A stretch of 64,000 nucleotides of DNA from Bacteroidota bacterium (GTDB lineage: Bacteria > Bacteroidota > Bacteroidia > Flavobacteriales_D > Sanyastnellaceae). The DNA lies in the NCBI GenBank assembly GCA_027622975.1, contig JAQBVN010000013.1, positions 1 through 64,000 on the forward strand. The letters run 5' to 3'. Position 1 is the first letter of the stretch, and every line of letters begins with the position of its first letter. Below the pieces are notes generated by a model. The model did not search any database. It saw only the letters and a list, made by a program, of their open reading frames with translations, and was not told the DNA's origin. Made by a program: the position numbers and the translations under genes. Below are positions 1 through 64,000 of this stretch, in pieces.

Positions 1-1737
1 ATCGGGCGCATCGGGGCCGGAGACGATTTCAAAGCAGTTGTCAAACAACGCTTGGGCCTTGTCGTCGGCCAAACGCAGCAACTTCACACTCTCAAAAGGT
101 TCTCCACCTGAGGCTCGAGCCCACACCATTCCCACCGTGATGTTGTTATAATCCCCGGGTTCCAAGGTGAACGGACCCGCACTTTGAAGGAAGAGGCGAT
201 CGCCCGGGGGATTGCCTGCCCCAAATTCGGTCCAAGGATCGACCTGGATACCAACCGTACCCCACTGGTAGGGGTCGGTATCACCGGGAAACATGTAATC
301 CGCGGGAATCGCTAGATCCGCCCCAGTGGAAGCGTTCAATCCATCGCCTCCGTAGGCCATGCGCTGGCCGTTTTTCCAGAAGCCACGCATGTAGTTGTAG
401 TAATGAGATGCCAACGTCGGTTGACCATTCACGCCGTAGTTCCAATTGAAATACAGGAACTTACGCATTCCATAACGCTCGTTGTCGACCACCCCATCAC
501 CGTAACCAATGCCAATGCCGTCGTAGGGAATGCCCAAAGAATCGATGGCGTCGGTGAAAACGTCCGTCAGCGGGTTGTCCACCCCATCCGCATCTTGGTA
601 GGGACCTTCAAAGAAGTCCACACCCATGGCTGGTGGATTTTCCCCGTATCCAATGGAATAGCTTGTGGCCTCATCAAATTGGTCCCCGTTGTAGCTGTAG
701 CCCAAACCTCGACGCACGTCCACCCCCACATAATCGTCCACGTGTCCACCCAAGTCACAATCGACCCATTGGGCCATGTAGGTGTTGGTCAGGGTTTGGG
801 TTCCTTGGTTGATGAGCACGTAGTTGTAAAACGACATGTTGTTCACCTCGTCGTTGGTGGCAAAGGCAAAGGCCTGGGCACGGATTTCCATCCCGATGGG
901 CTCCCCTTGCGACTCCGAGTGAACGTTGCCCTTGTCATTGAAAATCCAGTAGAAGTTTTGGTCACCGTACAGCGGAACAATGTCCTCTCGGCGGCGGTTT
1001 TTGCAGTCGATTTCCTGGAGAAAATCAAACCATGGGTAATCCCCTTGCTCGGGGGTGTAGGTGCCATCGCCATTGAAGTCCAAAAAGGGAGCCAAGTAAT
1101 AATCCTGATTCAATCCCGGGTTTCCATGCGCCGGATAATCACGGAAATAGTCAGGCATGGCATAACCATCTGGGAAATCTGCATCCACAGTTCCCGAAGC
1201 CACGGATTCCCAATATTGACGATGCCTTTGAGCATCGGCGCGGTAACTCACTGCAAAGCGATCATACTCATTGCAGGTCTGAGGATCAACCTCGGCCGTG
1301 CCGTCGTTGGTCAATGGCCCTGGCCAAAAGTCATTTCCGGTGTTGCGATAACGCACTGCGGCGAGCTTCAATTGCTGGTCCGGGCTGATGCCGCCCAGCC
1401 ACAACGCACCGCCATACACCACAGACACCCCGTCCTCCTTCGGCACGAAGTGAGCTCCCTTGTCAATGGCCCTGTCGTACCAGAGCGCCCCTCCATTCTC
1501 GATCAGCGCGCGCACGTTGTTCCATTCCAAATCTCGCAAAGCCGTTGCGGGTGCGCACGCCTCGGCACGCAATTCAGGCTGCGGAGACATTGGAACAGGC
1601 AGGCCCTTTTGATATCGAATGTCAGGTCCCGAAGCTGATTGGGCTCTTGCATCCGAGGAGCACACAGCCCCACAGACAAACATCACAAACACAGTCAAGA
1701 CCCACTTGGGGTTCGAAGAGAATAGGCGTTGGCTCAT
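1..1737 (-). CDS. Secreted protein of unknown function, probable T9SS cargo (C-terminus beyond left edge)
   Basis: An uninterrupted minus-strand frame of 579 codons runs from an ATG at 1737 off the left edge. It begins with a basic n-region and hydrophobic stretch ending near DARAQS, a plausible Sec signal peptide. The mature part is rich in Gly, Asp, Trp and Tyr, and has the segment GALWYDRA followed by GALWLGGI. I associate these, from memory, with large Bacteroidota secreted proteins that usually end in a T9SS sorting domain. That domain would lie outside the window, so the T9SS assignment is inference. A calcium-site-like DFNGDGTYTPEQGD segment is present. No enzymatic domain is recognised. 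It is separated by 44 bases from the downstream end of the addA-like gene on the same strand and may be co-transcribed with it. Confidence 0.75.
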   Translation of the reverse strand, partial: MSQRLFSSNPKWVLTVFVMFVCGAVCSSDARAQSASGPDIRYQKGLPVPMSPQPELRAEACAPATALRDLEWNNVRALIENGGALWYDRAIDKGAHFVPKEDGVSVVYGGALWLGGISPDQQLKLAAVRYRNTGNDFWPGPLTNDGTAEVDPQTCNEYDRFAVSYRADAQRHRQYWESVASGTVDADFPDGYAMPDYFRDYPAHGNPGLNQDYYLAPFLDFNGDGTYTPEQGDYPWFDFLQEIDCKNRRREDIVPLYGDQNFYWIFNDKGNVHSESQGEPIGMEIRAQAFAFATNDEVNNMSFYNYVLINQGTQTLTNTYMAQWVDCDLGGHVDDYVGVDVRRGLGYSYNGDQFDEATSYSIGYGENPPAMGVDFFEGPYQDADGVDNPLTDVFTDAIDSLGIPYDGIGIGYGDGVVDNERYGMRKFLYFNWNYGVNGQPTLASHYYNYMRGFWKNGQRMAYGGDGLNASTGADLAIPADYMFPGDTDPYQWGTVGIQVDPWTEFGAGNPPGDRLFLQSAGPFTLEPGDYNNITVGMVWARASGGEPFESVKLLRLADDKAQALFDNCFEIVSGPDAPD

Positions 1738-1781
1738 CGATTCAGGTTCAGCAGAAAGACCTTCAAAGGAGGAGAGGGAGG

Positions 1782-4700
1782 TCAATCCGCGTTGAAGATA
1801 ACCCCTTGAGCACTGTCGGCCACCTCTTCCAAGGCCCAAGGGTCGAGGTACAAGACCCAACCCTTGACAGGCATGTCCTCCAATGCCTGAAGAATGCGCA
1901 TGTATTCCCGCACCTGGTTCGCGTGCTTTGAAGGGCGCGCACTCCCCGATTTGAAGTCGATAATGTGCCAAGTCGAACCGTCGAAAACCACGCGGTCCGG
2001 GCGTTTGGTCTCATGCCCATCCGTCCATCGAGGCTCGCATTCCACTTGGAGCCCCGGCGCAAAAAATCGCGCAGAGGCCTCGTGGGAAAGCACTCCATCA
2101 ATCCACGACACCACCTTGGATGAATCCTCAGAAGCCAGCGACCACTGACGCTCGACGCGTTGACGCAAGGTGAACCAATCCTCGGCCGTGATCACCTGCT
2201 CCAAAAGACCATGAGCGATCACCCCAAGCTCTTTGTCAGACAACCCTGAGGGTTGGAGAGACGACCAATGTGGGCGCTTGACACTGACGCGTTGTGTAGA
2301 CCACTCCCCAAGTCGCAAGTGAGACACCACCTCTTCCACCTGGGAGGGATGCGCAGAGGAAAGGGCCTTCCTCTCCGACGAGGGGACACCCCACATCGGT
2401 TGGGGCTCGCCAAACTGGTGACCCGTGATGTCTTCGGCACACGCCAAAACCCATTCGCCCACATGTTGTGGCATGTCGCGATTGAAATCCCAACCCTTGA
2501 TCTCGGCAAACACATCGAGGCGCTCCACTGGCCTTGTCATGGCCACGTACAAAATGTTGATTTGGTCGAGCATGGAAGCGTCAAGTTCTGCCTCGGCCCG
2601 GTGTTCTAACATCGTTCCCTTCATCTCGTTCACACTGAGCAAGGCGGCGGGAACGGCCACACCTGATTCAGCAGGAATGACTTCGGGCAGGACGCCTCTG
2701 ACGTCTCTGGCCTTGGAAGCATTCGCTGTGACAAGGGTCACCGGAAAGGCCAAACCTTTGGCCTTGTGCACCGTCATCACCTGCACAGCATCACCGCCGC
2801 CAGAGGTTACAATGGAGCGTTTGTGCCCTTGCCGATCCCAAGCGCGGATGAATCCAGCCAGGCCATTGTCTTCGGTTCCCGTCACATGCAAAGCCAATTC
2901 CATCAACCCCTCGGCATATGCATCGAAGCGACCCACAACCCCCAGGACTTGACATGCATGCCCAATCCAAGAAACCAAGGGTCCTTGGGCACGTCGAGAA
3001 ACGTTCAATGTCGGATAGAGCTCATCCAACATGTCGAGTACGCGAAACTCAGCCGGTGAGCGCTTTCCTTCCGGTGGAGGACTGACAAAGGCATCCAGCA
3101 CAGCAGATTCGCGAATGCGATCCGGCTCCAAGGCCGCCACGCATTGCAACCAAGCGGTGGCATGCCGATGTTCAGCGGGCTGGACCACCCAACGGGTGAG
3201 GTGAACCACGGCCAACGCAGCGGGGTGTCTCCCCAGGTGAAGACTGTCCTCGGTTTGAGGCGTGATATCCCCATCGAGCATGCGTTGAGCCAACCTCGCG
3301 CCCTCCTTGTTGGTCCGAACCAGCACAGCCATCTCGGACCACTTGAATCCACCCCCCTGCTCCGAGTGATGGTGTCTCAAGCGCTCGATCAATGCTTGGT
3401 GCATGGCAGCCTCTCGTTCATCCTTGTCATCACCGGCAACTCCCTGCACAAACACGGCACCTTCGAATGGTTGCCGAGGGTTCTGGGCATGCTGGTCGTA
3501 GACAGCCTTGACCCCCTCGGGCAACCGACCTTGAACGGCCGTGAAAAAGCGGTTGTTCCAATCCACGATGGACCTTCCGCTGCGCCAATTGTCCTCCAGC
3601 ACATCGACTTGGATGGTTTGACGAAACGTCGAGGCGACATCGGCAAAATCCCCCGCCTCGTCATCCACCATGTCAGGCAACGCCAGCAACTGCCTGTAAT
3701 CTCCATTTCGCCAGCGATAAATGGCCTGTTTGCCATCTCCCACGACCAAAGTCTGACGCCTTTCCGCAAGCACATGGTCAAACAGCGGCACCAAGTTTTG
3801 CCATTGCCTTACCGATGTATCTTGGAATTCGTCGATGAACACATGGCGGTACCGACTGCCCATCCTTTCAAACAGAAATGGGACTGGATTGCCTCGAACC
3901 ACGTTGGCCACACGTTCATGCAAGGCGTGGAAGGTGCGGACATTGCGTGACACTTGCACCTCCTCGACAGCTTCTGCCAACACGGCAATTGTGCCAATCA
4001 AATCAATCTTGTGAATGAGCCTTTGACGAAGGACAAACGCCCGTCCCTCATCCGTCTCAGGCACCATTCGCATCACCTGTTGGTACATCGCATCCACCTC
4101 GATGCGAACCTTCGATACACGGGCTTCTACATCGGGAGTAGCCGATTGTTTGGTGAAGTGGCCGGATTCAAACTGCGCGCGAAGCGTGGGGCTCGGTACT
4201 TTGAATTTTCCTTCAGCCAGAGCGTTGACGAAATCAACCATGGATCCTCGACTCACATCCGTGCGTTCGACGCCCTCTCGATGCAACGCCGTTTGTGCTT
4301 GCAAGGCCAAATCCCTCAACACCGTCTCCGTGGCCTTCACCTCTCGGCGCAGGGACAAAGACAGGCTTCGAAAGTCTTCAGGTGTGAGGTCGGACACCGC
4401 TTCGAGCGCGGCCCGCATTCCCTCCTTCAGAACTTCCGTGCCATAGGACATCAGGGGCTTTCGAATGCGGCTGTCCTTTTCCTCCTCCACTCGCAAGCGG
4501 GCAAATCCACGAAGCAACTCCGTGAACGCTTCATTGCCAGGCTCACCAACCCGATCGAGCACATTGGAAACCGCCTCTTCCACGATGCGATCCTGGTCGA
4601 GCTCGATTCGGAAGTCCTGATCCAAGGCCAAATCCCGCGCGAAACTCCGCACGAGGCGGTTGGTGAAGCTGTCCAAGGTCATCACTGACATGTGGCTGTA

Positions 4701-5012
4701 CCGTTGGAGCATCGCTGCCCGACAATGCCGAGCGCGCGAGGAGAGTACCTCGGGAGATGCCCCCGTTTGGTCCACCAATTCCTGGACAAAATCCGGCTTT
4801 GCCTCCCCTGAACCGAGCAAGAACAAGTCGCGCAGAATGCGTTCCTTCATCTCCCATGCCGCCTTGTTGGTGAATGTCAAGGCCAAAATGTGGCGGAAGG
4901 CAAGGGCATCGTCATCCGCCAAACACGAGGCGAGGTACCGGGACACCAAACGATAGGTTTTTCCCGACCCGGCCGAGGCCCTCACCACTTCAAACGCACG
5001 TTCTATACCCAT
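1782..5012 (-). CDS. addA: AddA/RecB-like UvrD-family helicase-nuclease
   Basis: ATP-dependent helicase with a C-terminal nuclease, expected to work with an AddB-type partner in resecting double-strand breaks for RecA-dependent repair. From the chosen ATG the protein is 1076 residues. Walker A is ASAGSGKT (residues 12-19); the DEAD-like motif FIDEFQDT lies near 390, followed by GDGKQAIYRWRNGD. The late helicase motif LYVAMTRPVERL is near 820. A PD-(D/E)XK nuclease signature, RPDRVVF then IIDFKSG, lies near 1017. The start at 5012 is preferred because family members reach Walker A within about 15 residues; an upstream GTG at 5078 would add 22 unlikely residues. The partner addB-like gene is at 15.3 kb on the other strand, not adjacent as in many genomes. 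The gene is divergent from the lipoprotein gene at 5102. Confidence 0.9.
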   Translation of the reverse strand: MGIERAFEVVRASAGSGKTYRLVSRYLASCLADDDALAFRHILALTFTNKAAWEMKERILRDLFLLGSGEAKPDFVQELVDQTGASPEVLSSRARHCRAAMLQRYSHMSVMTLDSFTNRLVRSFARDLALDQDFRIELDQDRIVEEAVSNVLDRVGEPGNEAFTELLRGFARLRVEEEKDSRIRKPLMSYGTEVLKEGMRAALEAVSDLTPEDFRSLSLSLRREVKATETVLRDLALQAQTALHREGVERTDVSRGSMVDFVNALAEGKFKVPSPTLRAQFESGHFTKQSATPDVEARVSKVRIEVDAMYQQVMRMVPETDEGRAFVLRQRLIHKIDLIGTIAVLAEAVEEVQVSRNVRTFHALHERVANVVRGNPVPFLFERMGSRYRHVFIDEFQDTSVRQWQNLVPLFDHVLAERRQTLVVGDGKQAIYRWRNGDYRQLLALPDMVDDEAGDFADVASTFRQTIQVDVLEDNWRSGRSIVDWNNRFFTAVQGRLPEGVKAVYDQHAQNPRQPFEGAVFVQGVAGDDKDEREAAMHQALIERLRHHHSEQGGGFKWSEMAVLVRTNKEGARLAQRMLDGDITPQTEDSLHLGRHPAALAVVHLTRWVVQPAEHRHATAWLQCVAALEPDRIRESAVLDAFVSPPPEGKRSPAEFRVLDMLDELYPTLNVSRRAQGPLVSWIGHACQVLGVVGRFDAYAEGLMELALHVTGTEDNGLAGFIRAWDRQGHKRSIVTSGGGDAVQVMTVHKAKGLAFPVTLVTANASKARDVRGVLPEVIPAESGVAVPAALLSVNEMKGTMLEHRAEAELDASMLDQINILYVAMTRPVERLDVFAEIKGWDFNRDMPQHVGEWVLACAEDITGHQFGEPQPMWGVPSSERKALSSAHPSQVEEVVSHLRLGEWSTQRVSVKRPHWSSLQPSGLSDKELGVIAHGLLEQVITAEDWFTLRQRVERQWSLASEDSSKVVSWIDGVLSHEASARFFAPGLQVECEPRWTDGHETKRPDRVVFDGSTWHIIDFKSGSARPSKHANQVREYMRILQALEDMPVKGWVLYLDPWALEEVADSAQGVIFNAD

Positions 5013-5101
5013 CGCACCCCAAGTTGCAAACTCTGGACAACTTTTGATGCAAATTGTGGGTTGAAATACCAACAACACGTCCCCGTGAAAACCTCGGAAT
5101 C

Positions 5102-5851
5102 ATGAAAAGTACACACCTCCTCGCTTTGGCTTGTTTTGTGTTGTGGGGATTTTCAGGGTGCCGAGAAGAGGCGAGTACAACCTTGAATTTGGTGTTTGAA
5201 GTGGAATGGCAGGGTGCTCCCTACGCGGTGGGAGAGGCCGGTATCGACGACCAAGGTCGAGACGTTCAGTTGGAGCGCTTGGAGTGCTATGTCAGCGATT
5301 TCGCCGTTCATGACGTCCGTGAGGGATGGATTGACATCGACACCGTGGCACGCATCGATTTTGGGGGCACGACCCGAATGGCAGGCCTTGAGATTGTCGG
5401 TTGCCAAGGATTGGAAATCGACGGGTTCAGGATGGGACTTGGCGTCCCTGCGGACCGCAACACAGATGTCGATCCCGCATCCTATTCGGATCCAGACCAC
5501 CCCTTGGGCTACAAAGGCTCAGCGGGCATGCATTGGGGCTGGGCTGCTGGTTACATTTTCAGCGTGTACGAGGGCCGTCTATTGACCGATCCTGCCACGC
5601 CGTTTGCCTACCATGCAGGGGCAGACACCTGTTTTCGCTCTGTGGAATTCACACTGGATGAGCCAACTCTCGTGCCTTTTGAATCCGGGGATGTTACTTG
5701 GACTCTGACGCTGGATGCGTACGCTTGTTTGCACGGCGTCAATGACATCATCGATCCTGAAATCGATCCTGAAACCCATACGGGGAACAACCTTCCCCTG
5801 GCGATCCGATGGGTGGACCTGTACCGCGAAGCTTGGACCTTGACGCCATGA
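5102..5851 (+). CDS. MbnP-family copper-type lipoprotein
   Basis: A 249-residue envelope lipoprotein with signal peptide and lipobox (FSGC, Cys near residue 19). The family pattern is visible as LERLECYVSDFAVHD and the Trp-rich segment GMHWGWAAGYIF, which I recognise as the MbnP hallmark. In characterised members, MbnP partners a di-heme MauG-like enzyme (MbnH) that oxidises a tryptophan of MbnP to kynurenine, helping to create a copper site. Here the next gene is exactly such a di-heme protein, overlapping by four bases (ATGA), so translational coupling is likely. Some members sit in methanobactin clusters; nothing of that kind is nearby, so the role is probably general copper handling. Function is inferred from family resemblance. 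Confidence 0.8.
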   Translation: MKSTHLLALACFVLWGFSGCREEASTTLNLVFEVEWQGAPYAVGEAGIDDQGRDVQLERLECYVSDFAVHDVREGWIDIDTVARIDFGGTTRMAGLEIVGCQGLEIDGFRMGLGVPADRNTDVDPASYSDPDHPLGYKGSAGMHWGWAAGYIFSVYEGRLLTDPATPFAYHAGADTCFRSVEFTLDEPTLVPFESGDVTWTLTLDAYACLHGVNDIIDPEIDPETHTGNNLPLAIRWVDLYREAWTLTP

Positions 5852-6954
5852 GATCTCCTGCCTATCCATGTCATTGGGTGTGGTTGATGGGCAGCGCCTT
5901 GTGGCTCCTGTCAGGCTGTGATTGTGGGCCCAAACCGGTATGGGAACCGACCCCTTATTCCCTGACCATCCCTCCGTTCTTTCCACCGATGGACATCCCT
6001 GCCGACAATCCACTGACGGAAGAGGGTGTTCATCTTGGGAGGCTCTTGTTTTGGGAAACCGCCTTGAGTGAGGACCATTCAATGTCGTGTGGTTCCTGTC
6101 ACTTGCCAGCCCACAATTTTTCAGACCCCCAACCCTACAGCACAGGGGTCACTGGGGCGGTGGGCACCCGCAATGCCATGGCACTGATCAACTTGGGTTG
6201 GGCAAGTTCCTTTTTTTGGGATGGGCGATCCCCAACTCTTGAAGACCAAATACGAGACCCAGTCCCTCACCCAGACGAGATGAATCTTCCTTGGCCAGAA
6301 GCTGTGGAGAGGTTGCAACAGGACCCCTTGGAAAGGGACTATCCACAACGTTTTTTTGACGCATTTGGGACCACCGAAATCACGGAAGATTTGGTGGTTC
6401 AAGCCATTGCCCAATTCGTGAGAACCATGATCAGCTCTGACAGCAAATTTGACCGCTGGCGCCGTGGTGAAGTGGAACTCACGACCAGCGAATACAACGG
6501 GTATCAGATGTTTTTGCGAGAGGGTGGCGACCCCGAAGTGGTTCCCGGAGGTCAATTTGGTGGTGACTGCTTCCATTGCCATGGTGAAGCCGGACTTCAG
6601 TTCACAGACCATTTGTTCCATAACAACGGACTGGACCCCTCGTTTGAAGCTGATCCGGGAAGGGCTGCCATCTCGGGAAGCCCACTTGATTCAGGCCTGT
6701 TTCGAACTCCAACCCTTCGCAACGTTGCACTGTCAGCCCCGTACATGCACGACGGCCGATTCGCCACCTTGGAAGAGGTGATTGAACACTACAATTCCGG
6801 AGGTGTGGCCTCTTCCACCATCGACCCGTTCATGAAGTATACCACAGGAGGATTGGCACTGGCTCCCTCCCAAAAGGCGGATCTGATTGCCTTTTTGCAT
6901 ACGCTGACGGACACGATCTTCATCCACAAACCTGAGTTTCAGGATCCAAATTGA
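5848..6954 (+). CDS. Di-heme MauG/cytochrome-c-peroxidase-family protein, MbnH-like
   Basis: A 368-residue periplasmic di-heme protein. The N-terminus is a lipoprotein signal with lipobox LSGC (Cys24). Two covalent heme sites are visible: CGSCH at 81-85 and CFHCH at 241-245. The C-terminal block FRTPTLRNVALSAPYMHDG is the conserved end of the bacterial cytochrome-c peroxidase/MauG family. The ATG at 5848 overlaps the stop of the MbnP-like gene. The pairing suggests it is the enzyme that modifies the MbnP-like partner rather than a plain hydrogen-peroxide scavenger, but sequence alone cannot separate the two. An in-frame ATG at 5809 would place 13 residues before the signal and is not used. 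Confidence 0.85.
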   Translation: MRSPAYPCHWVWLMGSALWLLSGCDCGPKPVWEPTPYSLTIPPFFPPMDIPADNPLTEEGVHLGRLLFWETALSEDHSMSCGSCHLPAHNFSDPQPYSTGVTGAVGTRNAMALINLGWASSFFWDGRSPTLEDQIRDPVPHPDEMNLPWPEAVERLQQDPLERDYPQRFFDAFGTTEITEDLVVQAIAQFVRTMISSDSKFDRWRRGEVELTTSEYNGYQMFLREGGDPEVVPGGQFGGDCFHCHGEAGLQFTDHLFHNNGLDPSFEADPGRAAISGSPLDSGLFRTPTLRNVALSAPYMHDGRFATLEEVIEHYNSGGVASSTIDPFMKYTTGGLALAPSQKADLIAFLHTLTDTIFIHKPEFQDPN

Positions 6955-7031
6955 CTTCTGAACTGAGGTACAATCGCGTCTTGCAGATGTGACAATGTAA
7001 CCTCCGTGGGATTCCTTGCGTACGCGAGGGC

Positions 7032-10000
7032 ATGTTGATTCTGTTTCCGACTCCCTTTTCCCGACTGGCCACATGGATGGCTGCGGCCTTTTTGTTGTTC
7101 GGGTTTGATGCCTTGGCCGACTGCCCGAATGTCCTCAATGGCGATGGGGAGGTCGACGACAATCCAGAGTATTACTTCTGCACGGATGGGGAGACCAACT
7201 GGACCTTTTTTCCCCAAACAGATGGCACATGGACCAATGTCAATGTGAATTGGGGAGACGGAACTTCGACGGAACATTTCGCGATTTGGAATGATCTGAA
7301 TCCCATTTCGCACAGCTACCCCAACATTCACGAAGACTACGTGGTGACCTTTCACAGCGGACCCTGCTGGCGAGAGGCGATTCTGCACAAAAGCGTGTCC
7401 GTGAATCCCGCCATTGTTGTCCCCCAAGGATGGCCGACGGGAGCTTGCGCACCAGCGACCCTGAGCTTTGTCAATGAATCAACCAACGTCACCCCTGACA
7501 CCCAATTCGAATGGATTTTTGACGACGGCACCAGCCTGACGTTTGGCCCCGAAAATGAAGGAGCCACGGTGGATCACGTGTTCAATGCATTCACCACAGG
7601 TTGCAGTCGTCCCGTCACATTGCGCGCCACCAATGCTTGCCGAGAAAGTGAATTTGGAGGGCCAGCCTCAGTGACTATTGACTACATCAACATTTGGGAC
7701 CGCGACAACCCGGCAATTTTCGCGGACAAGACCATCTTGTGTTGGCCAGAAAACAAGGTCAACTTGACCAACGTCAGTGAGAAGGTTTGTCTTGCCAACG
7801 GCAACACCCAGCAGCGGTTGGAACGTTGGGATTTTGGAGGGCCTTACGGACCGGGAGGAATCACTCACATCGACTGGCGTCCATGGACCAACTCCCTTCC
7901 TGTGGAGTTGACATTTCCCTCCACGGGGGTCTACACCATCGAATTGTGTATCGAGAACTACTGTGGGGTGGACTGCCAAAGCATCGAGATTGTCGTGCGT
8001 GAACCACTCGTCGCAGACGTGACGGGGCCCACTGAATCCTGCGTCGGAGAACGCGTGAATTTCATCGCAACTGCCCCTGAAGCGGATTGGTACGAATGGG
8101 ATTTTTATGGCTTTGACATGCACTGGTATCCTTCGGTGACAGGCAACATGTTGTGGACATACAACACGCCGGGCACGTTCACAGCTGTCGTGAATGTGGG
8201 ACTGAACAATCAATCCGATGCATGCACGGCGTCGGCTACGCACACCATCACCGTCAAGCCCGCCCCTGACGCTTCCATTGCGCTTTCCAACAACGATGGT
8301 TGCGATAGCCTGTGGGTACGAGCTGAAGAAATGGAAGGAGAAGGAGTCAGTTATGTATGGACGCTGCCTGATGGCACCAACGCAACTGGCCCTTCGTCGC
8401 CCTTGGTCTTTTTAGACCAAGTAGGAGCCCACCCCTTTGCCGTGGAAGTCACGGGGTCCAATGGCTGCAAGCGAGTTGCCAATGCCATGGCGCAAGTCCG
8501 AACCTCTCCTGCCGCCGCTTTCACGGTGGGCGCGGTGTGCGAGGGAAACGCATCACAATTCACGGACTTGAGTTTACCCGTGGGTTCTGACCCAATCACC
8601 TCGTGGTCTTGGTCGTTTGGTGACGGCCAATACGCGGGAGAGACCCACCCGAGTCACAACTACGCCAACCCCGGCAATTACGACGTTCATCTGGAAGTCA
8701 GCAATGGGTACTGCAATTCTAGCACGTCCCAACCTGTGGATGTCATTGCTTCACCCATGCTGGAGATCAGCAGTGACATCACTTCGGGTTGCGCCCCATT
8801 GTACGTTCAATTCAACGCGTCTTCAAACGACGATGTGGCGTGGGAGTTCGGCGATGACAACGGGGGAACTGGCCATGCGCCAAACCACACCTACATCGGA
8901 AGCCAGGAGGTGGAGGTCATTCACCAAGTGGTGGCGGTTGCCACCAACGACCATGGCTGCACCACAGAGCGAAGTTTGGCCATCACCATGCAACCGAGCG
9001 CAGACGCCACGTTCACGGTAAGTCCACCCTCCTGCTCACCGTTCACTCCTGCGTTTAACAATCTCAGCGAGCGGGCGGACCAATACCTGTGGGTGTTTGA
9101 AGACGGAACCACCTCTGACGTCGAAGAGCCCACCCACACCTTCCTGAACAACACCGGATTTTTGGAATCCGAGGTTGTCCGTCTGATTGCATACAATGCC
9201 AACGGTTGCAACGACACCACCCAAGTGGGTGTCAGTGTGTTTCCAGAGGCTCATTTTGATTTGGGCTTCAACGTGATTGAAGAATGTTCACCTTTCACGT
9301 TCATGGCGCCCAACATCCCAAACGCCGATCAGCCGTCGTGGGATTTTGGGGACAACGCTTCAAGCCAGGTTCCAAACCCGGTGCACGTCTACCAAAACAC
9401 GACCAGCAGCCCCCAGCAATACACCCTGACCTTTTCAGCCGAGAACAACTTTGGGTGCGTGGGCCAAGACAGTGCCTCCATTGTCATCAACCCGCAACCG
9501 GTGGCTGATTTCTCCGCGGACATTCAAAGCGGTTGCGCTCCCCTTGAGGTGACCATCACTGAGCACAGCGAGAGGGGTGCCCAATTCTCTTGGAATTACG
9601 GAGATGGCATGGTGGACACCGGCCACAACGGCACGTCCCACACCCATACGTTTCACCTCGAGGGATACGATTTGATCACCCGTGCCATTTCACTCACTGT
9701 GACCGCAGAAGGGGGATGCAGCGACTTTCACACGGTGCCCGTGGAAGTGTATCCAGAGGTTCGAGCCACACCGGAAGGAAATCTTGAAGACTGCGCCCCG
9801 TGGCAAGCGGATCTGGTGGCAGCAGGCTATGAAATGGCTTCCAACCACACCATTCAATGGGATGTGGAAGGCAGCTCCTCCGTGGGTGCCGTGTTCCAGC
9901 AATCGTTTGTTGGTTTGGAAGGTGCAGACCAAACCCTGGCCTTCCACCTTCACGTGGAGTCTCCCTTTGGTTGCACTGCAGATTCTTCGTTCACAGCCAC

Positions 10001-12083
10001 GGTGCACCACATGCCGGTGGCTGGCATTGCCCTTTCCGACATCGCCGCTTGCTCAGGCACGGAGATATCCTTGACCGATTGGAGTGCCTACGCGGACGAG
10101 GTCATCTTGGACTGGGGCGATGGATCGGTTGCAAGCAATCCACTTGTCACCAACCACACGTACGCCAACACGGGGTTTGACCCTTGGGTGGTTCAGGTGG
10201 TCCAAACCTCCACCACGGACTTTGGTTGCGAAGCCCGGGCCGAGGTCAATCACACGGTATACCCTGAAGTCACGGCGAGCTTTCTCCAACCCCTTCCAGC
10301 ATGCGCTCCATTCACCTTGACGTTGGTCAACCAGAGTGTGAATGCAAACGGGGTGTTTACATGGGATTTTGGCGATGGCAGCCCTGTGTCGCACAGCGCC
10401 CAGCCCAACCATTTGTACGAGACCCCTGCTGACATCAACAGCACCTTTGACATTTCCCTGCATGCCACGAGCATCTATGGTTGTGCGGATTCGATCACCC
10501 AGACCATTGCAGTCAATGCAACGCCTGTCGCAGATTTGGAGGTGGTCCGTCAAGAGGGATGTTATCCACTCGAAGTGACCTTCGCCAACCAGAGTGTCGG
10601 AGGAGACGATTTCTTGTGGACCTATGGAACGGGAATCAACAGTTCGATCGAGGATTCAGAACACACGGTTGAATTCTTCAACCCCACGTCCAACATTGTG
10701 ACGTACACCACGGTGCTGACTGTGACAACTGCATCTGGATGCAGCAGCCAAGACGTGGCTTATGTGGAGGTATTGCCCGAAGTCGAAGCGAGAATTGAAG
10801 GTGGAATCCATGGATGCTCGCCATTGGATGTGGAATTCATGAACCTGAGCGACGGCGCAGTGACTTACGATTGGAATTTTGGAGATGGGGGCATGAGTTC
10901 AACCACTCATGCTTCGCACACTTTCTTCGCAGATCCGGGATCCGAAGAGCGCTTCTGGGTGTCCCTCGTGGCACAATCGATTTACGGGTGCACGGACACC
11001 GCCATGGTGTTTGTCGATGTATACGGCCAGCCACAAGCAGATTTCAACCTTGCCAACAATGTGTTGATCTTCCCAGCAAGCACAGCTGAAATTGCCAACA
11101 CATCCACAGGCGGCGAAAGCACTTCCTATTTCTGGACTTTTGGAGATGGGCAAGTAAGCTTCGATGCCGACCCTGGCACCCACGTCTACGATACGTGGGG
11201 CAGCTTCGACATTCATCTCGAAGCTGACAATGGCTACTGTTCGTCGGTGACGAGCGCCACGTTGGAGATTTTGGCTCCCGTTCCAACCCTTGGTTTTTCA
11301 GGGGAAGGAAGTGGCTGTGCGCCTCTTGCCGTGGCTTTTGACAATTTCAGCGAGTACGCACAAGGGTACAAGTGGGAATTCTCTGACGGCTCTGTTCGCA
11401 GTGACGACAATCCCGTGCATGTATTTCACGAACCTGGCGTGTATGATGTGACTCTGACAGTGTACGGGTTTGAAGGAACTGAACTCACCGAAACGCACAC
11501 TGCGGTGGTCGAAGTCTTTCCAACCGCAGAAGCTGTGTTTAGCCTCAATCCAACCCAGGTCATTGCACCCGGGCAACCTGTGTATTTCTTGAATCTCTCT
11601 GAGGATGCCTCAAGCTATGTATGGGATTTCGGGGATGGCGTCACCACCCAGGTAGAGAACCCAGTTCACGAGTACTTGACACCTGGGGTGTACGATGTCA
11701 GTCTGACAGCCAACAACGACTGGGGTTGCGCCACCACCTACACATTGCCCTCTGCCGTGCTTGCAGAGGATGGAGGACTGTTGGTGTTTCCAGACGCATT
11801 CACCCCCGATGCCTCAGGACCCAATGGCGGGGTGTATGACCCCACCAGTTACGACAACGATGTGTTCAGGCCCATGCATGCTGGCGTGGAGGATTATGAG
11901 TTGATGGTCTTCACCAAGTGGGGTGAGATGATCTTCTATTCCAACAGTGTCCACATTGGATGGGACGGCTATGTCAATGGACGTTTGGCAGCCCAAGACG
12001 TGTACGCCTGGAAAGCTTCGGCCACGTACAGCAATGGCAACCAAACACAACAAGTTGGCAGCATCACCCTCCTGACTCGATAA
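7032..12083 (+). CDS. Giant PKD-repeat surface protein with type B T9SS sorting domain
   Basis: A 1683-residue exported protein. A signal peptide occupies about the first 33 residues (cleavage near ALADC). The body is a string of PKD-like immunoglobulin-fold repeats; at least ten show the (W/Y)xFGDG core, for example FTWDFGDG, YDWNFGDG and YVWDFGDG, typically followed by a His/Tyr ending such as NPVHEY. Many repeats carry a paired Cys (GCxPL). The last 100 residues (LVFPDAFTPDASGPN, DVFRPM, MVFTKWGEMIF, GWDGYVNG) are the gliding-motility-associated C-terminal (CHU_C) type B sorting domain. Cargo of this class is exported by T9SS and held at the surface by a PorP/SprF partner, which is the next gene. 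A SprB-like adhesin role is inferred. Confidence 0.92.
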   Translation: MLILFPTPFSRLATWMAAAFLLFGFDALADCPNVLNGDGEVDDNPEYYFCTDGETNWTFFPQTDGTWTNVNVNWGDGTSTEHFAIWNDLNPISHSYPNIHEDYVVTFHSGPCWREAILHKSVSVNPAIVVPQGWPTGACAPATLSFVNESTNVTPDTQFEWIFDDGTSLTFGPENEGATVDHVFNAFTTGCSRPVTLRATNACRESEFGGPASVTIDYINIWDRDNPAIFADKTILCWPENKVNLTNVSEKVCLANGNTQQRLERWDFGGPYGPGGITHIDWRPWTNSLPVELTFPSTGVYTIELCIENYCGVDCQSIEIVVREPLVADVTGPTESCVGERVNFIATAPEADWYEWDFYGFDMHWYPSVTGNMLWTYNTPGTFTAVVNVGLNNQSDACTASATHTITVKPAPDASIALSNNDGCDSLWVRAEEMEGEGVSYVWTLPDGTNATGPSSPLVFLDQVGAHPFAVEVTGSNGCKRVANAMAQVRTSPAAAFTVGAVCEGNASQFTDLSLPVGSDPITSWSWSFGDGQYAGETHPSHNYANPGNYDVHLEVSNGYCNSSTSQPVDVIASPMLEISSDITSGCAPLYVQFNASSNDDVAWEFGDDNGGTGHAPNHTYIGSQEVEVIHQVVAVATNDHGCTTERSLAITMQPSADATFTVSPPSCSPFTPAFNNLSERADQYLWVFEDGTTSDVEEPTHTFLNNTGFLESEVVRLIAYNANGCNDTTQVGVSVFPEAHFDLGFNVIEECSPFTFMAPNIPNADQPSWDFGDNASSQVPNPVHVYQNTTSSPQQYTLTFSAENNFGCVGQDSASIVINPQPVADFSADIQSGCAPLEVTITEHSERGAQFSWNYGDGMVDTGHNGTSHTHTFHLEGYDLITRAISLTVTAEGGCSDFHTVPVEVYPEVRATPEGNLEDCAPWQADLVAAGYEMASNHTIQWDVEGSSSVGAVFQQSFVGLEGADQTLAFHLHVESPFGCTADSSFTATVHHMPVAGIALSDIAACSGTEISLTDWSAYADEVILDWGDGSVASNPLVTNHTYANTGFDPWVVQVVQTSTTDFGCEARAEVNHTVYPEVTASFLQPLPACAPFTLTLVNQSVNANGVFTWDFGDGSPVSHSAQPNHLYETPADINSTFDISLHATSIYGCADSITQTIAVNATPVADLEVVRQEGCYPLEVTFANQSVGGDDFLWTYGTGINSSIEDSEHTVEFFNPTSNIVTYTTVLTVTTASGCSSQDVAYVEVLPEVEARIEGGIHGCSPLDVEFMNLSDGAVTYDWNFGDGGMSSTTHASHTFFADPGSEERFWVSLVAQSIYGCTDTAMVFVDVYGQPQADFNLANNVLIFPASTAEIANTSTGGESTSYFWTFGDGQVSFDADPGTHVYDTWGSFDIHLEADNGYCSSVTSATLEILAPVPTLGFSGEGSGCAPLAVAFDNFSEYAQGYKWEFSDGSVRSDDNPVHVFHEPGVYDVTLTVYGFEGTELTETHTAVVEVFPTAEAVFSLNPTQVIAPGQPVYFLNLSEDASSYVWDFGDGVTTQVENPVHEYLTPGVYDVSLTANNDWGCATTYTLPSAVLAEDGGLLVFPDAFTPDASGPNGGVYDPTSYDNDVFRPMHAGVEDYELMVFTKWGEMIFYSNSVHIGWDGYVNGRLAAQDVYAWKASATYSNGNQTQQVGSITLLTR

Positions 12084-12163
12084 CATTCATGCACAATTGC
12101 ACCGTGGAGACCTGATTCCTAAGTCCTTGAAACTTTTGTCTGTTCCATCCGTAAGCGAAACCC

Positions 12164-13192
12164 ATGACACATCCTCTCATCCCCATTCTCGGCAACGTGA
12201 AACGCTGGGTGCTTGCCTCGATGGCACTAGGCATGGCGATGTCCGTTCTGGCGCAAGACCAAATGTTCACGCAATTCAATGCGGCACCAACGTCCATCAA
12301 TCCAGCCTACGTGGGGGTGTCTGGACGGGCTCGTTTGGCCTCCTTGTACAGAACCCAATGGGCTGGACTTCCCCAAGCTTTCACTGGATTTCACATGGCC
12401 TACGACCGGCCAACGTTGGACAAAAAGATTGGCTACGGCTTCCTGATGAGCAACGAGCAAGCTGGCGCAGGTGCTCTGAATCGCTACCAGTTCATGGCTC
12501 AAGCGGCATACAAGGTTCGATTGGGCCATCGCGTGGATTTTAGACCTGCCTTGCAAATGGGGATTGGTGGGCGAAGCATCCATGTGGGTCGACTCACCTT
12601 CATGGATCAAATCTTGCGGGACTTTGCCGATGTGACCCTTGAACAAGGCATCGGTGCAAGCACCAATTATGTGGATTTTGGTTCTGGGTTCTTGCTGTTG
12701 AGTCGCCGTTTTTGGATGGGCGCTTCCGCCAACCACCTCACCACCCCCAACGTGAGTCTCAACTCTTCACTTCCCGAGAAACTGCGCATTTTGTACACAT
12801 GTCATGGGGGGGCACGCATCCAATTGGTTCGAGGACCCAAAGCCAACTTGCAGCGCGATGTCATTGTTTCTTGGAAATACATCCGTCAAGGAGACCGGGA
12901 TCAATTGGATGTAGGAGCCTATTACGACCTCAGTCTCTTCACGCTCGGAGTTTGGTATCGCGGCTTGCCCGTTCAACGGGCCCTCGATGGATCGATGGAC
13001 GTCGATGCCCTGAGCTTTGTCTTTGGCTTTGGAACCGGGGATTTGAACATGGGATACAGCTACGATGTCACGCTGAACCGCTTGGGTGCCTTGGGTTCTG
13101 CCGGTACACACGAATTGAGCATGAAATACATGTGGAACGTTTCTCGCAAACGAGACCCGCAGCCTCCCTACCACCCGTGTGTGGAGTATTGA
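12164..13192 (+). CDS. PorP/SprF-family type IX secretion outer-membrane protein
   Basis: A 342-residue outer-membrane beta-barrel protein. It has a signal peptide ending near VLAQDQ, followed immediately by MFTQFNAAPTSINPAYVG, the N-terminal hallmark of the PorP/SprF family. Multiple amphipathic strands follow. In Flavobacterium gliding and T9SS systems, SprF-type proteins are needed for secretion and attachment of the particular type B cargo encoded beside them. Here the cargo is the PKD protein 80 bases upstream, on the same strand, so a two-gene cargo-partner operon is likely. The C-terminus is rich in Pro and ends ...HPCVEY. No terminator is obvious in the 86-base convergent gap to murB. 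Confidence 0.9.
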   Translation: MTHPLIPILGNVKRWVLASMALGMAMSVLAQDQMFTQFNAAPTSINPAYVGVSGRARLASLYRTQWAGLPQAFTGFHMAYDRPTLDKKIGYGFLMSNEQAGAGALNRYQFMAQAAYKVRLGHRVDFRPALQMGIGGRSIHVGRLTFMDQILRDFADVTLEQGIGASTNYVDFGSGFLLLSRRFWMGASANHLTTPNVSLNSSLPEKLRILYTCHGGARIQLVRGPKANLQRDVIVSWKYIRQGDRDQLDVGAYYDLSLFTLGVWYRGLPVQRALDGSMDVDALSFVFGFGTGDLNMGYSYDVTLNRLGALGSAGTHELSMKYMWNVSRKRDPQPPYHPCVEY

Positions 13193-13278
13193 GCTCGAGC
13201 AGCCAGAAATTCTGAACAGGCATGCACGGTGGGCCGGATGAGTGGAAGGGACTCATTCAAGGGACGTTGATGTCCGCC

Positions 13279-14565
13279 TCAGAGCCCGATTTGATTGACT
13301 TCTGGTTCGAGATGGACACCAAACTTGTCTGCCACTGAGGCCATGACATCTTGCGCCAATTGCCAAACCTCGGCTCCCGTCGCACCGCCGTGATTGACCA
13401 GGACCAAGGCTTGTTTGTCATGGACCCCATGCGTCCCGCGAGAGACCCCCTTCCATCCTGCCTGCTCGATAAGCCATCCGGCAGCCAATTTCACATCACC
13501 CGACAGCTGCGGAAAATGAGGCATGTCAGGATAAGTGACAAGCAACGACTCGGCAACCGACGCTGAGACAGTTGGGTTCTTGAAAAAAGAGCCCGCATTG
13601 CCCACAACCGAAGGGTCCGGCAATTTGCTTTGACGGATTCGAATGACGGCCTCGCTCACGTCACGAGCGGTTCTGTCTGAGACAGGCACATGCTGCAATT
13701 CCTGCTCTATGGCGCCGTAGCCCATGCGAAGGGGAGCGTTCCGCTGCAAATTGAACGCCACACGCACGATGACCCAACGGTCTTTTTGGCCTCTTTTGAA
13801 CACACTCTCACGGTAGCCAAAATCGCATTCCTCAGGGCCAAAACGCTTGAGTGACCCATCCGCCACATTCACCGCATCCAACCATGCGAAGTGGTCCTTG
13901 ATTTCAACACCGTAGGCACCAATGTTTTGCATCGGACTCGCGCCCACACTGCCGGGAATCAGAGACAAATTTTCCAATCCACCCCACCCTTGGTCAAGGG
14001 TGTGCATGACAAAGTCGTGCCACACCTCTCCTGCCCCTGCCGACACTTGGACATGTTCTCCATCCTCTTGGACCAACTCAACGCCCTTGATGGCAATGCG
14101 CAGCACAAGCCCCTCCACATCTTGGTGCAACAGCATGTTGCTGCCACCACCCAATACCGTCAAAGGTTGGGAGTGAGTTGAAGCCCACGTCAAGGCCTCA
14201 CGAACATCCGACACGTCACATGCCTCTACAAACCACTGGGCTGAAGCCTTCACACCAAACGTGGTCAGGGGAGCCAGCGGCACCGATTTTTTAGGGGTCA
14301 ATTCAGTCCGTTGGGTGAACAATTCCATGCCAAGCGAAGATGCGGCACGCGCAGTCTTCCCAAACTCATGGGCTTCAATTCTTTCCCACGGGCCTTCGTC
14401 AGAAACCATGTCCAAAATTCGCTGCTTTTCAGGCCACGTTTGGGCAATCACCTCCGTGCAACGAACGCGGGACCCAATGGGTTGACAGTCCCAAAACCGC
14501 GTGGGTCCTTCAATGGCATACACCTGACCCGTTCCCTTCAGTCGAACATACATGGGATACTGCAT
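13279..14565 (-). CDS. murB: UDP-N-acetylenolpyruvoylglucosamine reductase with N-terminal extension
   Basis: Catalyses the NADPH-dependent reduction that forms UDP-N-acetylmuramate in peptidoglycan synthesis; FAD enzyme, cytoplasmic. Recognisable segments are PLAPLTTFGVKA (core start, about residue 97), LGGGSNML, LSLIPGSVGASPMQNIGAYG, YRESVFK and VGNAGSFFKNPTV, which cover FAD binding and the active-site Ser and Glu region. The 428-residue protein is longer than the usual 300-345 because about 94 residues precede the core. That part (for example MYVRLKGTGQVYAIEG) resembles a small independent domain rather than linker. The ATG at 14565 is chosen because a promoter-like box sits exactly 4 bases upstream of it. 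An upstream codon at 14583 is possible. The gene is divergent from the TPR gene. Confidence 0.92.
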   Translation of the reverse strand: MQYPMYVRLKGTGQVYAIEGPTRFWDCQPIGSRVRCTEVIAQTWPEKQRILDMVSDEGPWERIEAHEFGKTARAASSLGMELFTQRTELTPKKSVPLAPLTTFGVKASAQWFVEACDVSDVREALTWASTHSQPLTVLGGGSNMLLHQDVEGLVLRIAIKGVELVQEDGEHVQVSAGAGEVWHDFVMHTLDQGWGGLENLSLIPGSVGASPMQNIGAYGVEIKDHFAWLDAVNVADGSLKRFGPEECDFGYRESVFKRGQKDRWVIVRVAFNLQRNAPLRMGYGAIEQELQHVPVSDRTARDVSEAVIRIRQSKLPDPSVVGNAGSFFKNPTVSASVAESLLVTYPDMPHFPQLSGDVKLAAGWLIEQAGWKGVSRGTHGVHDKQALVLVNHGGATGAEVWQLAQDVMASVADKFGVHLEPEVNQIGL

Positions 14566-14568
14566 GAA

Positions 14569-14589
14569 GCGAATTTGCCCCAAATTCGC
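14569..14589. promoter_or_regulatory. Inverted repeat in the murB/TPR divergent region
   Basis: A perfect 8-base inverted repeat (GCGAATTT, spacer GCCCC, AAATTCGC) lies in the 70-base region between the divergent starts of murB and the TPR gene. It overlaps the proposed murB promoter box at 14570-14577. This placement suits an operator that shuts off murB. If murB had a transcript leader, it could instead form a hairpin. Symmetry is seen directly; the function is inferred. Confidence 0.4.
14570..14577 (-). promoter_or_regulatory. -7 promoter box of murB (leaderless type)
   Basis: On the minus strand CAAATTCG is followed by CTTC and then the ATG at 14565. It fits TAnnTTTG/TTCG with one change in the first base and shows the 4-base spacing seen at many genes here. 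Confidence 0.4.
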
Positions 14590-14624
14590 GTCGGGTCAAA
14601 ACAACTTGGCCTTTGGTGTGCTTT

Positions 14625-14632
14625 TGTGTTTG
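14625..14632 (+). promoter_or_regulatory. -7 promoter box of the TPR gene
   Basis: TGTGTTTG ends 3 bases before the ATG at 14636. It differs from TAnnTTTG at one position. It is the weaker half of a divergent promoter pair with murB. Confidence 0.3.
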
Positions 14633-14635
14633 CTC

Positions 14636-15340
14636 ATGTCTGATTCCCTCTCTCCCATCGACGACCTGCGCCAACGTGCGTTGGTTTCCATGAAATCCCA
14701 GCAGTGGCGTGAAGCCTTGACATGCTGGGAGCAATGGTGGACTGACATGAATTTGGTGCAAGACCCCGACGCCATGCATGACCGCGCCGTATGTCACTTT
14801 CATTGCGGAGAAGGCGATCTAGCCCTGAAGTGGCTCGACCTTGCGGTGGAAGTCCAGCCGGAATACAGCTATCGCTATGCTTCCAGAGGATGGATGAAGC
14901 AGGCTCTCCAAGACGATGAGGGGGCGCGATTGGATTACGAAAAAGCCCTGGTTTTGGACCCCGAAGATGCCATCACCTTGAACAACCTCGGATTGTTGGA
15001 AGAGCGCATGGGGTATAAGAAACAGGCCCGGGAGCGATTCAAGGTGAGCAACGAGCTCAGAGGCATCCTTCAGGAACACGGCATTGACACAGAAACTCGT
15101 TTCGAGTCCCAACCCCGCCAGGGAAGTGGCCCCTCGCAGCCTTCCAACACAGCACTTTCGGAGGGACGCTCCACTGGCCCACATGAAGAAGGCGCGTCTA
15201 CTGTAGACTCCCGCAAGAGCGCCTCCAAACCCAACACTTTCGTGCAATATTGGGTTGAAATCACCCGGGCGCTGAGCACTGCGGAGGGACGAAAAGAACT
15301 CTGGGGATTCATCCGAAATGGATTTACCTTGAGGCGCTGA
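14636..15340 (+). CDS. Tetratricopeptide-repeat protein
   Basis: A 234-residue soluble protein without a signal peptide. The N-terminal half carries TPR-like helices: LRQRALVSMKSQQWREALTC, then a central unit DRAVCHFHCGEGDLALKWLD, and ALVLDPEDAITLNNLGLLEE, which has the canonical A/L/G/Y spacing. The second half is low-complexity, rich in Ser, Gln and Pro, before a short C-terminal helix. TPRs mediate protein-protein contacts; no partner is evident. The start at 14636 is preferred over an in-frame upstream ATG at 14552, which would overlap the divergent murB start and add non-TPR sequence. The stop overlaps the start of the addB-like gene by one base (TGATG), so the two are likely translated together, which hints at a link to DNA repair. 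Confidence 0.8.
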   Translation: MSDSLSPIDDLRQRALVSMKSQQWREALTCWEQWWTDMNLVQDPDAMHDRAVCHFHCGEGDLALKWLDLAVEVQPEYSYRYASRGWMKQALQDDEGARLDYEKALVLDPEDAITLNNLGLLEERMGYKKQARERFKVSNELRGILQEHGIDTETRFESQPRQGSGPSQPSNTALSEGRSTGPHEEGASTVDSRKSASKPNTFVQYWVEITRALSTAEGRKELWGFIRNGFTLRR

Positions 15341-18315
15341 TGCCTCACAACAACGCCAATCCTTCCACCTGCCGCGTGCCTTCCTTCCTCGATGAGGTCG
15401 TGGACGAGATTGTGGCGCATCCGCTCGCACAAGCCCGTCAACTTCATCGAATGGCCCTTGTGTTGCCGAGCCATCGGGCCTCAACAACCTTGAGAAAGAC
15501 CTTGATTTCGCGTTTGGGCGTGCCCGCGAGGCTCCCCAAATTTTACGCACTGTCAGGATTTTTGGAAGAGCTCTCGCCTTTGAAGGCTGCCGACCCCCTC
15601 GAAGTGATGGCGCGCATGCACCGATTGATGAAAGACCTCGATGGAGCGATGGGCTTTGACCGGTTTGTGCCCTGGGCATCTGTGGTCTTGCAAGATTTTG
15701 CATCCGTAGACCACGAATTGGCCGATGTAGACAAGGTGTTTCAAAACCTTGCGGACATTCAAGGGATCGAAGATTGGAGTTTTGGCGAAGCCCCATGGTC
15801 GGAAGACCAAAAAGCGTTCGAGCGTCAATGGCGTCGCCTCCCAGGATTGTACAGGGCCTTGCATCAAGATCTGGCCCAAGACGGCATGACGACTCGAGCC
15901 CATGTGGCGCGCTTGGTAAGCGCTGCAGGATTGACGGATCACGTCGACCATCTGATTGCAGCTGGGTTGACCACCCTGACCAAGGCAGAATGGGCAGCCT
16001 TGGACAATTGGAAACGCGTGGGCAAACTCACCATGATGTGGGATGGGGATGAGAGCTATGTGCATGACCCGCACAATGAGGCGGGACTGTTCATTCGCCA
16101 ACACGTTTTGGGAAAGACCCGGCTCTCCGACCGCATTGGACAAGGCCTCGGTCCACAGGTCAATCTGGTGTCTTGTGCCTCTGCCGTATCGCAAGCCCAA
16201 GCTGTGAGGGAATTGTTGGCGCCTCTTGATGAAGAATCCTTGGACCAAACCTTGGTTGTGCTCCCCGACGGCTCGAGCTTGGGAACCCTGCTTCAAGCCC
16301 TTCCCCCTTCCGATCGCGGTTACAATGTGACGATGGGACTCGCCTTTCACGAGAGCCCCGTCCAAGCTTGGATTGAACAGTTGTTCTTGATGCTTGATAC
16401 CCGGGGGAATTCATGGCGATACGACCACGTGCAATCGTTGCATGCTCACCCCGTCATGCAACTGTTTCACCGGGGAGAGAAGCTTCGCCAACGGGATGGG
16501 TGGGCCTTCTACAACTTGGCCAAAACCCATCGAGCGTGGGTCAACCATGCCGATTTTGAGGCTTGGGAGGCCGATGAGCTCGCCGAAGAATTGCGCAAGC
16601 TCGGCGAGCTCCGAGTGGATGACGCCACCTCTTTTTTGGAACGACTGCTCGCTTGGAGTGCCGATTTGGAGCCTCGCCTTGGCTCTCCCCTTCCCTTGGC
16701 TGAAGTCGAAGACGAACCGTCAAAGGCATTGGAAACTGGGATGAACGACCCCATCCTCGGGGGCCTTCAAACCCCAAGGGATGAGCATGATTCTTCCCAT
16801 GATTCTTCCCATGATTCCGCCCACGACCCCTCCCAGGATGCCTGGATCTTGGCTGGATGGCAGCGCTTTCGAGCCGTTCTTGGCGTGATGCACAGGCTTC
16901 AAGTCAAGCACGCCCCAATGAAAGAGGCGCGAGAAGTACGTCACATGGTCAAAAGGTTGCTGCGTTTGGAGCGTTTGGACATGCTTGGTGAGCCAGCGCA
17001 AGGCGTCCAAATCATGGGTTTGACAGAAACCCGTGCCTTGGACTACGACCGTGTGATCGTCTTGGACATGAACGAAGGCATCGTTCCCAAGGCCTCGCAA
17101 CAAGATTCGTTCCTACCTCACGATCTCCGAAGTCATTGGGGAATGCCCGGTCAACGAGAACGTGAAGCCCGATACGCCTATTTGATTCACCGACTGCTCA
17201 ACAGGTCTTCCGAGGTTCACTTCCTGTATCGGAATTCCCCAGACGGGAAGGAAGGGGGTGAACCTTCTCGGTACCTTCTCCAAATCGAGGGGTCGTTTCA
17301 CGACGCTTCAGGTCGGCCTTATCTCGAGGTCAAACGCACGACCCGGCAACTCCCCCTGCCCGCTCAGCGGCCGTCCATCCCTGAACTCGAGGTCACCCCA
17401 TCCATGAGGGAAGCTTTGAAGCGATGGGCGAGTCGAGGCATGTCGCCAAGTGCCATCAACACCATGCTCGCATGCCCACGGAATTTCGCTTTTCGGTATT
17501 TGTGGCGCATGGGAGAAGCCACGGAAATTCAAACGGCGATGGAGGCAAACACCCTGGGAAGTGTCGTCCACTGGGTGATGGAACACGGCATCCGAGAGGC
17601 CGGTGCCGTTGGACACATCCTCACCACACATCACCTGGACCACATTTCCCAAGCCATGGACGACTTGATGGCGAGGGCTCTGGCTGAGGAGTACAACGCC
17701 GACCTTGTTCAGCGTGGAGAAAATGTGTTGCAACTGGAAATTGCGCGCGCCACCTTGGCCAAACTGCTGCGACAAGAACGCCTTGAATTGACCCGTGGTG
17801 ATTCTCCGCCTTTCATTGACGATGTGGAACAGCCTTTGAATTCCAGCCATGAAGGCCAGTCTTTTGGCCCCATGTCCTTCGGGGGGAAGGCAGATCGCAG
17901 CGAAAACATCCACGGCGTCCCGAGGGTGGTGGATTACAAAACGGGGAAAGTCACAACGAAAGACCTGCAGTTGGAGGGAGACTGGACCACGACGTTGAAC
18001 GAAGGAAGCCACGGGAAAGCCCTACAATTGCTGGTGTATGCCACCATGGTGCTCGCGCATCTTGATCCCGTATCTCAAGCTCGAGGGGTCGTGGCGGGGA
18101 TTCGTTCAGGACGGAATGCCCGTGAAGGCCTGCTGAGTTTGACCATCGACGGAAGCCCGCTCATCACCAAGCCCCATGCAGAGACCTTTCTTGCATGGCT
18201 CTCAGACAAACTGTGTGATCTCTCCGCCGAGGGAACCACCTATGCGCACGACCCCAAATCCCACTACTGCGAGCATTGCGTGGTTCTCGACCCAGTGGAG
18301 TTGTTTTCCTTCTGA
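15340..18315 (+). CDS. addB: AddB-like PD-(D/E)XK nuclease, recombination partner of AddA
   Basis: A 991-residue protein matching the Bacteroidota PD-(D/E)XK family related to AddB/RexB. The N-terminal segment ALVLPSHRASTTLRKTL corresponds to the degenerate first helicase block without a Walker lysine. The MGLTETRALDYDRVIVLDMNEG region matches the RecB/AddB-type core. The C-terminal nuclease shows GGKADR and RVVDYKTGKV. Cysteines at 712 (ACPRNFAFRYLW) and at 977 and 980 (CEHC) match three of the four iron-sulfur ligands of AddB; the expected fourth Cys six residues later is Val. A Ser/His/Asp-rich linker from 12-base repeats lies near residue 483. It is coupled to the TPR gene by TGATG. Its helicase-nuclease partner is at 1.8-5 kb. 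Confidence 0.85.
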   Translation: MPHNNANPSTCRVPSFLDEVVDEIVAHPLAQARQLHRMALVLPSHRASTTLRKTLISRLGVPARLPKFYALSGFLEELSPLKAADPLEVMARMHRLMKDLDGAMGFDRFVPWASVVLQDFASVDHELADVDKVFQNLADIQGIEDWSFGEAPWSEDQKAFERQWRRLPGLYRALHQDLAQDGMTTRAHVARLVSAAGLTDHVDHLIAAGLTTLTKAEWAALDNWKRVGKLTMMWDGDESYVHDPHNEAGLFIRQHVLGKTRLSDRIGQGLGPQVNLVSCASAVSQAQAVRELLAPLDEESLDQTLVVLPDGSSLGTLLQALPPSDRGYNVTMGLAFHESPVQAWIEQLFLMLDTRGNSWRYDHVQSLHAHPVMQLFHRGEKLRQRDGWAFYNLAKTHRAWVNHADFEAWEADELAEELRKLGELRVDDATSFLERLLAWSADLEPRLGSPLPLAEVEDEPSKALETGMNDPILGGLQTPRDEHDSSHDSSHDSAHDPSQDAWILAGWQRFRAVLGVMHRLQVKHAPMKEAREVRHMVKRLLRLERLDMLGEPAQGVQIMGLTETRALDYDRVIVLDMNEGIVPKASQQDSFLPHDLRSHWGMPGQREREARYAYLIHRLLNRSSEVHFLYRNSPDGKEGGEPSRYLLQIEGSFHDASGRPYLEVKRTTRQLPLPAQRPSIPELEVTPSMREALKRWASRGMSPSAINTMLACPRNFAFRYLWRMGEATEIQTAMEANTLGSVVHWVMEHGIREAGAVGHILTTHHLDHISQAMDDLMARALAEEYNADLVQRGENVLQLEIARATLAKLLRQERLELTRGDSPPFIDDVEQPLNSSHEGQSFGPMSFGGKADRSENIHGVPRVVDYKTGKVTTKDLQLEGDWTTTLNEGSHGKALQLLVYATMVLAHLDPVSQARGVVAGIRSGRNAREGLLSLTIDGSPLITKPHAETFLAWLSDKLCDLSAEGTTYAHDPKSHYCEHCVVLDPVELFSF
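16786..16833 (+). repeat. Four tandem 12-base units inside the addB-like gene
   Basis: Two identical copies of CATGATTCTTCC at 16786-16809 are followed by two diverged copies to 16833. They encode HDSS, HDSS, HDSA and HDPS, an in-frame hydrophilic linker. Because the unit is a multiple of three, copy-number changes would alter linker length without breaking the frame. Confidence 0.9.
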
Positions 18316-18341
18316 GCGCGGCTGCCGTCACCATTTGACCC

Positions 18342-18349
18342 GACCTTTG
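18342..18349 (+). promoter_or_regulatory. -7 promoter box of the flippase gene (leaderless type)
   Basis: GACCTTTG, then ACGC, then the ATG at 18354. This is one change from TAnnTTTG with exact 4-base spacing. The identical octamer with the same spacing precedes the gene at 62093. Confidence 0.45.
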
Positions 18350-18353
18350 ACGC

Positions 18354-19883
18354 ATGGGCATCGTCGCCAAACAATCCTCCCAAAACGTCCTTGTGCTGGT
18401 CACCGGCCTCTTGCTTGGCGCTGTGAACACCATGTGGGTGATGCCCAAGGCCTTTGATGGATTCGAGGAGGGTTGGGGATTGATTCGCATCATGACAGCT
18501 TGGGGAACCCTGGTGGCACAAGTGTTGGCCATGGGCATGCCCGCCACCATGATTCGGTTCTTGCCCAAGGTTGACAACAACGACGACCAGGAGCGACGAT
18601 TGATCTCTGCCCTGCTCCTCGTTCCTGCAGTCTCCTTGGCCGTTGTCGGGGTGGTCGCAGCGTTCATGCCCTCCGATGCATTGAAATTGCTCGATGCCGA
18701 GTCAGGATGGTTGCTCGAGGGTCGGGTGATGGCCTTCTTGGTGATGGCCGGGGCCTTTTTGGCCATGCTGCTGCTGCGCGCTTTGCTGGCGCACCGCATG
18801 CGCACTGTCGCTGTCACCTTCATTCAGGAAGTGTGGTTGAAGGGCAGCTACTTGGCCCTGGCTGTGCTTTATTTGAAAGGCTGGATGCCCTTTGAAACCT
18901 TCGTTCGATGGTTCTTGATTTCCTATGCGGTGGCGGTCTTCCTCATGATTCGAGAAGCCCAAACAGCCGGCATCGGATTGGGACGACCCTCGTTCCTTGA
19001 AGATGCCAAACCCATGCTCACCTACAGCATGTTTTCCTTTTGGAACGTGGGAGCACGCGTCATCGCGAAAAACCTCGACTTCGTCATGGTCGGCGCCTTG
19101 CTCGGCTTGGCCTCTGTTCCGAGGTACACGTTTGGGTTCTTCATCGCAACCGTGGTCGCAACCCCCAAGCGAGCCATGGAGCATTTGTTGCGCGCCCTCA
19201 CCAGCAAGGCGGTGAATGCCCATGGACCCGAGTCCAGTGGCGGGGCGCTTCAACAATCTGCACGCGTGCAACTCGCTGCCTCGGCGTCCTTGTTGGTGGC
19301 CATTTGGGCCGGCATGCCTTACCTCGATGTGGCTCTGGGTGAGGGGTACCGGGGGTTGCAATGGGTTGTCTTGGCCATTGGATTGACCCATGTGGCCGAG
19401 GCTTCTGCGGGGACGGCGGGACCCATCCTTCAATTTTCCAGCCACTTCCGTCATTCGCTGCCCCTGAATTTGGGCTTGGTGGCCTTGACCATCCTCACCA
19501 ACTTCTTGTTCATTCCCGACCAACTCCAAATCGGTTCATGGCACGTCCCCACGTTGGGCTGGGGAGTCGAAGGTGCAGCCTGGGCCACAGGATTGACCGG
19601 ACTTTGGATCATGGCTTGGCAAACGTCTTTGATGTGGCGCCTTTTCAAGATCCACCCATTCAGCAGGGCTTGGGTCTCCACCGCCGTGTTGTCCATTGGA
19701 GTGGCCTGTCTATCACGGCTGGCGCCGGTACCGGAAGTGGGGTCCTGGACGACGCCAATGGCATGTCTAGCCGCTCTGGCCATCGGGGGCTTGGCTGGAG
19801 GAACGGTTCTTCTTCTCTCTTGGCGACTAGGTGCCTTGCCTGAACTTGAACATGAAATCCAAAAAAGAAGGGGCCGTCAGTGA
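18354..19883 (+). CDS. Polysaccharide flippase of the MOP (Wzx/MATE-like) superfamily
   Basis: A 509-residue integral inner-membrane protein with about 12-14 hydrophobic segments spread along its length. The N-terminal VAKQSSQNVLVLVTGLLLGAVNTMWVMPK and the GWGLIRIMTAWGTLVAQ region resemble lipopolysaccharide or capsule repeat-unit translocases of the oligosaccharide flippase family. These flip undecaprenol-linked sugar units across the inner membrane. No glycosyltransferase or polymerase genes lie nearby, so the substrate cannot be deduced. Its 3' end lies inside a hairpin that forms a terminator for the convergent DUF2147 gene. It starts 38 bases after addB and has its own promoter-like box. 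Confidence 0.85.
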   Translation: MGIVAKQSSQNVLVLVTGLLLGAVNTMWVMPKAFDGFEEGWGLIRIMTAWGTLVAQVLAMGMPATMIRFLPKVDNNDDQERRLISALLLVPAVSLAVVGVVAAFMPSDALKLLDAESGWLLEGRVMAFLVMAGAFLAMLLLRALLAHRMRTVAVTFIQEVWLKGSYLALAVLYLKGWMPFETFVRWFLISYAVAVFLMIREAQTAGIGLGRPSFLEDAKPMLTYSMFSFWNVGARVIAKNLDFVMVGALLGLASVPRYTFGFFIATVVATPKRAMEHLLRALTSKAVNAHGPESSGGALQQSARVQLAASASLLVAIWAGMPYLDVALGEGYRGLQWVVLAIGLTHVAEASAGTAGPILQFSSHFRHSLPLNLGLVALTILTNFLFIPDQLQIGSWHVPTLGWGVEGAAWATGLTGLWIMAWQTSLMWRLFKIHPFSRAWVSTAVLSIGVACLSRLAPVPEVGSWTTPMACLAALAIGGLAGGTVLLLSWRLGALPELEHEIQKRRGRQ

Positions 19884-19895
19884 CAGCCCCCCTTC
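19861..19895 (-). terminator. Intrinsic terminator of the DUF2147 gene
   Basis: Read on the minus strand, a GAAGGGG-type arm pairs, with a small G bulge, with GCCCCTTC and is followed by TTTTTT. It lies directly after the stop at 19919 and overlaps the last codons of the convergent flippase gene. Confidence 0.65.
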
Positions 19896-19918
19896 GAAAA
19901 ATCAAGCCAAGACCAAGG

Positions 19919-20365
19919 TCATTCCGTCACCCGATACCATTCTTGGGTACGAAACAAAAACAAGATGTAACCCCGCACCTTCAAGGTGTTCAAGTCATCT
20001 TCCTCAAACCACATCTCACAATCGTACACACTTCCCTTCTTGGGGTCGCAAATCGTGCCATCTTCCCACTCCCACTTCTCATCAAACTGCATGTCTCGTA
20101 CGATCTCCATGCCCAACACGCGCTGATCCTTCCGGTCGTCTTCACATAGATCACAGTACGGATCCTGTTCTTCGTCTGGAAGGCGGAACAACTCGACAAC
20201 CGTTCCATAGAACTTGCCATCTCGCTCCGTGATTTCAACGATGCTTTTGATTCGGCCAGTCTCGTCGTCTTTGGTCTTCCATTTGCCGAGCAAGGGATTG
20301 CTTTGGGCCCATGTGATACCCATTCCGAGCACCAAGGCCAAACCGAGGGAAAGAATTTGCTTCAT
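19919..20365 (-). CDS. DUF2147 secreted protein
   Basis: A 148-residue exported protein with a signal peptide ending near ITWAQS. The mature start NPLLGKWKTKDDETGRIKSI is the typical DUF2147 opening (one small domain of about 120 residues, often linked to lipocalin-like folds). It has Asp/Glu-rich centre DEEQDPYCDLCEDDRKD, and a C-terminal strand segment LKVRGYILFLFRTQEWYR. The function of DUF2147 proteins is unknown; they are usually periplasmic. The ATG at 20365 is preferred because it directly begins the signal peptide. The upstream sequence TACCTTGA places a TA exactly 12 bases before it, as at other genes here. The gene follows yihY on the same strand after 55 bases. Confidence 0.85.
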   Translation of the reverse strand: MKQILSLGLALVLGMGITWAQSNPLLGKWKTKDDETGRIKSIVEITERDGKFYGTVVELFRLPDEEQDPYCDLCEDDRKDQRVLGMEIVRDMQFDEKWEWEDGTICDPKKGSVYDCEMWFEEDDLNTLKVRGYILFLFRTQEWYRVTE

Positions 20366-20420
20366 GAGGTCAAGGTACTCGAAGAAACTTCCCACTTCTA
20401 CGTCATGGGTGACGAGTTGC

Positions 20421-21371
20421 TCAAGGGTTCGTGCCTGAAAACTTCTCAGCGGCCTCTCTCCTTGCCTTTTCAATGCTCGCGTCCAGTTCAAACCCGAGGA
20501 GCAAGACCGCACTGTTGGCGTTGACCCAGACAAGCAACAGCATCAGGGTTCCCAGCGATCCATAGAGTTTGTTGTAGGTGTTCAATTGCGCGATGAAAAA
20601 GCTGAATCCCACCGACAACAAAATGGTCAAAACCGTCGTCATGGCAGCCCCAGGAGTGGCCGTCCGCCACTTCAACCTGTCCCAATGACCCACATTGTAA
20701 AGCAATGTCACCGAACTGTAGATGAGCAACACTGCACCAATCCAACGGGCCAAGTTGAACCATTTCAACGACTCACCGGGCAACCACCCGTGATCTGCCA
20801 CCCGCTGCAAAATGTCTCCACTGAAACCAATGAGCAAAACAGAAATTCCGAGCAACACCACGAGCAACACCAGGAGAAACATGGACCACATTCGGATGAT
20901 CCAAGGATTGCCTTTTTGGTCGAGCAGGACGCTTTCATTGAATCCTGAAAGCACGGCGTGGACACTGCTCGAAGCATAATAGAGGGTCAGCACAAAACCC
21001 ACGGAAAGCAGCGCCCCTTGGGTCTTCCCAAGCAAATCTTCCACAGTTTGTTCAAACAGCGCAACTGTGTCACCGGGAAAGAGCAAACGAAGGGCGTCCA
21101 TGACCGCCTCAGCCTCGAGCGGGGTATGCGGCAATATGCTCAGCACCAAGATGACCGCTGGGAAAAATGCCAAGAACAGCCGGAATGAAATGGCGGCCGC
21201 CCTGGTGGCCACAGCCCCGTTGGTTAAGCCCACCAAGAAAAACCTCAATACATCATACACATTCATGCCCTGTTGACCCCACGGTTGAAGGTTCCGCAAG
21301 AATCGTTGAAGAGGTTGAACGATGCGTCGCGACGCAAGCCAACGAATGAGTGGGCCATCAGGCAAGCTCAT
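20421..21371 (-). CDS. YihY/virulence factor BrkB family membrane protein
   Basis: A 316-residue inner-membrane protein with about six hydrophobic segments. The family pattern is visible as GAVATRAAAISFRLFLAFFP near residue 55, then a central YASSSVHAVLSGFNES and late GSLGTLMLLLVWVNANSAVLLLGFELDA. These are the conserved blocks of the YihY/BrkB (formerly RNase BN) family. The name ribonuclease BN is a historical misassignment, so no enzymatic role should be read from it; the physiological function is unsettled. Its ATG overlaps the nadC stop by four bases (ATGA), so it is co-translated with nadC. The tail AEKFSGTNP is charged and cytoplasmic in type. Confidence 0.9.
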   Translation of the reverse strand: MSLPDGPLIRWLASRRIVQPLQRFLRNLQPWGQQGMNVYDVLRFFLVGLTNGAVATRAAAISFRLFLAFFPAVILVLSILPHTPLEAEAVMDALRLLFPGDTVALFEQTVEDLLGKTQGALLSVGFVLTLYYASSSVHAVLSGFNESVLLDQKGNPWIIRMWSMFLLVLLVVLLGISVLLIGFSGDILQRVADHGWLPGESLKWFNLARWIGAVLLIYSSVTLLYNVGHWDRLKWRTATPGAAMTTVLTILLSVGFSFFIAQLNTYNKLYGSLGTLMLLLVWVNANSAVLLLGFELDASIEKARREAAEKFSGTNP

Positions 21372-22240
21372 GGTTGAAGTGTCGGATGGGATTTCAAGGA
21401 CAAGTCCAAACTCTTGACGCTGTGAGTCAATGCCCCCATGGAGACAAAATCCACGCCTGCCTCCCCGTATGATCTTAAGTTGCTCAAGTCAATGCCGCCA
21501 GAGGCCTCCAGGGGAAGCCGGCCAGCCACCCAGCGCACAGCCCCACGAACTTGGTCGGGAGTGAAGTTGTCCAACAACAGGCGTTCCAAAGCCAGGCCTT
21601 GATCAGACGATGCCGACATGGCCTCTTCCAATTCATCCATGGAACGAACCTCGACGACCACAGGTACGCGCGGATTGCCCTGATTAAAATAAGATTGCAC
21701 CCCCGTCAATGCCGCTGTCATGCTTCCAGCGTAGTCCACATGGTTGTCCTTGATGAGGATCATGTCGTAAAGCCCCATGCGGTGGTTCACTCCACCGCCC
21801 AATTGAACGGCCCATTTTTCAAATGCCCTCAAGCCTGGGGTGGTCTTCCGGGTGTCCAACACGCGGGTGGGGGTGCCTTTCAATGCGTCAGTCGCATGTC
21901 GAGTCATGGTGGCGACCCCACTCATCCGTTGCAGAAAATTCAGGGCAAGTCTTTCTGCTGACAAGATGCCTCGCGCAGGACCCTTCACCCGGATGATCAA
22001 ATCCCCCTGAAGAACGACCTCGCCGTCAAGTTTCAACGCCTCAAATTGGATCCTTTCATCCACCATGCGAAACACCTCCTGCGCCACTTCAATTCCCGCA
22101 ACAACCCCCTCTTCCTTGGCCAGAACAAACCCCTCGTGAAGCATCCCCTCAGGCACACTAGACAACGACGTACAGTCCCCAATTCCCACATCTTCTCGAA
22201 GCGCCCAATCCATCAGGCGAAGCATGTCAGCAGTCAGCAT
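21368..22240 (-). CDS. nadC: Nicotinate-nucleotide pyrophosphorylase (carboxylating)
   Basis: Converts quinolinate and PRPP to nicotinate mononucleotide in de novo NAD synthesis. Family blocks are clear: MDWALREDVGIGDCTS, SAERLALNFLQRMSGVAT, LDTRKTTPGLRAFEKWAV, GGGVNHRMGLYDMILIKDNH, and the closing LEASGGIDLSNLRSYGEAGVDFVSMGALTH. These carry the Arg, His and Lys residues that bind quinolinate and PRPP. Length from the chosen start is 290, normal for the family. The ATG at 22240 is preferred over an ATG at 22255 because a TATCTTCG box sits exactly 4 bases before it. The gene is divergent from rlmH and overlaps yihY. A NadR-like kinase and PnuC 4 kb away serve NAD salvage. Confidence 0.93.
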   Translation of the reverse strand: MLTADMLRLMDWALREDVGIGDCTSLSSVPEGMLHEGFVLAKEEGVVAGIEVAQEVFRMVDERIQFEALKLDGEVVLQGDLIIRVKGPARGILSAERLALNFLQRMSGVATMTRHATDALKGTPTRVLDTRKTTPGLRAFEKWAVQLGGGVNHRMGLYDMILIKDNHVDYAGSMTAALTGVQSYFNQGNPRVPVVVEVRSMDELEEAMSASSDQGLALERLLLDNFTPDQVRGAVRWVAGRLPLEASGGIDLSNLRSYGEAGVDFVSMGALTHSVKSLDLSLKSHPTLQP

Positions 22241-22244
22241 GGGG

Positions 22245-22252
22245 CGAAGATA
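22245..22252 (-). promoter_or_regulatory. -7 promoter box of nadC (leaderless type)
   Basis: TATCTTCG on the minus strand, followed by CCCC and the ATG at 22240. It matches TAnnTTTG except for TTCG and decides the start choice. Confidence 0.5.
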
Positions 22253-22293
22253 CATCGGGCCCGCAGGGAATGGCCACACGCCGCCCGCACCTG

Positions 22294-22301
22294 TAGATTT
22301 G
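22294..22301 (+). promoter_or_regulatory. -7 promoter box of rlmH (leaderless type)
   Basis: TAGATTTG is a perfect TAnnTTTG match, followed by CAAC and the ATG at 22306. Only four bases separate box and start codon. Confidence 0.6.
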
Positions 22302-22305
22302 CAAC

Positions 22306-22782
22306 ATGCAACTCAGTTTGATCGCCATTGGTACCACCTCCCAATCCTGGGTGCGCGAAGGTGTTGACATGTACAACGGGCGCTTGGCGCGCTACACCAA
22401 ATACACGTACGTGGAAACGCCCAACTTGAAAGGGAAACACGCCAAAGCGGACCCCGTGCGCATCATGAAAGAGGAGGCCTTGGTGGCCGACAAGCACCTC
22501 CAAGGAGTCGACCACCTCGTCCTCCTCGACGAGCACGGCCCCCACATGGGATCCATTCAACTCGCAGAGCATCTCCAAGGATTGATGAACCGGGGTTTGC
22601 GACACACAGCCTTCTTGGTAGGAGGTCCATACGGATTTGATCCGAGCCTTCGAGAAAGAGCCCACGCGACCTGGTCACTGAGCAAACTAACCTTTCCCCA
22701 CGAGCTGATTCGGATTTGCGCAGCCGAACAACTCTACCGTGCCCACACCATCTTGAAAGGCGAGCCCTATCATCATCCCTGA
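22306..22782 (+). CDS. rlmH: 23S rRNA (pseudouridine-1915 N3)-methyltransferase
   Basis: SPOUT-fold methyltransferase that methylates pseudouridine 1915 in helix 69 of 23S rRNA within assembled ribosomes, using S-adenosylmethionine. The 158-residue protein has the standard size. Visible blocks are LLDEHG near the middle, FLVGGPYGFD (the SAM-binding knot loop), and the C-terminal SLSKLTFPHELIRICAAEQLYRA followed by the invariant YHHP end. The gene stands alone between divergent nadC and convergent atpC, and ends 23 bases before a strong bidirectional terminator. Confidence 0.96.
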   Translation: MQLSLIAIGTTSQSWVREGVDMYNGRLARYTKYTYVETPNLKGKHAKADPVRIMKEEALVADKHLQGVDHLVLLDEHGPHMGSIQLAEHLQGLMNRGLRHTAFLVGGPYGFDPSLRERAHATWSLSKLTFPHELIRICAAEQLYRAHTILKGEPYHHP

Positions 22783-22804
22783 AGGCCCGACGACCTCGAA
22801 ATGC

Positions 22805-22836
22805 AAAAAACGCGACCCCAGGGGGCCGCGTTTTTT
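22805..22836. terminator. Bidirectional terminator between rlmH and atpC
   Basis: A run of six A, then a CGCG-containing GC-rich stem around ACCCC/GGGGG, then CGCG and six T. It can work for rlmH on the plus strand and for atpD-atpC on the minus strand. Confidence 0.8.
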
Positions 22837-22858
22837 CACATGTTGGTGCTCGAGCGCC

Positions 22859-23092
22859 TTACTCCGCCAGCACAGTCACCACATTGTTCAGGACCTCAAC
22901 ACTGCCACCCTTCACGTCAAAAGTTTGGTCCCCCCCTTGGGTGCGCACAATCACTTGGCCCGCTTGCAAGGTTGTCACCAGCGCCGCATGGTTGGCCATG
23001 ATGCCCAAACTTCCATCTGAACCAGGCAACCCCACGTAAGAGGCTTCACCTGAAAACAATTTCCTGTCGGGGGTGAGAATGTCAACTGTCAT
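22859..23092 (-). CDS. atpC: F-type ATP synthase epsilon subunit (short form)
   Basis: Central-stalk subunit of F1 that links the gamma subunit to the c-ring. The 77-residue product contains only the N-terminal beta-sandwich: VDILTPDRKLFSGEA, LPGSDGSLGIMANHAALVT and a glycine-rich strand region. The C-terminal helical hairpin that inhibits ATP hydrolysis in longer epsilon subunits is absent. Compact forms occur elsewhere in Bacteroidota. The ATG at 23092 is preferred over a TTG at 23101. It lies five bases after the atpD stop, so the two genes are an operon. The remaining F1Fo genes are not in the window; separation of atpDC from the main atp operon is common in this phylum. Confidence 0.93.
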   Translation of the reverse strand: MTVDILTPDRKLFSGEASYVGLPGSDGSLGIMANHAALVTTLQAGQVIVRTQGGDQTFDVKGGSVEVLNNVVTVLAE

Positions 23093-23097
23093 GACAA

Positions 23098-24657
<1,560 letters not shown>

Positions 24658-24658
24658 C

Positions 24659-24666
24659 TAACTTTG
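24659..24666 (+). promoter_or_regulatory. -7 promoter box of ribF (leaderless type)
   Basis: TAACTTTG is a perfect TAnnTTTG match followed by CAAA and the GTG at 24671, supporting the GTG as start codon. Confidence 0.6.
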
Positions 24667-24670
24667 CAAA

Positions 24671-25636
24671 GTGCGAGTGCATCACCACGCATCCGATTTT
24701 CCCCGCAACACCCAAGGTCCAGAACGCACCGTTTTGACCATTGGAACGTTTGATGGTGTGCACGCTGGCCATCGCGCCGTCCTGCGTCAATTGAAAGAGG
24801 TCGCCGCCAGGCACCAAGCGTCCACGACCCTGTTGAGCTTTCACCCTCATCCCCGGGTGGTGCTCGATCCCGATCATCATGGATTGAAGCTTCTGAACAC
24901 CTTGGATGAACGCCAATACTTGCTCGCATCCACGGGTTTGGACCACCTCGTTCTCCATCCGTTCACCCATGAATTGTCGCACATGAGTCCCATGGATTAT
25001 GCGAAATCACTCCTGGCCGACGCCATTCGGCCCGTTGCTGTGGTGATTGGGGACGACCACCGGTTTGGACGCCACCGAAGCGGAAATTTTGACACTTTGA
25101 AAACCTTGGGCAAGGCCTTCGGATTTGAGGTTGAAGCGCTCGATGCCCACCGCGTCAACGAAGTCCGCGTCAGTTCCACCAAAGTGAGAGACGCCCTGCG
25201 CGAGGGCCATGTTGCGGAAGCCAACACGTGGTTGGGATCGCCCTACCCCACCTCGGGCACCGTGGTTCACGGGCATGCTCGAGGACGCGAATTGGGGTTT
25301 CCGACGGCCAACCTGGACATCAAAGACCCGCTCAAGTTGCTTCCAGCAGAGGGGGTGTATGCTGTTTGGTGCCAAACCCCCGATGGATCATGGCTCCCGG
25401 GGATGGCCAATGTGGGTAGACGCCCCACCCTGCACCGTGATTCCGAAGCATCCGTGGAGGTCCATGTCATCGGCGGCCGAGGAGATTGGTACGAAAAGAC
25501 CCTGCATGTGCGTTGGATGCATTGGATGCGCGGTGAAGTGAAATTTGAATCCCCCGAGTCGTTGAAGAGGGCCTTGGCTCAGGACCGCGATCGCGTCCTG
25601 TCCTTGCTCGGCTCATCCGCTCATCCACCTTTCTGA
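24671..25636 (+). CDS. ribF: Bifunctional riboflavin kinase / FAD synthetase
   Basis: Makes FMN from riboflavin and FAD from FMN. The N-terminal nucleotidyltransferase domain shows LTIGTFDGVHAGHRAVL, the IGDDHRFGRHRSGNFD region and SSTKVRDALREG. The C-terminal kinase domain shows SGTVVHGHARGRELGFPTANL and MANVGRRPTLH. The 321-residue length is normal. The start is a GTG (giving M-RVHHHASDF), which matches the usual family opening and lies exactly 4 bases after a perfect promoter box, so the mRNA is probably leaderless. The stop overlaps the start of the leucine-rich-repeat gene by one base (TGATG). The gene is divergent from atpD. Confidence 0.94.
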   Translation: MRVHHHASDFPRNTQGPERTVLTIGTFDGVHAGHRAVLRQLKEVAARHQASTTLLSFHPHPRVVLDPDHHGLKLLNTLDERQYLLASTGLDHLVLHPFTHELSHMSPMDYAKSLLADAIRPVAVVIGDDHRFGRHRSGNFDTLKTLGKAFGFEVEALDAHRVNEVRVSSTKVRDALREGHVAEANTWLGSPYPTSGTVVHGHARGRELGFPTANLDIKDPLKLLPAEGVYAVWCQTPDGSWLPGMANVGRRPTLHRDSEASVEVHVIGGRGDWYEKTLHVRWMHWMRGEVKFESPESLKRALAQDRDRVLSLLGSSAHPPF

Positions 25637-26319
25637 TGTCCGCCACAAGCATCCACTTGGACCCCAGAAACTTCCCCACTCGCTCTCGCATGGGGCCTTG
25701 TGTGTGGGTCGTGGTGACGCTGTGTTGCTGGTCCGGAAGCCTTTGGGGACAGGCCCGCAGAGAGGTCGTTCAGGCCCCCATGGACATCACGTGGTGGGAC
25801 GACCTCGACATGGCCCGACAGGCTCACATTGAAGGCCAAGATGTGTGGGCATTTGACGGATCCAAACTCAAATGGAAGACAGTACCTGATGAGTTGCAGG
25901 AATTGCACGATCTCAGATACCTCCTGATGAGCCGGAACAAACTCGAGGCCTTGCCACCTTGGTTGTCCACGATGAAAGATTTGAGGGTGGTGATCGCCGA
26001 CCACAACCGTTTGACGACCTTTCCCGATGTGCTCTTGGACATGCCCCAACTCGTACAAGTCAGCTTGGGCGAGAATTTCATCGATGGCATCCCCTTGGAC
26101 ATTGATCGCATGACCAAGTTGCAATTTTTGGGTCTTTGGGGCAATGTGTTGGCCAGATTTCCTGCCTCTTTGGGGGATTTGACCCAACTAGAGGTCCTCG
26201 ATTTGCTGCACAACGACATGACCGAAGTGGAACAAGAAACCCTCAAGGCGCTGCTGCCCAATGTGAGGGTTGTGATGTCTCCTCCCTGCATGTGCGAGTT
26301 TGAAGACCCCCAAGATTGA
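25636..26319 (+). CDS. Secreted leucine-rich-repeat protein
   Basis: A 227-residue protein with about five leucine-rich repeats of roughly 23 residues, for example LRYLLMSRNKLEALPPWLS, LRVVIADHNRLTTFPDVLL, LVQVSLGENFIDGIPLDI and LQFLGLWGNVLARFPASLG. The repeats resemble the small-LRR, internalin-like type and would form a curved binding surface. A hydrophobic stretch, VWVVVTLCCWSGSLWGQA, begins about 21 residues in and looks like a signal peptide. The true start may therefore be an ATG at 25690, although the ATG at 25636 overlaps the ribF stop (TGATG), which favours coupling. A CMC motif lies near the acidic C-terminus. Ligand and role are unknown. Confidence 0.75.
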   Translation: MSATSIHLDPRNFPTRSRMGPCVWVVVTLCCWSGSLWGQARREVVQAPMDITWWDDLDMARQAHIEGQDVWAFDGSKLKWKTVPDELQELHDLRYLLMSRNKLEALPPWLSTMKDLRVVIADHNRLTTFPDVLLDMPQLVQVSLGENFIDGIPLDIDRMTKLQFLGLWGNVLARFPASLGDLTQLEVLDLLHNDMTEVEQETLKALLPNVRVVMSPPCMCEFEDPQD

Positions 26320-26355
26320 CGTCGGTTTGTTCCACCTTACAACTTTCACCTCCAC

Positions 26356-26868
26356 ATGAATTCTACACCTTTCCGTCGGATTGTCATCACCGGGGTTGAA
26401 AACGCGGGCAAGTCCACCCTTGCCAACGAACTCTCGCAAGCGTTGGGTTGGCCGTGTATTCCAGAAGCTGCTCGTCAACACGCTGATGTCCTGAAGAACC
26501 GAATCGATCTCGGGACCTTTGACGAATTGCATGAGATTCAAACCGAGCGAGCGGCCAAGGCCGCCCGCGATGGCCATGAGGGTGTGATTTGCGACACCGG
26601 AGATTTGATTTTGAAGGTTTGGTCCGACGTCCTTGGCCTCTCATGGCATCCATTGACCCCTCCTTGGCCACCCGTGGATTTGTACATCCTGTGTCCGACG
26701 CTTGAAACGTGGGAGCCAGACCCCCTTCGCTCCATGCCAGAATATGAAGACCGCCTAGCCCTGGAAAAGATTTACCTCGAACATCTCATGCATCGTCCCC
26801 ATCTCGTGGCAGAAGGACAATCGGCGGCGGAACGATGTGCCCGCTTGGTAGAGTCGCTGCCATGGTGA
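26356..26868 (+). CDS. NadR-like ATP-binding kinase (nicotinamide riboside kinase type)
   Basis: A 170-residue P-loop protein. Walker A is GVENAGKST near the N-terminus, then LGWPCIPEAARQHADVL and the ICDTGDLILKVWSDVLG region. These match the kinase domain of NadR that phosphorylates nicotinamide riboside to NMN; the nucleotidyltransferase and repressor domains of full NadR are missing. The neighbour PnuC, overlapping by seven bases, imports nicotinamide riboside and traps it by phosphorylation. That pairing strongly supports the function. A general AAA ATPase label would be the cautious alternative. Confidence 0.8.
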   Translation: MNSTPFRRIVITGVENAGKSTLANELSQALGWPCIPEAARQHADVLKNRIDLGTFDELHEIQTERAAKAARDGHEGVICDTGDLILKVWSDVLGLSWHPLTPPWPPVDLYILCPTLETWEPDPLRSMPEYEDRLALEKIYLEHLMHRPHLVAEGQSAAERCARLVESLPW

Positions 26869-27428
26869 CTCGATGGCTCGCTTGGAGTCGCAATCATCTC
26901 CCGGAAATGGGGGGTGTTTTCGCCAACCTCGGGTACACTTGGATGTACCTCCACGGCCAGGTCCCTGAAGCGTATGTCTTGGCGGCAATTGGCGGGGCGC
27001 TGTTGGCCTGGGTGTGCTGGGACAAACGTCTTCAAGCCGAAGCAGTCCTGCACGGGTTCTACATTCTGATGGCCGGCTATGGCGCTTGGTTTGCTTCCAC
27101 TGCAGAAGGTCCATCAGAACCTGCGGGCTGGGGCCCGCACCTCGCGTCCATTGCCTTGGCGTCCATCCTCTGGATTGTGGCAGTGCCCGAGCTGCGACGG
27201 AGGGGTTCGGCCATGCCCCAACTCGACGCCTTCACCACCTTGTTTAGCGTCGTCGCCACCTGGTGGATGGTGCGATGGGATGACACCACCTGGCTTTATT
27301 GGATTGTGATCGACACCGTCAGCGTCTACCTCTACGCGAAAAGAGGAATGCTTTGGGGAGCACTCCTCTTTCTCGTGTACACTGCCATGGCAGTGGACGG
27401 CTGGTTGGTTTCTGTGTCGCTCTTTTAG
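26862..27428 (+). CDS. pnuC: PnuC-type nicotinamide riboside transporter
   Basis: A 188-residue inner-membrane protein with about six or seven hydrophobic segments. The family blocks are recognisable though divergent: the ANLGYTWMYLHGQVPEAYVL region, AVLHGFYILMAGYGAW, and the late TWLYWIVIDTVSVYLYAKRG, which aligns with the PnuC TWxxID substrate region. It facilitates diffusion of nicotinamide riboside, which the upstream kinase phosphorylates. The ATG at 26862 overlaps the kinase gene. An upstream in-frame start at 26835 would add nine hydrophilic residues. The stop overlaps the convergent tonB stop by four bases, leaving no room for a separate terminator. Confidence 0.85.
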   Translation: MVTRWLAWSRNHLPEMGGVFANLGYTWMYLHGQVPEAYVLAAIGGALLAWVCWDKRLQAEAVLHGFYILMAGYGAWFASTAEGPSEPAGWGPHLASIALASILWIVAVPELRRRGSAMPQLDAFTTLFSVVATWWMVRWDDTTWLYWIVIDTVSVYLYAKRGMLWGALLFLVYTAMAVDGWLVSVSLF

Positions 27429-28132
27429 CGAATGATGAACTTCACAGGAATCGTGTACTGAACAGAAACGGCCTTGCCGCGTTGTTGTCCAGGCTCGAAA
27501 GTCGGGAGGCTCTCCACCACGCGCATCGCTTCTTTGTCCAAACGCGGATCCACTTCTCTAAGAACCTTCACGTCCTTGACCTTGCCGTCCTTTCCCACCA
27601 CGAAATAGACAAACACCGTACCCTGAATACCAGCATCCTTCGCGATGGGAGGGTACTTGGTGTTGGAACTCACGTACTTGATGATTTCCATTTGGGTGCA
27701 TTGGTGACGCTCATCTCCTCGCATGCTTGTGCATGGGCCAAAAGCTGGCATGTTCTCCACAATCATGAAAGGCGTGTCCTCCTCAAAATCCTCCTCATCC
27801 TCAATGATTTCAATTTCCGTGTCCTCATCGAGTTCGATGTCCTCGATTTCCAGTTCTTCCTCAATTTCCTCTTCGTCATCGACAATCTCAATCACCGTGG
27901 TTTGCTGAGGGGGGGGGGGGGGGGGTGGGGGTGGTGGAGTCACGACGTTGACGGGAATTTCCTCGTCCTCCAAAAGATCAGCCTCAAAATCCAAGGCTCT
28001 TGAAATGGCCACATCGTACGACGTCCAAGCGAGGGCGGACAGAATGATGGACAGGGTTGCCACGAATCCCAGCGCTCTCCATGTGGTTCGCTTGTTTTCG
28101 AGGTTTGCTTGAGGGGTCTTTCTAGGCTCCAT
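27425..28132 (-). CDS. tonB: TonB-type energy transducer
   Basis: A 235-residue inner-membrane protein that transmits proton-motive-force energy to TonB-dependent outer-membrane receptors. It has an N-terminal transmembrane helix (about 20-40), and a pair of Pro and acidic spacer regions: ten consecutive Pro at 66-75, then a long Asp/Glu/Ile block. The C-terminal TonB domain reads GTVFVYFVVGKDGKVKDVKV, DPRLDKEAMRVVESLPTF, PGQQRGKAVSVQYTIPVKF. The Pro run is encoded by a tract of 17 consecutive C, a potential slippage site. Two TonB-dependent receptors lie at 55-61 kb. It is the last gene of the maeB-ruvA-sprA-gcvH-vanZ run. Confidence 0.93.
   Translation of the reverse strand: MEPRKTPQANLENKRTTWRALGFVATLSIILSALAWTSYDVAISRALDFEADLLEDEEIPVNVVTPPPPPPPPPPQQTTVIEIVDDEEEIEEELEIEDIELDEDTEIEIIEDEEDFEEDTPFMIVENMPAFGPCTSMRGDERHQCTQMEIIKYVSSNTKYPPIAKDAGIQGTVFVYFVVGKDGKVKDVKVLREVDPRLDKEAMRVVESLPTFEPGQQRGKAVSVQYTIPVKFIIR
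27909..27925 (-). repeat. 17-base homopolymer (C on the coding strand) inside tonB
   Basis: Seventeen consecutive G on the plus strand encode the end of the polyproline run of TonB as CCC codons. Loss or gain of a base would frameshift before the C-terminal TonB domain. It is either a phase-variation switch or a spot of sequencing or assembly error. Confidence 0.9.
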
Positions 28133-28159
28133 GGGCGAGTTTTCAGGGGGTGAAATTAA

Positions 28160-28576
28160 TCAATTGGTCGCGATTCTGCCCGGCCATTGGCCAAAGATCC
28201 CTCGGAACATCCACAAGGAGCCTCCTGTGCCAAGGAGGTCCGCAAGAACATCCCACGGATCTGCACTTCGACCTTGCATCCACGCTCCCTGCATCACTTC
28301 AAGGACCATGCCGAAAATGAGACCACACAACAACAATCGAATCGCAAAGGCGTGGGGTCTCTGGAACTTTCGTTGTTTGGCCCATGCAATGGCCACACTG
28401 AGCCCCCAAAGCGCAAAGGCCAACATATGGGCAGCTTTGTCGACATGCCACACCGCCCACCAATGGTCAGACTGAAGGTCTGAACCGGGAAGCGCATGCA
28501 GCCCTAGAAGCACACATGTGGTTCCCAATGGTGGCCACCATGCGCGTAGGCCAATGGTTGGGCCTGTCCCAGGCAT
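28160..28576 (-). CDS. VanZ-family membrane protein
   Basis: A 138-residue protein with four hydrophobic segments and the VanZ-like pattern: WAVWHVDKAAHMLAFALWGLSV early and FGMVLEVMQGAWMQGRSADPWDVLADLLG later (the conserved Glu, Asp and Asn/Asp-rich loop). VanZ itself confers low-level teicoplanin resistance in enterococci, but the function of the many homologues is unknown. In Bacteroidota this gene commonly sits directly beside gcvH, as here (11-base gap), suggesting a conserved but unexplained neighbour relation. Downstream tonB follows after 27 bases. Confidence 0.85.
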   Translation of the reverse strand: MPGTGPTIGLRAWWPPLGTTCVLLGLHALPGSDLQSDHWWAVWHVDKAAHMLAFALWGLSVAIAWAKQRKFQRPHAFAIRLLLCGLIFGMVLEVMQGAWMQGRSADPWDVLADLLGTGGSLWMFRGIFGQWPGRIATN

Positions 28577-28587
28577 AACCGTACTCT

Positions 28588-28965
28588 TTAGGCGATGTGT
28601 GCCTTGTACCCCTCAGCATCCAACAAGCCCTGAGCCTCCAAGGGGTCCGTGAGCCTGATTTTGATCAACCACCCATCTCCGTAGGGATCTTCGTTCACCA
28701 GCGACGGGTCATCCTCAACAGCTTCATTGAATGCGATGACTTCTCCTCCCAATGGCATGAACAGGTCGCTCACCGTTTTGACCGCCTCCACCGTCCCAAA
28801 GACTTCATCTGCAGCCAGTTCCTCATCGACTGTCTCTACCTCGACAAACACAATGTCTCCCAACTCGCCTTGGGCGAAATCCGTGATGCCAACCACAGCG
28901 ACATCACCTTCCAAGCGCACCCATTCGTGCTCCTTGGTATACTTGAGGTTTTCTGGAACGTTCAT
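28588..28965 (-). CDS. gcvH: Glycine cleavage system H protein
   Basis: Lipoyl carrier of the glycine cleavage complex; shuttles the aminomethyl group between P, T and L proteins. At 125 residues it has the standard length. The lipoylated lysine is Lys63 in TVEAVKTVSDLFMP. The N-terminal YTKEHEWVRLEGDVAVVGITD and ELGDIVFVEVE blocks are typical. A TAACTTCG box lies 5 bases upstream of its ATG, so although it follows sprA by 42 bases it may also have its own promoter. No gcvP or gcvT is present in the window. Confidence 0.96.
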   Translation of the reverse strand: MNVPENLKYTKEHEWVRLEGDVAVVGITDFAQGELGDIVFVEVETVDEELAADEVFGTVEAVKTVSDLFMPLGGEVIAFNEAVEDDPSLVNEDPYGDGWLIKIRLTDPLEAQGLLDAEGYKAHIA

Positions 28966-28970
28966 GGCGA

Positions 28971-28978
28971 CGAAGTTA
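28971..28978 (-). promoter_or_regulatory. -7 promoter box of gcvH
   Basis: TAACTTCG on the minus strand ends five bases before the ATG at 28965. It suggests an internal promoter between sprA and gcvH. Confidence 0.45.
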
Positions 28979-29007
28979 CACTGACCCCATGCAATTCCGC
29001 ACCCCCG

Positions 29008-32000
29008 TCATTGTGTCAAATTGAATCGAAGAGCCACGCCCGAGCTGATGTTGGTGGTGGCAAACGAAGTGGACACCTTGGGCTTGTTGATTTGTTGGTC
29101 GTAGAAGACGCGCAACGTCATCTTGTCACTCACTTCCAAGTCACCGCTCAATTTGATGGAAACCAACCGTTGACCAGCTGTCACTTGGTTTTGACGCTCC
29201 ACCATCTTCCGAATGACCGTGCTGTTTTCTCGGATGTTGATGTCCGCACGCACCAAGAAATCCGTCTTCTTCAACATCTTGATTGGCAACTTTCCGTAGG
29301 TCTTCATGAACGGATTGGGGACATCGTCAAACTTGTAGCCCAAACCAATCACCACCCCCTTGGTCTTGGTCTCCGTGATTTGATAGTTGGACAATCCGAG
29401 GTTGACATTTCGATCGCGTGTGATTTCAACCCGAATCTGGGGCTCGTTGTCATTGGCAGTTTTGATGCTCATGTCCACACCCACCAACGGAGACAGCTGT
29501 TCTGAAATCGTCACCGAATTGAACTGACGCTGGGAAATGTAATCTTCGTATTCGCCTTGGTCGGTCATGGGTCGACCCGTCACCTCATCCTCGCCGTATT
29601 GCAAGTTGGTCGTGTAGGAAGTCGACATCGTGCTCCGGTACGTGTGATTGATGTTGAACCGCTTGAACGTTTTCTTCAACGTTGGGTTCTTGGACAAACC
29701 ATCATAACTGACTCTCCAGTTGGGTGCAATCGGTGCCTTGAAGACGTCCAAAGGCACGTCATCCGTTCCAAGATTGAGATAGGCACTCATGAAGGCGGGA
29801 ATCACCACGTTTTGGCTGATGGGGCCAAACCCTGGCGCGAAGCCAATCTCGTTCAATTCGTCATTGTAGTTCAGCTCGTTCTGACGCAAACTGATGTTCC
29901 TTCTGTTGTTCAAGAAGGACTCCCACACTGGATTGGTGTACGTGCTGTCGTCGTCTACAAAGGCAGTGGGCCACGTGAACACAGTCGCGGTGAAATTCCC
30001 CGTCTCATTGGCCGATTCGCTCACATAGTCCTGCAAATCTTCATCCCAGCGGAAGAAGCTTTGGTAGTTCTTGCTCAGGTTTCGGTTCGCCGTGATCTCA
30101 ATTTTGAAATCGCGAATGGGCTCCAAATTGGCACGAACGTTCAAATTCTCGCTGTACGTCTCCGTGTATTGGTTGTTCAAATACGGCTGCTGAACAAGCC
30201 AACCATTGTCCGCAGCTTGGTGGGCGAATGTCCCTTCCCCAAACCCATTGCCATAGGCATCCGTCCATTGGTGACCCAACAAAAAGGGCAAACCGGGGGC
30301 CACCAATTCCTTGTCAAACCCTCCATAAGTCGCACGTTGCGCATACCCTGGAAGCATGGTTCCTTCGTTTCTCGCGAAGGTGCCGCTGACGTTGTGCAGA
30401 CCCATGGCAAAACGAAGGATGTGCTCGATCGGGTTGATGTCCTTCTTTTCCTTTTCGTCGTCCTCCTCAATGTTGCCAAACCCATCGCGCTTCTCATTGC
30501 TCACGTTGCGGTCTGAAGGTCTCGGTCGACGTTTGTCGTTGATTTCCTTCAAATAGGGAACCTTGTTGTACAGGTTCTTGAAGTTGGCCTGGGCATTCAA
30601 ACTCAAGTTTCTGCTGTTCTGAATGGTATTCCCCAACGTGTCTTGGGCGAACGGCGCCCGATCCCAGCGGAACGAGCTTTGGTAGCGAGCATCCGAACTG
30701 ACCCAGTCGGTCAAGGGGAATTTATCCAAGGGGAGCTTGTAGGTTCCATTGACCTGGTGATTGTAGGTCGTCACTTCTCCACCAGCCATCAGACTTTCAC
30801 GCACACCCTCCCTGTATTCATTGTATTGTTGGGCGCTGTCCAAGGCGGAAGGGATGGCTCCGGGGCGCTCACGAACGAGAGACTGGGCTGTTCCTTGGTA
30901 ATCCAACTTCAGCGCTTGGGTCAAATCGTACTTGACCGTGTAATTCCTGTTCCATGTCCACGATTTCACGACCTGCGGAATGGTGATGGGTGAGGCCCCT
31001 TCAATGGCCAAAGCGCTGCTGTTGTCTCGCACTGTGCTCACCTCATACATCCTCACCATTTGGTTGTTGGCCGAAATCTGTTTGGGCAACAAGTAGAAAT
31101 TCACATCGCGAATCAATCGGAAGTACTCCGAGTTGCGCAAGAACCCGATTTTGGAGAATGGCTCCCGCTTTTTGGGCTTGGGAGACCAGGAGTAATTCAA
31201 TCCTCCACGGTGCTCCACATTTCGGAAGTTGTCCGTGTAGATGTCCTGACGATACTGCTCGTTGTAGCTGTAATTCGCCGAGAAATTGTTGGGGTTGACA
31301 ATGGACAAAATTCCCTTGCTCATCGGGCCACCATTGCCTCCGCCTCCGCCACCTGGTCGCTGGCCCGGGTTGTTGGAACCAAAACGCTCCCTCTCCTCGG
31401 TCATTTTGTCTCCTTTGGCATCGATTCCACTCCCGCGGTTGTTTCTGTCCTTGCTACCTCCTCCTCCAAACTGAGGAGATACCTTGACATTGGAGAAATT
31501 GATGCTCCGAATCTCATTGATGGTGCGGGCGTCCATCTGTCGGTCACCCAGTGCCTGGCGGTCTTCCGCACTGACCTGCTGTTCTTCTGCCAGTCGAGCC
31601 AGGTCCAGCACCTCGACATCAGGGGCCAATGGGTCAAACTGAGGCGTGCTCGTTTGGTTGCTGTATCCCACATACATGGGCAACGTCACCCCAAGCTTTT
31701 CCGGGAGAAGCTTGCCCAGCTGGATGGTCCCGTTGGCATCGAGGCCTTGAATCGTTTCTCTTTGGCGCTCTTGAACTCGTTGCTCCAAACCACCCCACCC
31801 GGGCACGGACATGTTGGCAGCAACACTCACGTTGGCCAAATCTGCAAGGGAGGCATTGGCCTGAGCCACGGCAGCCCATCCCCCTTCCTCGTTGAATCCC
31901 GCCAATCGCAATTCATTCACCCAGACCTCCGCACACTTGGGTTGTCCATCATCGCCGGGTGTGAGACGTACCTCCAAGTCCTTGTCTGGGTTGCGAACCC

Positions 32001-35000
32001 CCACCATGATGGTCACCACATTGGCCAAGGTTGGATTCCCCTTGACTGACAATCGCTTTCCATCACTCACCACCGAGTACACACCTGAATTTCCCTGCTG
32101 ACCCAACACATATCGGTTGCGAAGCTTCTCCAAACTCAACGCCCGCAGCGAATCGAGGTTGATGTCGATGTTGTTCGCTATGGGCCAAATGTCGTAATCC
32201 GTCAAGGCGGTTTGGTCAATGGGCGTCGGCGTCAGAGGCACTTCGTATTCATAGTAGTTCTGGTCGTAATCACTCCCCAAACGAATGAAAATGTTCAGAT
32301 CACCCTCGTTCAAGACCTCGCCCACCCGTCCCGCCTCGGCGTGCACAAACATGCGCAACCGCTCATACATCCTCATGTCAAAATTGATGTTGCGGTACGC
32401 GGCCCGTGCGTCACCGTCCTCCAGTCCACACACTTCGAGTGCCAACGACTGTTCATTGAGTCGGCGTTGGTTCAAATTGGATGGGTCGATCTCCTGGTTG
32501 ATGCCTGGTGGAATGACATATGGCACCGGCTGTCGCACCCCATTTTCCTCGAGGTTGACTGCGGTCAGTGCGAATTGTGTCCCAGTGGGATCTTCAACCT
32601 CCACTTCTTGGATGCCCGCCAAGCTCTGTTCATACCGCCTCCACTCTCCACGCACCAATTCCATTCTGGCAAAACGAAGGGTTACCTCCTCATTCCATCC
32701 TGTCATGAACATCCTCATGAAACGAATGGAACGGAAGTCGCTGATTCCATTGAATGCGGCCTGGTATTCTTTGACGGGAATCTTGAACTGATACCACTTG
32801 ATGGGTCGCTGTTCTCCCGCGCCATTTGTTTTGGACACCGTTTCCAAAATGTCGCTCAAGTAGCCTTTGCCAATGTTCTCGGGTGCCAAATCTGACCTGG
32901 TCAAAGGAATCTCGTACTGGTAGTAGCTTTCAATGGTCCCGAGAGTCAAATCCTCGTTGATGTCCTCCGTGTTGGGGATGGTGGTGGCCGTGATGGGATA
33001 GCCATCGGGCTGTTGGGTGTTGGAATTCCCTTCGTACCGGCTAAAAAACCGATAGCGTTGAAGAATGTCCTCTTCATTGGCTTGAGCGACGGGGTCGCGG
33101 AAGTATCGAAAATCGTCAGCCGATGGATCCGCCTCGAAAAGGGCGAGGGCTTCCGGGGTCAATTCAGGTTCCAAACTCGACAACCAGCTCGCAAAAAACT
33201 GCCTTTCTGCAGCCGAATTCAATCCATCCAAACCGACGTCCTGAAGGCTGTAGTCGTTGGTGCTGTTGTCAAACGCATTGACAACATTGAACGTAGTGGG
33301 GTCTGGGTAAATGCCCCAGGTGCTCGTGTCCGTATCGAGTTCCGTGTTGTTGGCGGAGGGCAACCCGTTTTCAAACTCGAGTTGGCTGTCGTTGAGTACG
33401 TCCTCACTGACGTTGCCCAAATTGATGTAGAGCTTCCCACCCGATTCGTTTTCCGAATCCTCATTGAAAGGATCCATCAACCAAAATTGGACGTACTCGA
33501 TGTTGGCAGCTTCAAAATCTGTGGAGGTCAATGCACGCTGGATTCCCGCCCAACGCTCGCCGGGATTTTTCAGGGTCCCATCCTCATTCAAACCGCTCGA
33601 ATAGTCGGATCCCTCAAATTCCTCATAGTTGTAAGGTCCCCGTTCAGTAGGTCTGTAGGTCAAATCGAGGGTCGGCAAGTTGGTGGGCATCCCCGCAGTC
33701 GCACTGTTGCTGTAATCACCCTTTTCATACAATTCACGCAGCAAGATCTGACGCATGCGGTGGTCCTGTCGGATTTCCGAATCCACCACCCCATCCTGCA
33801 ATGCGCTTCCATTCATCAAGGACGGGTCAATGGTGTACCAACTCAATCCCGCTCGGTTGTAATTGGACCTCAAATCGTTCTCCAATCGCGCCTCAGGAAA
33901 CAACTCCACCGTGTTGTCGCCCCGTGGAATGGAGGCAAGGAACCATCGGTTGATGGCACGCAAATCAATGGTGCTTTGGGATCCTTCAAAATCGTCGATG
34001 TAGGCCGTTCCCTCCTGTCCCACGGCCCGACTGTGTCCTGGGATGAGGTACGCGCCCTCGGCACTGATGTCGAAGGTGGACTTGGCCGTGGTGCTGTAGA
34101 ACGGCAGTTTGTCCATCAATTCAGTCAACAAACGGGATTCCGTCTGCCACGAAAAATCGGCCCCAACCACACTGTTGTTCACTGGCTCATCGCCCATGTT
34201 GACCTTGCGGGTCAACGGACGTTCCCGCATGTTCAACAACGTGGTTCCAAACGTCAAATCGTCACTCACCACATAGTCGAAACGGGTTCCAAGCAGGGTC
34301 TTGGTTTGAATGTTGAACAGCGAATTGGATTCAAGAGAAACCCGGATGGTTTGGCCTGATTCAAGCAAACCATCGTTGATGATCCGCACACGGCCAAGGT
34401 TGTAGTCCACCGTGTAGTCGCGATTCTCCACCAAACGCACCCCCCCCGCTGTGACGGTCACAGAACCCTCGGGAACATTCAAGGCATTCAACTGGATTTC
34501 AGACGAACTCTGTGACTGGAACCGGCCCTTGATGCGGTATCGATTCAACGAGGGAATTTGTTGAGCCGCCGTCTTTGTGCTGTCATAGAGAGGCTGGAAC
34601 ACCAAGCTCTGCACCAAGGCTGCCCGCACCGTCTCCTTTTGGTCTTCTGGAATCGAGTCGGATTGGTTCACCATGTTGTCAATCTTCCCCGCGAGGTTGC
34701 TCCCGAAAGGCTCCACTGAAGGCAGGTAAATCCGGCCGTTTTGACTGTTGATGGTCCCTCCCTGCGCGGCGGCATTGTCGACGTAGTCAAACACACCGTC
34801 TTGGTTGGGCATGCCATTGACGTCAATGCGGTCCATGCCCAAAACTTGAATCAACAGCCGTCCATCAAGCGGAACCCGGGGGATGTAGTTGAGGTCCACC
34901 CCGGAATTGGGGTCATTGTACCAAATGTCCAAACGGAAATCCTCGTTGCTCACCCCAAACGCACTCATGGAGTAGACGTTTTTCATCATGGTCCGCCACA

Positions 35001-36591
35001 AAGGGGCTTGGTCGCCATTGTCCAACTTCACTTGCGTCACCGACGATTTCAGCATCTTTAAAATCAAGGCTCCTGGTGCTGCGTAACCATCCTGGCTCAA
35101 CGTTCCAACCTGGTACGTTTGACCATCCAAGGTGTATTCATAGGCCACACCCAGCACTTCCGCATTGTTCAAGGACTGCCGGAGTGAAATGAACCCCAAA
35201 CGTGCGTTGTACGTGAATTCCGACGCCGTGAGTTTCCGGGCATTGCCGACACGTTCGTAGTGCACCCCTTGCTTCAAGGGCTGATCTCCCCACTGAACCG
35301 TTGAGATTTCCTCATTGGCCCCGGTGTAATTCATGATGTTCTCATTCCGCGTCAAACTGCGGAACAGGTCGTTGTTGTAGTTGTTGGGTGCTCGGTTGGC
35401 CGTGGCCTCCGTGCTGGGTTCGAGGGGGAGTCCATCAAAGATGCTCTCGTTGTTGACGATGTTGCCCAATGGCAAGTTGGAACTGATGTATTCCGGGTGT
35501 TCTCCCAAATCAGTGAACGCAATGACGTTCCTCACATCCTGGGTGTTGGCTTGGGTGTTGACCACATACACCTCGATGCGGTTGATCATGGCGCCTGAAT
35601 TGGGCACCGGAAGTGACCTCATTGCCTCGTCATACGCGTCCACGAAATATTGAGACAAGAAGTAATGTCGGTTGGCTTCGTAGTCATCCGCCCGGATGTC
35701 AAATTCTTGGGTTTGGGCGCCTCCTTCCACTTCAATTTCACTCCGCTCCCCCTTTTGCTGGCTGAACACGGTGGTGTTGTAAAGCCGACCCCATTGTGTC
35801 TCCAACTTCAATCCAAACAAACTCTGAGAACCCACGATCAAACTGCTGTTCAAGGGCATGCTGATGTTGCCCGCCTCGATGTTCTTCAGAATGTCATCTT
35901 CTTCCCCTTGGAATCCGATGTTCATTTGATTTTCGAAGTCAAACAGCGATTCCGTGTTGTACTGTGTTCCCAGTTCGATTTTGTCGCCAATCTTACCGCC
36001 TATGTTCAGCTGAATCCGTTGGTCAAAATCCACCGACCCTGCCCGGCGTTGCCGTTCCGGAATTCGTGGATTTTCTGTGTTGTTCCAGGTATACCCCAAG
36101 GTGATTTCGGCCGTTCCTTGAGGTTTGATTTCAATCTCATTGCTGCCAAAAATCATCTCGAACAGCTCGCTGTCGATCTCGAGCTTGGGGGCAAACGCAC
36201 GGTCGGCCTCGTCCTCTTCGTTTTGCAGTTGGTTCCAAAACTCCGTCAGGTTTCCCTCAATGTTGTAGTTGAGGTACTCGTCGAGGGAAAACAGGCTCGA
36301 TGGCCGGAATTGAAGCGTGTCACCAATGGTTTGTTGCACCTCATACATCCCCGTCAAGGGGTTGTACACCACTTGGTAATTGAAATTGCTCGGCCACTGC
36401 AAGGAAATCCCCCCGGGGAACTCACTGGGGTTGTAGGGGTCTCCCGTGTCATGGGGAAAAGGGAGTCGGACGGAGGTCGAGTCCGAGGATTGAGCCCAAA
36501 CGCTTGATCCCAGACCAAGCCAAGAAAGCGTCACCCACAGAAGGGCAAAGCCCATCCTAGATGGGCCTGGGACCGTGATCTTGTGGGTCAT
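29008..36591 (-). CDS. sprA: SprA, type IX secretion outer-membrane translocon
   Basis: A 2527-residue outer-membrane protein. In Flavobacterium johnsoniae, SprA is a giant 36-strand barrel that forms the T9SS translocon; its loss blocks secretion and gliding. The size (about 2400 in known members) and layout agree. A signal peptide ends near VWAQS. The early ITLGYTWNNTENPRIPERQRRAGSVDFDQRI region and LNIGGKIGDKIELGTQYNTE are recognised SprA N-terminal blocks. A glycine-rich stretch (PGGGGGGNGG) sits near residue 1745. The C-terminus ends in alternating strands (SSGVALRFNLTQ). It follows ruvA by 31 bases in the same operon. Cargo candidates in this window are the proteins at 7032, 39688, 43007, 44613 and possibly 1. 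Confidence 0.96.
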   Translation of the reverse strand: MTHKITVPGPSRMGFALLWVTLSWLGLGSSVWAQSSDSTSVRLPFPHDTGDPYNPSEFPGGISLQWPSNFNYQVVYNPLTGMYEVQQTIGDTLQFRPSSLFSLDEYLNYNIEGNLTEFWNQLQNEEDEADRAFAPKLEIDSELFEMIFGSNEIEIKPQGTAEITLGYTWNNTENPRIPERQRRAGSVDFDQRIQLNIGGKIGDKIELGTQYNTESLFDFENQMNIGFQGEEDDILKNIEAGNISMPLNSSLIVGSQSLFGLKLETQWGRLYNTTVFSQQKGERSEIEVEGGAQTQEFDIRADDYEANRHYFLSQYFVDAYDEAMRSLPVPNSGAMINRIEVYVVNTQANTQDVRNVIAFTDLGEHPEYISSNLPLGNIVNNESIFDGLPLEPSTEATANRAPNNYNNDLFRSLTRNENIMNYTGANEEISTVQWGDQPLKQGVHYERVGNARKLTASEFTYNARLGFISLRQSLNNAEVLGVAYEYTLDGQTYQVGTLSQDGYAAPGALILKMLKSSVTQVKLDNGDQAPLWRTMMKNVYSMSAFGVSNEDFRLDIWYNDPNSGVDLNYIPRVPLDGRLLIQVLGMDRIDVNGMPNQDGVFDYVDNAAAQGGTINSQNGRIYLPSVEPFGSNLAGKIDNMVNQSDSIPEDQKETVRAALVQSLVFQPLYDSTKTAAQQIPSLNRYRIKGRFQSQSSSEIQLNALNVPEGSVTVTAGGVRLVENRDYTVDYNLGRVRIINDGLLESGQTIRVSLESNSLFNIQTKTLLGTRFDYVVSDDLTFGTTLLNMRERPLTRKVNMGDEPVNNSVVGADFSWQTESRLLTELMDKLPFYSTTAKSTFDISAEGAYLIPGHSRAVGQEGTAYIDDFEGSQSTIDLRAINRWFLASIPRGDNTVELFPEARLENDLRSNYNRAGLSWYTIDPSLMNGSALQDGVVDSEIRQDHRMRQILLRELYEKGDYSNSATAGMPTNLPTLDLTYRPTERGPYNYEEFEGSDYSSGLNEDGTLKNPGERWAGIQRALTSTDFEAANIEYVQFWLMDPFNEDSENESGGKLYINLGNVSEDVLNDSQLEFENGLPSANNTELDTDTSTWGIYPDPTTFNVVNAFDNSTNDYSLQDVGLDGLNSAAERQFFASWLSSLEPELTPEALALFEADPSADDFRYFRDPVAQANEEDILQRYRFFSRYEGNSNTQQPDGYPITATTIPNTEDINEDLTLGTIESYYQYEIPLTRSDLAPENIGKGYLSDILETVSKTNGAGEQRPIKWYQFKIPVKEYQAAFNGISDFRSIRFMRMFMTGWNEEVTLRFARMELVRGEWRRYEQSLAGIQEVEVEDPTGTQFALTAVNLEENGVRQPVPYVIPPGINQEIDPSNLNQRRLNEQSLALEVCGLEDGDARAAYRNINFDMRMYERLRMFVHAEAGRVGEVLNEGDLNIFIRLGSDYDQNYYEYEVPLTPTPIDQTALTDYDIWPIANNIDINLDSLRALSLEKLRNRYVLGQQGNSGVYSVVSDGKRLSVKGNPTLANVVTIMVGVRNPDKDLEVRLTPGDDGQPKCAEVWVNELRLAGFNEEGGWAAVAQANASLADLANVSVAANMSVPGWGGLEQRVQERQRETIQGLDANGTIQLGKLLPEKLGVTLPMYVGYSNQTSTPQFDPLAPDVEVLDLARLAEEQQVSAEDRQALGDRQMDARTINEIRSINFSNVKVSPQFGGGGSKDRNNRGSGIDAKGDKMTEERERFGSNNPGQRPGGGGGGNGGPMSKGILSIVNPNNFSANYSYNEQYRQDIYTDNFRNVEHRGGLNYSWSPKPKKREPFSKIGFLRNSEYFRLIRDVNFYLLPKQISANNQMVRMYEVSTVRDNSSALAIEGASPITIPQVVKSWTWNRNYTVKYDLTQALKLDYQGTAQSLVRERPGAIPSALDSAQQYNEYREGVRESLMAGGEVTTYNHQVNGTYKLPLDKFPLTDWVSSDARYQSSFRWDRAPFAQDTLGNTIQNSRNLSLNAQANFKNLYNKVPYLKEINDKRRPRPSDRNVSNEKRDGFGNIEEDDEKEKKDINPIEHILRFAMGLHNVSGTFARNEGTMLPGYAQRATYGGFDKELVAPGLPFLLGHQWTDAYGNGFGEGTFAHQAADNGWLVQQPYLNNQYTETYSENLNVRANLEPIRDFKIEITANRNLSKNYQSFFRWDEDLQDYVSESANETGNFTATVFTWPTAFVDDDSTYTNPVWESFLNNRRNISLRQNELNYNDELNEIGFAPGFGPISQNVVIPAFMSAYLNLGTDDVPLDVFKAPIAPNWRVSYDGLSKNPTLKKTFKRFNINHTYRSTMSTSYTTNLQYGEDEVTGRPMTDQGEYEDYISQRQFNSVTISEQLSPLVGVDMSIKTANDNEPQIRVEITRDRNVNLGLSNYQITETKTKGVVIGLGYKFDDVPNPFMKTYGKLPIKMLKKTDFLVRADINIRENSTVIRKMVERQNQVTAGQRLVSIKLSGDLEVSDKMTLRVFYDQQINKPKVSTSFATTNISSGVALRFNLTQ

Positions 36592-36622
36592 GTTCTTGTC
36601 GCGTTCAATCGTCGGTGACCTG

Positions 36623-37216
36623 TCAAAGTTCGCGCAAAGCCGCCTTAATTAAGCCTTCCAACGTGGCTGAATTTCCTTGGGAAACCAAGAGGGCATCCAG
36701 CACTTTGTTGCATTTGGCCTTGTCGAAGCCGAGCGAAGTCAGTGCCCCCAACGCATCAGCCTTCGTTGTATTGTGTGCCGCCAAAGAAATTTCTGCCCCC
36801 CCTCCCGTGGGACCCGAAGCCATCACCTTGTCCTGCAAATCGACGATGATCCGCTGTGCCGTCTTTGCGCCAATGCCTTTGACGCGCTTCATGGCATCGA
36901 CGTCCCCTTGGGCAATGGCCGAAGCTGCCGTTTCAGCGTCCATGGCACTCAAGATGAGACGTGCTGTGTTGGCGCCCACACCGTTGACTCCGAGCAGTTG
37001 CAAAAACAATGCCCTCTCCGCCTCGGTGACAAATCCAAAAAGCAATTGGGCATCCTCCCTCACGACCATGTGGGTCAAAATCTTGACCGATTCTTTGTCG
37101 CCCAATTGGTCGTAAGTGGTCAAACTGATGGCCACCATGTACCCCACCCCTCCACATTCCACGACCACATGCGTGGGGTGTTTTTCAACGAGTCGACCTT
37201 GCAAATGATGAATCAT
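36623..37216 (-). CDS. ruvA: Holliday junction branch-migration protein RuvA
   Basis: Tetrameric Holliday-junction-binding subunit of RuvAB. At 197 residues the length is normal. The N-terminal OB fold begins [20 protein letters not shown]; the acidic-pin and beta region VVREDAQLLFGF follows. Two helix-hairpin-helix motifs are visible as LLGVNGVGANTARLIL and VKGIGAKTAQRIIVDL, and the RuvB-binding C-terminal domain closes with ADALGALTSLGF. The start overlaps the maeB stop by four bases (ATGA), and sprA follows after 31 bases. ruvA directly upstream of sprA is a familiar Bacteroidota arrangement. Confidence 0.96.
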   Translation of the reverse strand: MIHHLQGRLVEKHPTHVVVECGGVGYMVAISLTTYDQLGDKESVKILTHMVVREDAQLLFGFVTEAERALFLQLLGVNGVGANTARLILSAMDAETAASAIAQGDVDAMKRVKGIGAKTAQRIIVDLQDKVMASGPTGGGAEISLAAHNTTKADALGALTSLGFDKAKCNKVLDALLVSQGNSATLEGLIKAALREL

Positions 37217-39486
37217 GCCATGTCTTTGATTTGGGCATCCACCACCGCCAAGCGAACCATGTCAAGGATTTCTTTGGCACTGGATCCCATTTGCAAAATG
37301 TGCACACTTTTGCGCATGCCCAAAAGCACGGGGCCTTGCGCATCCATTCCAGCCATTTCCTGAAGGAGTTTGTAGCTGATGTTTCCAGCCGCCAAATTGG
37401 GGAAAATCAACGTGTTGACCCGACGCTTGTGCAGTGCGCTGAACGGGAAACTCTCTGCGAGTTTGTCTTGGTTCATGGCAAAATTTGCCTGGATCTCACC
37501 ATCGACAATCAACTCTGGGTGGTGGACGTGAAGGTACCTAGCTGCTTCAGCCATCTTCTCGGCATCATGTCCCTTGGAACTTCCAAAATTCGAATAGCTC
37601 AGCAGTGCAATACGCGGAACAATGCGCAAGTTCCGGACCGCCTCAGCCGTAAGGAGGGTAATGTTCACAATGTCCTCCGCCGTGGGATTGGTGTTGACCG
37701 TGGTGTCGGCAAAGAACATCGGGCCGTTTTTGGTCTGCAAGATGTACATCCCCGCAACCTTGTCCACGCCTTGCGATTTCCCAATGGTGTGAAGGGCCGG
37801 ACGGATGACACTGGGGTAATTCCGCGTCAATCCTGACACAAGAGCATCGGCTTCTCCTTGGTCCACCAGCATAGACCCAAAGTAGTTCCGCTGCCTCATG
37901 TAGCGTTCAGCCTCGATGGAGGTCAAACCATGTCGCTTTCTTCGCTCAAACAAGACATCTCCAAAGGCCCTTCGACGACCGTATTCTTCTTCTCCCCGCG
38001 GGTCCACAATGGTTGCACCTTCCAATTCAAGGTTGTTCTCTGAAATCAACGCATCGATGCGATCACGACGACCGAGCAAAATGGGATGGGCAATGCCCTC
38101 ATCCATGGCCATCTCTGCGGCCTTGAGAACCTTGTAATGCTCCGCCTCTGTGAAGACAACCCGCTTGGGTGCCCTCGCAGCCCTGTTGGCGATGTTCCTC
38201 GAAAATGTGGAATCATGACCCAAGCGCATCTCCAACTGTGTTCGGTAATGATCCCAATCTGTGATGGGTGCTTGGGCAATTCCGCTTGCCATGGCCGCCT
38301 CAGCCACAGCCGGGGCCACGGTGGTGATCAAGCGCGGGTCGACAGGCTTGGGGATGATCAATTCTCGTCCAAACGTCAACGACCCCTCTCCATAGGCCTC
38401 ACTCACTTCATCGGGCACGTTTTCTTCTGCCAAGGCTGCGATGGCTCGCACTGCTGCCAACTTCATGGCATCGTTGATTCCTGTGGCACGAACATCCAAG
38501 GCACCGCGGAAAATGTAGGGAAACCCGAGCACGTTGTTCACTTGGTTGGGGTGGTCACTCCTTCCCGTGGCCATGATGACATCCTTTCGGGCTGCCAAGG
38601 CCTCATCATAGCCAATTTCCGGGTCGGGATTGGCCAAGGCGAAGACAATGGGATTGTCTGCCATGGACTTGACCATCGCTGCATCGACAAGGCCTCCCTT
38701 GCTCAGGCCCAAGAAGACATCAGCGCCCACCATGGCCTCCGCCAAACTGCCGAATTCGACGTTTGTGACATATTTCTGCTTGGACTCATCAAGTCCCTCG
38801 CGCCCCGCGTGGATGTGGCCACGGCTGTCAAACACGGCCGCGTTTTCCCGCTTCATGCCGAGCTGCTCATAGATGTCAAGGCAAGACATGGCTGCTGCGC
38901 CAGCACCACTGACCACTAGGCGAATGTTGTCAATGTCCTTCCCCGCAAGTTTCAAGGCATTGAGCAGCGCTGCCGCACTGATGATGGCCGTCCCGTGTTG
39001 GTCGTCATGCATCAAAGGGATGTTGAGTTCCTCTTTGAGCCGACGTTCAATTTCAAACGCTTCAGGTGCTTTGATGTCCTCGAGATTGATGCCTCCAAAC
39101 GTTGGAGCAATGGCCTTGACAGTGGCCACAAAATGGTCCACATCGGTGGCGTCTACTTCAATGTCAAACACATCGATGTCTGCAAAGACTTTGAACAGCA
39201 CGCCTTTCCCCTCCATCACCGGTTTGCTCGCTTCGGGCCCAATGTCACCCAAACCCAAAACAGCAGTGCCATTGCTGATCACAGCCACCAAATTGCCCTT
39301 GGCCGTGTACTTGTAGACATCCTCCGGCTGGGCTGCGATGGCCTTGCATGGTTCTGCCACCCCAGGGCTGTAGGCCAAACTCAAATCCCTCTGGGTGCTG
39401 TACGGCTTGGTTGGCACCACCTCCACCTTGCCACGCCGATCTCGGGCGTGATAATCCAAGGCATCTTTTTTCAGGTTGCTTTGCAT
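37213..39486 (-). CDS. maeB: NADP-dependent malic enzyme with phosphotransacetylase-like C-terminal domain
   Basis: Oxidatively decarboxylates malate to pyruvate, giving NADPH. The 757-residue protein has the three-part MaeB form. The malic domain includes [21 protein letters not shown] and [20 protein letters not shown]. The NAD(P)-binding domain shows [15 protein letters not shown] and [17 protein letters not shown]-terminal phosphate acetyltransferase-like domain ([20 protein letters not shown] onward) is usually regulatory, not catalytic, in this family. The ATG at 39486 is chosen because homologues begin near LKKDALDYH; the upstream extension to 39564 has no family match. It heads the run with ruvA, sprA, gcvH, vanZ and tonB. 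Confidence 0.95.
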
Positions 39487-39687
39487 GAATGTGCGAAAAT
39501 CTGCACGAAGGTCGTACAAGGGAAGGTCAACACGCGCAAAGGATGCACAAGGCGTCGTGTACAACGATGCAAAGGACTACGCTCCCACCAGTGCCTGCCA
39601 ATCAGGAAAGGAATCGCGACCCGAACACGCCACGCCAGGGCGTCTTGGATCCCAGTTTCAAACCTTGCTTTGGATTTGTGTTTTCGC
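39487..39687. other. Intergenic 201 bases between maeB and the T9SS protein gene
   Basis: No conserved gene is visible. The stretch must hold the promoter for the maeB run, but I found no clean TAnnTTTG match here. No hairpin with a T run follows the stop of the upstream gene at 39688. Confidence 0.5.
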
Positions 39688-40461
39688 TCAGTGAATCAGC
39701 AATCGCTGAGTCTTCCGGGTTTCCCCGTCAACCTCATAGCTCACGAGCCAAACCCCTTCCGTCATGTCATCCAGGGCGATGCGCTCACTGGTTGAACCCG
39801 CGGCAACTGGGATTTCACGCACCACTTGCCCCACGAGGTTCCAAATCTTGACCAACCCGCGTTCAGCGTGGGTCAGTGTCAACATCACATCCTGGTTTGC
39901 AGGGTTGGGATGCAGGGTCATGCTCATGGTTGGGCGCTTCAAGTCCGAAAGGGAGGAAGTGGCCACGACACTGTAGGTCACGGCATGACATGCCCCATCA
40001 AGGGCCGCCCCCACAGGATGGAAACAATAATTCAATGTTGAATTGCCTACAACGCCATTGGGGTAGAAATCTCCCCTGAAGGTGTTGGTCGACTCCCCTG
40101 GATTCAAGGTCAAAAGGAACATTTCGTTGGTGGGAGAGCTGTCGGTGCCATATTGAAAGCACGTGGGACCCCAACAAAAGCGTTCGTAGCTCCCCGCAGC
40201 TCCTGATTCCCAAGGGTAGTTGAACGGCGAGACCGTTTCCCCAAAAGTGCGCGTGACCATCAAAGTCATGGGACTGTCTGTCTCGTTCAACACATCCCAA
40301 TGAGCCTCAGCCGGTGCTGTTCCCATGGTGTCCAAGGCCATGTAAATCGTGTCCGGAGCATTGACAATGGTCGCTTGGGCTTGGACCATGTGAGAGATTA
40401 GCACACCGCCCGACAAGACAAACAGGATTTGCTGGAGCGATTGAAAACGAGACGTGTTCAT
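39688..40461 (-). CDS. Secreted protein with type A T9SS sorting domain
   Basis: A 257-residue exported protein of unknown function. The signal peptide ends near MVQAQA. The central domain, with APDTIYMALDTMGTAPAEAHW and a pair of Cys in ERFCWGPTCF, resembles a small immunoglobulin-like domain. The C-terminus is a type A T9SS sorting domain: SMTLHPNPANQDVMLTL, LVKIWNLVGQVV, GVWLVSYEVDGETRKTQRLLI. Such domains are cleaved or linked to the surface after SprA-dependent export. The ATG at 40461 is chosen because a perfect TATCTTTG box sits exactly four bases before it. A longer in-frame start at 40572 would put 37 basic residues before the signal. The gene is divergent from the TlpA gene. Confidence 0.9.
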   Translation of the reverse strand: MNTSRFQSLQQILFVLSGGVLISHMVQAQATIVNAPDTIYMALDTMGTAPAEAHWDVLNETDSPMTLMVTRTFGETVSPFNYPWESGAAGSYERFCWGPTCFQYGTDSSPTNEMFLLTLNPGESTNTFRGDFYPNGVVGNSTLNYCFHPVGAALDGACHAVTYSVVATSSLSDLKRPTMSMTLHPNPANQDVMLTLTHAERGLVKIWNLVGQVVREIPVAAGSTSERIALDDMTEGVWLVSYEVDGETRKTQRLLIH

Positions 40462-40465
40462 CTCC

Positions 40466-40473
40466 CAAAGATA
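40466..40473 (-). promoter_or_regulatory. -7 promoter box of the T9SS protein gene (leaderless type)
   Basis: TATCTTTG on the minus strand, a perfect TAnnTTTG match, then GGAG and the ATG at 40461. The GGAG could look like a Shine-Dalgarno site but touches the ATG, too close to act as one. Confidence 0.6.
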
Positions 40474-40540
40474 CGACCTCACCCTCACAATTGCTGCCTC
40501 AATTTTGTGTCTGAGGCCACCGCGTTCGTGAGCATGCGCG

Positions 40541-40548
40541 TATTTTTG
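40541..40548 (+). promoter_or_regulatory. -7 promoter box of the TlpA cluster
   Basis: TATTTTTG is a perfect TAnnTTTG match. An ATG at 40554, in frame with tlpA, lies 5 bases on. If the mRNA is leaderless, translation may begin there rather than at 40635. Confidence 0.5.
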
Positions 40549-40634
40549 GCCTGATGTGTGCAGAGCCTTCAAACGGTGTTCCCCGCCAAACGAAGATTCT
40601 CACCTCGACAAAACACCTGCAAAAAATACGATTG

Positions 40635-41153
40635 ATGATCCGCGTTCTCTCCTTTTTTGTGTCCCGCCATCTTCAGGGACTTGGGATTTCCATCATGCTC
40701 ATGTGCCCAGGCCTCCTGCACGCTCAAAGTTTGCCTGACATCGCCCTCAAAGACATTGAAGGCAATGCACTTTCCACCGCCTCACTTGTCAATGCTGAGG
40801 GCCCAACGGTGTTCTGTTTTTGGGCGACATGGTGCAGCCCTTGCAAGCGCGAATTGAACAATTATGCGGAACTCTACGAAGATTGGGTGGAGGAAACGGG
40901 GGTCCAAATCGTCGCAGTCAGCATCGATGACCAACGAAGCGTCAACCGCGTGGCTCCCTACGTCAACAGCGTGGGATGGGAGTACCAAATCTTGCTTGAC
41001 CCCAACCGCGATTTGGCCCGGGCTCTCGGGGTCCAAAACGTCCCACACACCTTCGTCGTCAATGCGGCGGGTGAGGTTGTTTGGTCCCACAACAACTACG
41101 CTGACGGAGATGAATACGAGCTCTACGAAGAGCTCTTGAAGCTTTCCGAATGA
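40635..41153 (+). CDS. TlpA-family thiol-disulfide oxidoreductase
   Basis: A 172-residue periplasmic thioredoxin-fold protein. A signal peptide ends near GLLHAQS; the redox motif is WCSPC (Cys67, Cys70) in FCFWATWCSPCKREL, with the cis-proline region NVPHTFVVNAAGEVVW. TlpA proteins usually reduce disulfides in the envelope, for example in cytochrome c maturation. The ATG at 40635 gives a conventional signal peptide. An in-frame ATG at 40554, 5 bases after a perfect promoter box, would add 27 residues before it; the choice is open. The stop overlaps the next gene by four bases (ATGA). The neighbouring proteins also carry CxxC motifs, suggesting a shared thiol role. Confidence 0.88.
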   Translation: MIRVLSFFVSRHLQGLGISIMLMCPGLLHAQSLPDIALKDIEGNALSTASLVNAEGPTVFCFWATWCSPCKRELNNYAELYEDWVEETGVQIVAVSIDDQRSVNRVAPYVNSVGWEYQILLDPNRDLARALGVQNVPHTFVVNAAGEVVWSHNNYADGDEYELYEELLKLSE

Positions 41154-42892
41154 ATCCATTGCACAATGACCACGTGGGCCGTCATGTGAGATGGGTCGCC
41201 TTCTTGGCCATGGTCCTTTCCAACGCGGCCTGGTCGCAAGAGAGCGAGGGTCACTCGAATCCCTCGATTCAAGGGAACGTCAGCGTGTTGTGGCAATCTT
41301 ACGCTGAAGACTCTCTCATCGGAGCCCAAGTACCCCCGAGCAAGACTGGCTACAACGCATTCGCCAACCTCCTGTACAACCAAGGGAATTTCAGCGCTGG
41401 TGTGCGATACGAAAGCTACCTCAACGCTGTCCTTGGTTTTCCTGGACGATTCAAAGGTTCGGGCGTGGGATATCGATTTGCTCGATACCAAGACCGCGAC
41501 CGGGGTGTCGATGTCACCGTGGGAAATTTCTATGATCAATTTGGAAGTGGGTTGGTTCTTCGCGCCTACGAGGAACGCAACCTGGGAATTGACAATGCGC
41601 TGGATGGATTTCGTCTCGTCCTCACACCCATCCCCGGCATTGAGGCCAAATTCCTCTACGGCAAGCAGCGATTTGATTTTGAGGATGGCCTGATCAACGG
41701 CCCAGGTACCATTCGCGCTGTGAACGGCGAGGCCGATTTGAATCAACTCCTCTCTGGGTGGGAAGAGCGCCCGTTGAAAATCACGTGTGGTGCCAGTTTT
41801 GTGAGCAAATTTCAACCAGGCTCATCTTTCAATGTGGATTCGCTCGTTTTGGGCATGCCCCTGAACATTGGGGCCTGGTCCTACAGAGTGAACGCCGTCC
41901 GCAAAGGCTGGACCGCCCAACTTGAATATGCTGGGAAAATCAACGACCCCAGCGCAGACAATGCCTTCACGTACCGACCTGGAGAAGGGGCATTGGCCAC
42001 AGTCGGGTACAGCCAAAAGGGCTTGGGTGTCCTCTTGACTGCCAAAATGGTGGACAACATGAGTTTTCGATCGGACCGCGATTTGAGGCTGTTTGACCTT
42101 CCTGTGAACTACATCCCTGCGGTTACGCAACAGCACACGTACAACCTTGCCGCCACCCTCTATCCCTACGCTACTGTGATCTCAGGAGAGACGAGCGCAA
42201 GTGCTGAGGTGTTTTACACCATTCCCAAAGACACCCGGTTGGGGGGGAAGTATGGGACCAAACTGACGGCTAGCTTCGCCGCAGCCAACAGCCTGGACAC
42301 GACCCAATATGCGGCGGGGGACATCAACGCTGTGATTTACGGCTACGAGCGCAACAGCTGGGGGCCAGGGGATGAATTGTACGTTCGGGACTTCAACGTG
42401 ACTGCGAGTCGGAAGTTCAACAAGAATTTCAAGGCGAAATACAGCTACTTCCATTTTGAATTCAACACCCTGACAACGCCTGTCACCACTGACTACAAAG
42501 GCATTGTCGATGCCAACATCCACGTGATCGAAACCCAATGGAAAGTGGCTCCCAAACAAAGCCTACGAACCGAATTGCAGGGATTGTGGGTCGGCGAAGA
42601 CAAAGACCATCCCGGTCAACTTCAAGACAAAGGTCATTGGGCAACACTGGTCGCCGAATACACGTGGAGCCCCCATTGGTTTGTCAGTGTCATCGATCAA
42701 TACAACTTCGGAAACAACGATCCCGACCGACGCATACATTACGTGTACGGGTCGGCTGGTTACATTCAAGGTCCTCACCGATTGAGCGTTGGCTATGGAA
42801 AGCGTCGGGAGGGAATATTCTGTGTTGGAGGAGTGTGTCGCGCAGTCCCAGCATCCAACGGATTTGAAATTGCCTTCACCTCTAGCTTTTGA
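41150..42892 (+). CDS. DUF6029-type outer-membrane protein
   Basis: A 580-residue exported protein. The signal peptide ends near AAWSQES; the mature protein is rich in alternating aromatic strands (for example NVSVLWQSYAEDS, GVGYRFARYQDRDRGVDVTV, FYDQFGSGLVLRAYEERNL), typical of an outer-membrane beta-barrel. I recognise the GNFYDQFGSGL-type block as the Bacteroidota DUF6029 family, from memory, without a database check. Function is unknown. It is translationally coupled to the TlpA gene (ATGA overlap); this pairing, which I recall from other Bacteroidota, suggests the barrel or its disulfides depend on TlpA. The C-terminus ends in Phe (SSF), as barrel proteins often do. Confidence 0.75.
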   Translation: MNPLHNDHVGRHVRWVAFLAMVLSNAAWSQESEGHSNPSIQGNVSVLWQSYAEDSLIGAQVPPSKTGYNAFANLLYNQGNFSAGVRYESYLNAVLGFPGRFKGSGVGYRFARYQDRDRGVDVTVGNFYDQFGSGLVLRAYEERNLGIDNALDGFRLVLTPIPGIEAKFLYGKQRFDFEDGLINGPGTIRAVNGEADLNQLLSGWEERPLKITCGASFVSKFQPGSSFNVDSLVLGMPLNIGAWSYRVNAVRKGWTAQLEYAGKINDPSADNAFTYRPGEGALATVGYSQKGLGVLLTAKMVDNMSFRSDRDLRLFDLPVNYIPAVTQQHTYNLAATLYPYATVISGETSASAEVFYTIPKDTRLGGKYGTKLTASFAAANSLDTTQYAAGDINAVIYGYERNSWGPGDELYVRDFNVTASRKFNKNFKAKYSYFHFEFNTLTTPVTTDYKGIVDANIHVIETQWKVAPKQSLRTELQGLWVGEDKDHPGQLQDKGHWATLVAEYTWSPHWFVSVIDQYNFGNNDPDRRIHYVYGSAGYIQGPHRLSVGYGKRREGIFCVGGVCRAVPASNGFEIAFTSSF

Positions 42893-42926
42893 CGGCAAAA
42901 ACAACTCCATGCAACGCCAAAGTCCT

Positions 42927-42934
42927 TATTTTCG
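42927..42934 (+). promoter_or_regulatory. Possible -7 box for the first thioredoxin-T9SS gene
   Basis: TATTTTCG matches TAnnTTCG in the 114-base gap, about 70 bases before the ATG at 43007. A 6-base inverted repeat (CGCTCA/TGAGCG) lies between box and start. Confidence 0.35.
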
Positions 42935-43006
42935 TCTCTATCTTCAACGCGCTCAATCACTGAGCGTCAAAAAACACCTGAAAACGAACATCAAAACCAA
43001 CCCTCT

Positions 43007-44467
43007 ATGAAACAATTTTTCGCCCTCATGGCTGCGGCCATGATTTCAGCTGGAGCTTATGCTCAGCTTCCTGATGGCAGTGCTGCACCAGATTGGACAG
43101 CCACCGACATCAATGGAACGGAGCACCACCTCCAAGCGTACCTCGATCAAGGAATCACCGTCATCATCGACTTCAGTGCCACGTGGTGTGGTCCTTGTTG
43201 GAACTACCACAACACCCACATTTTGCGTGACTTGTACGACACCTTTGGCCCCAATGGCACTGGCGACTTGATGGTCTTCTACCTCGAAGGTGATGACACC
43301 ACCACGCTGGACGACCTCTACGGAACGGGCACAGCCACGGCAGGCGACTGGGTAACCGGGACAACCTACCCCATCATTGACGACGCTGGAAACATCTTTG
43401 ACGACTATGCCGGAGCGTACTACCCCACCATCTACACCATCTGCCCTGATGGCATCTTGGTGGAATCAAGCCAGGTCAGCTTCGATCAACACGTGGCCAT
43501 TGCCTTCCAAGATTGCGAGAACACAATCACTGGTCCAGCACCTTTGATGAGCTACAACGGCGCAACTGCTTCTTGTGGAGGTGCCGCGTGGGCAGCATCT
43601 ACAGAATTGACCAACCTCGGTTCTGAGAATGTGACCGGTGTGACGTTTGAAGTCACCTTGAACGGCAACAGCTCCATCGTAAACTGGACCGGAAACCTCG
43701 CTAGCGGTTCCACCGTGACAGCCGACTTGGGTGAGTTCACTGAAACGGGCGACTTGAACATCGCCATGCTCGAAGTCAACACCAACAGCTGGGAAGCATA
43801 CGAGGACATTACGGTTGTTGGCTCTACAGAAAGCACAACGTACGTTCAAGTTCGTATCACCACGGACAACTGGCCAACCGAAACTGGCTGGGTCATCAAC
43901 GACGAAGCTGGAAATGCCGTGGCTTCTGTGGCAACAGGTTCGTTGACCTCTGCGGACACCCCATTGACGTGGGACGTTGGATTGCCCTCTACCGGATGCT
44001 ACACGTTCACCATGTTTGACACTTACGGAGATGGTCTCTTTGCTTCTCAGTGGGGCAACTACGTCGATGGAACGGCTGGCGTGTACAGCATGGATGGTGA
44101 CATGGAAATGGGCGTGGTGTGGGAATACGATGGTGCTTCTGGCATCGAATTCGCTGAAGTCACAGCAGGGATGGAAGCCACGTCTGTGGCTGGAATCGAA
44201 GAAGGCGCTTTGTCTTCAACGGTGAACATCTACCCCAACCCAACTTCCAACAACACACAGGTGGAATTCACAACCAAGCAAGCTGGCATGGCGACCCTCG
44301 AGGTCTACAACCTGATTGGCGAGCGTGTTGTGTTCCAAACTTTGGGCAACTTGCCCTTGGGCACCAACCGCGCTGTGGTTGACATGGCGGCCTTGAACGC
44401 TGGAATCTACCTCGTGAACTTGAATGCTGGTGGTGAAACCACCACCATGCGCGTCACGAAGCAGTGA
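43007..44467 (+). CDS. Thioredoxin-fold protein with type A T9SS sorting domain (copy 1)
   Basis: A 486-residue exported protein joining a redox domain to a secretion tag. The signal peptide ends at about residue 19-20 (AYAQ). A thioredoxin/peroxiredoxin-like domain spans about 25-170; DFSATWCGPCWNYH holds the CxxC (Cys61, Cys64), and YYPTIYTICPDG holds the cis-proline. A middle region of Ig-like strands follows. The C-terminal 80 residues (VNIYPNPTSNNTQVEF, LEVYNLIGERVV, IYLVNLNAGGETTTMRV) are a type A T9SS sorting domain. The protein is thus expected to act outside the cell or on its surface rather than in the periplasm. A strong terminator separates it from its paralogue. Confidence 0.93.
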   Translation: MKQFFALMAAAMISAGAYAQLPDGSAAPDWTATDINGTEHHLQAYLDQGITVIIDFSATWCGPCWNYHNTHILRDLYDTFGPNGTGDLMVFYLEGDDTTTLDDLYGTGTATAGDWVTGTTYPIIDDAGNIFDDYAGAYYPTIYTICPDGILVESSQVSFDQHVAIAFQDCENTITGPAPLMSYNGATASCGGAAWAASTELTNLGSENVTGVTFEVTLNGNSSIVNWTGNLASGSTVTADLGEFTETGDLNIAMLEVNTNSWEAYEDITVVGSTESTTYVQVRITTDNWPTETGWVINDEAGNAVASVATGSLTSADTPLTWDVGLPSTGCYTFTMFDTYGDGLFASQWGNYVDGTAGVYSMDGDMEMGVVWEYDGASGIEFAEVTAGMEATSVAGIEEGALSSTVNIYPNPTSNNTQVEFTTKQAGMATLEVYNLIGERVVFQTLGNLPLGTNRAVVDMAALNAGIYLVNLNAGGETTTMRVTKQ

Positions 44468-44489
44468 TTTCCTTGTTGAATTGATCGCG

Positions 44490-44526
44490 ATCCGCGCGAC
44501 ACTCCGGTGTCGCGCGGATTTTTTTT
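44490..44526 (+). terminator. Strong intrinsic terminator after copy 1
   Basis: A perfect 13-base stem (arms 44490-44502 and 44507-44519, ATCCGCGCGACAC and its complement) with a TCCG loop, followed by eight T. It lies 23 bases after the stop at 44467. Confidence 0.92.
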
Positions 44527-44612
44527 GTCCAAGCCGAGGGTTGTGAGGTATCTTGGAGCCACCGAGCCCTTCACGGCGTGATGGGCCGTTCCGTCAACAG
44601 CAACACATTCTC

Positions 44613-46100
44613 ATGAGACTTTCTTTTGTCGCCTTCTTTTTGGGCTTTCTCAGCCACACAGCCTTGGCACAACTCCCCAATGGCAGCATCGCCCCCGATT
44701 GGACCGCCACGGACCTCAACGGAACAGAACACAATTTGTACGCACTGCTCGACTCAGGGTACCAGGTCATCGTGGACTTTTCCGCCACGTGGTGCGGTCC
44801 CTGTTGGAATTACCACACAAGTGGTGTTCTCGAGACGTTGCATGAGCTTTATGGTCCGGACGGGACCAATGAACTCCGGGTGTTTTTCATCGAGGGTGAT
44901 GATTCCACTACGCAAGCCGATTTGGAGGGCACAGGAACGGCAACTGCCGGCAATTGGATTGCGGGAACCAACTACCCCATCATTGACAATGGAGGTGACA
45001 TTTTCACCGCCTATGAATGCACCTACTTCCCCACCATCTATACCATTTGCCCCAACAAGATCCTGACCCAATCAGGACAAGGGAGCGTGCAAGCACACGA
45101 AACCATCCTCAATTCCGCTTCCTGTACAGCGGCATCGATGCCCAATGACGTGTTGCTGATGGACTATGTGGGGGACATGTCGACGTGTGGTGACAACCCG
45201 GCTTCACTGGCTGTTCGCATGATGAACCAAGGCTTGGACACCTTGACCTCATGCACCATTCAAATCTCCAAGCTTCTCCCCTTCAACCAAACCGAGGTGC
45301 TGGGAAGCGCCGATTGGACTGGGAGTTTGGCAACCTACGAATTCACCACAGTGTCTTTGATTGATGTGGTCTTGGACATCTCTACCATTTACGTATTTGA
45401 CGTGATATCCGAAGATGACATTGAGGGAAACAACAGCACGATGGGTTCCGTCAACTCAAGCGAGCAAAGCACCAACAACCTTGAGATTCGATTGAAAACG
45501 GACATGGCTCCCAATGAACTTGGTTGGACCTTGACGGATGATTTGGACAACGTGGTGGCTGAGGTGCTCCCCGGGTCGGAGATGACTCAAACCTTGACGG
45601 AATACCTCTGGGATGTGACGCTGCCATCGTTGGGATGTTACAAACTCACGCTGTACGACGCAGGTGGTGACGGTTGGATTGCCGGAGCGACCTCCATGGC
45701 AGGCGTGGGTTATCTCATCGTGAACAGCATGGATGGTGAAGATCTCGTCGATGAGGAGGTCTTTTTTCAAAGCACTGACGATTTCACCACGGTTGAATTT
45801 CAATTTGAAGCAGCTACGGAAACGGCTGTACGTGAAGAAGATGCACCGAGGCTCTTGTCATTGCACCCCAACCCCGCAGCTGATGCTGCCACCCTGACTT
45901 TTGCCACTTCCCAGGCAGGTCCTGGTTGGGTGGATGTGTTTCATGTCACAGGCAAGCACGTGATCCATTGTCCTCTCGGGCAGCTGGCCCCTGGAAACCA
46001 CTTCCAAACCTTGGATCTTACGAGCTTGGAAGCCGGTACCTATTTGGTGCAATTGCATGCGGGTGATCAGATTCAGTGTTTGACCTTGATGCACCCATGA
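44613..46100 (+). CDS. Thioredoxin-fold protein with type A T9SS sorting domain (copy 2)
   Basis: A 495-residue paralogue of the upstream protein with identical spacing at its start: signal peptide to ALAQ, then APDWTATDLNGTEHN, and CGPC at residues 61-64 in DFSATWCGPCWNYH. The TYFPTIYTICPNK cis-proline segment is kept. The middle region has diverged more than the redox domain. The C-terminus (SLHPNPAADAATLTF, WVDVFHVTGKHVI, TYLVQLHAGDQIQCLTL) is again a type A T9SS tag. The ATG at 44613 is chosen because it starts the signal peptide. The stop overlaps the Omp28-like gene by four bases, so copy 2, not copy 1, is in an operon with it. Confidence 0.93.
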   Translation: MRLSFVAFFLGFLSHTALAQLPNGSIAPDWTATDLNGTEHNLYALLDSGYQVIVDFSATWCGPCWNYHTSGVLETLHELYGPDGTNELRVFFIEGDDSTTQADLEGTGTATAGNWIAGTNYPIIDNGGDIFTAYECTYFPTIYTICPNKILTQSGQGSVQAHETILNSASCTAASMPNDVLLMDYVGDMSTCGDNPASLAVRMMNQGLDTLTSCTIQISKLLPFNQTEVLGSADWTGSLATYEFTTVSLIDVVLDISTIYVFDVISEDDIEGNNSTMGSVNSSEQSTNNLEIRLKTDMAPNELGWTLTDDLDNVVAEVLPGSEMTQTLTEYLWDVTLPSLGCYKLTLYDAGGDGWIAGATSMAGVGYLIVNSMDGEDLVDEEVFFQSTDDFTTVEFQFEAATETAVREEDAPRLLSLHPNPAADAATLTFATSQAGPGWVDVFHVTGKHVIHCPLGQLAPGNHFQTLDLTSLEAGTYLVQLHAGDQIQCLTLMHP

Positions 46101-46951
46101 CGTTGAGAAAAGACCTGCTTCTCATTGCCCTGGCTGGGGCTGTGATTGGGATGGGCTCCTGTGACAAGTTGGAGAACCCTGTGATTGACATCCTCCCACC
46201 TTGTGACGCAACCACTCCTCCGGAATTCAGTGTCTTGACCTCCGACATTCAGCGCGTGCTGGTGGAAGATTTCACGGCCCATCAATGTGGCAACTGTCCC
46301 CCAGCTGCCGTCAAAGCTTCAGAACTGGCCGCAGCACATCCCGGTCAAGTCATTCCGTTGGCCATTCACGCGGGGGAATTGGCAAGCACCAACAACGAAT
46401 ATCCCACGGATTGGACTTGCCCAGAGGGAGATGTGTTTTGGGACGATTTGGAGTTTCAAGTCAACCCGGTGGGACGTGTGAATCGATTGGAAACGGAGAC
46501 AAGCATCTTGCTCCTCGACCAATGGGAAGCCAAGGTCGATGCCCTGCTCGGGGTTTCACCTGTCGCCGGATTGCAAATGGTGATCGACCATGACGCCTCT
46601 TCAGGCAACACGGGAATACACGTGCACACCACCTGGTTCGCAGACCATGAGGGAGTGGTTCGGCTGTCCTTGCTCGTCTCTGAGAGTCACCTCTTGGGAC
46701 CTCAGTTGTGGTATGGCAACAGCCCTGAATATGTGGAGGAGTATGAATTTGAACACATGCTTCGAGGAAGCGTTACTGGGGCCAAAGGACTGGTCGTTGC
46801 GGAAAGCCCTTTGGCAGGCGAAACCCAGCAAGAATGCTACGCTTTCGCATGGAACAACGCGTGGGATGCTGCTCACTGTGACCTTTTGGCCGTACTCACC
46901 TCAGACAACGGAAGCGTCATCCAGGTGCTCTCCATGGCTGTGACGGAATGA
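46097..46951 (+). CDS. Omp28-related lipoprotein with CxxC motif
   Basis: A 284-residue outer-membrane lipoprotein: signal peptide and lipobox (GMGSC, Cys22). The segment VEDFTAHQCGNCPPAA holds a CxxC (Cys64, Cys67) at the usual place of the redox motif in the Omp28 family, which has a thioredoxin-related fold. Further down, NPVGRVNRLE fits the cis-proline region of that fold. Function is not established for the family; some members are surface antigens. Four-base overlaps (ATGA) tie it to the gene before and after. With TlpA and the two exported thioredoxin-like proteins it makes four CxxC proteins in 6 kb. Confidence 0.85.
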   Translation: MTLRKDLLLIALAGAVIGMGSCDKLENPVIDILPPCDATTPPEFSVLTSDIQRVLVEDFTAHQCGNCPPAAVKASELAAAHPGQVIPLAIHAGELASTNNEYPTDWTCPEGDVFWDDLEFQVNPVGRVNRLETETSILLLDQWEAKVDALLGVSPVAGLQMVIDHDASSGNTGIHVHTTWFADHEGVVRLSLLVSESHLLGPQLWYGNSPEYVEEYEFEHMLRGSVTGAKGLVVAESPLAGETQQECYAFAWNNAWDAAHCDLLAVLTSDNGSVIQVLSMAVTE

Positions 46952-47601
46952 AACGACATGTTCTCGTCCTAGGCTCGCTGGTTGCAACCCTCGCAGGTCA
47001 TGGTCAACTGCTGACGCCGGACGTGCCTTGGATCTTCAAAGGAGGATATACCCTCGGCGTCACTGCTGCGCAAGTACGTGGTGATGGCATTGAAGGATTC
47101 AACAAGCTCGGTTTTCATGGAGGAGTCACGCTCGAAATTCGCCAGTTTCAGAATGTTGGGTTCCAATTGGGTTTGACCTACAATCAAAAGGGAAGCAGGA
47201 AGGTCCCCAATCCCAAGGTGGATGACTACAGCAATTGGGGGTACAAATTCACCTATGTCGACATTCCAATCACGGCTGTGATTGACTTGAAGGAGGGCTA
47301 TACCTTCGGAACAGGCCTCCAACCCGGGGTGTTGATAGGCGCATGGGAAGATGGACTTACCAGTGGAGTGTCAGATGGTGTCTGGGAGCCCACCACCTTG
47401 CCCATCCGCCCGTTTGAACTGAGTTGGGTGGTATGGGTTGGCATGCGCGCGGGCGAGACCGGCGAGTGGTTTTTGCGTCACACCCAAAGCTTGCCTGGAA
47501 TCGTGCCCAAACCGGCCAACCCCGGACCCAACGCCCGTTGGGACGATCGCATGCAAAATCTCACCATGCAACTGGGCTACGTCAAGATGTTCTCTCCCTG
47601 A
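46948..47601 (+). CDS. Small outer-membrane beta-barrel protein
   Basis: A 217-residue exported protein. After a short signal peptide (ending near GHGQ), the sequence alternates polar and hydrophobic residues as in an 8-strand porin-like barrel: GGYTLGVTAAQVRG, FHGGVTLEIRQFQNVGFQLGLTYNQKG, YKFTYVDIPITAVIDL. The pattern resembles the PorT/outer-membrane-barrel families common in Bacteroidota, but I cannot assign a subfamily. The ATG overlaps the Omp28-like stop by four bases, so it is the last gene of this operon. The region 47602-47689 to the convergent BNR gene is pyrimidine-rich with no clear terminator hairpin. Confidence 0.75.
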   Translation: MKRHVLVLGSLVATLAGHGQLLTPDVPWIFKGGYTLGVTAAQVRGDGIEGFNKLGFHGGVTLEIRQFQNVGFQLGLTYNQKGSRKVPNPKVDDYSNWGYKFTYVDIPITAVIDLKEGYTFGTGLQPGVLIGAWEDGLTSGVSDGVWEPTTLPIRPFELSWVVWVGMRAGETGEWFLRHTQSLPGIVPKPANPGPNARWDDRMQNLTMQLGYVKMFSP

Positions 47602-47689
47602 AGAGACGAATGATCCGGAGTGTCGGGCATGCGCTTGACTCACCCATTCATCGGTCTCCTCCCACTCTCCGTACTCTCCCCCTGCTCTC

Positions 47690-50600
47690 CTACTCCCCCT
47701 GCTCCGCGTCCTGTTGAATGTCCTGCCATACTTCATTGAGCCCACGTCGCATGTCCGAAGATGCTGACAACAGGTTGGTCCACAGACCCCCCATGAACGA
47801 TTCCACGCGCGTCTCCACCACATCGATGGCCTCTTGTGCAATTTCGAGCTTCCGCAACTCATTGGGGGTCGGAGCATCAGAACGTGAGCCCATGGCACCG
47901 TACAACTTGTCCATGACCCTGACAGTGACGTGGTCATAACCCACGAAATCATTGGGGGTCCAAAGCATGTCTTGAATCGCAGAAATTTCCTTGTTCGCTT
48001 CAGTCGCCAAGGAATCCACAGCTTCTGTGAGCGAATCTGGCATGAGCGACCAAAGGTCCTCCATGGTGCCCAAGGCTTCTTTGGCCTCGGCGAGCTCCTG
48101 CATGAGGTTGGCCAATCGGGAAACTTCTTGCTGCACGGACCTCGTATGGTCTTGAGCTTGCATCCATGCCACCTGATTGTAGGGGACGCGAGGATCGGAG
48201 TGGATGGTCAAGAACATGCTATCCTTGTGGGACCCCAACTCCAGCACGGCCATATACGTACCTGGCAGGACGAGTGGTCCACCTCCGACCGGGTCCTTGC
48301 CTGATTGAAGGTCGCGGCTGGGCCAGCGAACGCCATCTGTATCCCCTCTCCACGACAACCACTGCCATCCTCCGTCCACATCCTGTGTCATGTGCCTGAG
48401 GGTGTCTCCTGTCGGGGACAAAATGGCAATCTTCAATTCCTCATGAACTTTGGCTGTATCTGGATGAACGAACAAATGTCCATGGGCACTGCGTTCCCTG
48501 TTGGGCCCCTCCCATACGTGATCCGCCATGAATCGCGAACCCGCAGGTCGGGGGTTGGGAACCACGTATCCATCAGCCGCATCAAAAGCTCGGAACGTGC
48601 TTCGCAAGAACCCGGGACCTTCGGTGGCCAATGCCCTAAGTGGTGAAAGGTCTTCAAGGATGTAGGCAGCCCGCCCGAAGGTCCCCAAGACCAAATCCCC
48701 CTCACGTGCTTGAATGACCATGTCCCTCACGGGAACGGCCGGAACATCGTGTTTCCATCTCCTCCAATTCACGCCACGATCGACACTGAAATACAAACCC
48801 TCTTCAGTGCCCAAAAACAACAGGTCGGGAGCTTCTGGGTCCTGCACCACACTCAAGACGTGGGCAGGAACGTCCTCCCCATAAACCAACCGCCTCCACA
48901 CCTTGCCCCCATCTGTGGTTCTGTAGAGGTAGGCCGCCCAGTCATTGCGGCGGTAGTTGTTCGCCACGACGTACACCTCGTCAGGGTTGTGCGGACTGAC
49001 ATGAATGAAAGGAATCCATGAGCCGGTAGGCAGGCCCTTGAGTTTGGCCCCGTGATCGGTCCAAGTTTTTCCTCGGTCTGAGGTGTGCTGCAACCTGCCG
49101 TCGTCCGTGCCTACCCACAGCTCATTGGGTCTTTGAGGGGAGGGGGCAATCGAGAGAATGGTGCAGTGATTTTCCGCCTTGGTGGCATCAATGGTCAAAC
49201 CCCCACTCTCGGCCTGGTTAAGCTTGGCGGGATCGTTGGTGGACAGGTCTGGGCTCAACGCTTCCCAAGACCGACCTCTGTCAGGGCTGTAATGAACCCT
49301 TTGTGATCCGTAGTACAGTCCGTCTCTGTCTTGAGGATCCAACGCCAAGGCTGCATTCCATGCAAACCTCAATTCGATGGAATCTGGAGAGGCCGGTTGA
49401 ATGTCTGTGGAGTTCAATGTCGCAAGGTCAATCCGATTCAATGCACCTCCTTGGTACATGGCATACACCTCCCCGTCTCCCGTGGGCTGAACGTCAAATC
49501 CATCTCCGAACAACACTTCCTGCCAATCTTCATTGCGAATGCCATCGGCGTGCCACACGGCCGAAGGGCCCACCCAAGATCCATTGTCTTGCATCCCTCC
49601 GTACACATTGTAAGGCACGGCATTGTCCACGGCAATGTGATAGAATTGGCCCACGGGGAGGTTGTTCACAAACATCCAGTTTTCCCCACCATCGTGGCTG
49701 ATGTTCAACCCCCCATCATTGCCATTGATCAAGTACTGTGGATCGGTGGGATGGATGTACAGTGCATGGTGATCGGGGTGCACGCCGCTGTACGGCATGA
49801 TGATGTCAAACGTCCTACCTCCATCCGTGGATTTGGACACCATGCTCCACAAACTGAACAGGTGATCCTCGTTGGTCGGATCGGCATGGATTTCGGCATA
49901 GTAAAAAGGCCTGTTGCCCACATCACTGTCAGTGGACCGGAGCTGAAACGTTGAGCCTCCATCGTCAGATCGGTAGAGGGCATAGGATTCAGCCTCAATC
50001 AAGGCATAGACCACATCGGGGTTGGCTGCACTCATGGCCAATCCCATTCGGCCCAAATTCCCCTTGGGCAGACCATCCTTTTCCGTGCGTTGGGTCCAAT
50101 GTTTTCCGCCGTCGTGAGTGACATACAATCCACTGCCAGCCCCACCGCTCTCAAAGGTCCATGGCTGACGGCGGAAAGACCACATGGCTGCGAACAGCTT
50201 GTCCGGGTTGGAGGGGTCCATGATGAGCTCCGCGCATCCCGTGCGTTGATCGATGGCCAACACATGATTCCAAGTGAGCCCGCCATCTGTGGTCTTGTAC
50301 ACTCCCCGGGCCTCATGGTCACCCCATGCCGAACCCGTGGCCGCCACATAGAGGGTGTTGGGGTCTCGGGGATGGATGATGATGCGATGAATGTTCCTCG
50401 TCTCTTCCAAACCCATGGCCTCCCAAGATGCCCCCCCATCCAAACTGCGGTACAACCCGCGACCGCTGGTGTGACTGTTTCTGGGATTTCCCTCGCCTGT
50501 TCCCACCCAGATGAGGTCGGGATTGAGCGGACTCAAAGCAACGGCCCCGATGCTTTGGGTGGGTTGATCATCGAAAATCGATTCCCACGTCAAGCCCGCA

Positions 50601-50914
50601 CTTTCGCTCCTCCAAAGCCCCCCGGAAGCCGTACCCACATAAATCACCTCAGGAGAATGGAGAGGCACGGCAATCGCAGTGACTCGACCACTCATCGTGC
50701 CCGGCCCGATGTGACGAACGCGTATGGCCTCGACCAGGGCCTCTACAGGGTCTGCAACTTCGACCTCGTCGACAGGCCGGTCCATGGTGGACTTTGTCCC
50801 CTGGGACCACGCCCCTGGGATGCTCGTCAAGAAGGCGACCGACACCGCGGCCATCCAACGGCAGGAGTGGCGGGAAAACAGCGTCAAGAATGGAGAAATC
50901 GAAGGAAACGTCAT
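47690..50914 (-). CDS. Large exported BNR/sortilin-like beta-propeller protein
   Basis: A 1074-residue exported protein with repeated Asp-box/BNR signatures: SESAGLTWESI, SLDGGASWEAMG, TTDGGLTWNHV, THDGGKHWTQR, SDDGGSTFQLR, TSDRGKTWTDHG and SVDRGVNWRRWK. These mark one or two beta-propellers of the sortilin/Vps10 or glycoside-hydrolase-like kind. Many annotation pipelines call such genes glycosyl hydrolase, but propeller repeats alone do not show activity. A C-terminal domain follows with coiled-coil-like helices (about 930-1070). No T9SS tag is visible at the C-terminus, which ends in DAEQGE. The ATG overlaps the upstream lipoprotein gene by four bases (ATGA). Substrate is unknown. Confidence 0.85.
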   Translation of the reverse strand: MTFPSISPFLTLFSRHSCRWMAAVSVAFLTSIPGAWSQGTKSTMDRPVDEVEVADPVEALVEAIRVRHIGPGTMSGRVTAIAVPLHSPEVIYVGTASGGLWRSESAGLTWESIFDDQPTQSIGAVALSPLNPDLIWVGTGEGNPRNSHTSGRGLYRSLDGGASWEAMGLEETRNIHRIIIHPRDPNTLYVAATGSAWGDHEARGVYKTTDGGLTWNHVLAIDQRTGCAELIMDPSNPDKLFAAMWSFRRQPWTFESGGAGSGLYVTHDGGKHWTQRTEKDGLPKGNLGRMGLAMSAANPDVVYALIEAESYALYRSDDGGSTFQLRSTDSDVGNRPFYYAEIHADPTNEDHLFSLWSMVSKSTDGGRTFDIIMPYSGVHPDHHALYIHPTDPQYLINGNDGGLNISHDGGENWMFVNNLPVGQFYHIAVDNAVPYNVYGGMQDNGSWVGPSAVWHADGIRNEDWQEVLFGDGFDVQPTGDGEVYAMYQGGALNRIDLATLNSTDIQPASPDSIELRFAWNAALALDPQDRDGLYYGSQRVHYSPDRGRSWEALSPDLSTNDPAKLNQAESGGLTIDATKAENHCTILSIAPSPQRPNELWVGTDDGRLQHTSDRGKTWTDHGAKLKGLPTGSWIPFIHVSPHNPDEVYVVANNYRRNDWAAYLYRTTDGGKVWRRLVYGEDVPAHVLSVVQDPEAPDLLFLGTEEGLYFSVDRGVNWRRWKHDVPAVPVRDMVIQAREGDLVLGTFGRAAYILEDLSPLRALATEGPGFLRSTFRAFDAADGYVVPNPRPAGSRFMADHVWEGPNRERSAHGHLFVHPDTAKVHEELKIAILSPTGDTLRHMTQDVDGGWQWLSWRGDTDGVRWPSRDLQSGKDPVGGGPLVLPGTYMAVLELGSHKDSMFLTIHSDPRVPYNQVAWMQAQDHTRSVQQEVSRLANLMQELAEAKEALGTMEDLWSLMPDSLTEAVDSLATEANKEISAIQDMLWTPNDFVGYDHVTVRVMDKLYGAMGSRSDAPTPNELRKLEIAQEAIDVVETRVESFMGGLWTNLLSASSDMRRGLNEVWQDIQQDAEQGE

Positions 50915-51363
50915 GGTCGAATGTTCAGGGTTTGGTTGTGCCGAATTGGCACCGAAAATGACAGGCCAAACGCTTTGCCAGTCACACTGCCTTCTGCCAC
51001 AAATGGGACATCAGCCCCTCGCAACAAATTCATCAAATCTTGCTTCACCACGCGCATGAGGGCACCGTCGATGGTTTGGACTTGAAGTGAGACCGAAGCG
51101 CGCGCCTCCGGACGAATGACCTTGGCCTCTCGCAATGTCACCTCGCCCACAACCTCCTGTTGGACACGAAGACGCACATCAGCCTCAGTGACCGTGACCG
51201 CGTATGGATTGGGATTGAACACATCCACCACCATGTCGGCGCTCATGCCGTCCCACGACAATCGAACCGCTGAGAAGTCTTCAATGGACAACACCTCGAG
51301 ATCTTGGTACAAGCATCCTGACAACCCCAATGTCAAGGCACAAAGACCAGCCCACAACGTCAT
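50911..51363 (-). CDS. Small LEA2-like lipoprotein
   Basis: A 150-residue lipoprotein. The lipobox is LSGC (about residue 17) after MTLWAGLCALTLG. The mature domain, DFSAVRLSWDGMSADMVVDV, then FNPNPYAVTVTEADVRLRV, has the FNPNPY signature of the LEA type 2/WHy domain, a beta-sandwich found in stress-related proteins. The ATG at 51363 lies five bases after the dipeptidase stop; another at 51375 overlaps it. The stop overlaps the start of the BNR protein, so dipeptidase, lipoprotein and BNR protein appear to form one operon. A scaffolding or stress role is inferred only from the fold. Confidence 0.8.
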   Translation of the reverse strand: MTLWAGLCALTLGLSGCLYQDLEVLSIEDFSAVRLSWDGMSADMVVDVFNPNPYAVTVTEADVRLRVQQEVVGEVTLREAKVIRPEARASVSLQVQTIDGALMRVVKQDLMNLLRGADVPFVAEGSVTGKAFGLSFSVPIRHNQTLNIRP

Positions 51364-51367
51364 GGAA

Positions 51368-52753
51368 TTATGCATGTCTTGCGGCGAATTCGGCATGAAA
51401 ATGAGGAATGGTCTCAATGCCCTTGAAGTAGTTGAACAAGCCATAGTGCTCGTTGGGGCTGTGGATGGCGTCAGAGTCCAAACCAAAGCCCATCAACACC
51501 GTTTTCAACCCCAAGATTTGCTCAAAACTCGCCACAATTGGAATGCTGCCCCCACTTCTCACAGGCACTGGAACCTTGCCGTACGTTGTTTCCATGGCCG
51601 CAGAAGCCGCTTGGTAGGCCGCGCTGTCCGTGGGCGTCACCGCAGGCTGACCGCCGTGCATGGCCTTGACCTTCACCTTGACACTGGGCGGAGCCATGCG
51701 GTTGAAGTGGGCCGAAAATTTGGCCGTGATGTCTTCCGGGTCCTGATGTGGGACGAGGCGCATGGAAATTTTGGCATAAGCCTTGGACGCAATCACAGTC
51801 TTGGCTCCTTCACCCGTGTATCCACCCCAAATCCCATTGACATCGAGGGTGGGACGAATGCTCATCCGCTCCGGAGCCGAATAACCGGATTCACCTTCCA
51901 CCGCTGCGATGTCGATGCTCTTCTTGTAGGCTTCCTCGCTGAAAGGTGCTTGAGCCATCGCGGCGCGTTCATCCGCGCTGAGTTCCACGACGTCATCGTA
52001 GAATCCTTCGACCGTGATGTGCTGGTGCTCGTCCTTGAGTGACGCAATCATCTCGCAAAGGATGTTGATGGGGTTGGGTGCCGCACCTCCGTAAAGCCCG
52101 CTGTGCAAATCGCGGTTGGGTCCGGTAACCTCCACTTCCACATAGCTCAAACCACGAAGACCCGTGGTGATGGACGGCACGTCGTTGGCAATGATACCGG
52201 TGTCGCTGACGAGCACCACGTCCGCAGCCAAACGTTCCTTGTGGGCGTGGAGAAAATCCTCCAAGTGGACTGACCCAACTTCCTCTTCCCCTTCAATCAT
52301 GAACTTGACGTTGCACGGCACCTGGTTTGTAGCGACCATGGCCTCAAACGCCTTCACGTGCATGAAGAATTGTCCCTTGTCGTCGCATGCGCCGCGAGCA
52401 AAAATGGCACCCTCAGGATGCAGTTCAGTGGTCTTGATCACGGGTTCAAATGCCGGACTGTCCCACAATTCAACGGGGTCGGCTGGTTGAACATCGTAAT
52501 GTCCGTAGACCAAAACCGTGGGCTTGGACGGGTCCACAATTTTCTCCCCATACACCACGGGATACCCCTTCGTGGACACGACTTCAACGTTGTCGGCGCC
52601 CGCCTTTCTCAAGTGTTCAGCCACGACCTGGGCGCATTTCAACGTATCCCCGGCATAGCTCGGGTCTGCCGAAATGCTTGGGATTCTCAACAACTCCAAC
52701 AACTCATCGAGCATGCGGCTGCGATGCGCATTCATGTAATCTTTGACGTCCAT
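51368..52753 (-). CDS. M20-family metallodipeptidase
   Basis: A 461-residue cytoplasmic-type peptidase of the M20 (dipeptidase/CNDP-like) family with a two-zinc active site. The ligand blocks are complete: VYGHYDVQPADP (His), RGACDDKGQ (bridging Asp), EGEEEVGS (catalytic Glu pair), LVSDTG (Asp) and SPNEHY (His). The dimerisation domain with GPNRDLHSGLYGG is present. It hydrolyses dipeptides, likely for amino-acid recycling. The ATG at 52753 follows a TACCTTCG box by exactly four bases, indicating a leaderless start. It is divergent from proline dehydrogenase, which suggests shared peptide and proline catabolism but does not prove co-regulation. Confidence 0.93.
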   Translation of the reverse strand: MDVKDYMNAHRSRMLDELLELLRIPSISADPSYAGDTLKCAQVVAEHLRKAGADNVEVVSTKGYPVVYGEKIVDPSKPTVLVYGHYDVQPADPVELWDSPAFEPVIKTTELHPEGAIFARGACDDKGQFFMHVKAFEAMVATNQVPCNVKFMIEGEEEVGSVHLEDFLHAHKERLAADVVLVSDTGIIANDVPSITTGLRGLSYVEVEVTGPNRDLHSGLYGGAAPNPINILCEMIASLKDEHQHITVEGFYDDVVELSADERAAMAQAPFSEEAYKKSIDIAAVEGESGYSAPERMSIRPTLDVNGIWGGYTGEGAKTVIASKAYAKISMRLVPHQDPEDITAKFSAHFNRMAPPSVKVKVKAMHGGQPAVTPTDSAAYQAASAAMETTYGKVPVPVRSGGSIPIVASFEQILGLKTVLMGFGLDSDAIHSPNEHYGLFNYFKGIETIPHFHAEFAARHA

Positions 52754-52757
52754 GCTT

Positions 52758-52765
52758 CGAAGGTA
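52758..52765 (-). promoter_or_regulatory. -7 promoter box of the dipeptidase gene (leaderless type)
   Basis: TACCTTCG on the minus strand, followed by AAGC and the ATG at 52753. It matches TAnnTTCG with exact 4-base spacing. Confidence 0.55.
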
Positions 52766-52786
52766 CAACCTCGGTCAGCCCCCACC

Positions 52787-52794
52787 TATCTTCG
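52787..52794 (+). promoter_or_regulatory. -7 promoter box of proline dehydrogenase
   Basis: TATCTTCG on the plus strand, 25 bases before the ATG at 52820. It forms a divergent pair with the dipeptidase box. Confidence 0.45.
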
Positions 52795-52819
52795 TGGCCG
52801 TCTACGTTCACCAGCACCG

Positions 52820-54013
52820 ATGAGCCAGTCTTCCCTCCCGCGGTTCAATGACACCGCCCAGGCCTTCCAACACCTCTCCAACGCCGAATTGCGGCGGGCT
52901 GTTGCCTTGTTTTCTCTGATTGGGAAGCCTTGGTTGGTGCAAGTTGGCAGTGCGATGGCCAACCTGGCTTTGGCCTTGCGCATTCCACTGGGTTGGGCTG
53001 TTCGACCCACGGTCTACGCTCATTTTTGTGGGGGTGAGTCCATCGACGACTCCGAAGAGACGGTTGCCAAGTTGGCGGCCCACAACGTCCGGACCATTCT
53101 CGATTACAGCGCTGAGGGCCAAACCGACGAAGCCGACCTCGACGCCACGTGCAGCGAGGTCTTGGCCACCATTCACGCAGCCGACGGCGACGCCCGCCAC
53201 GCCTTTGCCGTCTTCAAGGTGAGCGGCTTGTCATCGAATGCCCTGCTCGAAAAGGTGGGGAAGGCGCTGGCGGGCAGGGCGGCCCTGAGCCAGGACGACG
53301 AGGCCGCGTGGGAGCGCGTCCAACGGCGCGTCCGTACGCTTTGCGAAGCAACGGCCGCGGCCGGTGGACGCATCCTCATCGACGCCGAAGAATCGTGGAT
53401 TCAGGACGCCATCGACGCCTTGGCCGAAGACATGATGTCGGACTACAACCGCGAGCAGGTCGTGGTGTACACGACGGCGCAGATGTACCGTCACGACCGG
53501 TTGGCCTACCTCCGAGATATGGCCGAGCGGGCTGAAGAAGGCGGCTACGCGTGCGGCGTCAAGCTTGTGCGAGGGGCGTACATGGAGAAGGAGCGCGAGC
53601 GTGCCGAGAAGCAGGGCCACCCTTCCCCGATTCAACCCGACAAGGCCAGCACCGACCGAGATTTCGATGCGGCGGTAGCGTGGGTGTTGGATCGCCTGGA
53701 GCGGGTGCACTTGGTGGCGGGAAGCCACAACGAAGCAAGCAACTTGCGGTTGTGCGAGCTGATGGCGGAACGCGGCTTGGACCCAGGGGATGCGCGGGTG
53801 GCCTTCGCCCAACTCCTAGGCATGAGCGACCCCATCACCTTCAATCTGGCAGCCCACGGCTACAACGTGGCCAAATACGTGCCCTACGGCCCCATCCGGG
53901 AAGCCATCCCTTACCTCATCCGCCGCGCGCAAGAAAACACCTCCGTCGCGGGTCAAACCTCACGCGAACTCGACCTCCTCAAGCGGGAACAAAGCCGTCG
54001 AAACTCGGCCTAA
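52820..54013 (+). CDS. Proline dehydrogenase (monofunctional)
   Basis: FAD-dependent oxidation of proline to pyrroline-5-carboxylate. The 397-residue product has the barrel signatures: GKPWLVQVGSAMANLALALR, the LDYSAEGQTDEAD region, ILIDAEESWIQDAIDAL, VYTTAQMYRHDRLAYL, VKLVRGAYMEKERERA, and the C-terminal LLGMSDPITFNLAAHGYNVA followed by YVPYGP and IPYLIRRAQEN, which bind FAD and proline. It lacks a fused P5C dehydrogenase, as is usual in Bacteroidota. A longer in-frame extension into the antisense of the dipeptidase gene is rejected. GC content climbs along this gene into the GC-rich block. corA follows after 18 bases. Confidence 0.93.
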   Translation: MSQSSLPRFNDTAQAFQHLSNAELRRAVALFSLIGKPWLVQVGSAMANLALALRIPLGWAVRPTVYAHFCGGESIDDSEETVAKLAAHNVRTILDYSAEGQTDEADLDATCSEVLATIHAADGDARHAFAVFKVSGLSSNALLEKVGKALAGRAALSQDDEAAWERVQRRVRTLCEATAAAGGRILIDAEESWIQDAIDALAEDMMSDYNREQVVVYTTAQMYRHDRLAYLRDMAERAEEGGYACGVKLVRGAYMEKERERAEKQGHPSPIQPDKASTDRDFDAAVAWVLDRLERVHLVAGSHNEASNLRLCELMAERGLDPGDARVAFAQLLGMSDPITFNLAAHGYNVAKYVPYGPIREAIPYLIRRAQENTSVAGQTSRELDLLKREQSRRNSA

Positions 54014-54019
54014 TTGCCT

Positions 54020-54027
54020 CATCTTCG
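54020..54027 (+). promoter_or_regulatory. Possible -7 promoter box of corA
   Basis: CATCTTCG, then GGGC, then the ATG at 54032. It matches in spacing and TTCG but lacks the first T. corA may also be read from the proline dehydrogenase transcript. Confidence 0.35.
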
Positions 54028-54031
54028 GGGC

Positions 54032-55093
54032 ATGAGTCACGCTCCTCAATCCACCAAATCCGGCTTACCTCCTGGCACGTTGGTGCACGTGGGCGAAGCC
54101 CGACCGGACCAGCCCCGCATCACATTGACGGCTTATGGCCCGGACAACCACCGCGCTGCAGAAGTGGACAGGTGGAGCGACGTCGAGGCCTCATGGGGCG
54201 ACGAGCCCGTGCGCTGGATCAACGTTGACGGCGTGCACGTGCCTGAACTGGTGCGCCAAGCCGGCACCCGGTTCGGCCTCCACGCCCTGCATCTCGAGGA
54301 CGTCATGAACACCCGCCACCGCCCTGCGTTCGCGCCTCTGGATAACGGCGGGTTCGTCATCATCCTCAAGATGGTGGGCATGAACAAGAAGCTGAAGCGC
54401 CTCGTCGTGGAGCAACTCACCGTGGCCGCGCATGGCGACGCCGTGTTGTCGTTTCAGGAACAGCGCGGAGACGTCTTCGACGGGTTGCGCGAGCGATTGG
54501 CTACAGGGGGCGGGAACACGCGGGGTCGGGGAGCCGAATATTTGGCCTACCGCTTGGTGGACACCGTCGTCGACCAATCCTTTTTCGTGACAGACCACTT
54601 GATGGATTCGGCCGAAGCACTTGAAGAACGCATCCTGAAAAACGCCGACGCGGAAAGCCTCCTGGAACTCCAACGGCTCAAGAAAATGCTCGCCCAACTT
54701 CGGCGAGCCACGGCTCCGCTTCGGGAAGCGGTTGCACAACTTTTAAAAGATCCCCCTGCGGTTGTGGAGGCCGAGACTCGGAAGCACTGGCACGACGTCC
54801 ACGACCACCTCATCCAAATCCACGACCACATCGACTCGCTCCGCGACACCCTGTCCGGACTGATGGATTTGCACGCGAACGGCGTCAACCAGCGCACCAA
54901 CCAAGTCATGCAATTGATGACGATGGTGGCCACCATTTTCATCCCCCTGACGTTCATTGCAGGGGTGTACGGCATGAACTTCGACCACATCCCCGAGCTT
55001 CATTGGAAGTACGGCTACGCCATGGTTTGGGCTGCGATGGTTGCGGTGGCTGGCGGCATGTTCATGCTGTTTCGGCGCAAGGGCTGGATCTAA
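54032..55093 (+). CDS. corA: CorA-family magnesium/cobalt transporter
   Basis: A 353-residue inner-membrane divalent-cation channel. It has a long N-terminal cytoplasmic domain (RWINVDGVH, HALHLEDVMNTRHRPAF, LSFQEQRGDVFDGLRERL), helical stalk (MDSAEALEERIL onward), and two C-terminal transmembrane helices. The first, MTMVATIFIPLTFIAGVYGMNF, carries the signature YGMNF at its end, the selectivity loop of CorA. The length is typical. A TTG at 54014 would add six residues; the ATG at 54032 is preferred since a promoter-like box is spaced four bases before it. It probably imports magnesium. Confidence 0.95.
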   Translation: MSHAPQSTKSGLPPGTLVHVGEARPDQPRITLTAYGPDNHRAAEVDRWSDVEASWGDEPVRWINVDGVHVPELVRQAGTRFGLHALHLEDVMNTRHRPAFAPLDNGGFVIILKMVGMNKKLKRLVVEQLTVAAHGDAVLSFQEQRGDVFDGLRERLATGGGNTRGRGAEYLAYRLVDTVVDQSFFVTDHLMDSAEALEERILKNADAESLLELQRLKKMLAQLRRATAPLREAVAQLLKDPPAVVEAETRKHWHDVHDHLIQIHDHIDSLRDTLSGLMDLHANGVNQRTNQVMQLMTMVATIFIPLTFIAGVYGMNFDHIPELHWKYGYAMVWAAMVAVAGGMFMLFRRKGWI

Positions 55094-55130
55094 GCCCAAA
55101 CTCCACGCCTGCACCCTTTCCTTCTCGGCG

Positions 55131-57422
55131 TCAGAAGTTCACCGTCACGCCCACGCGCAACGCTCGAGGCATCCCGGGACGCACCCCGTAGGGACGGCGT
55201 GCCACGGCGTACGTGTCGTTGAGAAGGTTGGTGGCGCCGACAAACCACTCGAGCTGATCTTCGGCACGCCACCGGATTCCCGCATCCAAGATGGCCATCG
55301 CGTCCGTGCTGTACTCCGGGTCGACCTCGCCTTGGCCTGCGACTGTGCGCATGGCGGACATGCCGCGGAGGTTCGTGTCGAAGCTCCACTTCGGCGCCTC
55401 CCAGCTTGCGGCCACGCTCCACTGGTGCGGGGCGAGGTACGGCAAGGCATCCCCCACCTCCACTTCCCCCCACGGCTCAAACTCGCTGTCAAACGCCTGC
55501 GTGAACACAGCCTCGGTGTAGGTGTAGCTCGTCCGTACGGGAAAGTGGTACTTGCCGTCGGGGAAAAACGCTGAGGCGCCCGTCAACTCCAGCACGTCGC
55601 CTACCGCTTCGAATTCCACGCCGCGTGCGCGTGACGACCCGCCGTTGAATTGATCTCCCGACCCTGTGCCGCCATTCGCCGTCAAGTCAGCGCCGAGCAA
55701 GTTGATGTGGTCGCTGTGGAACAGGGTGATTTGGCCGCTCAGAGCGCGCGTGCTCAGCCGCGATCCCACTTCGACGTTGGTGCTGAATTCCGCCTCGGTC
55801 TCCGGCGCGGATCCCGGCGGCACAAACCCACGGTGCACTCCGGCGAACGCGGTCCACAGGCCGGGAACCACGTCCACATGCGCGCCCAAACCAGGCAACC
55901 ACACCACGACGTCGTTGGTGCGCTCCGTCCCGTCCGAAGCCCGGTCCAAGTCGCTTCCGTAGTCCACGCGCGACAAGTCGATGTGCTCGTGGCGCACCCC
56001 GGGCGTCAACGTCCACGCTCCGAAGTGCAGGGCCGCTCTCACGTGCCCGGCCAGCGCGCGCGCCGACTCCACGCGGTTCGACGCAGAACCGGAGTCCCCG
56101 GCTGCAATCAAGGCCATCGTGCCGTCGTTCATCGCGTAGCGGTCGCGCCACTCGAAACGGTCCATGAAATCTTCGTGCGCCCGAACCCCGTACGTCAAAC
56201 GGTGCTGGGCCGTCCCGCCGAAGGACCAACGGCCGCGGTGCTGAACACCGCGCGCGCCGTAGACGCGGTTGTTCGCCTTGAGGTCGAGGCCGGCACCGTC
56301 TGGTGTGGTCCCACCGCGCAACCAATCCAGCGCGTCCGACAACAGAGGGTCTTCCAATACATCCGCCAACTTCAACGTCGTTCCCGTCGTGTCTACCACG
56401 CGATCGAGCTTGTACCAGTTCCGGACAAACGACGTCCGGTAGGCCTCGGTGGTCATGGACCAGCGCGGCGTCGGATTGAACTCGTGGCCCACCACGGCGT
56501 GGGTGTGGCCCGTGGTCATAAGGTCGTTGGCCGAGGCCGCGTACCGGCGGAACGGCGTCGCGTCGTAGTCGGTTTGGGCGAGGCCGAGGTAGGTCTCTCG
56601 GGACGACTCGTCCGACGTCGCGCCTTTGGCCCGCACCACGTGCCGGCCGGAGGTCGAGGTCCACTGGAGTTTGGTGACGAGGTCTGCTTTTTCGAAGCCC
56701 GTGTCGCCGCCCCCGTCCAATTGCTTGAAGCCCGTGCTGCCGAGGTGCATCCATTCCGCGCTGTAGCCCCACTGGCCGTGGGTGCCACCCACAAAGGCGT
56801 GCATTTGCTGGTTGCGGAAACTTCCGGACTCGAGGCGCACGCGCCCCGCCACTTCCGCCTCGGGAATCTTGGTGGAGACGAGGTTGATGGCGCCACCGGC
56901 GGTTTGGGGACCGAAGGCGATTTGGCTCCCCCCCTTGCGCACTTCGACGCTTTCCATGCGCGCCATCGTCGGGAAGTAATAGGCGGAAGGTGCGGCGTAG
57001 GGAGCCGGGGCCATCAGAATCCCGTCCTCCATGAGGGTGACCCGCGCCGAGCGGTCGGTGCCGGAGCCACGCATCCCGATGTTGGGCCGCAACCCAAACC
57101 CGTCCTCTTCGACCAAATTCAACCCCGCCAACGCATGAAGCGTGCGGATCGGATCGGCGTACGCCATGGTCCGAAGGGCCTTGGACGACAGACGCTGCAT
57201 GGAACCTGGAACTTCACTCGCGTCGAGCGAACCCGCCGCCAAGCCCACGCTGCCGACTTCGGCCTCGGGCAGGGCATGCCACATTTGGGTCATCACGTCC
57301 AGGCTGTCCTCGGACATGAACGCTCCCTCCTCCGCAGAAAAGGCGTCTTGGGCAACCGACAGCGAAGCCGATGCGACCGCGGCCGCGAGGCAGAAAACAC
57401 GAATGAACGAGGGAGAAATCAT
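55131..57422 (-). CDS. TonB-dependent receptor, FecA-like
   Basis: A 763-residue outer-membrane receptor. The signal peptide ends near LSVAQ. The plug reads ALAGLNLVEEDGFGLRPNIG, MRGSGTDRSARVTLMEDGI, APYAAPSAYYFPTMARMESV and GPQTAGGAINLVST, closely resembling the plug of ferric-citrate receptor FecA and its relatives; the barrel ends at LRVGVTVNF. There is no N-terminal carboxypeptidase-like or signalling domain. The ligand is unknown; ferric siderophores are the common ligands of this subgroup. The ATG at 57422 is chosen since it begins the signal peptide and is four bases after a TTTTCG box. It lies downstream of the DUF4249 gene after 106 bases, with an own box, so probably a separate unit. 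Confidence 0.92.
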   Translation of the reverse strand: MISPSFIRVFCLAAAVASASLSVAQDAFSAEEGAFMSEDSLDVMTQMWHALPEAEVGSVGLAAGSLDASEVPGSMQRLSSKALRTMAYADPIRTLHALAGLNLVEEDGFGLRPNIGMRGSGTDRSARVTLMEDGILMAPAPYAAPSAYYFPTMARMESVEVRKGGSQIAFGPQTAGGAINLVSTKIPEAEVAGRVRLESGSFRNQQMHAFVGGTHGQWGYSAEWMHLGSTGFKQLDGGGDTGFEKADLVTKLQWTSTSGRHVVRAKGATSDESSRETYLGLAQTDYDATPFRRYAASANDLMTTGHTHAVVGHEFNPTPRWSMTTEAYRTSFVRNWYKLDRVVDTTGTTLKLADVLEDPLLSDALDWLRGGTTPDGAGLDLKANNRVYGARGVQHRGRWSFGGTAQHRLTYGVRAHEDFMDRFEWRDRYAMNDGTMALIAAGDSGSASNRVESARALAGHVRAALHFGAWTLTPGVRHEHIDLSRVDYGSDLDRASDGTERTNDVVVWLPGLGAHVDVVPGLWTAFAGVHRGFVPPGSAPETEAEFSTNVEVGSRLSTRALSGQITLFHSDHINLLGADLTANGGTGSGDQFNGGSSRARGVEFEAVGDVLELTGASAFFPDGKYHFPVRTSYTYTEAVFTQAFDSEFEPWGEVEVGDALPYLAPHQWSVAASWEAPKWSFDTNLRGMSAMRTVAGQGEVDPEYSTDAMAILDAGIRWRAEDQLEWFVGATNLLNDTYAVARRPYGVRPGMPRALRVGVTVNF

Positions 57423-57426
57423 GTTG

Positions 57427-57434
57427 CGAAAACG
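57427..57434 (-). promoter_or_regulatory. Possible -7 promoter box of the FecA-like receptor
   Basis: CGTTTTCG on the minus strand, then CAAC, then the ATG at 57422. The TTCG part and the 4-base spacing fit; the TA part does not. Confidence 0.3.
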
Positions 57435-57528
57435 TGCCGCAAAGTTGGGACGAAGCACGCGCCCCAAGCCTCCCCCAAACAGGGTAATTTGGAATCGGTC
57501 TAAATAAACTTTTCCACTCGAGCGTGCC

Positions 57529-58509
57529 TCACAACGGCACCACAACCTCGGTCGTCACCCCAAAAATTCCGAACCCGTCGGGAATGTTTCCTTGGATGCT
57601 TGCGGGTTCCGAAAAGGGGTTGTCAAGGGCACCGTAGTAGGCGTCCACGCTGCGTAAATGGTTGGCGAGGGCGTCCGTGGGGCGACGCACTCGGATGCGC
57701 ATTTCGCCTTCAATGGGGTAGTCCGAAGACCCCGCGTAGGACTCCAGCACGAGGTTGGCTAACGAAACGTTGTCCGCGCCGCTGTCCGTCGCCAAGAGGC
57801 AGTCGCATGCGTCATTGTATTCCATTCGAGGATCCGGGAAAGCGGGGTTGGCCATGTTGGACCACTGCGCCCCTTCAAACACTTCCTTGACCTCGATGGA
57901 AATCATGTAGTCGTCGCGCACCCCAGGACGGTTTTCCAAGTCCAGCGTCACGAGATGCTGGTAGTACACGTAACCCCAGCCCTCGTCCACCGAATCCGCG
58001 TACGCCTCAAACAAGAAGTCGAACACCGGTTCTTCAGGGACCTCTTCGGTCACCACAAGCGGCTCGAAGGTGGGCGAAGCATCCACCACCAGCGCAATTG
58101 CTCCGGGTTGGAGCTCGAGCGGCTCGTCGAGGTTGATCTTCATCAAAGGCCCGGAATACCATGAATTCCAAGGGTCGGGATCGGCCCAATTCGTCGAGTC
58201 GCCCTGCGCCAACACCGTGCTGCCCTGCATCAGGGCGACCGCGGCGTGCTTCAAGGGAGCGCTTCCCGCGGTGTCCGTGACGCCCGCGGATTGGTACACC
58301 GTGGCGTACACGACCGTGTCGCCCGGCGAAACAAACATCGTCACGGCCAGTCGCGGCTCGTGTTCCGGGAATTCAATGACGTTGACGACGCCCTCCTGGA
58401 GCTTCTCGCAGGACGGCAAGACAAGCGCCAGGCCGAGGGCCAAAGTTGCCAGGAACGCCAACCGGCGACGGGAAGTCACGCTTGCGGAGGTCAGAAGTGG
58501 AAACGCCAT
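57529..58509 (-). CDS. DUF4249 lipoprotein, partner of the upstream TonB-dependent receptor
   Basis: A 326-residue lipoprotein with lipobox LPSC near residue 34. The opening EKLQEGVVNVIEFPEHEPRL and VTMFVSPGDTVVYATVYQS is typical of DUF4249, a family of extracellular-facing lipoproteins nearly always encoded right after a carboxypeptidase-regulatory TonB-dependent receptor. Here it overlaps that receptor gene by 19 bases. It is likely a surface-exposed cap or substrate-binding partner, in analogy to SusD, though that is inference. A cysteine pair occurs in CDCLLATDSG. No ligand can be deduced. Confidence 0.88.
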   Translation of the reverse strand: MAFPLLTSASVTSRRRLAFLATLALGLALVLPSCEKLQEGVVNVIEFPEHEPRLAVTMFVSPGDTVVYATVYQSAGVTDTAGSAPLKHAAVALMQGSTVLAQGDSTNWADPDPWNSWYSGPLMKINLDEPLELQPGAIALVVDASPTFEPLVVTEEVPEEPVFDFLFEAYADSVDEGWGYVYYQHLVTLDLENRPGVRDDYMISIEVKEVFEGAQWSNMANPAFPDPRMEYNDACDCLLATDSGADNVSLANLVLESYAGSSDYPIEGEMRIRVRRPTDALANHLRSVDAYYGALDNPFSEPASIQGNIPDGFGIFGVTTEVVVPL

Positions 58510-60884
58510 GCGATGGAGGGAATGATGGGGAACAAGCCGTATTCACGGATCACCCGAGTGCCGTCCGCCTCGGTTTCAGCCAAGGCGAAAAACGGGTTGA
58601 GGTTGTTGTACACGTTGTAGGCGCTGAAAATCAAAGCGCGGTTGCCGTCCGTACCGGGCTTCACACGTGTCAGACTCACGTCCATGCGGTGGTAGGGACT
58701 GAGGCGGTAGGCGTTGCGGTCGCTCGGCACCTCCCACGCCGGCGCGTTGGGGTACCCGTAGGTCAAGCCGTTGAACACCGACTCGGTCAAGGTCACCGCC
58801 CGGCCCGTGCCGTACACCCACGTCACCGCGCCCGACCATTTGTCGTTGAATTCCTGGGTCAGGACCACGCTCACGTCGTGGCGTCGGTCGTACGTGAAAG
58901 GAAACCACTCACCGCTGTTGAGGTCGTCGAATTGGCGGTTGCTCCAGCTGAGCGTGTACCCGATCCATCCGGAGGTGCGGCCGACCTTTTTTTGGACCAA
59001 GGCCTCCATGCCGTAGCTGTTTCCGATGCCTTGCGTGACTTGGCTTTCCCAATTGCCCTCGAGGTCGGCCAGGAACCCGCCACCTTCCTTGTAGCTCAGC
59101 AGGCCGTCCATGCCTTTGTAGTAACCCTCCAGGCTCAGCTCCACGGCACCGTCCGCCACCGAAGTAGCGAGGCCCGCCGCCACTTGCCAGCTCCGCTGCG
59201 GCCGGATGTTTCGCGTGGACGGCAACCACAGGTCGGTCGGCAAACTCAGCCCCTCGTTGGTGAGGAGGTTGACGTACTGCACCATGTTGGCGTAGCTCGC
59301 CTTGAACGCCAAGCCAGGCGCCAGCTTCCAGTTCAGTGCCAACCGCGGTTGCAGGCTGAAGTAGTTGGTGTCTTCGACGGCGAGCATCGAGGCGTGGGTT
59401 CCGACGTTGACCGTCACGTTCTCCGCGACGTCGATCTCGTCCTCGACGTAGAGGTAGTTCTCGAGGGAGAACAGGTCGCCGTTGCCGATGAGCGTGTCGA
59501 GCGGGTTCTCTTGGCCGAAGTCGAGCTCGAGCTGCAACGCCCCCGGCGAGAACTTGTGGCGCGTGACGTTCCCTCCGAACCGGATGAAATGCTGTGAATT
59601 GGGCGCAAAGTCCACGTCAACCTTGGCGGCGTAGTCCTCGATGCCGGACCGGTACAACGACGCGAAGCGGGAGGCCGTCGTCTCCCCGTTTTCCGTCACC
59701 TCGTCAAGGAAATCGACGCCCGTGTTGAAGTTGTAAATGCTGTGCGTGAGCGACACGTTGGAGAACATGCGCGGGCCCAGTTCGTGGTTCCAGCGCAGGG
59801 CTTGGATTTGGTTTTTCCAATCCAGCCCAAACGACACCTCCGACCGGTTGGTGACGCCATCGAACGTCGATTGATTTGACGTCCGCACGCCAAAGTCGTC
59901 GAATCCCGAGAACGCGCTCAGGTAGATCCGGTCGCGGTCGCTGACCCGCCAATTCAGCTTGCCGTTCAGGTCGTAGAAGTAGTACGCCGGGTCGGTGTCG
60001 AAGGTGGGGTCGTCGGAAGTCGCCGCCGCAATCAACGGATTCAGAAGCAGGTCGAGGTAGGTGCGGCGGGCGCTGAGCATGAAGCTCGCCTTGTCCTTGA
60101 CGATGGGGCCTTCGAGCGTGAGTTTGCTTGCGATGATGCTGATGTTGCCGTCGCCGTGGAACTCCCGCATGTTGCCGTCCTTCATGTTGATCTCAAGGAT
60201 CGAAGACAAGCGGCCGCCAAAGCGTGCAGGGAACCCACCTTTGGTGATGCTCATGTTCTTGACCGCATCCGCATTGAACACGCTGAAAAAGCCAAACAAG
60301 TGGTTCACGCTGTACAGCGGCACGCCGTCGAGGAGCATGAGGTTTTGGTCGGGAGAGCCGCCCCGAACGTACAGTCCGCTGGTGCCCTCTCCCCCGCTCT
60401 GCACACCCGGCAACAGTTGGAGCGACTTGAGGAGGTCGACTTCGCCACCGATGGCAGGGAGCGCTTTGATTTGGTCGATCGGCACTTCAATCTTGGACAT
60501 CTGCACCTGCTCCTCGATGCGGTTTTCTTTCTCGCCCGTCACGACCGCCTCGCCCAACTCAAGGCCGGGCTGAAGTTCGAGGTTGAGTTTGACGTCCGTC
60601 GCCGTGAGGTCGGCCTCGAAGCGCTGCGGGGTGTACCCGAGGTAGCTGACGCGGACTTCGTAGGTGCCGGCGGGCAGCGTCAGGGTGTAGAAACCGTAAA
60701 CGTTGGAGGCCACGCCTTGGGACACCGATTCCGCCCACACCGTCGCCCCGATGAGCGTCTCGCCTGTGGCGGCGTCTGTGACGTAGCCGCTGAGGGTGTG
60801 GCGGGTGGAGGTTTGGGCTGAGGCCAAGGCAGACACCAGGACCGCGACAAGAGACAGGAAAAAGCGAGGGGTCATGTGAATCAC
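58491..60884 (-). CDS. TonB-dependent receptor with carboxypeptidase-regulatory-like N-terminal domain
   Basis: A 797-residue outer-membrane receptor. The signal peptide ends near LASAQT. An N-terminal carboxypeptidase-regulatory-like fold follows (LSGYVTDAATGETLIGATVW). The plug has GGEVDLLKSLQLLPGVQSGG, LYVRGGSPDQNLMLLDGVPLY and GGFPARFGGRLSSI. The barrel ends near SIAWRFHF. The start is placed at a GTG (60884), exactly four bases downstream of a TTTCTTTG box; an ATG at 60875 would give a protein three residues shorter. It overlaps the DUF4249 gene by 19 bases. TonB at 27 kb is a candidate energiser. Substrate unknown. Confidence 0.92.
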   Translation of the reverse strand: MIHMTPRFFLSLVAVLVSALASAQTSTRHTLSGYVTDAATGETLIGATVWAESVSQGVASNVYGFYTLTLPAGTYEVRVSYLGYTPQRFEADLTATDVKLNLELQPGLELGEAVVTGEKENRIEEQVQMSKIEVPIDQIKALPAIGGEVDLLKSLQLLPGVQSGGEGTSGLYVRGGSPDQNLMLLDGVPLYSVNHLFGFFSVFNADAVKNMSITKGGFPARFGGRLSSILEINMKDGNMREFHGDGNISIIASKLTLEGPIVKDKASFMLSARRTYLDLLLNPLIAAATSDDPTFDTDPAYYFYDLNGKLNWRVSDRDRIYLSAFSGFDDFGVRTSNQSTFDGVTNRSEVSFGLDWKNQIQALRWNHELGPRMFSNVSLTHSIYNFNTGVDFLDEVTENGETTASRFASLYRSGIEDYAAKVDVDFAPNSQHFIRFGGNVTRHKFSPGALQLELDFGQENPLDTLIGNGDLFSLENYLYVEDEIDVAENVTVNVGTHASMLAVEDTNYFSLQPRLALNWKLAPGLAFKASYANMVQYVNLLTNEGLSLPTDLWLPSTRNIRPQRSWQVAAGLATSVADGAVELSLEGYYKGMDGLLSYKEGGGFLADLEGNWESQVTQGIGNSYGMEALVQKKVGRTSGWIGYTLSWSNRQFDDLNSGEWFPFTYDRRHDVSVVLTQEFNDKWSGAVTWVYGTGRAVTLTESVFNGLTYGYPNAPAWEVPSDRNAYRLSPYHRMDVSLTRVKPGTDGNRALIFSAYNVYNNLNPFFALAETEADGTRVIREYGLFPIIPSIAWRFHF

Positions 60885-60888
60885 GTGC

Positions 60889-60896
60889 CAAAGAAA
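60889..60896 (-). promoter_or_regulatory. -7 promoter box of the second TonB-dependent receptor (leaderless type)
   Basis: TTTCTTTG on the minus strand, then GCAC, then GTG at 60884. One change from TAnnTTTG with exact spacing; it favours the GTG over the ATG at 60875. Confidence 0.45.
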
Positions 60897-60931
60897 CGCA
60901 CGAGGCGCCTCAGGCGTTGCCTGCGCTTCCG

Positions 60932-62014
60932 TTAAAATTCAAGCGTGAACGAGAACCATGGCACCGGGAACCCCAACCCTCCGGAGAACACCCCGGCTAG
61001 GCCGTAATCCCAGAGCCACCCGGTGCGTTTGTTGTAGCTGCGAATGCCAATGGAAACGCCTCCTCCCGGGTCAGAACGCATTTGAGGCTCGGTGCTCCAT
61101 GCGGGGTAACCGGTTTCGTAAGGTGGCACTTGTGCGACCGGGTCAGACCGACGGAACGTCGGAACCACGAGGTAATTCTCCGTGATGAACCACCGGTTGG
61201 CCATCAACGGGAACATGCCGCTCACGTTGAACAAAAAGGGGTTTTGGTATTCCTCGTTCCGCGTGTCAAATGTGTACAAGGTGTTCCAGTAGTACGAGCC
61301 GTCCCAAGACTGGCTGTAAGTGGAGTCCACGGTCATCCCAGAGTAGAAGTACCCGTCGTCGATGCGGTTGCCCATGCCGACGTTGAAAGTGAGGTTCTTG
61401 TTGTCGTCACCAAACGTAATGTTGGCGAACCCCAACATCAACGGACGGTCCAAGTTGCCGTAGTAATCGATGGCGGCCAACCCGCCCACCGACATGTGCA
61501 CGTTTTCCTTGACTTCGCCCCCGAATTTGGCCGTCAGGCCTGCCCCCACCACCGAAACCATGATTCCACCGGTGAAGCGGTCCGAAAACCCGTAACTGAT
61601 TGAATTCAACGCAATGTTGGACTGGAAATAGCCCTCACCTTCCGAGAGCTGCATGCCCGACGGGGCGAAAAAATAGCGGCTCGGCTGGTTGCTGACGTAA
61701 CCGTACCCCTGCTCCATCTGTGCGGCGTCCGCTTGCACCGCACTGAGGTCTTGCACCAGGTACTTGGGGATGGAGGTGGGGCCCAAACCCACCACGTCGA
61801 TCACCACGTCGCTTGGGGTCACCGCCACGAGCTTTCCGTATTTCAAGGTGCCATCGTTGAGTCTGACCTGCACAAACTGGTCGGCGAGTTCACCCGCGTA
61901 CGTCGTCGAAGCGGCTTCTGGGGTTTGTGCTGTCGCTGGGGCAGAAAACAAGAACCAAAGGGCGAATGCAGGCACGCCCAGCAGGGCGAGTTTCAGGGAG
62001 AGAGGGGACGTCAT
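60932..62014 (-). CDS. Exported outer-membrane-type protein of unknown function
   Basis: A 360-residue protein with a signal peptide ending near APATAQT. The first domain, FVQVRLNDGTLKYGKLVAVT and DVVIDVVGLGPTSIPKYLV, looks like a small SH3-like beta fold. The rest is rich in Gly, Phe and Tyr with alternating strands (YGFSDRFTGGIMVSVVGAGL, NITFGDDNKNLTFNVGMGN) and ends in FSFTLEF, as in outer-membrane barrels. I do not recognise a named family. A long in-frame extension upstream to 63115 is GC-rich antisense of the neighbouring gene and is not real. The gene is 57 bases upstream of the TonB-dependent receptor start, on the same strand. Confidence 0.75.
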   Translation of the reverse strand: MTSPLSLKLALLGVPAFALWFLFSAPATAQTPEAASTTYAGELADQFVQVRLNDGTLKYGKLVAVTPSDVVIDVVGLGPTSIPKYLVQDLSAVQADAAQMEQGYGYVSNQPSRYFFAPSGMQLSEGEGYFQSNIALNSISYGFSDRFTGGIMVSVVGAGLTAKFGGEVKENVHMSVGGLAAIDYYGNLDRPLMLGFANITFGDDNKNLTFNVGMGNRIDDGYFYSGMTVDSTYSQSWDGSYYWNTLYTFDTRNEEYQNPFLFNVSGMFPLMANRWFITENYLVVPTFRRSDPVAQVPPYETGYPAWSTEPQMRSDPGGGVSIGIRSYNKRTGWLWDYGLAGVFSGGLGFPVPWFSFTLEF

Positions 62015-62080
62015 CGCAAAGAATTTGGCTCCAAGGTACGATTTTTGACCGACAGCGGCCGCGAACGCATGTGCGCAGAC

Positions 62081-62088
62081 GACCTTTG
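62081..62088 (+). promoter_or_regulatory. -7 promoter box of the YdjM-like gene (leaderless type)
   Basis: GACCTTTG, then CGCC, then the ATG at 62093. The same octamer and spacing occur before the flippase gene at 18354. Confidence 0.45.
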
Positions 62089-62092
62089 CGCC

Positions 62093-63322
62093 ATGGATTC
62101 GTTGTCGCAAATCGTGTTGGGTGCCGCCGTGGGCGAGGTCGTGTTGGGTCGCCGGATCGGGAACCGCGCGATGGTTTGGGGAGCGGTGGCAGGCACCCTC
62201 CCCGACATGGACGTGCTGGGTCAGTACTTCCTCAGCGAACTCGACAACCTCGCTTTCCACCGCGGCATCAGCCACTCGCTGCTGTTCACCGTCTTGGGAG
62301 CGCTGGGATTCGGCTGGGCGACGGACCGCCTGTACCGGAGTCGGCACCACGCCTGGATCGCGGTGGGCACGAAGGCCGCCGCCGCGGTCGTGATCGGCTT
62401 CGTGGTGAATTTCCTGACCCAAATCTTCGCGCCAGGCGCTTGGCTCCCCGTGGCCCTCTACGTTCCGCTCGCGGCGGCGTGGCTTGTCCGGCACGGGAAG
62501 CGCCGCTATTTCGCCGGCACGTGGGAGGTCCCCGACGCGGACCTGCGGGGCTGGGTGGCGCTGTTTTTTTGGGGCTTCCTCACCCACATCCTGCTCGACT
62601 GCTTCACCACCTACGGAACCCAAATCTTCGCGCCGTTCTCCGACGTCCGCGTCGCTTGGGGCACCGTCGCTGTCGCCGACCCGCTCTACACCGTTCCCTT
62701 CCTCGTGTGCCTGCTCGTCGCCGCCCGCTTCGCACGCACGGACCGCCGGCGCGCGGTTTGGAACTGGACCGGAATCGCCCTGAGCTCCCTCTACCTCGCC
62801 CTGACCGCAGTCAACCACCAGCGGGTCACGGCAACTTTCGAAGACGCCCTCGCCACGGAAGGCCTGCCCGACGCACGCTTCTTCCTGACGCCCACCATCT
62901 TCAACAACGTGCTTTGGAACGGCGTGGTCGACGCAGGCGATTCCTACCTCCTCGCCCAGTACTCCCTGTTCGACGAGGTCCCCGTCGCCTTTCATCCCGT
63001 CCCCAAGGGCCACGACCTGCTGCACAACTTGGATTCCGACCCTACCCTCTCCGTCTTGCGCTGGTTCAGTGCTGGCTACTTCAACGCCGTCCTCCGCGAC
63101 AACGGCGCTCTCCAAATCAACGACCTGCGCTTCGGCACCTTCTCAGGCGAGGCCACCTCGCCCGACGACTACATCTTCCGCTTCAACCTCACCGACCTCG
63201 GCCCCGACCAGCCCTACGGCTTCGAACGCGCCCAGGGCGGCCCACCCGAGGACACGGCCGAAGCCATGATGTCCCGCCTCTTCATCCGCGCCCGCGGCCT
63301 GAAGGCCCCAATCTCCGAGTAA
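62093..63322 (+). CDS. YdjM-like (DUF457) membrane-bound metal-dependent hydrolase
   Basis: A 409-residue membrane protein. The N-terminus MDSLSQIVLGAAVGEVVLG and the motifs LPDMDVLGQYF, FHRGISHSLLFTVLG and the later HILLDCFTTYGTQIFAPFS match the YdjM/LexA-regulated hydrolase family: His and Asp residues near membrane helices form a proposed metal site. The family is about 200 residues in E. coli; here a C-terminal part of roughly 170 residues (from about 240) follows the last helix. Activity is unproven for the family. The ATG at 62093 directly begins the family start and has a 4-base-spaced promoter box. GC is very high, about 65%. It ends 11 bases before a tmRNA-like 3' fragment. Confidence 0.85.
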   Translation: MDSLSQIVLGAAVGEVVLGRRIGNRAMVWGAVAGTLPDMDVLGQYFLSELDNLAFHRGISHSLLFTVLGALGFGWATDRLYRSRHHAWIAVGTKAAAAVVIGFVVNFLTQIFAPGAWLPVALYVPLAAAWLVRHGKRRYFAGTWEVPDADLRGWVALFFWGFLTHILLDCFTTYGTQIFAPFSDVRVAWGTVAVADPLYTVPFLVCLLVAARFARTDRRRAVWNWTGIALSSLYLALTAVNHQRVTATFEDALATEGLPDARFFLTPTIFNNVLWNGVVDAGDSYLLAQYSLFDEVPVAFHPVPKGHDLLHNLDSDPTLSVLRWFSAGYFNAVLRDNGALQINDLRFGTFSGEATSPDDYIFRFNLTDLGPDQPYGFERAQGGPPEDTAEAMMSRLFIRARGLKAPISE

Positions 63323-63333
63323 CCGCCTAAATC

Positions 63334-63370
63334 AACTGCGGATCCAGGGGTTCGACTCCCCCCGGCTCCA
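63334..63370 (+). ncRNA. 3' end fragment resembling tmRNA (ssrA), possible attachment-site relic
   Basis: Thirty-seven bases read TGCGGATC, then AGGGG, TTCGACT, CCCCC, CGGCTCC and A, that is, a T arm (stem 63346-63350 with 63358-63362, loop 63351-63357, with one A-C mismatch) and the 3' acceptor strand. The GGA before the T arm and the GCTCCA ending resemble the 3' end of bacterial tmRNA more than of any tRNA. No matching 5' acceptor (GGxGCCG) occurs in the 60 bases upstream, and a full ssrA body would run into the YdjM-like coding region. So it is an isolated 3' end, as left at integration sites. CCA is not encoded. Confidence 0.55.
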
Positions 63371-63414
63371 CTCAGAGAACTAACTTCGTCACCAAATTGC
63401 AAGGCTCATGTGCT

Positions 63415-63422
63415 TACACTTG
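63415..63422 (+). promoter_or_regulatory. Possible -7 promoter box of the GH30 gene
   Basis: TACACTTG ends 3 bases before the ATG at 63426. It differs from TAnnTTTG at one base. Confidence 0.35.
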
Positions 63423-63425
63423 AAG

Positions 63426-64000
63426 ATGATTCGGACGACAATGTGTGCAAGCGCATGCTGGGGAATGTTGATTTGGTGCAATGGCGCAACCGCTCAAACC
63501 GTCACTCCCTGGTTGACGAAGGGAGATCAGAGCGCCTTGATGGAGATGCAAGTGCAATCGTCTCTGGTTCCATATTTGGGAGGAGGCACAACCATTTTGG
63601 TCGACAGCACTACGGTCTATCAGTCCATCGATGGATTCGGTTTCTGCTTGACTCAGGGAAGCGCTGAAGTCATCAATGGGATGGAGTCTGAAACCAAGGC
63701 CAGTTTGTTGAATGACCTATTCGGTCCGTTTGGGTTGGGCATTTCTATGCTGCGTATCAGTCTGGGAGCCTCTGACTTGAGCAATTCTGTTTACACTTAC
63801 AACGATTCACCGGGTGATGTTGACATGCTCAACTTCAGCCTTGAGGGACCAGATTTGGACCACTTGATTCCATTGCTTCAGGAAATATTGGCGATCAATC
63901 CCTCCATCAAGCTGATGGCTTCTCCATGGACTGCTCCCACCTGGATGAAAACGAACAATTATTGGATTGGAGGGAGTTTGAATCCCCAATACTATGGCGC
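63426..64000 (+). CDS. Glycoside hydrolase family 30 enzyme (partial, runs off right edge)
   Basis: 191 codons of an open plus-strand frame that continues beyond the window. A signal peptide runs to about NGATAQ. The mature start has QSIDGFGFCLTQGSAEVING, then LGISMLRISLGASDLSNSVY, TYNDSPGD and IKLMASPWTAPTWMKTNNYW. These are the early strands of the GH30 TIM barrel (glucosylceramidase or beta-1,6-glucanase type); the catalytic Glu residues lie further on and are out of view. Base composition is distinctly lower in GC than the preceding 10 kb. It is separated from the YdjM-like gene by the tmRNA-like fragment, so it may belong to different DNA. Confidence 0.88.
   Translation, partial: MIRTTMCASACWGMLIWCNGATAQTVTPWLTKGDQSALMEMQVQSSLVPYLGGGTTILVDSTTVYQSIDGFGFCLTQGSAEVINGMESETKASLLNDLFGPFGLGISMLRISLGASDLSNSVYTYNDSPGDVDMLNFSLEGPDLDHLIPLLQEILAINPSIKLMASPWTAPTWMKTNNYWIGGSLNPQYYG

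Follow-up and report, generated by a model that had tools for sequence, protein, structure and literature searches.

A conserved extracytoplasmic thiol-disulfide gene neighbourhood around a DUF6029 outer-membrane barrel in Bacteroidota

Why should a bacterium encode, side by side, thiol proteins whose predicted locations run from periplasm and outer membrane to cell surface? This question is raised by a gene cluster in the window, the 64,000-nucleotide stretch of a Bacteroidota genome analysed here (contig JAQBVN010000013.1, assembly GCA_027622975.1). The initial annotation had described four CxxC proteins in this cluster, interleaved with two outer-membrane barrels, and had imagined a chain of thiol exchange from the periplasm to the surface. 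Profile matches in the window recovered all of its genes where it had placed them, and the CxxC motifs of the TlpA, the two T9SS-tagged thioredoxins and the Omp28 protein were all verified (Table 1). Two elements had been overlooked: a PorA-like cargo gene beside tlpA, and a cysteine pair in the DUF6029 barrel.

Table 1 Features of the thiol protein cluster and its surroundings in the window
Feature	Position	Strand	Details
sprA	29008-36591		within the window
PorA-like small T9SS cargo	39688..40461	-	signal peptide, Ig-like domain, predicted type A CTD; divergent from tlpA
TlpA/ResA-type periplasmic thiol-disulfide oxidoreductase (predicted)	40635..41153	+	CSPC at 40833-40844
DUF6029 outer-membrane beta barrel	41150..42892	+	C-x4-C codons 42821-42823 and 42836-42838
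Thioredoxin-fold protein 1	43007..44467	+	WCGPC 43187-43198; predicted type A T9SS CTD
Intrinsic terminator 3' of thioredoxin 1	44489..44528	+	14-bp stem and T tract
Thioredoxin-fold protein 2	44613..46100	+	WCGPC 44793-44804; predicted type A T9SS CTD
Omp28-family lipoprotein	46097..46951	+	lipobox then CDKLENP; CGNC 46286-46297
Small outer-membrane barrel (OMP_b-brl_2)	46948..47601	+	PF13568 E 1.4e-10

The genes had been thought to be interleaved by ATGA overlaps. Such overlaps do join tlpA to the DUF6029 gene, thioredoxin 2 to the Omp28 gene (if the latter starts at ATG 46097) and the Omp28 gene to the small barrel, but thioredoxin 1 is flanked by a 114-bp gap on its 5' side and a strong terminator (-28.4 kcal/mol, z -5.55) on its 3' side. 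Because of this gap and terminator the cluster is not one unbroken operon. The small barrel gene also follows the Omp28 gene in the majority of the family's loci and in several others.

Is the neighbourhood shared by relatives? In 80 sampled genomes from 22 families, the surroundings of DUF6029 encoded a TlpA-type oxidoreductase in 68 cases, an Omp28 without a tag in 65 and a thioredoxin-fold protein with a T9SS tag in 40; for 80 named DUF6029 loci the corresponding counts were 75, 73 and 41. Control regions from the same genomes, searched with the same profiles, contained none of the three (0, 0 and 0 of 40), so the linkage exceeds chance. The tlpA and DUF6029 genes lie on one strand no more than 60 bp apart in 51/68 cases of the sampled set and 59/75 of the named loci. 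The cluster is genuine and conserved over much of the Bacteroidota, and the grouping proposed initially is borne out by its conservation in relatives. Loci L240, L275 and L289 of Hymenobacter, for instance, contain the set. Family f33 (7 loci) and some others have no TlpA adjoining DUF6029; there the gene may sit elsewhere in the genome. Beyond the fetched regions, co-occurrence was judged from search tables alone: SprA was carried by 97 of the 98 DUF6029 genomes, and 206 SprA-positive genomes lacked DUF6029, so the T9SS does not need this barrel. The one DUF6029 genome in which SprA was not detected (G342) has TlpA, DUF6029 and Omp28, and this core therefore need not depend on the T9SS.

The periplasmic and lipoprotein members could be assigned to known families. 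The window's TlpA matched AhpC-TSA (PF00578, E 4e-23) and the ResA model (E 1.6e-21); with its thioredoxin fold, its CxxC and an export signal predicted from the sequence it belongs to the TlpA/ResA class, in which 143/146 of the homologues collected here carry a CxxC. The Omp28 protein passed the PF11551 cut-off (E 4e-13, 49.9 bits against 34.9) and fell below that of NF033782 (104.9 bits against 150, E 4e-30), which points to an Omp28 relative rather than a close member of the latter subfamily. All 138 of 138 Omp28 homologues have a CxxC in their N-terminal half.

The two thioredoxins are tandem paralogues (42% identical). Both, like the PorA-like protein, pass the Por_Secre_tail / TIGR04183 cut-off at the C terminus (Por_Secre_tail E 7.5e-12 for thioredoxin 1, 1.3e-6 for thioredoxin 2 and 2.4e-6 for the PorA-like protein), and all three are predicted T9SS type A cargo. 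ResA structures matched the profile of the tagged family over residues 23-167 (E 8e-11), and WCGPC and the cis-Pro 'PT' are conserved; by sequence profile, CGPC is thus predicted to lie inside a thioredoxin fold, as had been supposed. The tags agree with the proposed export of these domains to the surface, but the idea is not new, because HBP35 of P. gingivalis does the same: it is a T9SS-exported surface thioredoxin that reduces insulin in vitro (PMC2907840, PMC3120885). HBP35 (PG0616/PGN_0659) and the window's proteins appear to share a CxxC thioredoxin domain plus CTD; HBP35, however, has 344 residues and binds hemin, whereas the window's thioredoxins have about 490 residues with an extra middle region. 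Might the tagged thioredoxins then serve haem acquisition or peroxide defence, with the rest of the cluster incidental? The hemin binding and insulin reduction of HBP35 would fit, as would the use of a periplasmic TlpA by the ScsB-TlpA-PprX pathway (PMC5403849). The genes scanned in the cluster, however, included no recognisable peroxiredoxin or haem gene, and the co-conservation with DUF6029, Omp28 and the PorA-like protein would go unexplained; we regard this explanation as very improbable.

The protein between TlpA and thioredoxin 1 is a full-length DUF6029 (PF19494, E 6.5e-158, 527 bits against a cut-off of 27, profile positions 10-538 of 538). It was modelled as an outer-membrane barrel of about 24 strands (pLDDT 94.0, pTM 0.88), with C-x4-C (C558 and C563) in the hairpin joining the final two strands. 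This pair is present in 157/159 full-length copies, both exceptions being damaged or cut, and is invariant in a 42-sequence alignment with identities down to 17%; other cysteines are nearly absent (mean 0.33 over the 159 copies). The loci without an adjoining TlpA keep the pair too. The best Foldseek matches were chaperone-usher barrels such as FimD, which also have about 24 strands. Unlike DUF6029, though, these possess usher and plug domains, and on TM-scores of 0.42-0.43, rmsd values of 13-17 A and about 10% identity we rejected kinship. RecA fusions in the PDB, matched by the DUF6029 profile with low E-values, were discarded as an artefact, because the match covers a short stretch (35 residues) in engineered constructs.

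An invariant thiol pair in the barrel gives new substance to the suggested link from TlpA to the surface through an outer-membrane protein, but any electron path along it is conjectural. In a relay across the outer membrane, TlpA would supply reducing equivalents that reach Omp28 and the surface thioredoxins by way of the DUF6029 pair or the barrel lumen. Such a relay would make sense of the shared neighbourhood of periplasmic, barrel and surface thiol proteins. The barrel, however, has a single cysteine pair, with no second one at the periplasmic face, and canonical topology puts that pair on the extracellular side, where TlpA could not get at it after insertion of the barrel. We know of no precedent for thiol exchange across the outer membrane, which also counts against a relay, and we consider it unlikely.

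Alternatively, DUF6029 could be a porin for polysaccharide or another substrate, its disulfide purely structural and the thiol proteins mere folding aids. Dsb proteins help LptD to fold. The position of C-x4-C across a tight hairpin would suit a structural bond, the nearest folds are large barrels such as FimD, and one paper found Wzi-like barrels to be similar to DUF6029 by HHpred (PMC9603273). This would not account for the linkage with PorA-like cargo and tagged thioredoxins, however, and the genes scanned in the window's cluster included none recognisable as a polysaccharide export gene. A porin of this kind seems to us a rather poor bet.

What, then, is the PorA-like protein? Its Ig-like domain contains two cysteines (codons 40174-40176 and 40159-40161) that are invariant in alignments of 39 and 51 sequences. 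Compared with the PDB, its family profile found P. gingivalis PorA as best match (6kjk_A, E 2.7e-4) with both cysteines aligned (LCFGQC and FCWGPTC), and a Foldseek comparison of the model with PorA showed agreeing folds (TM 0.61 by target length). A reverse search with the PorA fragment alone gave six matches in 395 genomes sampled across the class, module loci among them, and none in 395 sampled across the phylum; half of the six (L342-L344), lying outside the module, are probably due to chance. Profile and model together point to a remote relative of PorA, by its N-domain only and at the level of a broad superfamily. The two proteins share a signal peptide, Ig-like domain, CTD and length of about 246 residues, and in P. 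gingivalis the locus tags of PorA (PG2172/PGN_0123) and Omp28 (PG2173) are consecutive. The sequence relation is remote, however, and only in P. gingivalis is PorA known to control PorXY-SigP and to bind PorV-Sov. A published BLAST search had confined porA to Porphyromonas; the present family extends it widely, and since the cysteine pair is conserved throughout, the signalling role of PorA becomes testable through two residues.

PorA is part of a PorA-PorV-Sov complex (PMC8754138) and acts upstream of PorXY-SigP (PMC7712824), so the PorA-like protein might be a redox switch on the translocon, set by the thioredoxins and read by a PorXY-SigP type pathway. Besides the conserved cysteines, the window's genome offers a PglZ protein of 523 codons, the size of PorX. 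Against this stand the distant, N-domain relation to PorA, the lack of two-component partners identified here, and a literature in which we found no test of the PorA cysteines; surface sensing of this sort is doubtful. Equally hard to credit is a combined scheme in which disulfides or reducing equivalents leave TlpA and reach Omp28 and the thioredoxins through DUF6029 while the PorA-like protein reports surface redox to the secretion system.

The reading that we prefer, with a probability of roughly 0.5, is that the cluster encodes a conserved extracytoplasmic thiol-disulfide module that keeps the redox state of the DUF6029 barrel and of the T9SS-connected PorA-like surface protein. The analysis shows that the genes are linked, that the cysteines are invariant, that profiles recognise thioredoxin-type folds, that export signals are present, that DUF6029 models as a barrel and that the small tagged protein is related to PorA. 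In such a module, an inner-membrane DsbD-type protein would hand electrons to periplasmic TlpA, which would set the DUF6029 C-x4-C and the PorA-like pair while both proteins cross the periplasm; after export, the Omp28 lipoprotein, presumably facing outward, and the T9SS-exported thioredoxins would do likewise at the outer face. The DUF6029 and PorA-like proteins would thus be the clients, net electron flow would be reductive, and the redox state of the PorA-like protein may matter for the T9SS. One DsbD TM protein is encoded in the window's genome. VKOR, the sole oxidising partner searched for there, was not found, so we name none. Several observations count against the module: the terminator that separates thioredoxin 1 from thioredoxin 2, the retained DUF6029 pair in loci without an adjoining TlpA, the genome with the core and no detected SprA, the 206 genomes with SprA but no DUF6029, and the outward placement of the barrel cysteines. 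The Cys-rich PKD protein, offered earlier as a folding client, is distant, and the adjacent PorA-like protein is the obvious candidate instead. Overall, the initial interpretation is partly supported, and the evidence suggests a previously undescribed system for redox maintenance or sensing at the bacterial surface.

How does this compare with known systems? Like the proposed module, the reductive ScsB-TlpA-PprX pathway of Caulobacter has a TlpA-type protein fed from the inner membrane, but its target is a periplasmic peroxiredoxin and it has no outer-membrane or surface part. Disulfide-linked SprF-GldK and PorG-GldK have recently shown that thiol-disulfide chemistry matters for the T9SS and gliding (PMC12635249); TlpA, thioredoxin, Dsb and Omp28 go unmentioned in that paper, which leaves the responsible oxidoreductases unnamed. 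The locus described here provides a phylum-wide candidate set for this task: an oxidoreductase, a thiol lipoprotein, thioredoxins with T9SS tags and the DUF6029 barrel, whose thiol pair is invariant. Redox control beyond the outer membrane would break new ground in Gram-negative biology.

Every gene named in the initial annotation was recovered at its window position (see table), and ATGA overlaps are present at three junctions. That annotation had overlooked two features, the cysteine pair of the DUF6029 barrel and the PorA-like protein. The window lies on contig C38 of a 2.27 Mb Bacteroidota assembly (G000) that has Flavobacteriales MAGs as close relatives in the named collection. Thioredoxins 1 and 2 are tandem paralogues (42% identity), and a genome search found no other full-length copies in G000. 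The gene for thioredoxin 1 is followed by an intrinsic terminator (44489-44528; 14-bp stem plus T tract, -28.4 kcal/mol, z -5.55), and because this strong terminator separates the tandem genes, the cluster comprises at least two transcription units. The segment between the thioredoxin domain and the T9SS C-terminal domain (window 43830-44170) carries a DxxGDG motif and has matches in further large open frames on contigs C17, C21 and C7 of the same genome. The PorA-like gene is adjoined by sprA (T9SS translocon), ruvA and malic enzyme (window 29008-40461), and many loci of the window's family show genes of comparable sizes in succession.

Genes of the module in the window
Gene	Window position	Remark
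PorA-like small T9SS cargo	39688-40461	divergent from tlpA
TlpA	40635-41153	
DUF6029	41150-42892	
T9SS-tagged thioredoxin-fold protein 1	43007-44467	
T9SS-tagged thioredoxin-fold protein 2	44613-46100	
Omp28	46097-46951	
Small barrel	46948-47601	

The clustering that the initial annotation had singled out is conserved in relatives. Proteins related to the tagged thioredoxins are encoded by 106 of the 114 genomes from the window's family; DUF6029 is encoded by 100 and Omp28 by 95, mostly at adjacent positions. For a wider sample, we took 80 genomes from 22 families, extracted up to ~18 kb of sequence surrounding DUF6029 in each, called ORFs, and classed them by profiles built from those same loci. 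TlpA was found near DUF6029 in 68/80, untagged Omp28 in 65/80, and a T9SS-tagged thioredoxin-fold protein (pooling thioredoxin, Omp28 and TlpA types) in 40/80, compared with none of the three in 40 arbitrarily placed control regions from genomes of that sample. Leaving out the window's own family, the counts were 45, 39 and 16 of 54; in a separate collection of 80 named loci, sharing part of its organisms with the first set, they were 75, 73 and 41. In 51/68 sampled and 59/75 named loci, tlpA lies on the same strand as DUF6029 and within 60 bp of it. Gene order varies, being Trx-TlpA-DUF6029-Omp28 in several genera and TlpA-DUF6029-Trx-(Trx)-Omp28 in the window's genus and some others, and this permutation speaks for function over frozen order. 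In one family (f24, loci L209-L211), TlpA-DUF6029 is partnered by two TlpA-like proteins, one of them T9SS-tagged, with mostly CPHC, the active-site motif of DsbA.

The partners retain their thiol motifs: CxxC in 143/146 TlpA proteins and in the N-terminal half of 138/138 Omp28 proteins, and CGPC in 50/54 tagged thioredoxins. The tagged-thioredoxin profile matches ResA structures across residues 23-167, which would place CGPC within a thioredoxin fold, as initially proposed. In most Omp28 proteins the lipobox precedes an acidic run (e.g. DxIEDP; mean two acidic residues at +2 to +7) resembling Bacteroidota lipoprotein surface-export signals, a likeness of sequence rather than a measure of location. 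The window's genome encodes one DsbD-type membrane protein, and a search of it gave no match to VKOR.

An alignment of 42 DUF6029 sequences, down to 17% identity, contains ten invariant columns, two of which hold C558 and C563 in the window's copy (GIFCVGGVCRAVPASNGF). The pair lies within the last 60 residues in 157/159 full-length copies, spaced C-x4-C in 156; of the two exceptions, one is cut off within the motif by the end of its contig and the other has a broken frame. The remainder of the protein averages 0.33 Cys. An AlphaFold2 model (75-sequence alignment; pLDDT 94.0, pTM 0.88) predicts ~24 barrel strands by count, with short would-be periplasmic and long would-be extracellular turns. 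The model places the cysteines in a small additional hairpin, formed by model positions 536-540 and 543-547, that intervenes between the last two strands; by canonical topology this side would be extracellular. Judging from the strand pattern, their opposed positions beside a tight turn would suit a cross-strand disulfide. The initial annotation had imagined an electron chain from TlpA to the surface; such a thiol relay across the outer membrane is improbable, as it would depend on this single Cys pair, on one side only. FimD-type ushers are the nearest solved folds, but TM scores of 0.42-0.43 are too weak for kinship. The single paper we found naming DUF6029 suggests, going by HHpred similarity, a role as polysaccharide porin (PMC9603273).

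In the PorA-like cargo, cysteines C94 and C99 (numbering of the fragment analysed) are both invariant, and tagged copies of this protein occur in 31/80 sampled and 49/80 named loci versus 1/40 controls. The family is distantly related to P. gingivalis PorA. The best PDB match to a profile of its body is the PorA N-domain crystal (E 2.7e-4, both Cys aligned), and Foldseek with its model (pLDDT 89.7) retrieved PorA at E 4.3e-6 (TM 0.61 by PorA length, rmsd 4.1 Å), the highest target-normalised TM among the 50 matches listed. The reverse search, with the PorA fragment alone against 395 genomes of the class, gave six weak matches, some of which must be chance because E-values are per genome. The best two come from genomes G634 and G564; both are tagged, small in size, match the PorA-like family at ~1e-23 and adjoin Omp28, TlpA, DUF6029 and Omp28. 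Another of the six, at a contig end, is a family member as well. PorA and Omp28 of P. gingivalis W83 carry consecutive locus tags (PG2172 and PG2173) and are thus neighbours by locus tag. One control region (L293), away from any DUF6029 locus, contains two PorA-like sequences, so the family is not confined to the module. In published work, BLAST found porA homologues in Porphyromonas only, and PorA acts upstream of PorXY-SigP (PMC7712824). Sensing via the PorA-like protein would be compatible with a maintenance role, and we consider it just as unlikely as the trans-membrane relay.

SprA is present in 97/98 genomes with DUF6029 versus 303/395 overall (tables compared by eye), an excess that is only suggestive because it comes partly from lineages wholly without SprA. 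T9SS without DUF6029 is common. One genome (G342, locus L182) has the TlpA-DUF6029-Omp28 core, with an Omp28-like protein of 689 aa, and no SprA was detected in it. A single PglZ-domain protein is encoded in the window's genome; its 523-codon frame matches PorX in size.

The linkage, the invariant cysteines, the folds (from profiles or models), the export signals and the kinship with PorA are established for the module, and we put at about 0.5 the probability that it is a maintenance system. TlpA would act on both DUF6029 and the PorA-like protein, either before they assemble or as they do so; the surface thioredoxins would act after export. A precedent is HBP35, a T9SS-exported thioredoxin whose insulin reductase activity requires its cysteines; the authors of that work suggested that it has a part in the redox status of the surface (PMC2907840, PMC3120885). 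PorA is found complexed with PorV and Sov (PMC8754138). GldK is disulfide-bonded to SprF and to PorG, in a recent paper that leaves TlpA, thioredoxin and Dsb proteins unmentioned (PMC12635249). The module adds to the known extracytoplasmic thiol systems, and the PorA link and the DUF6029 cysteines heighten its interest.
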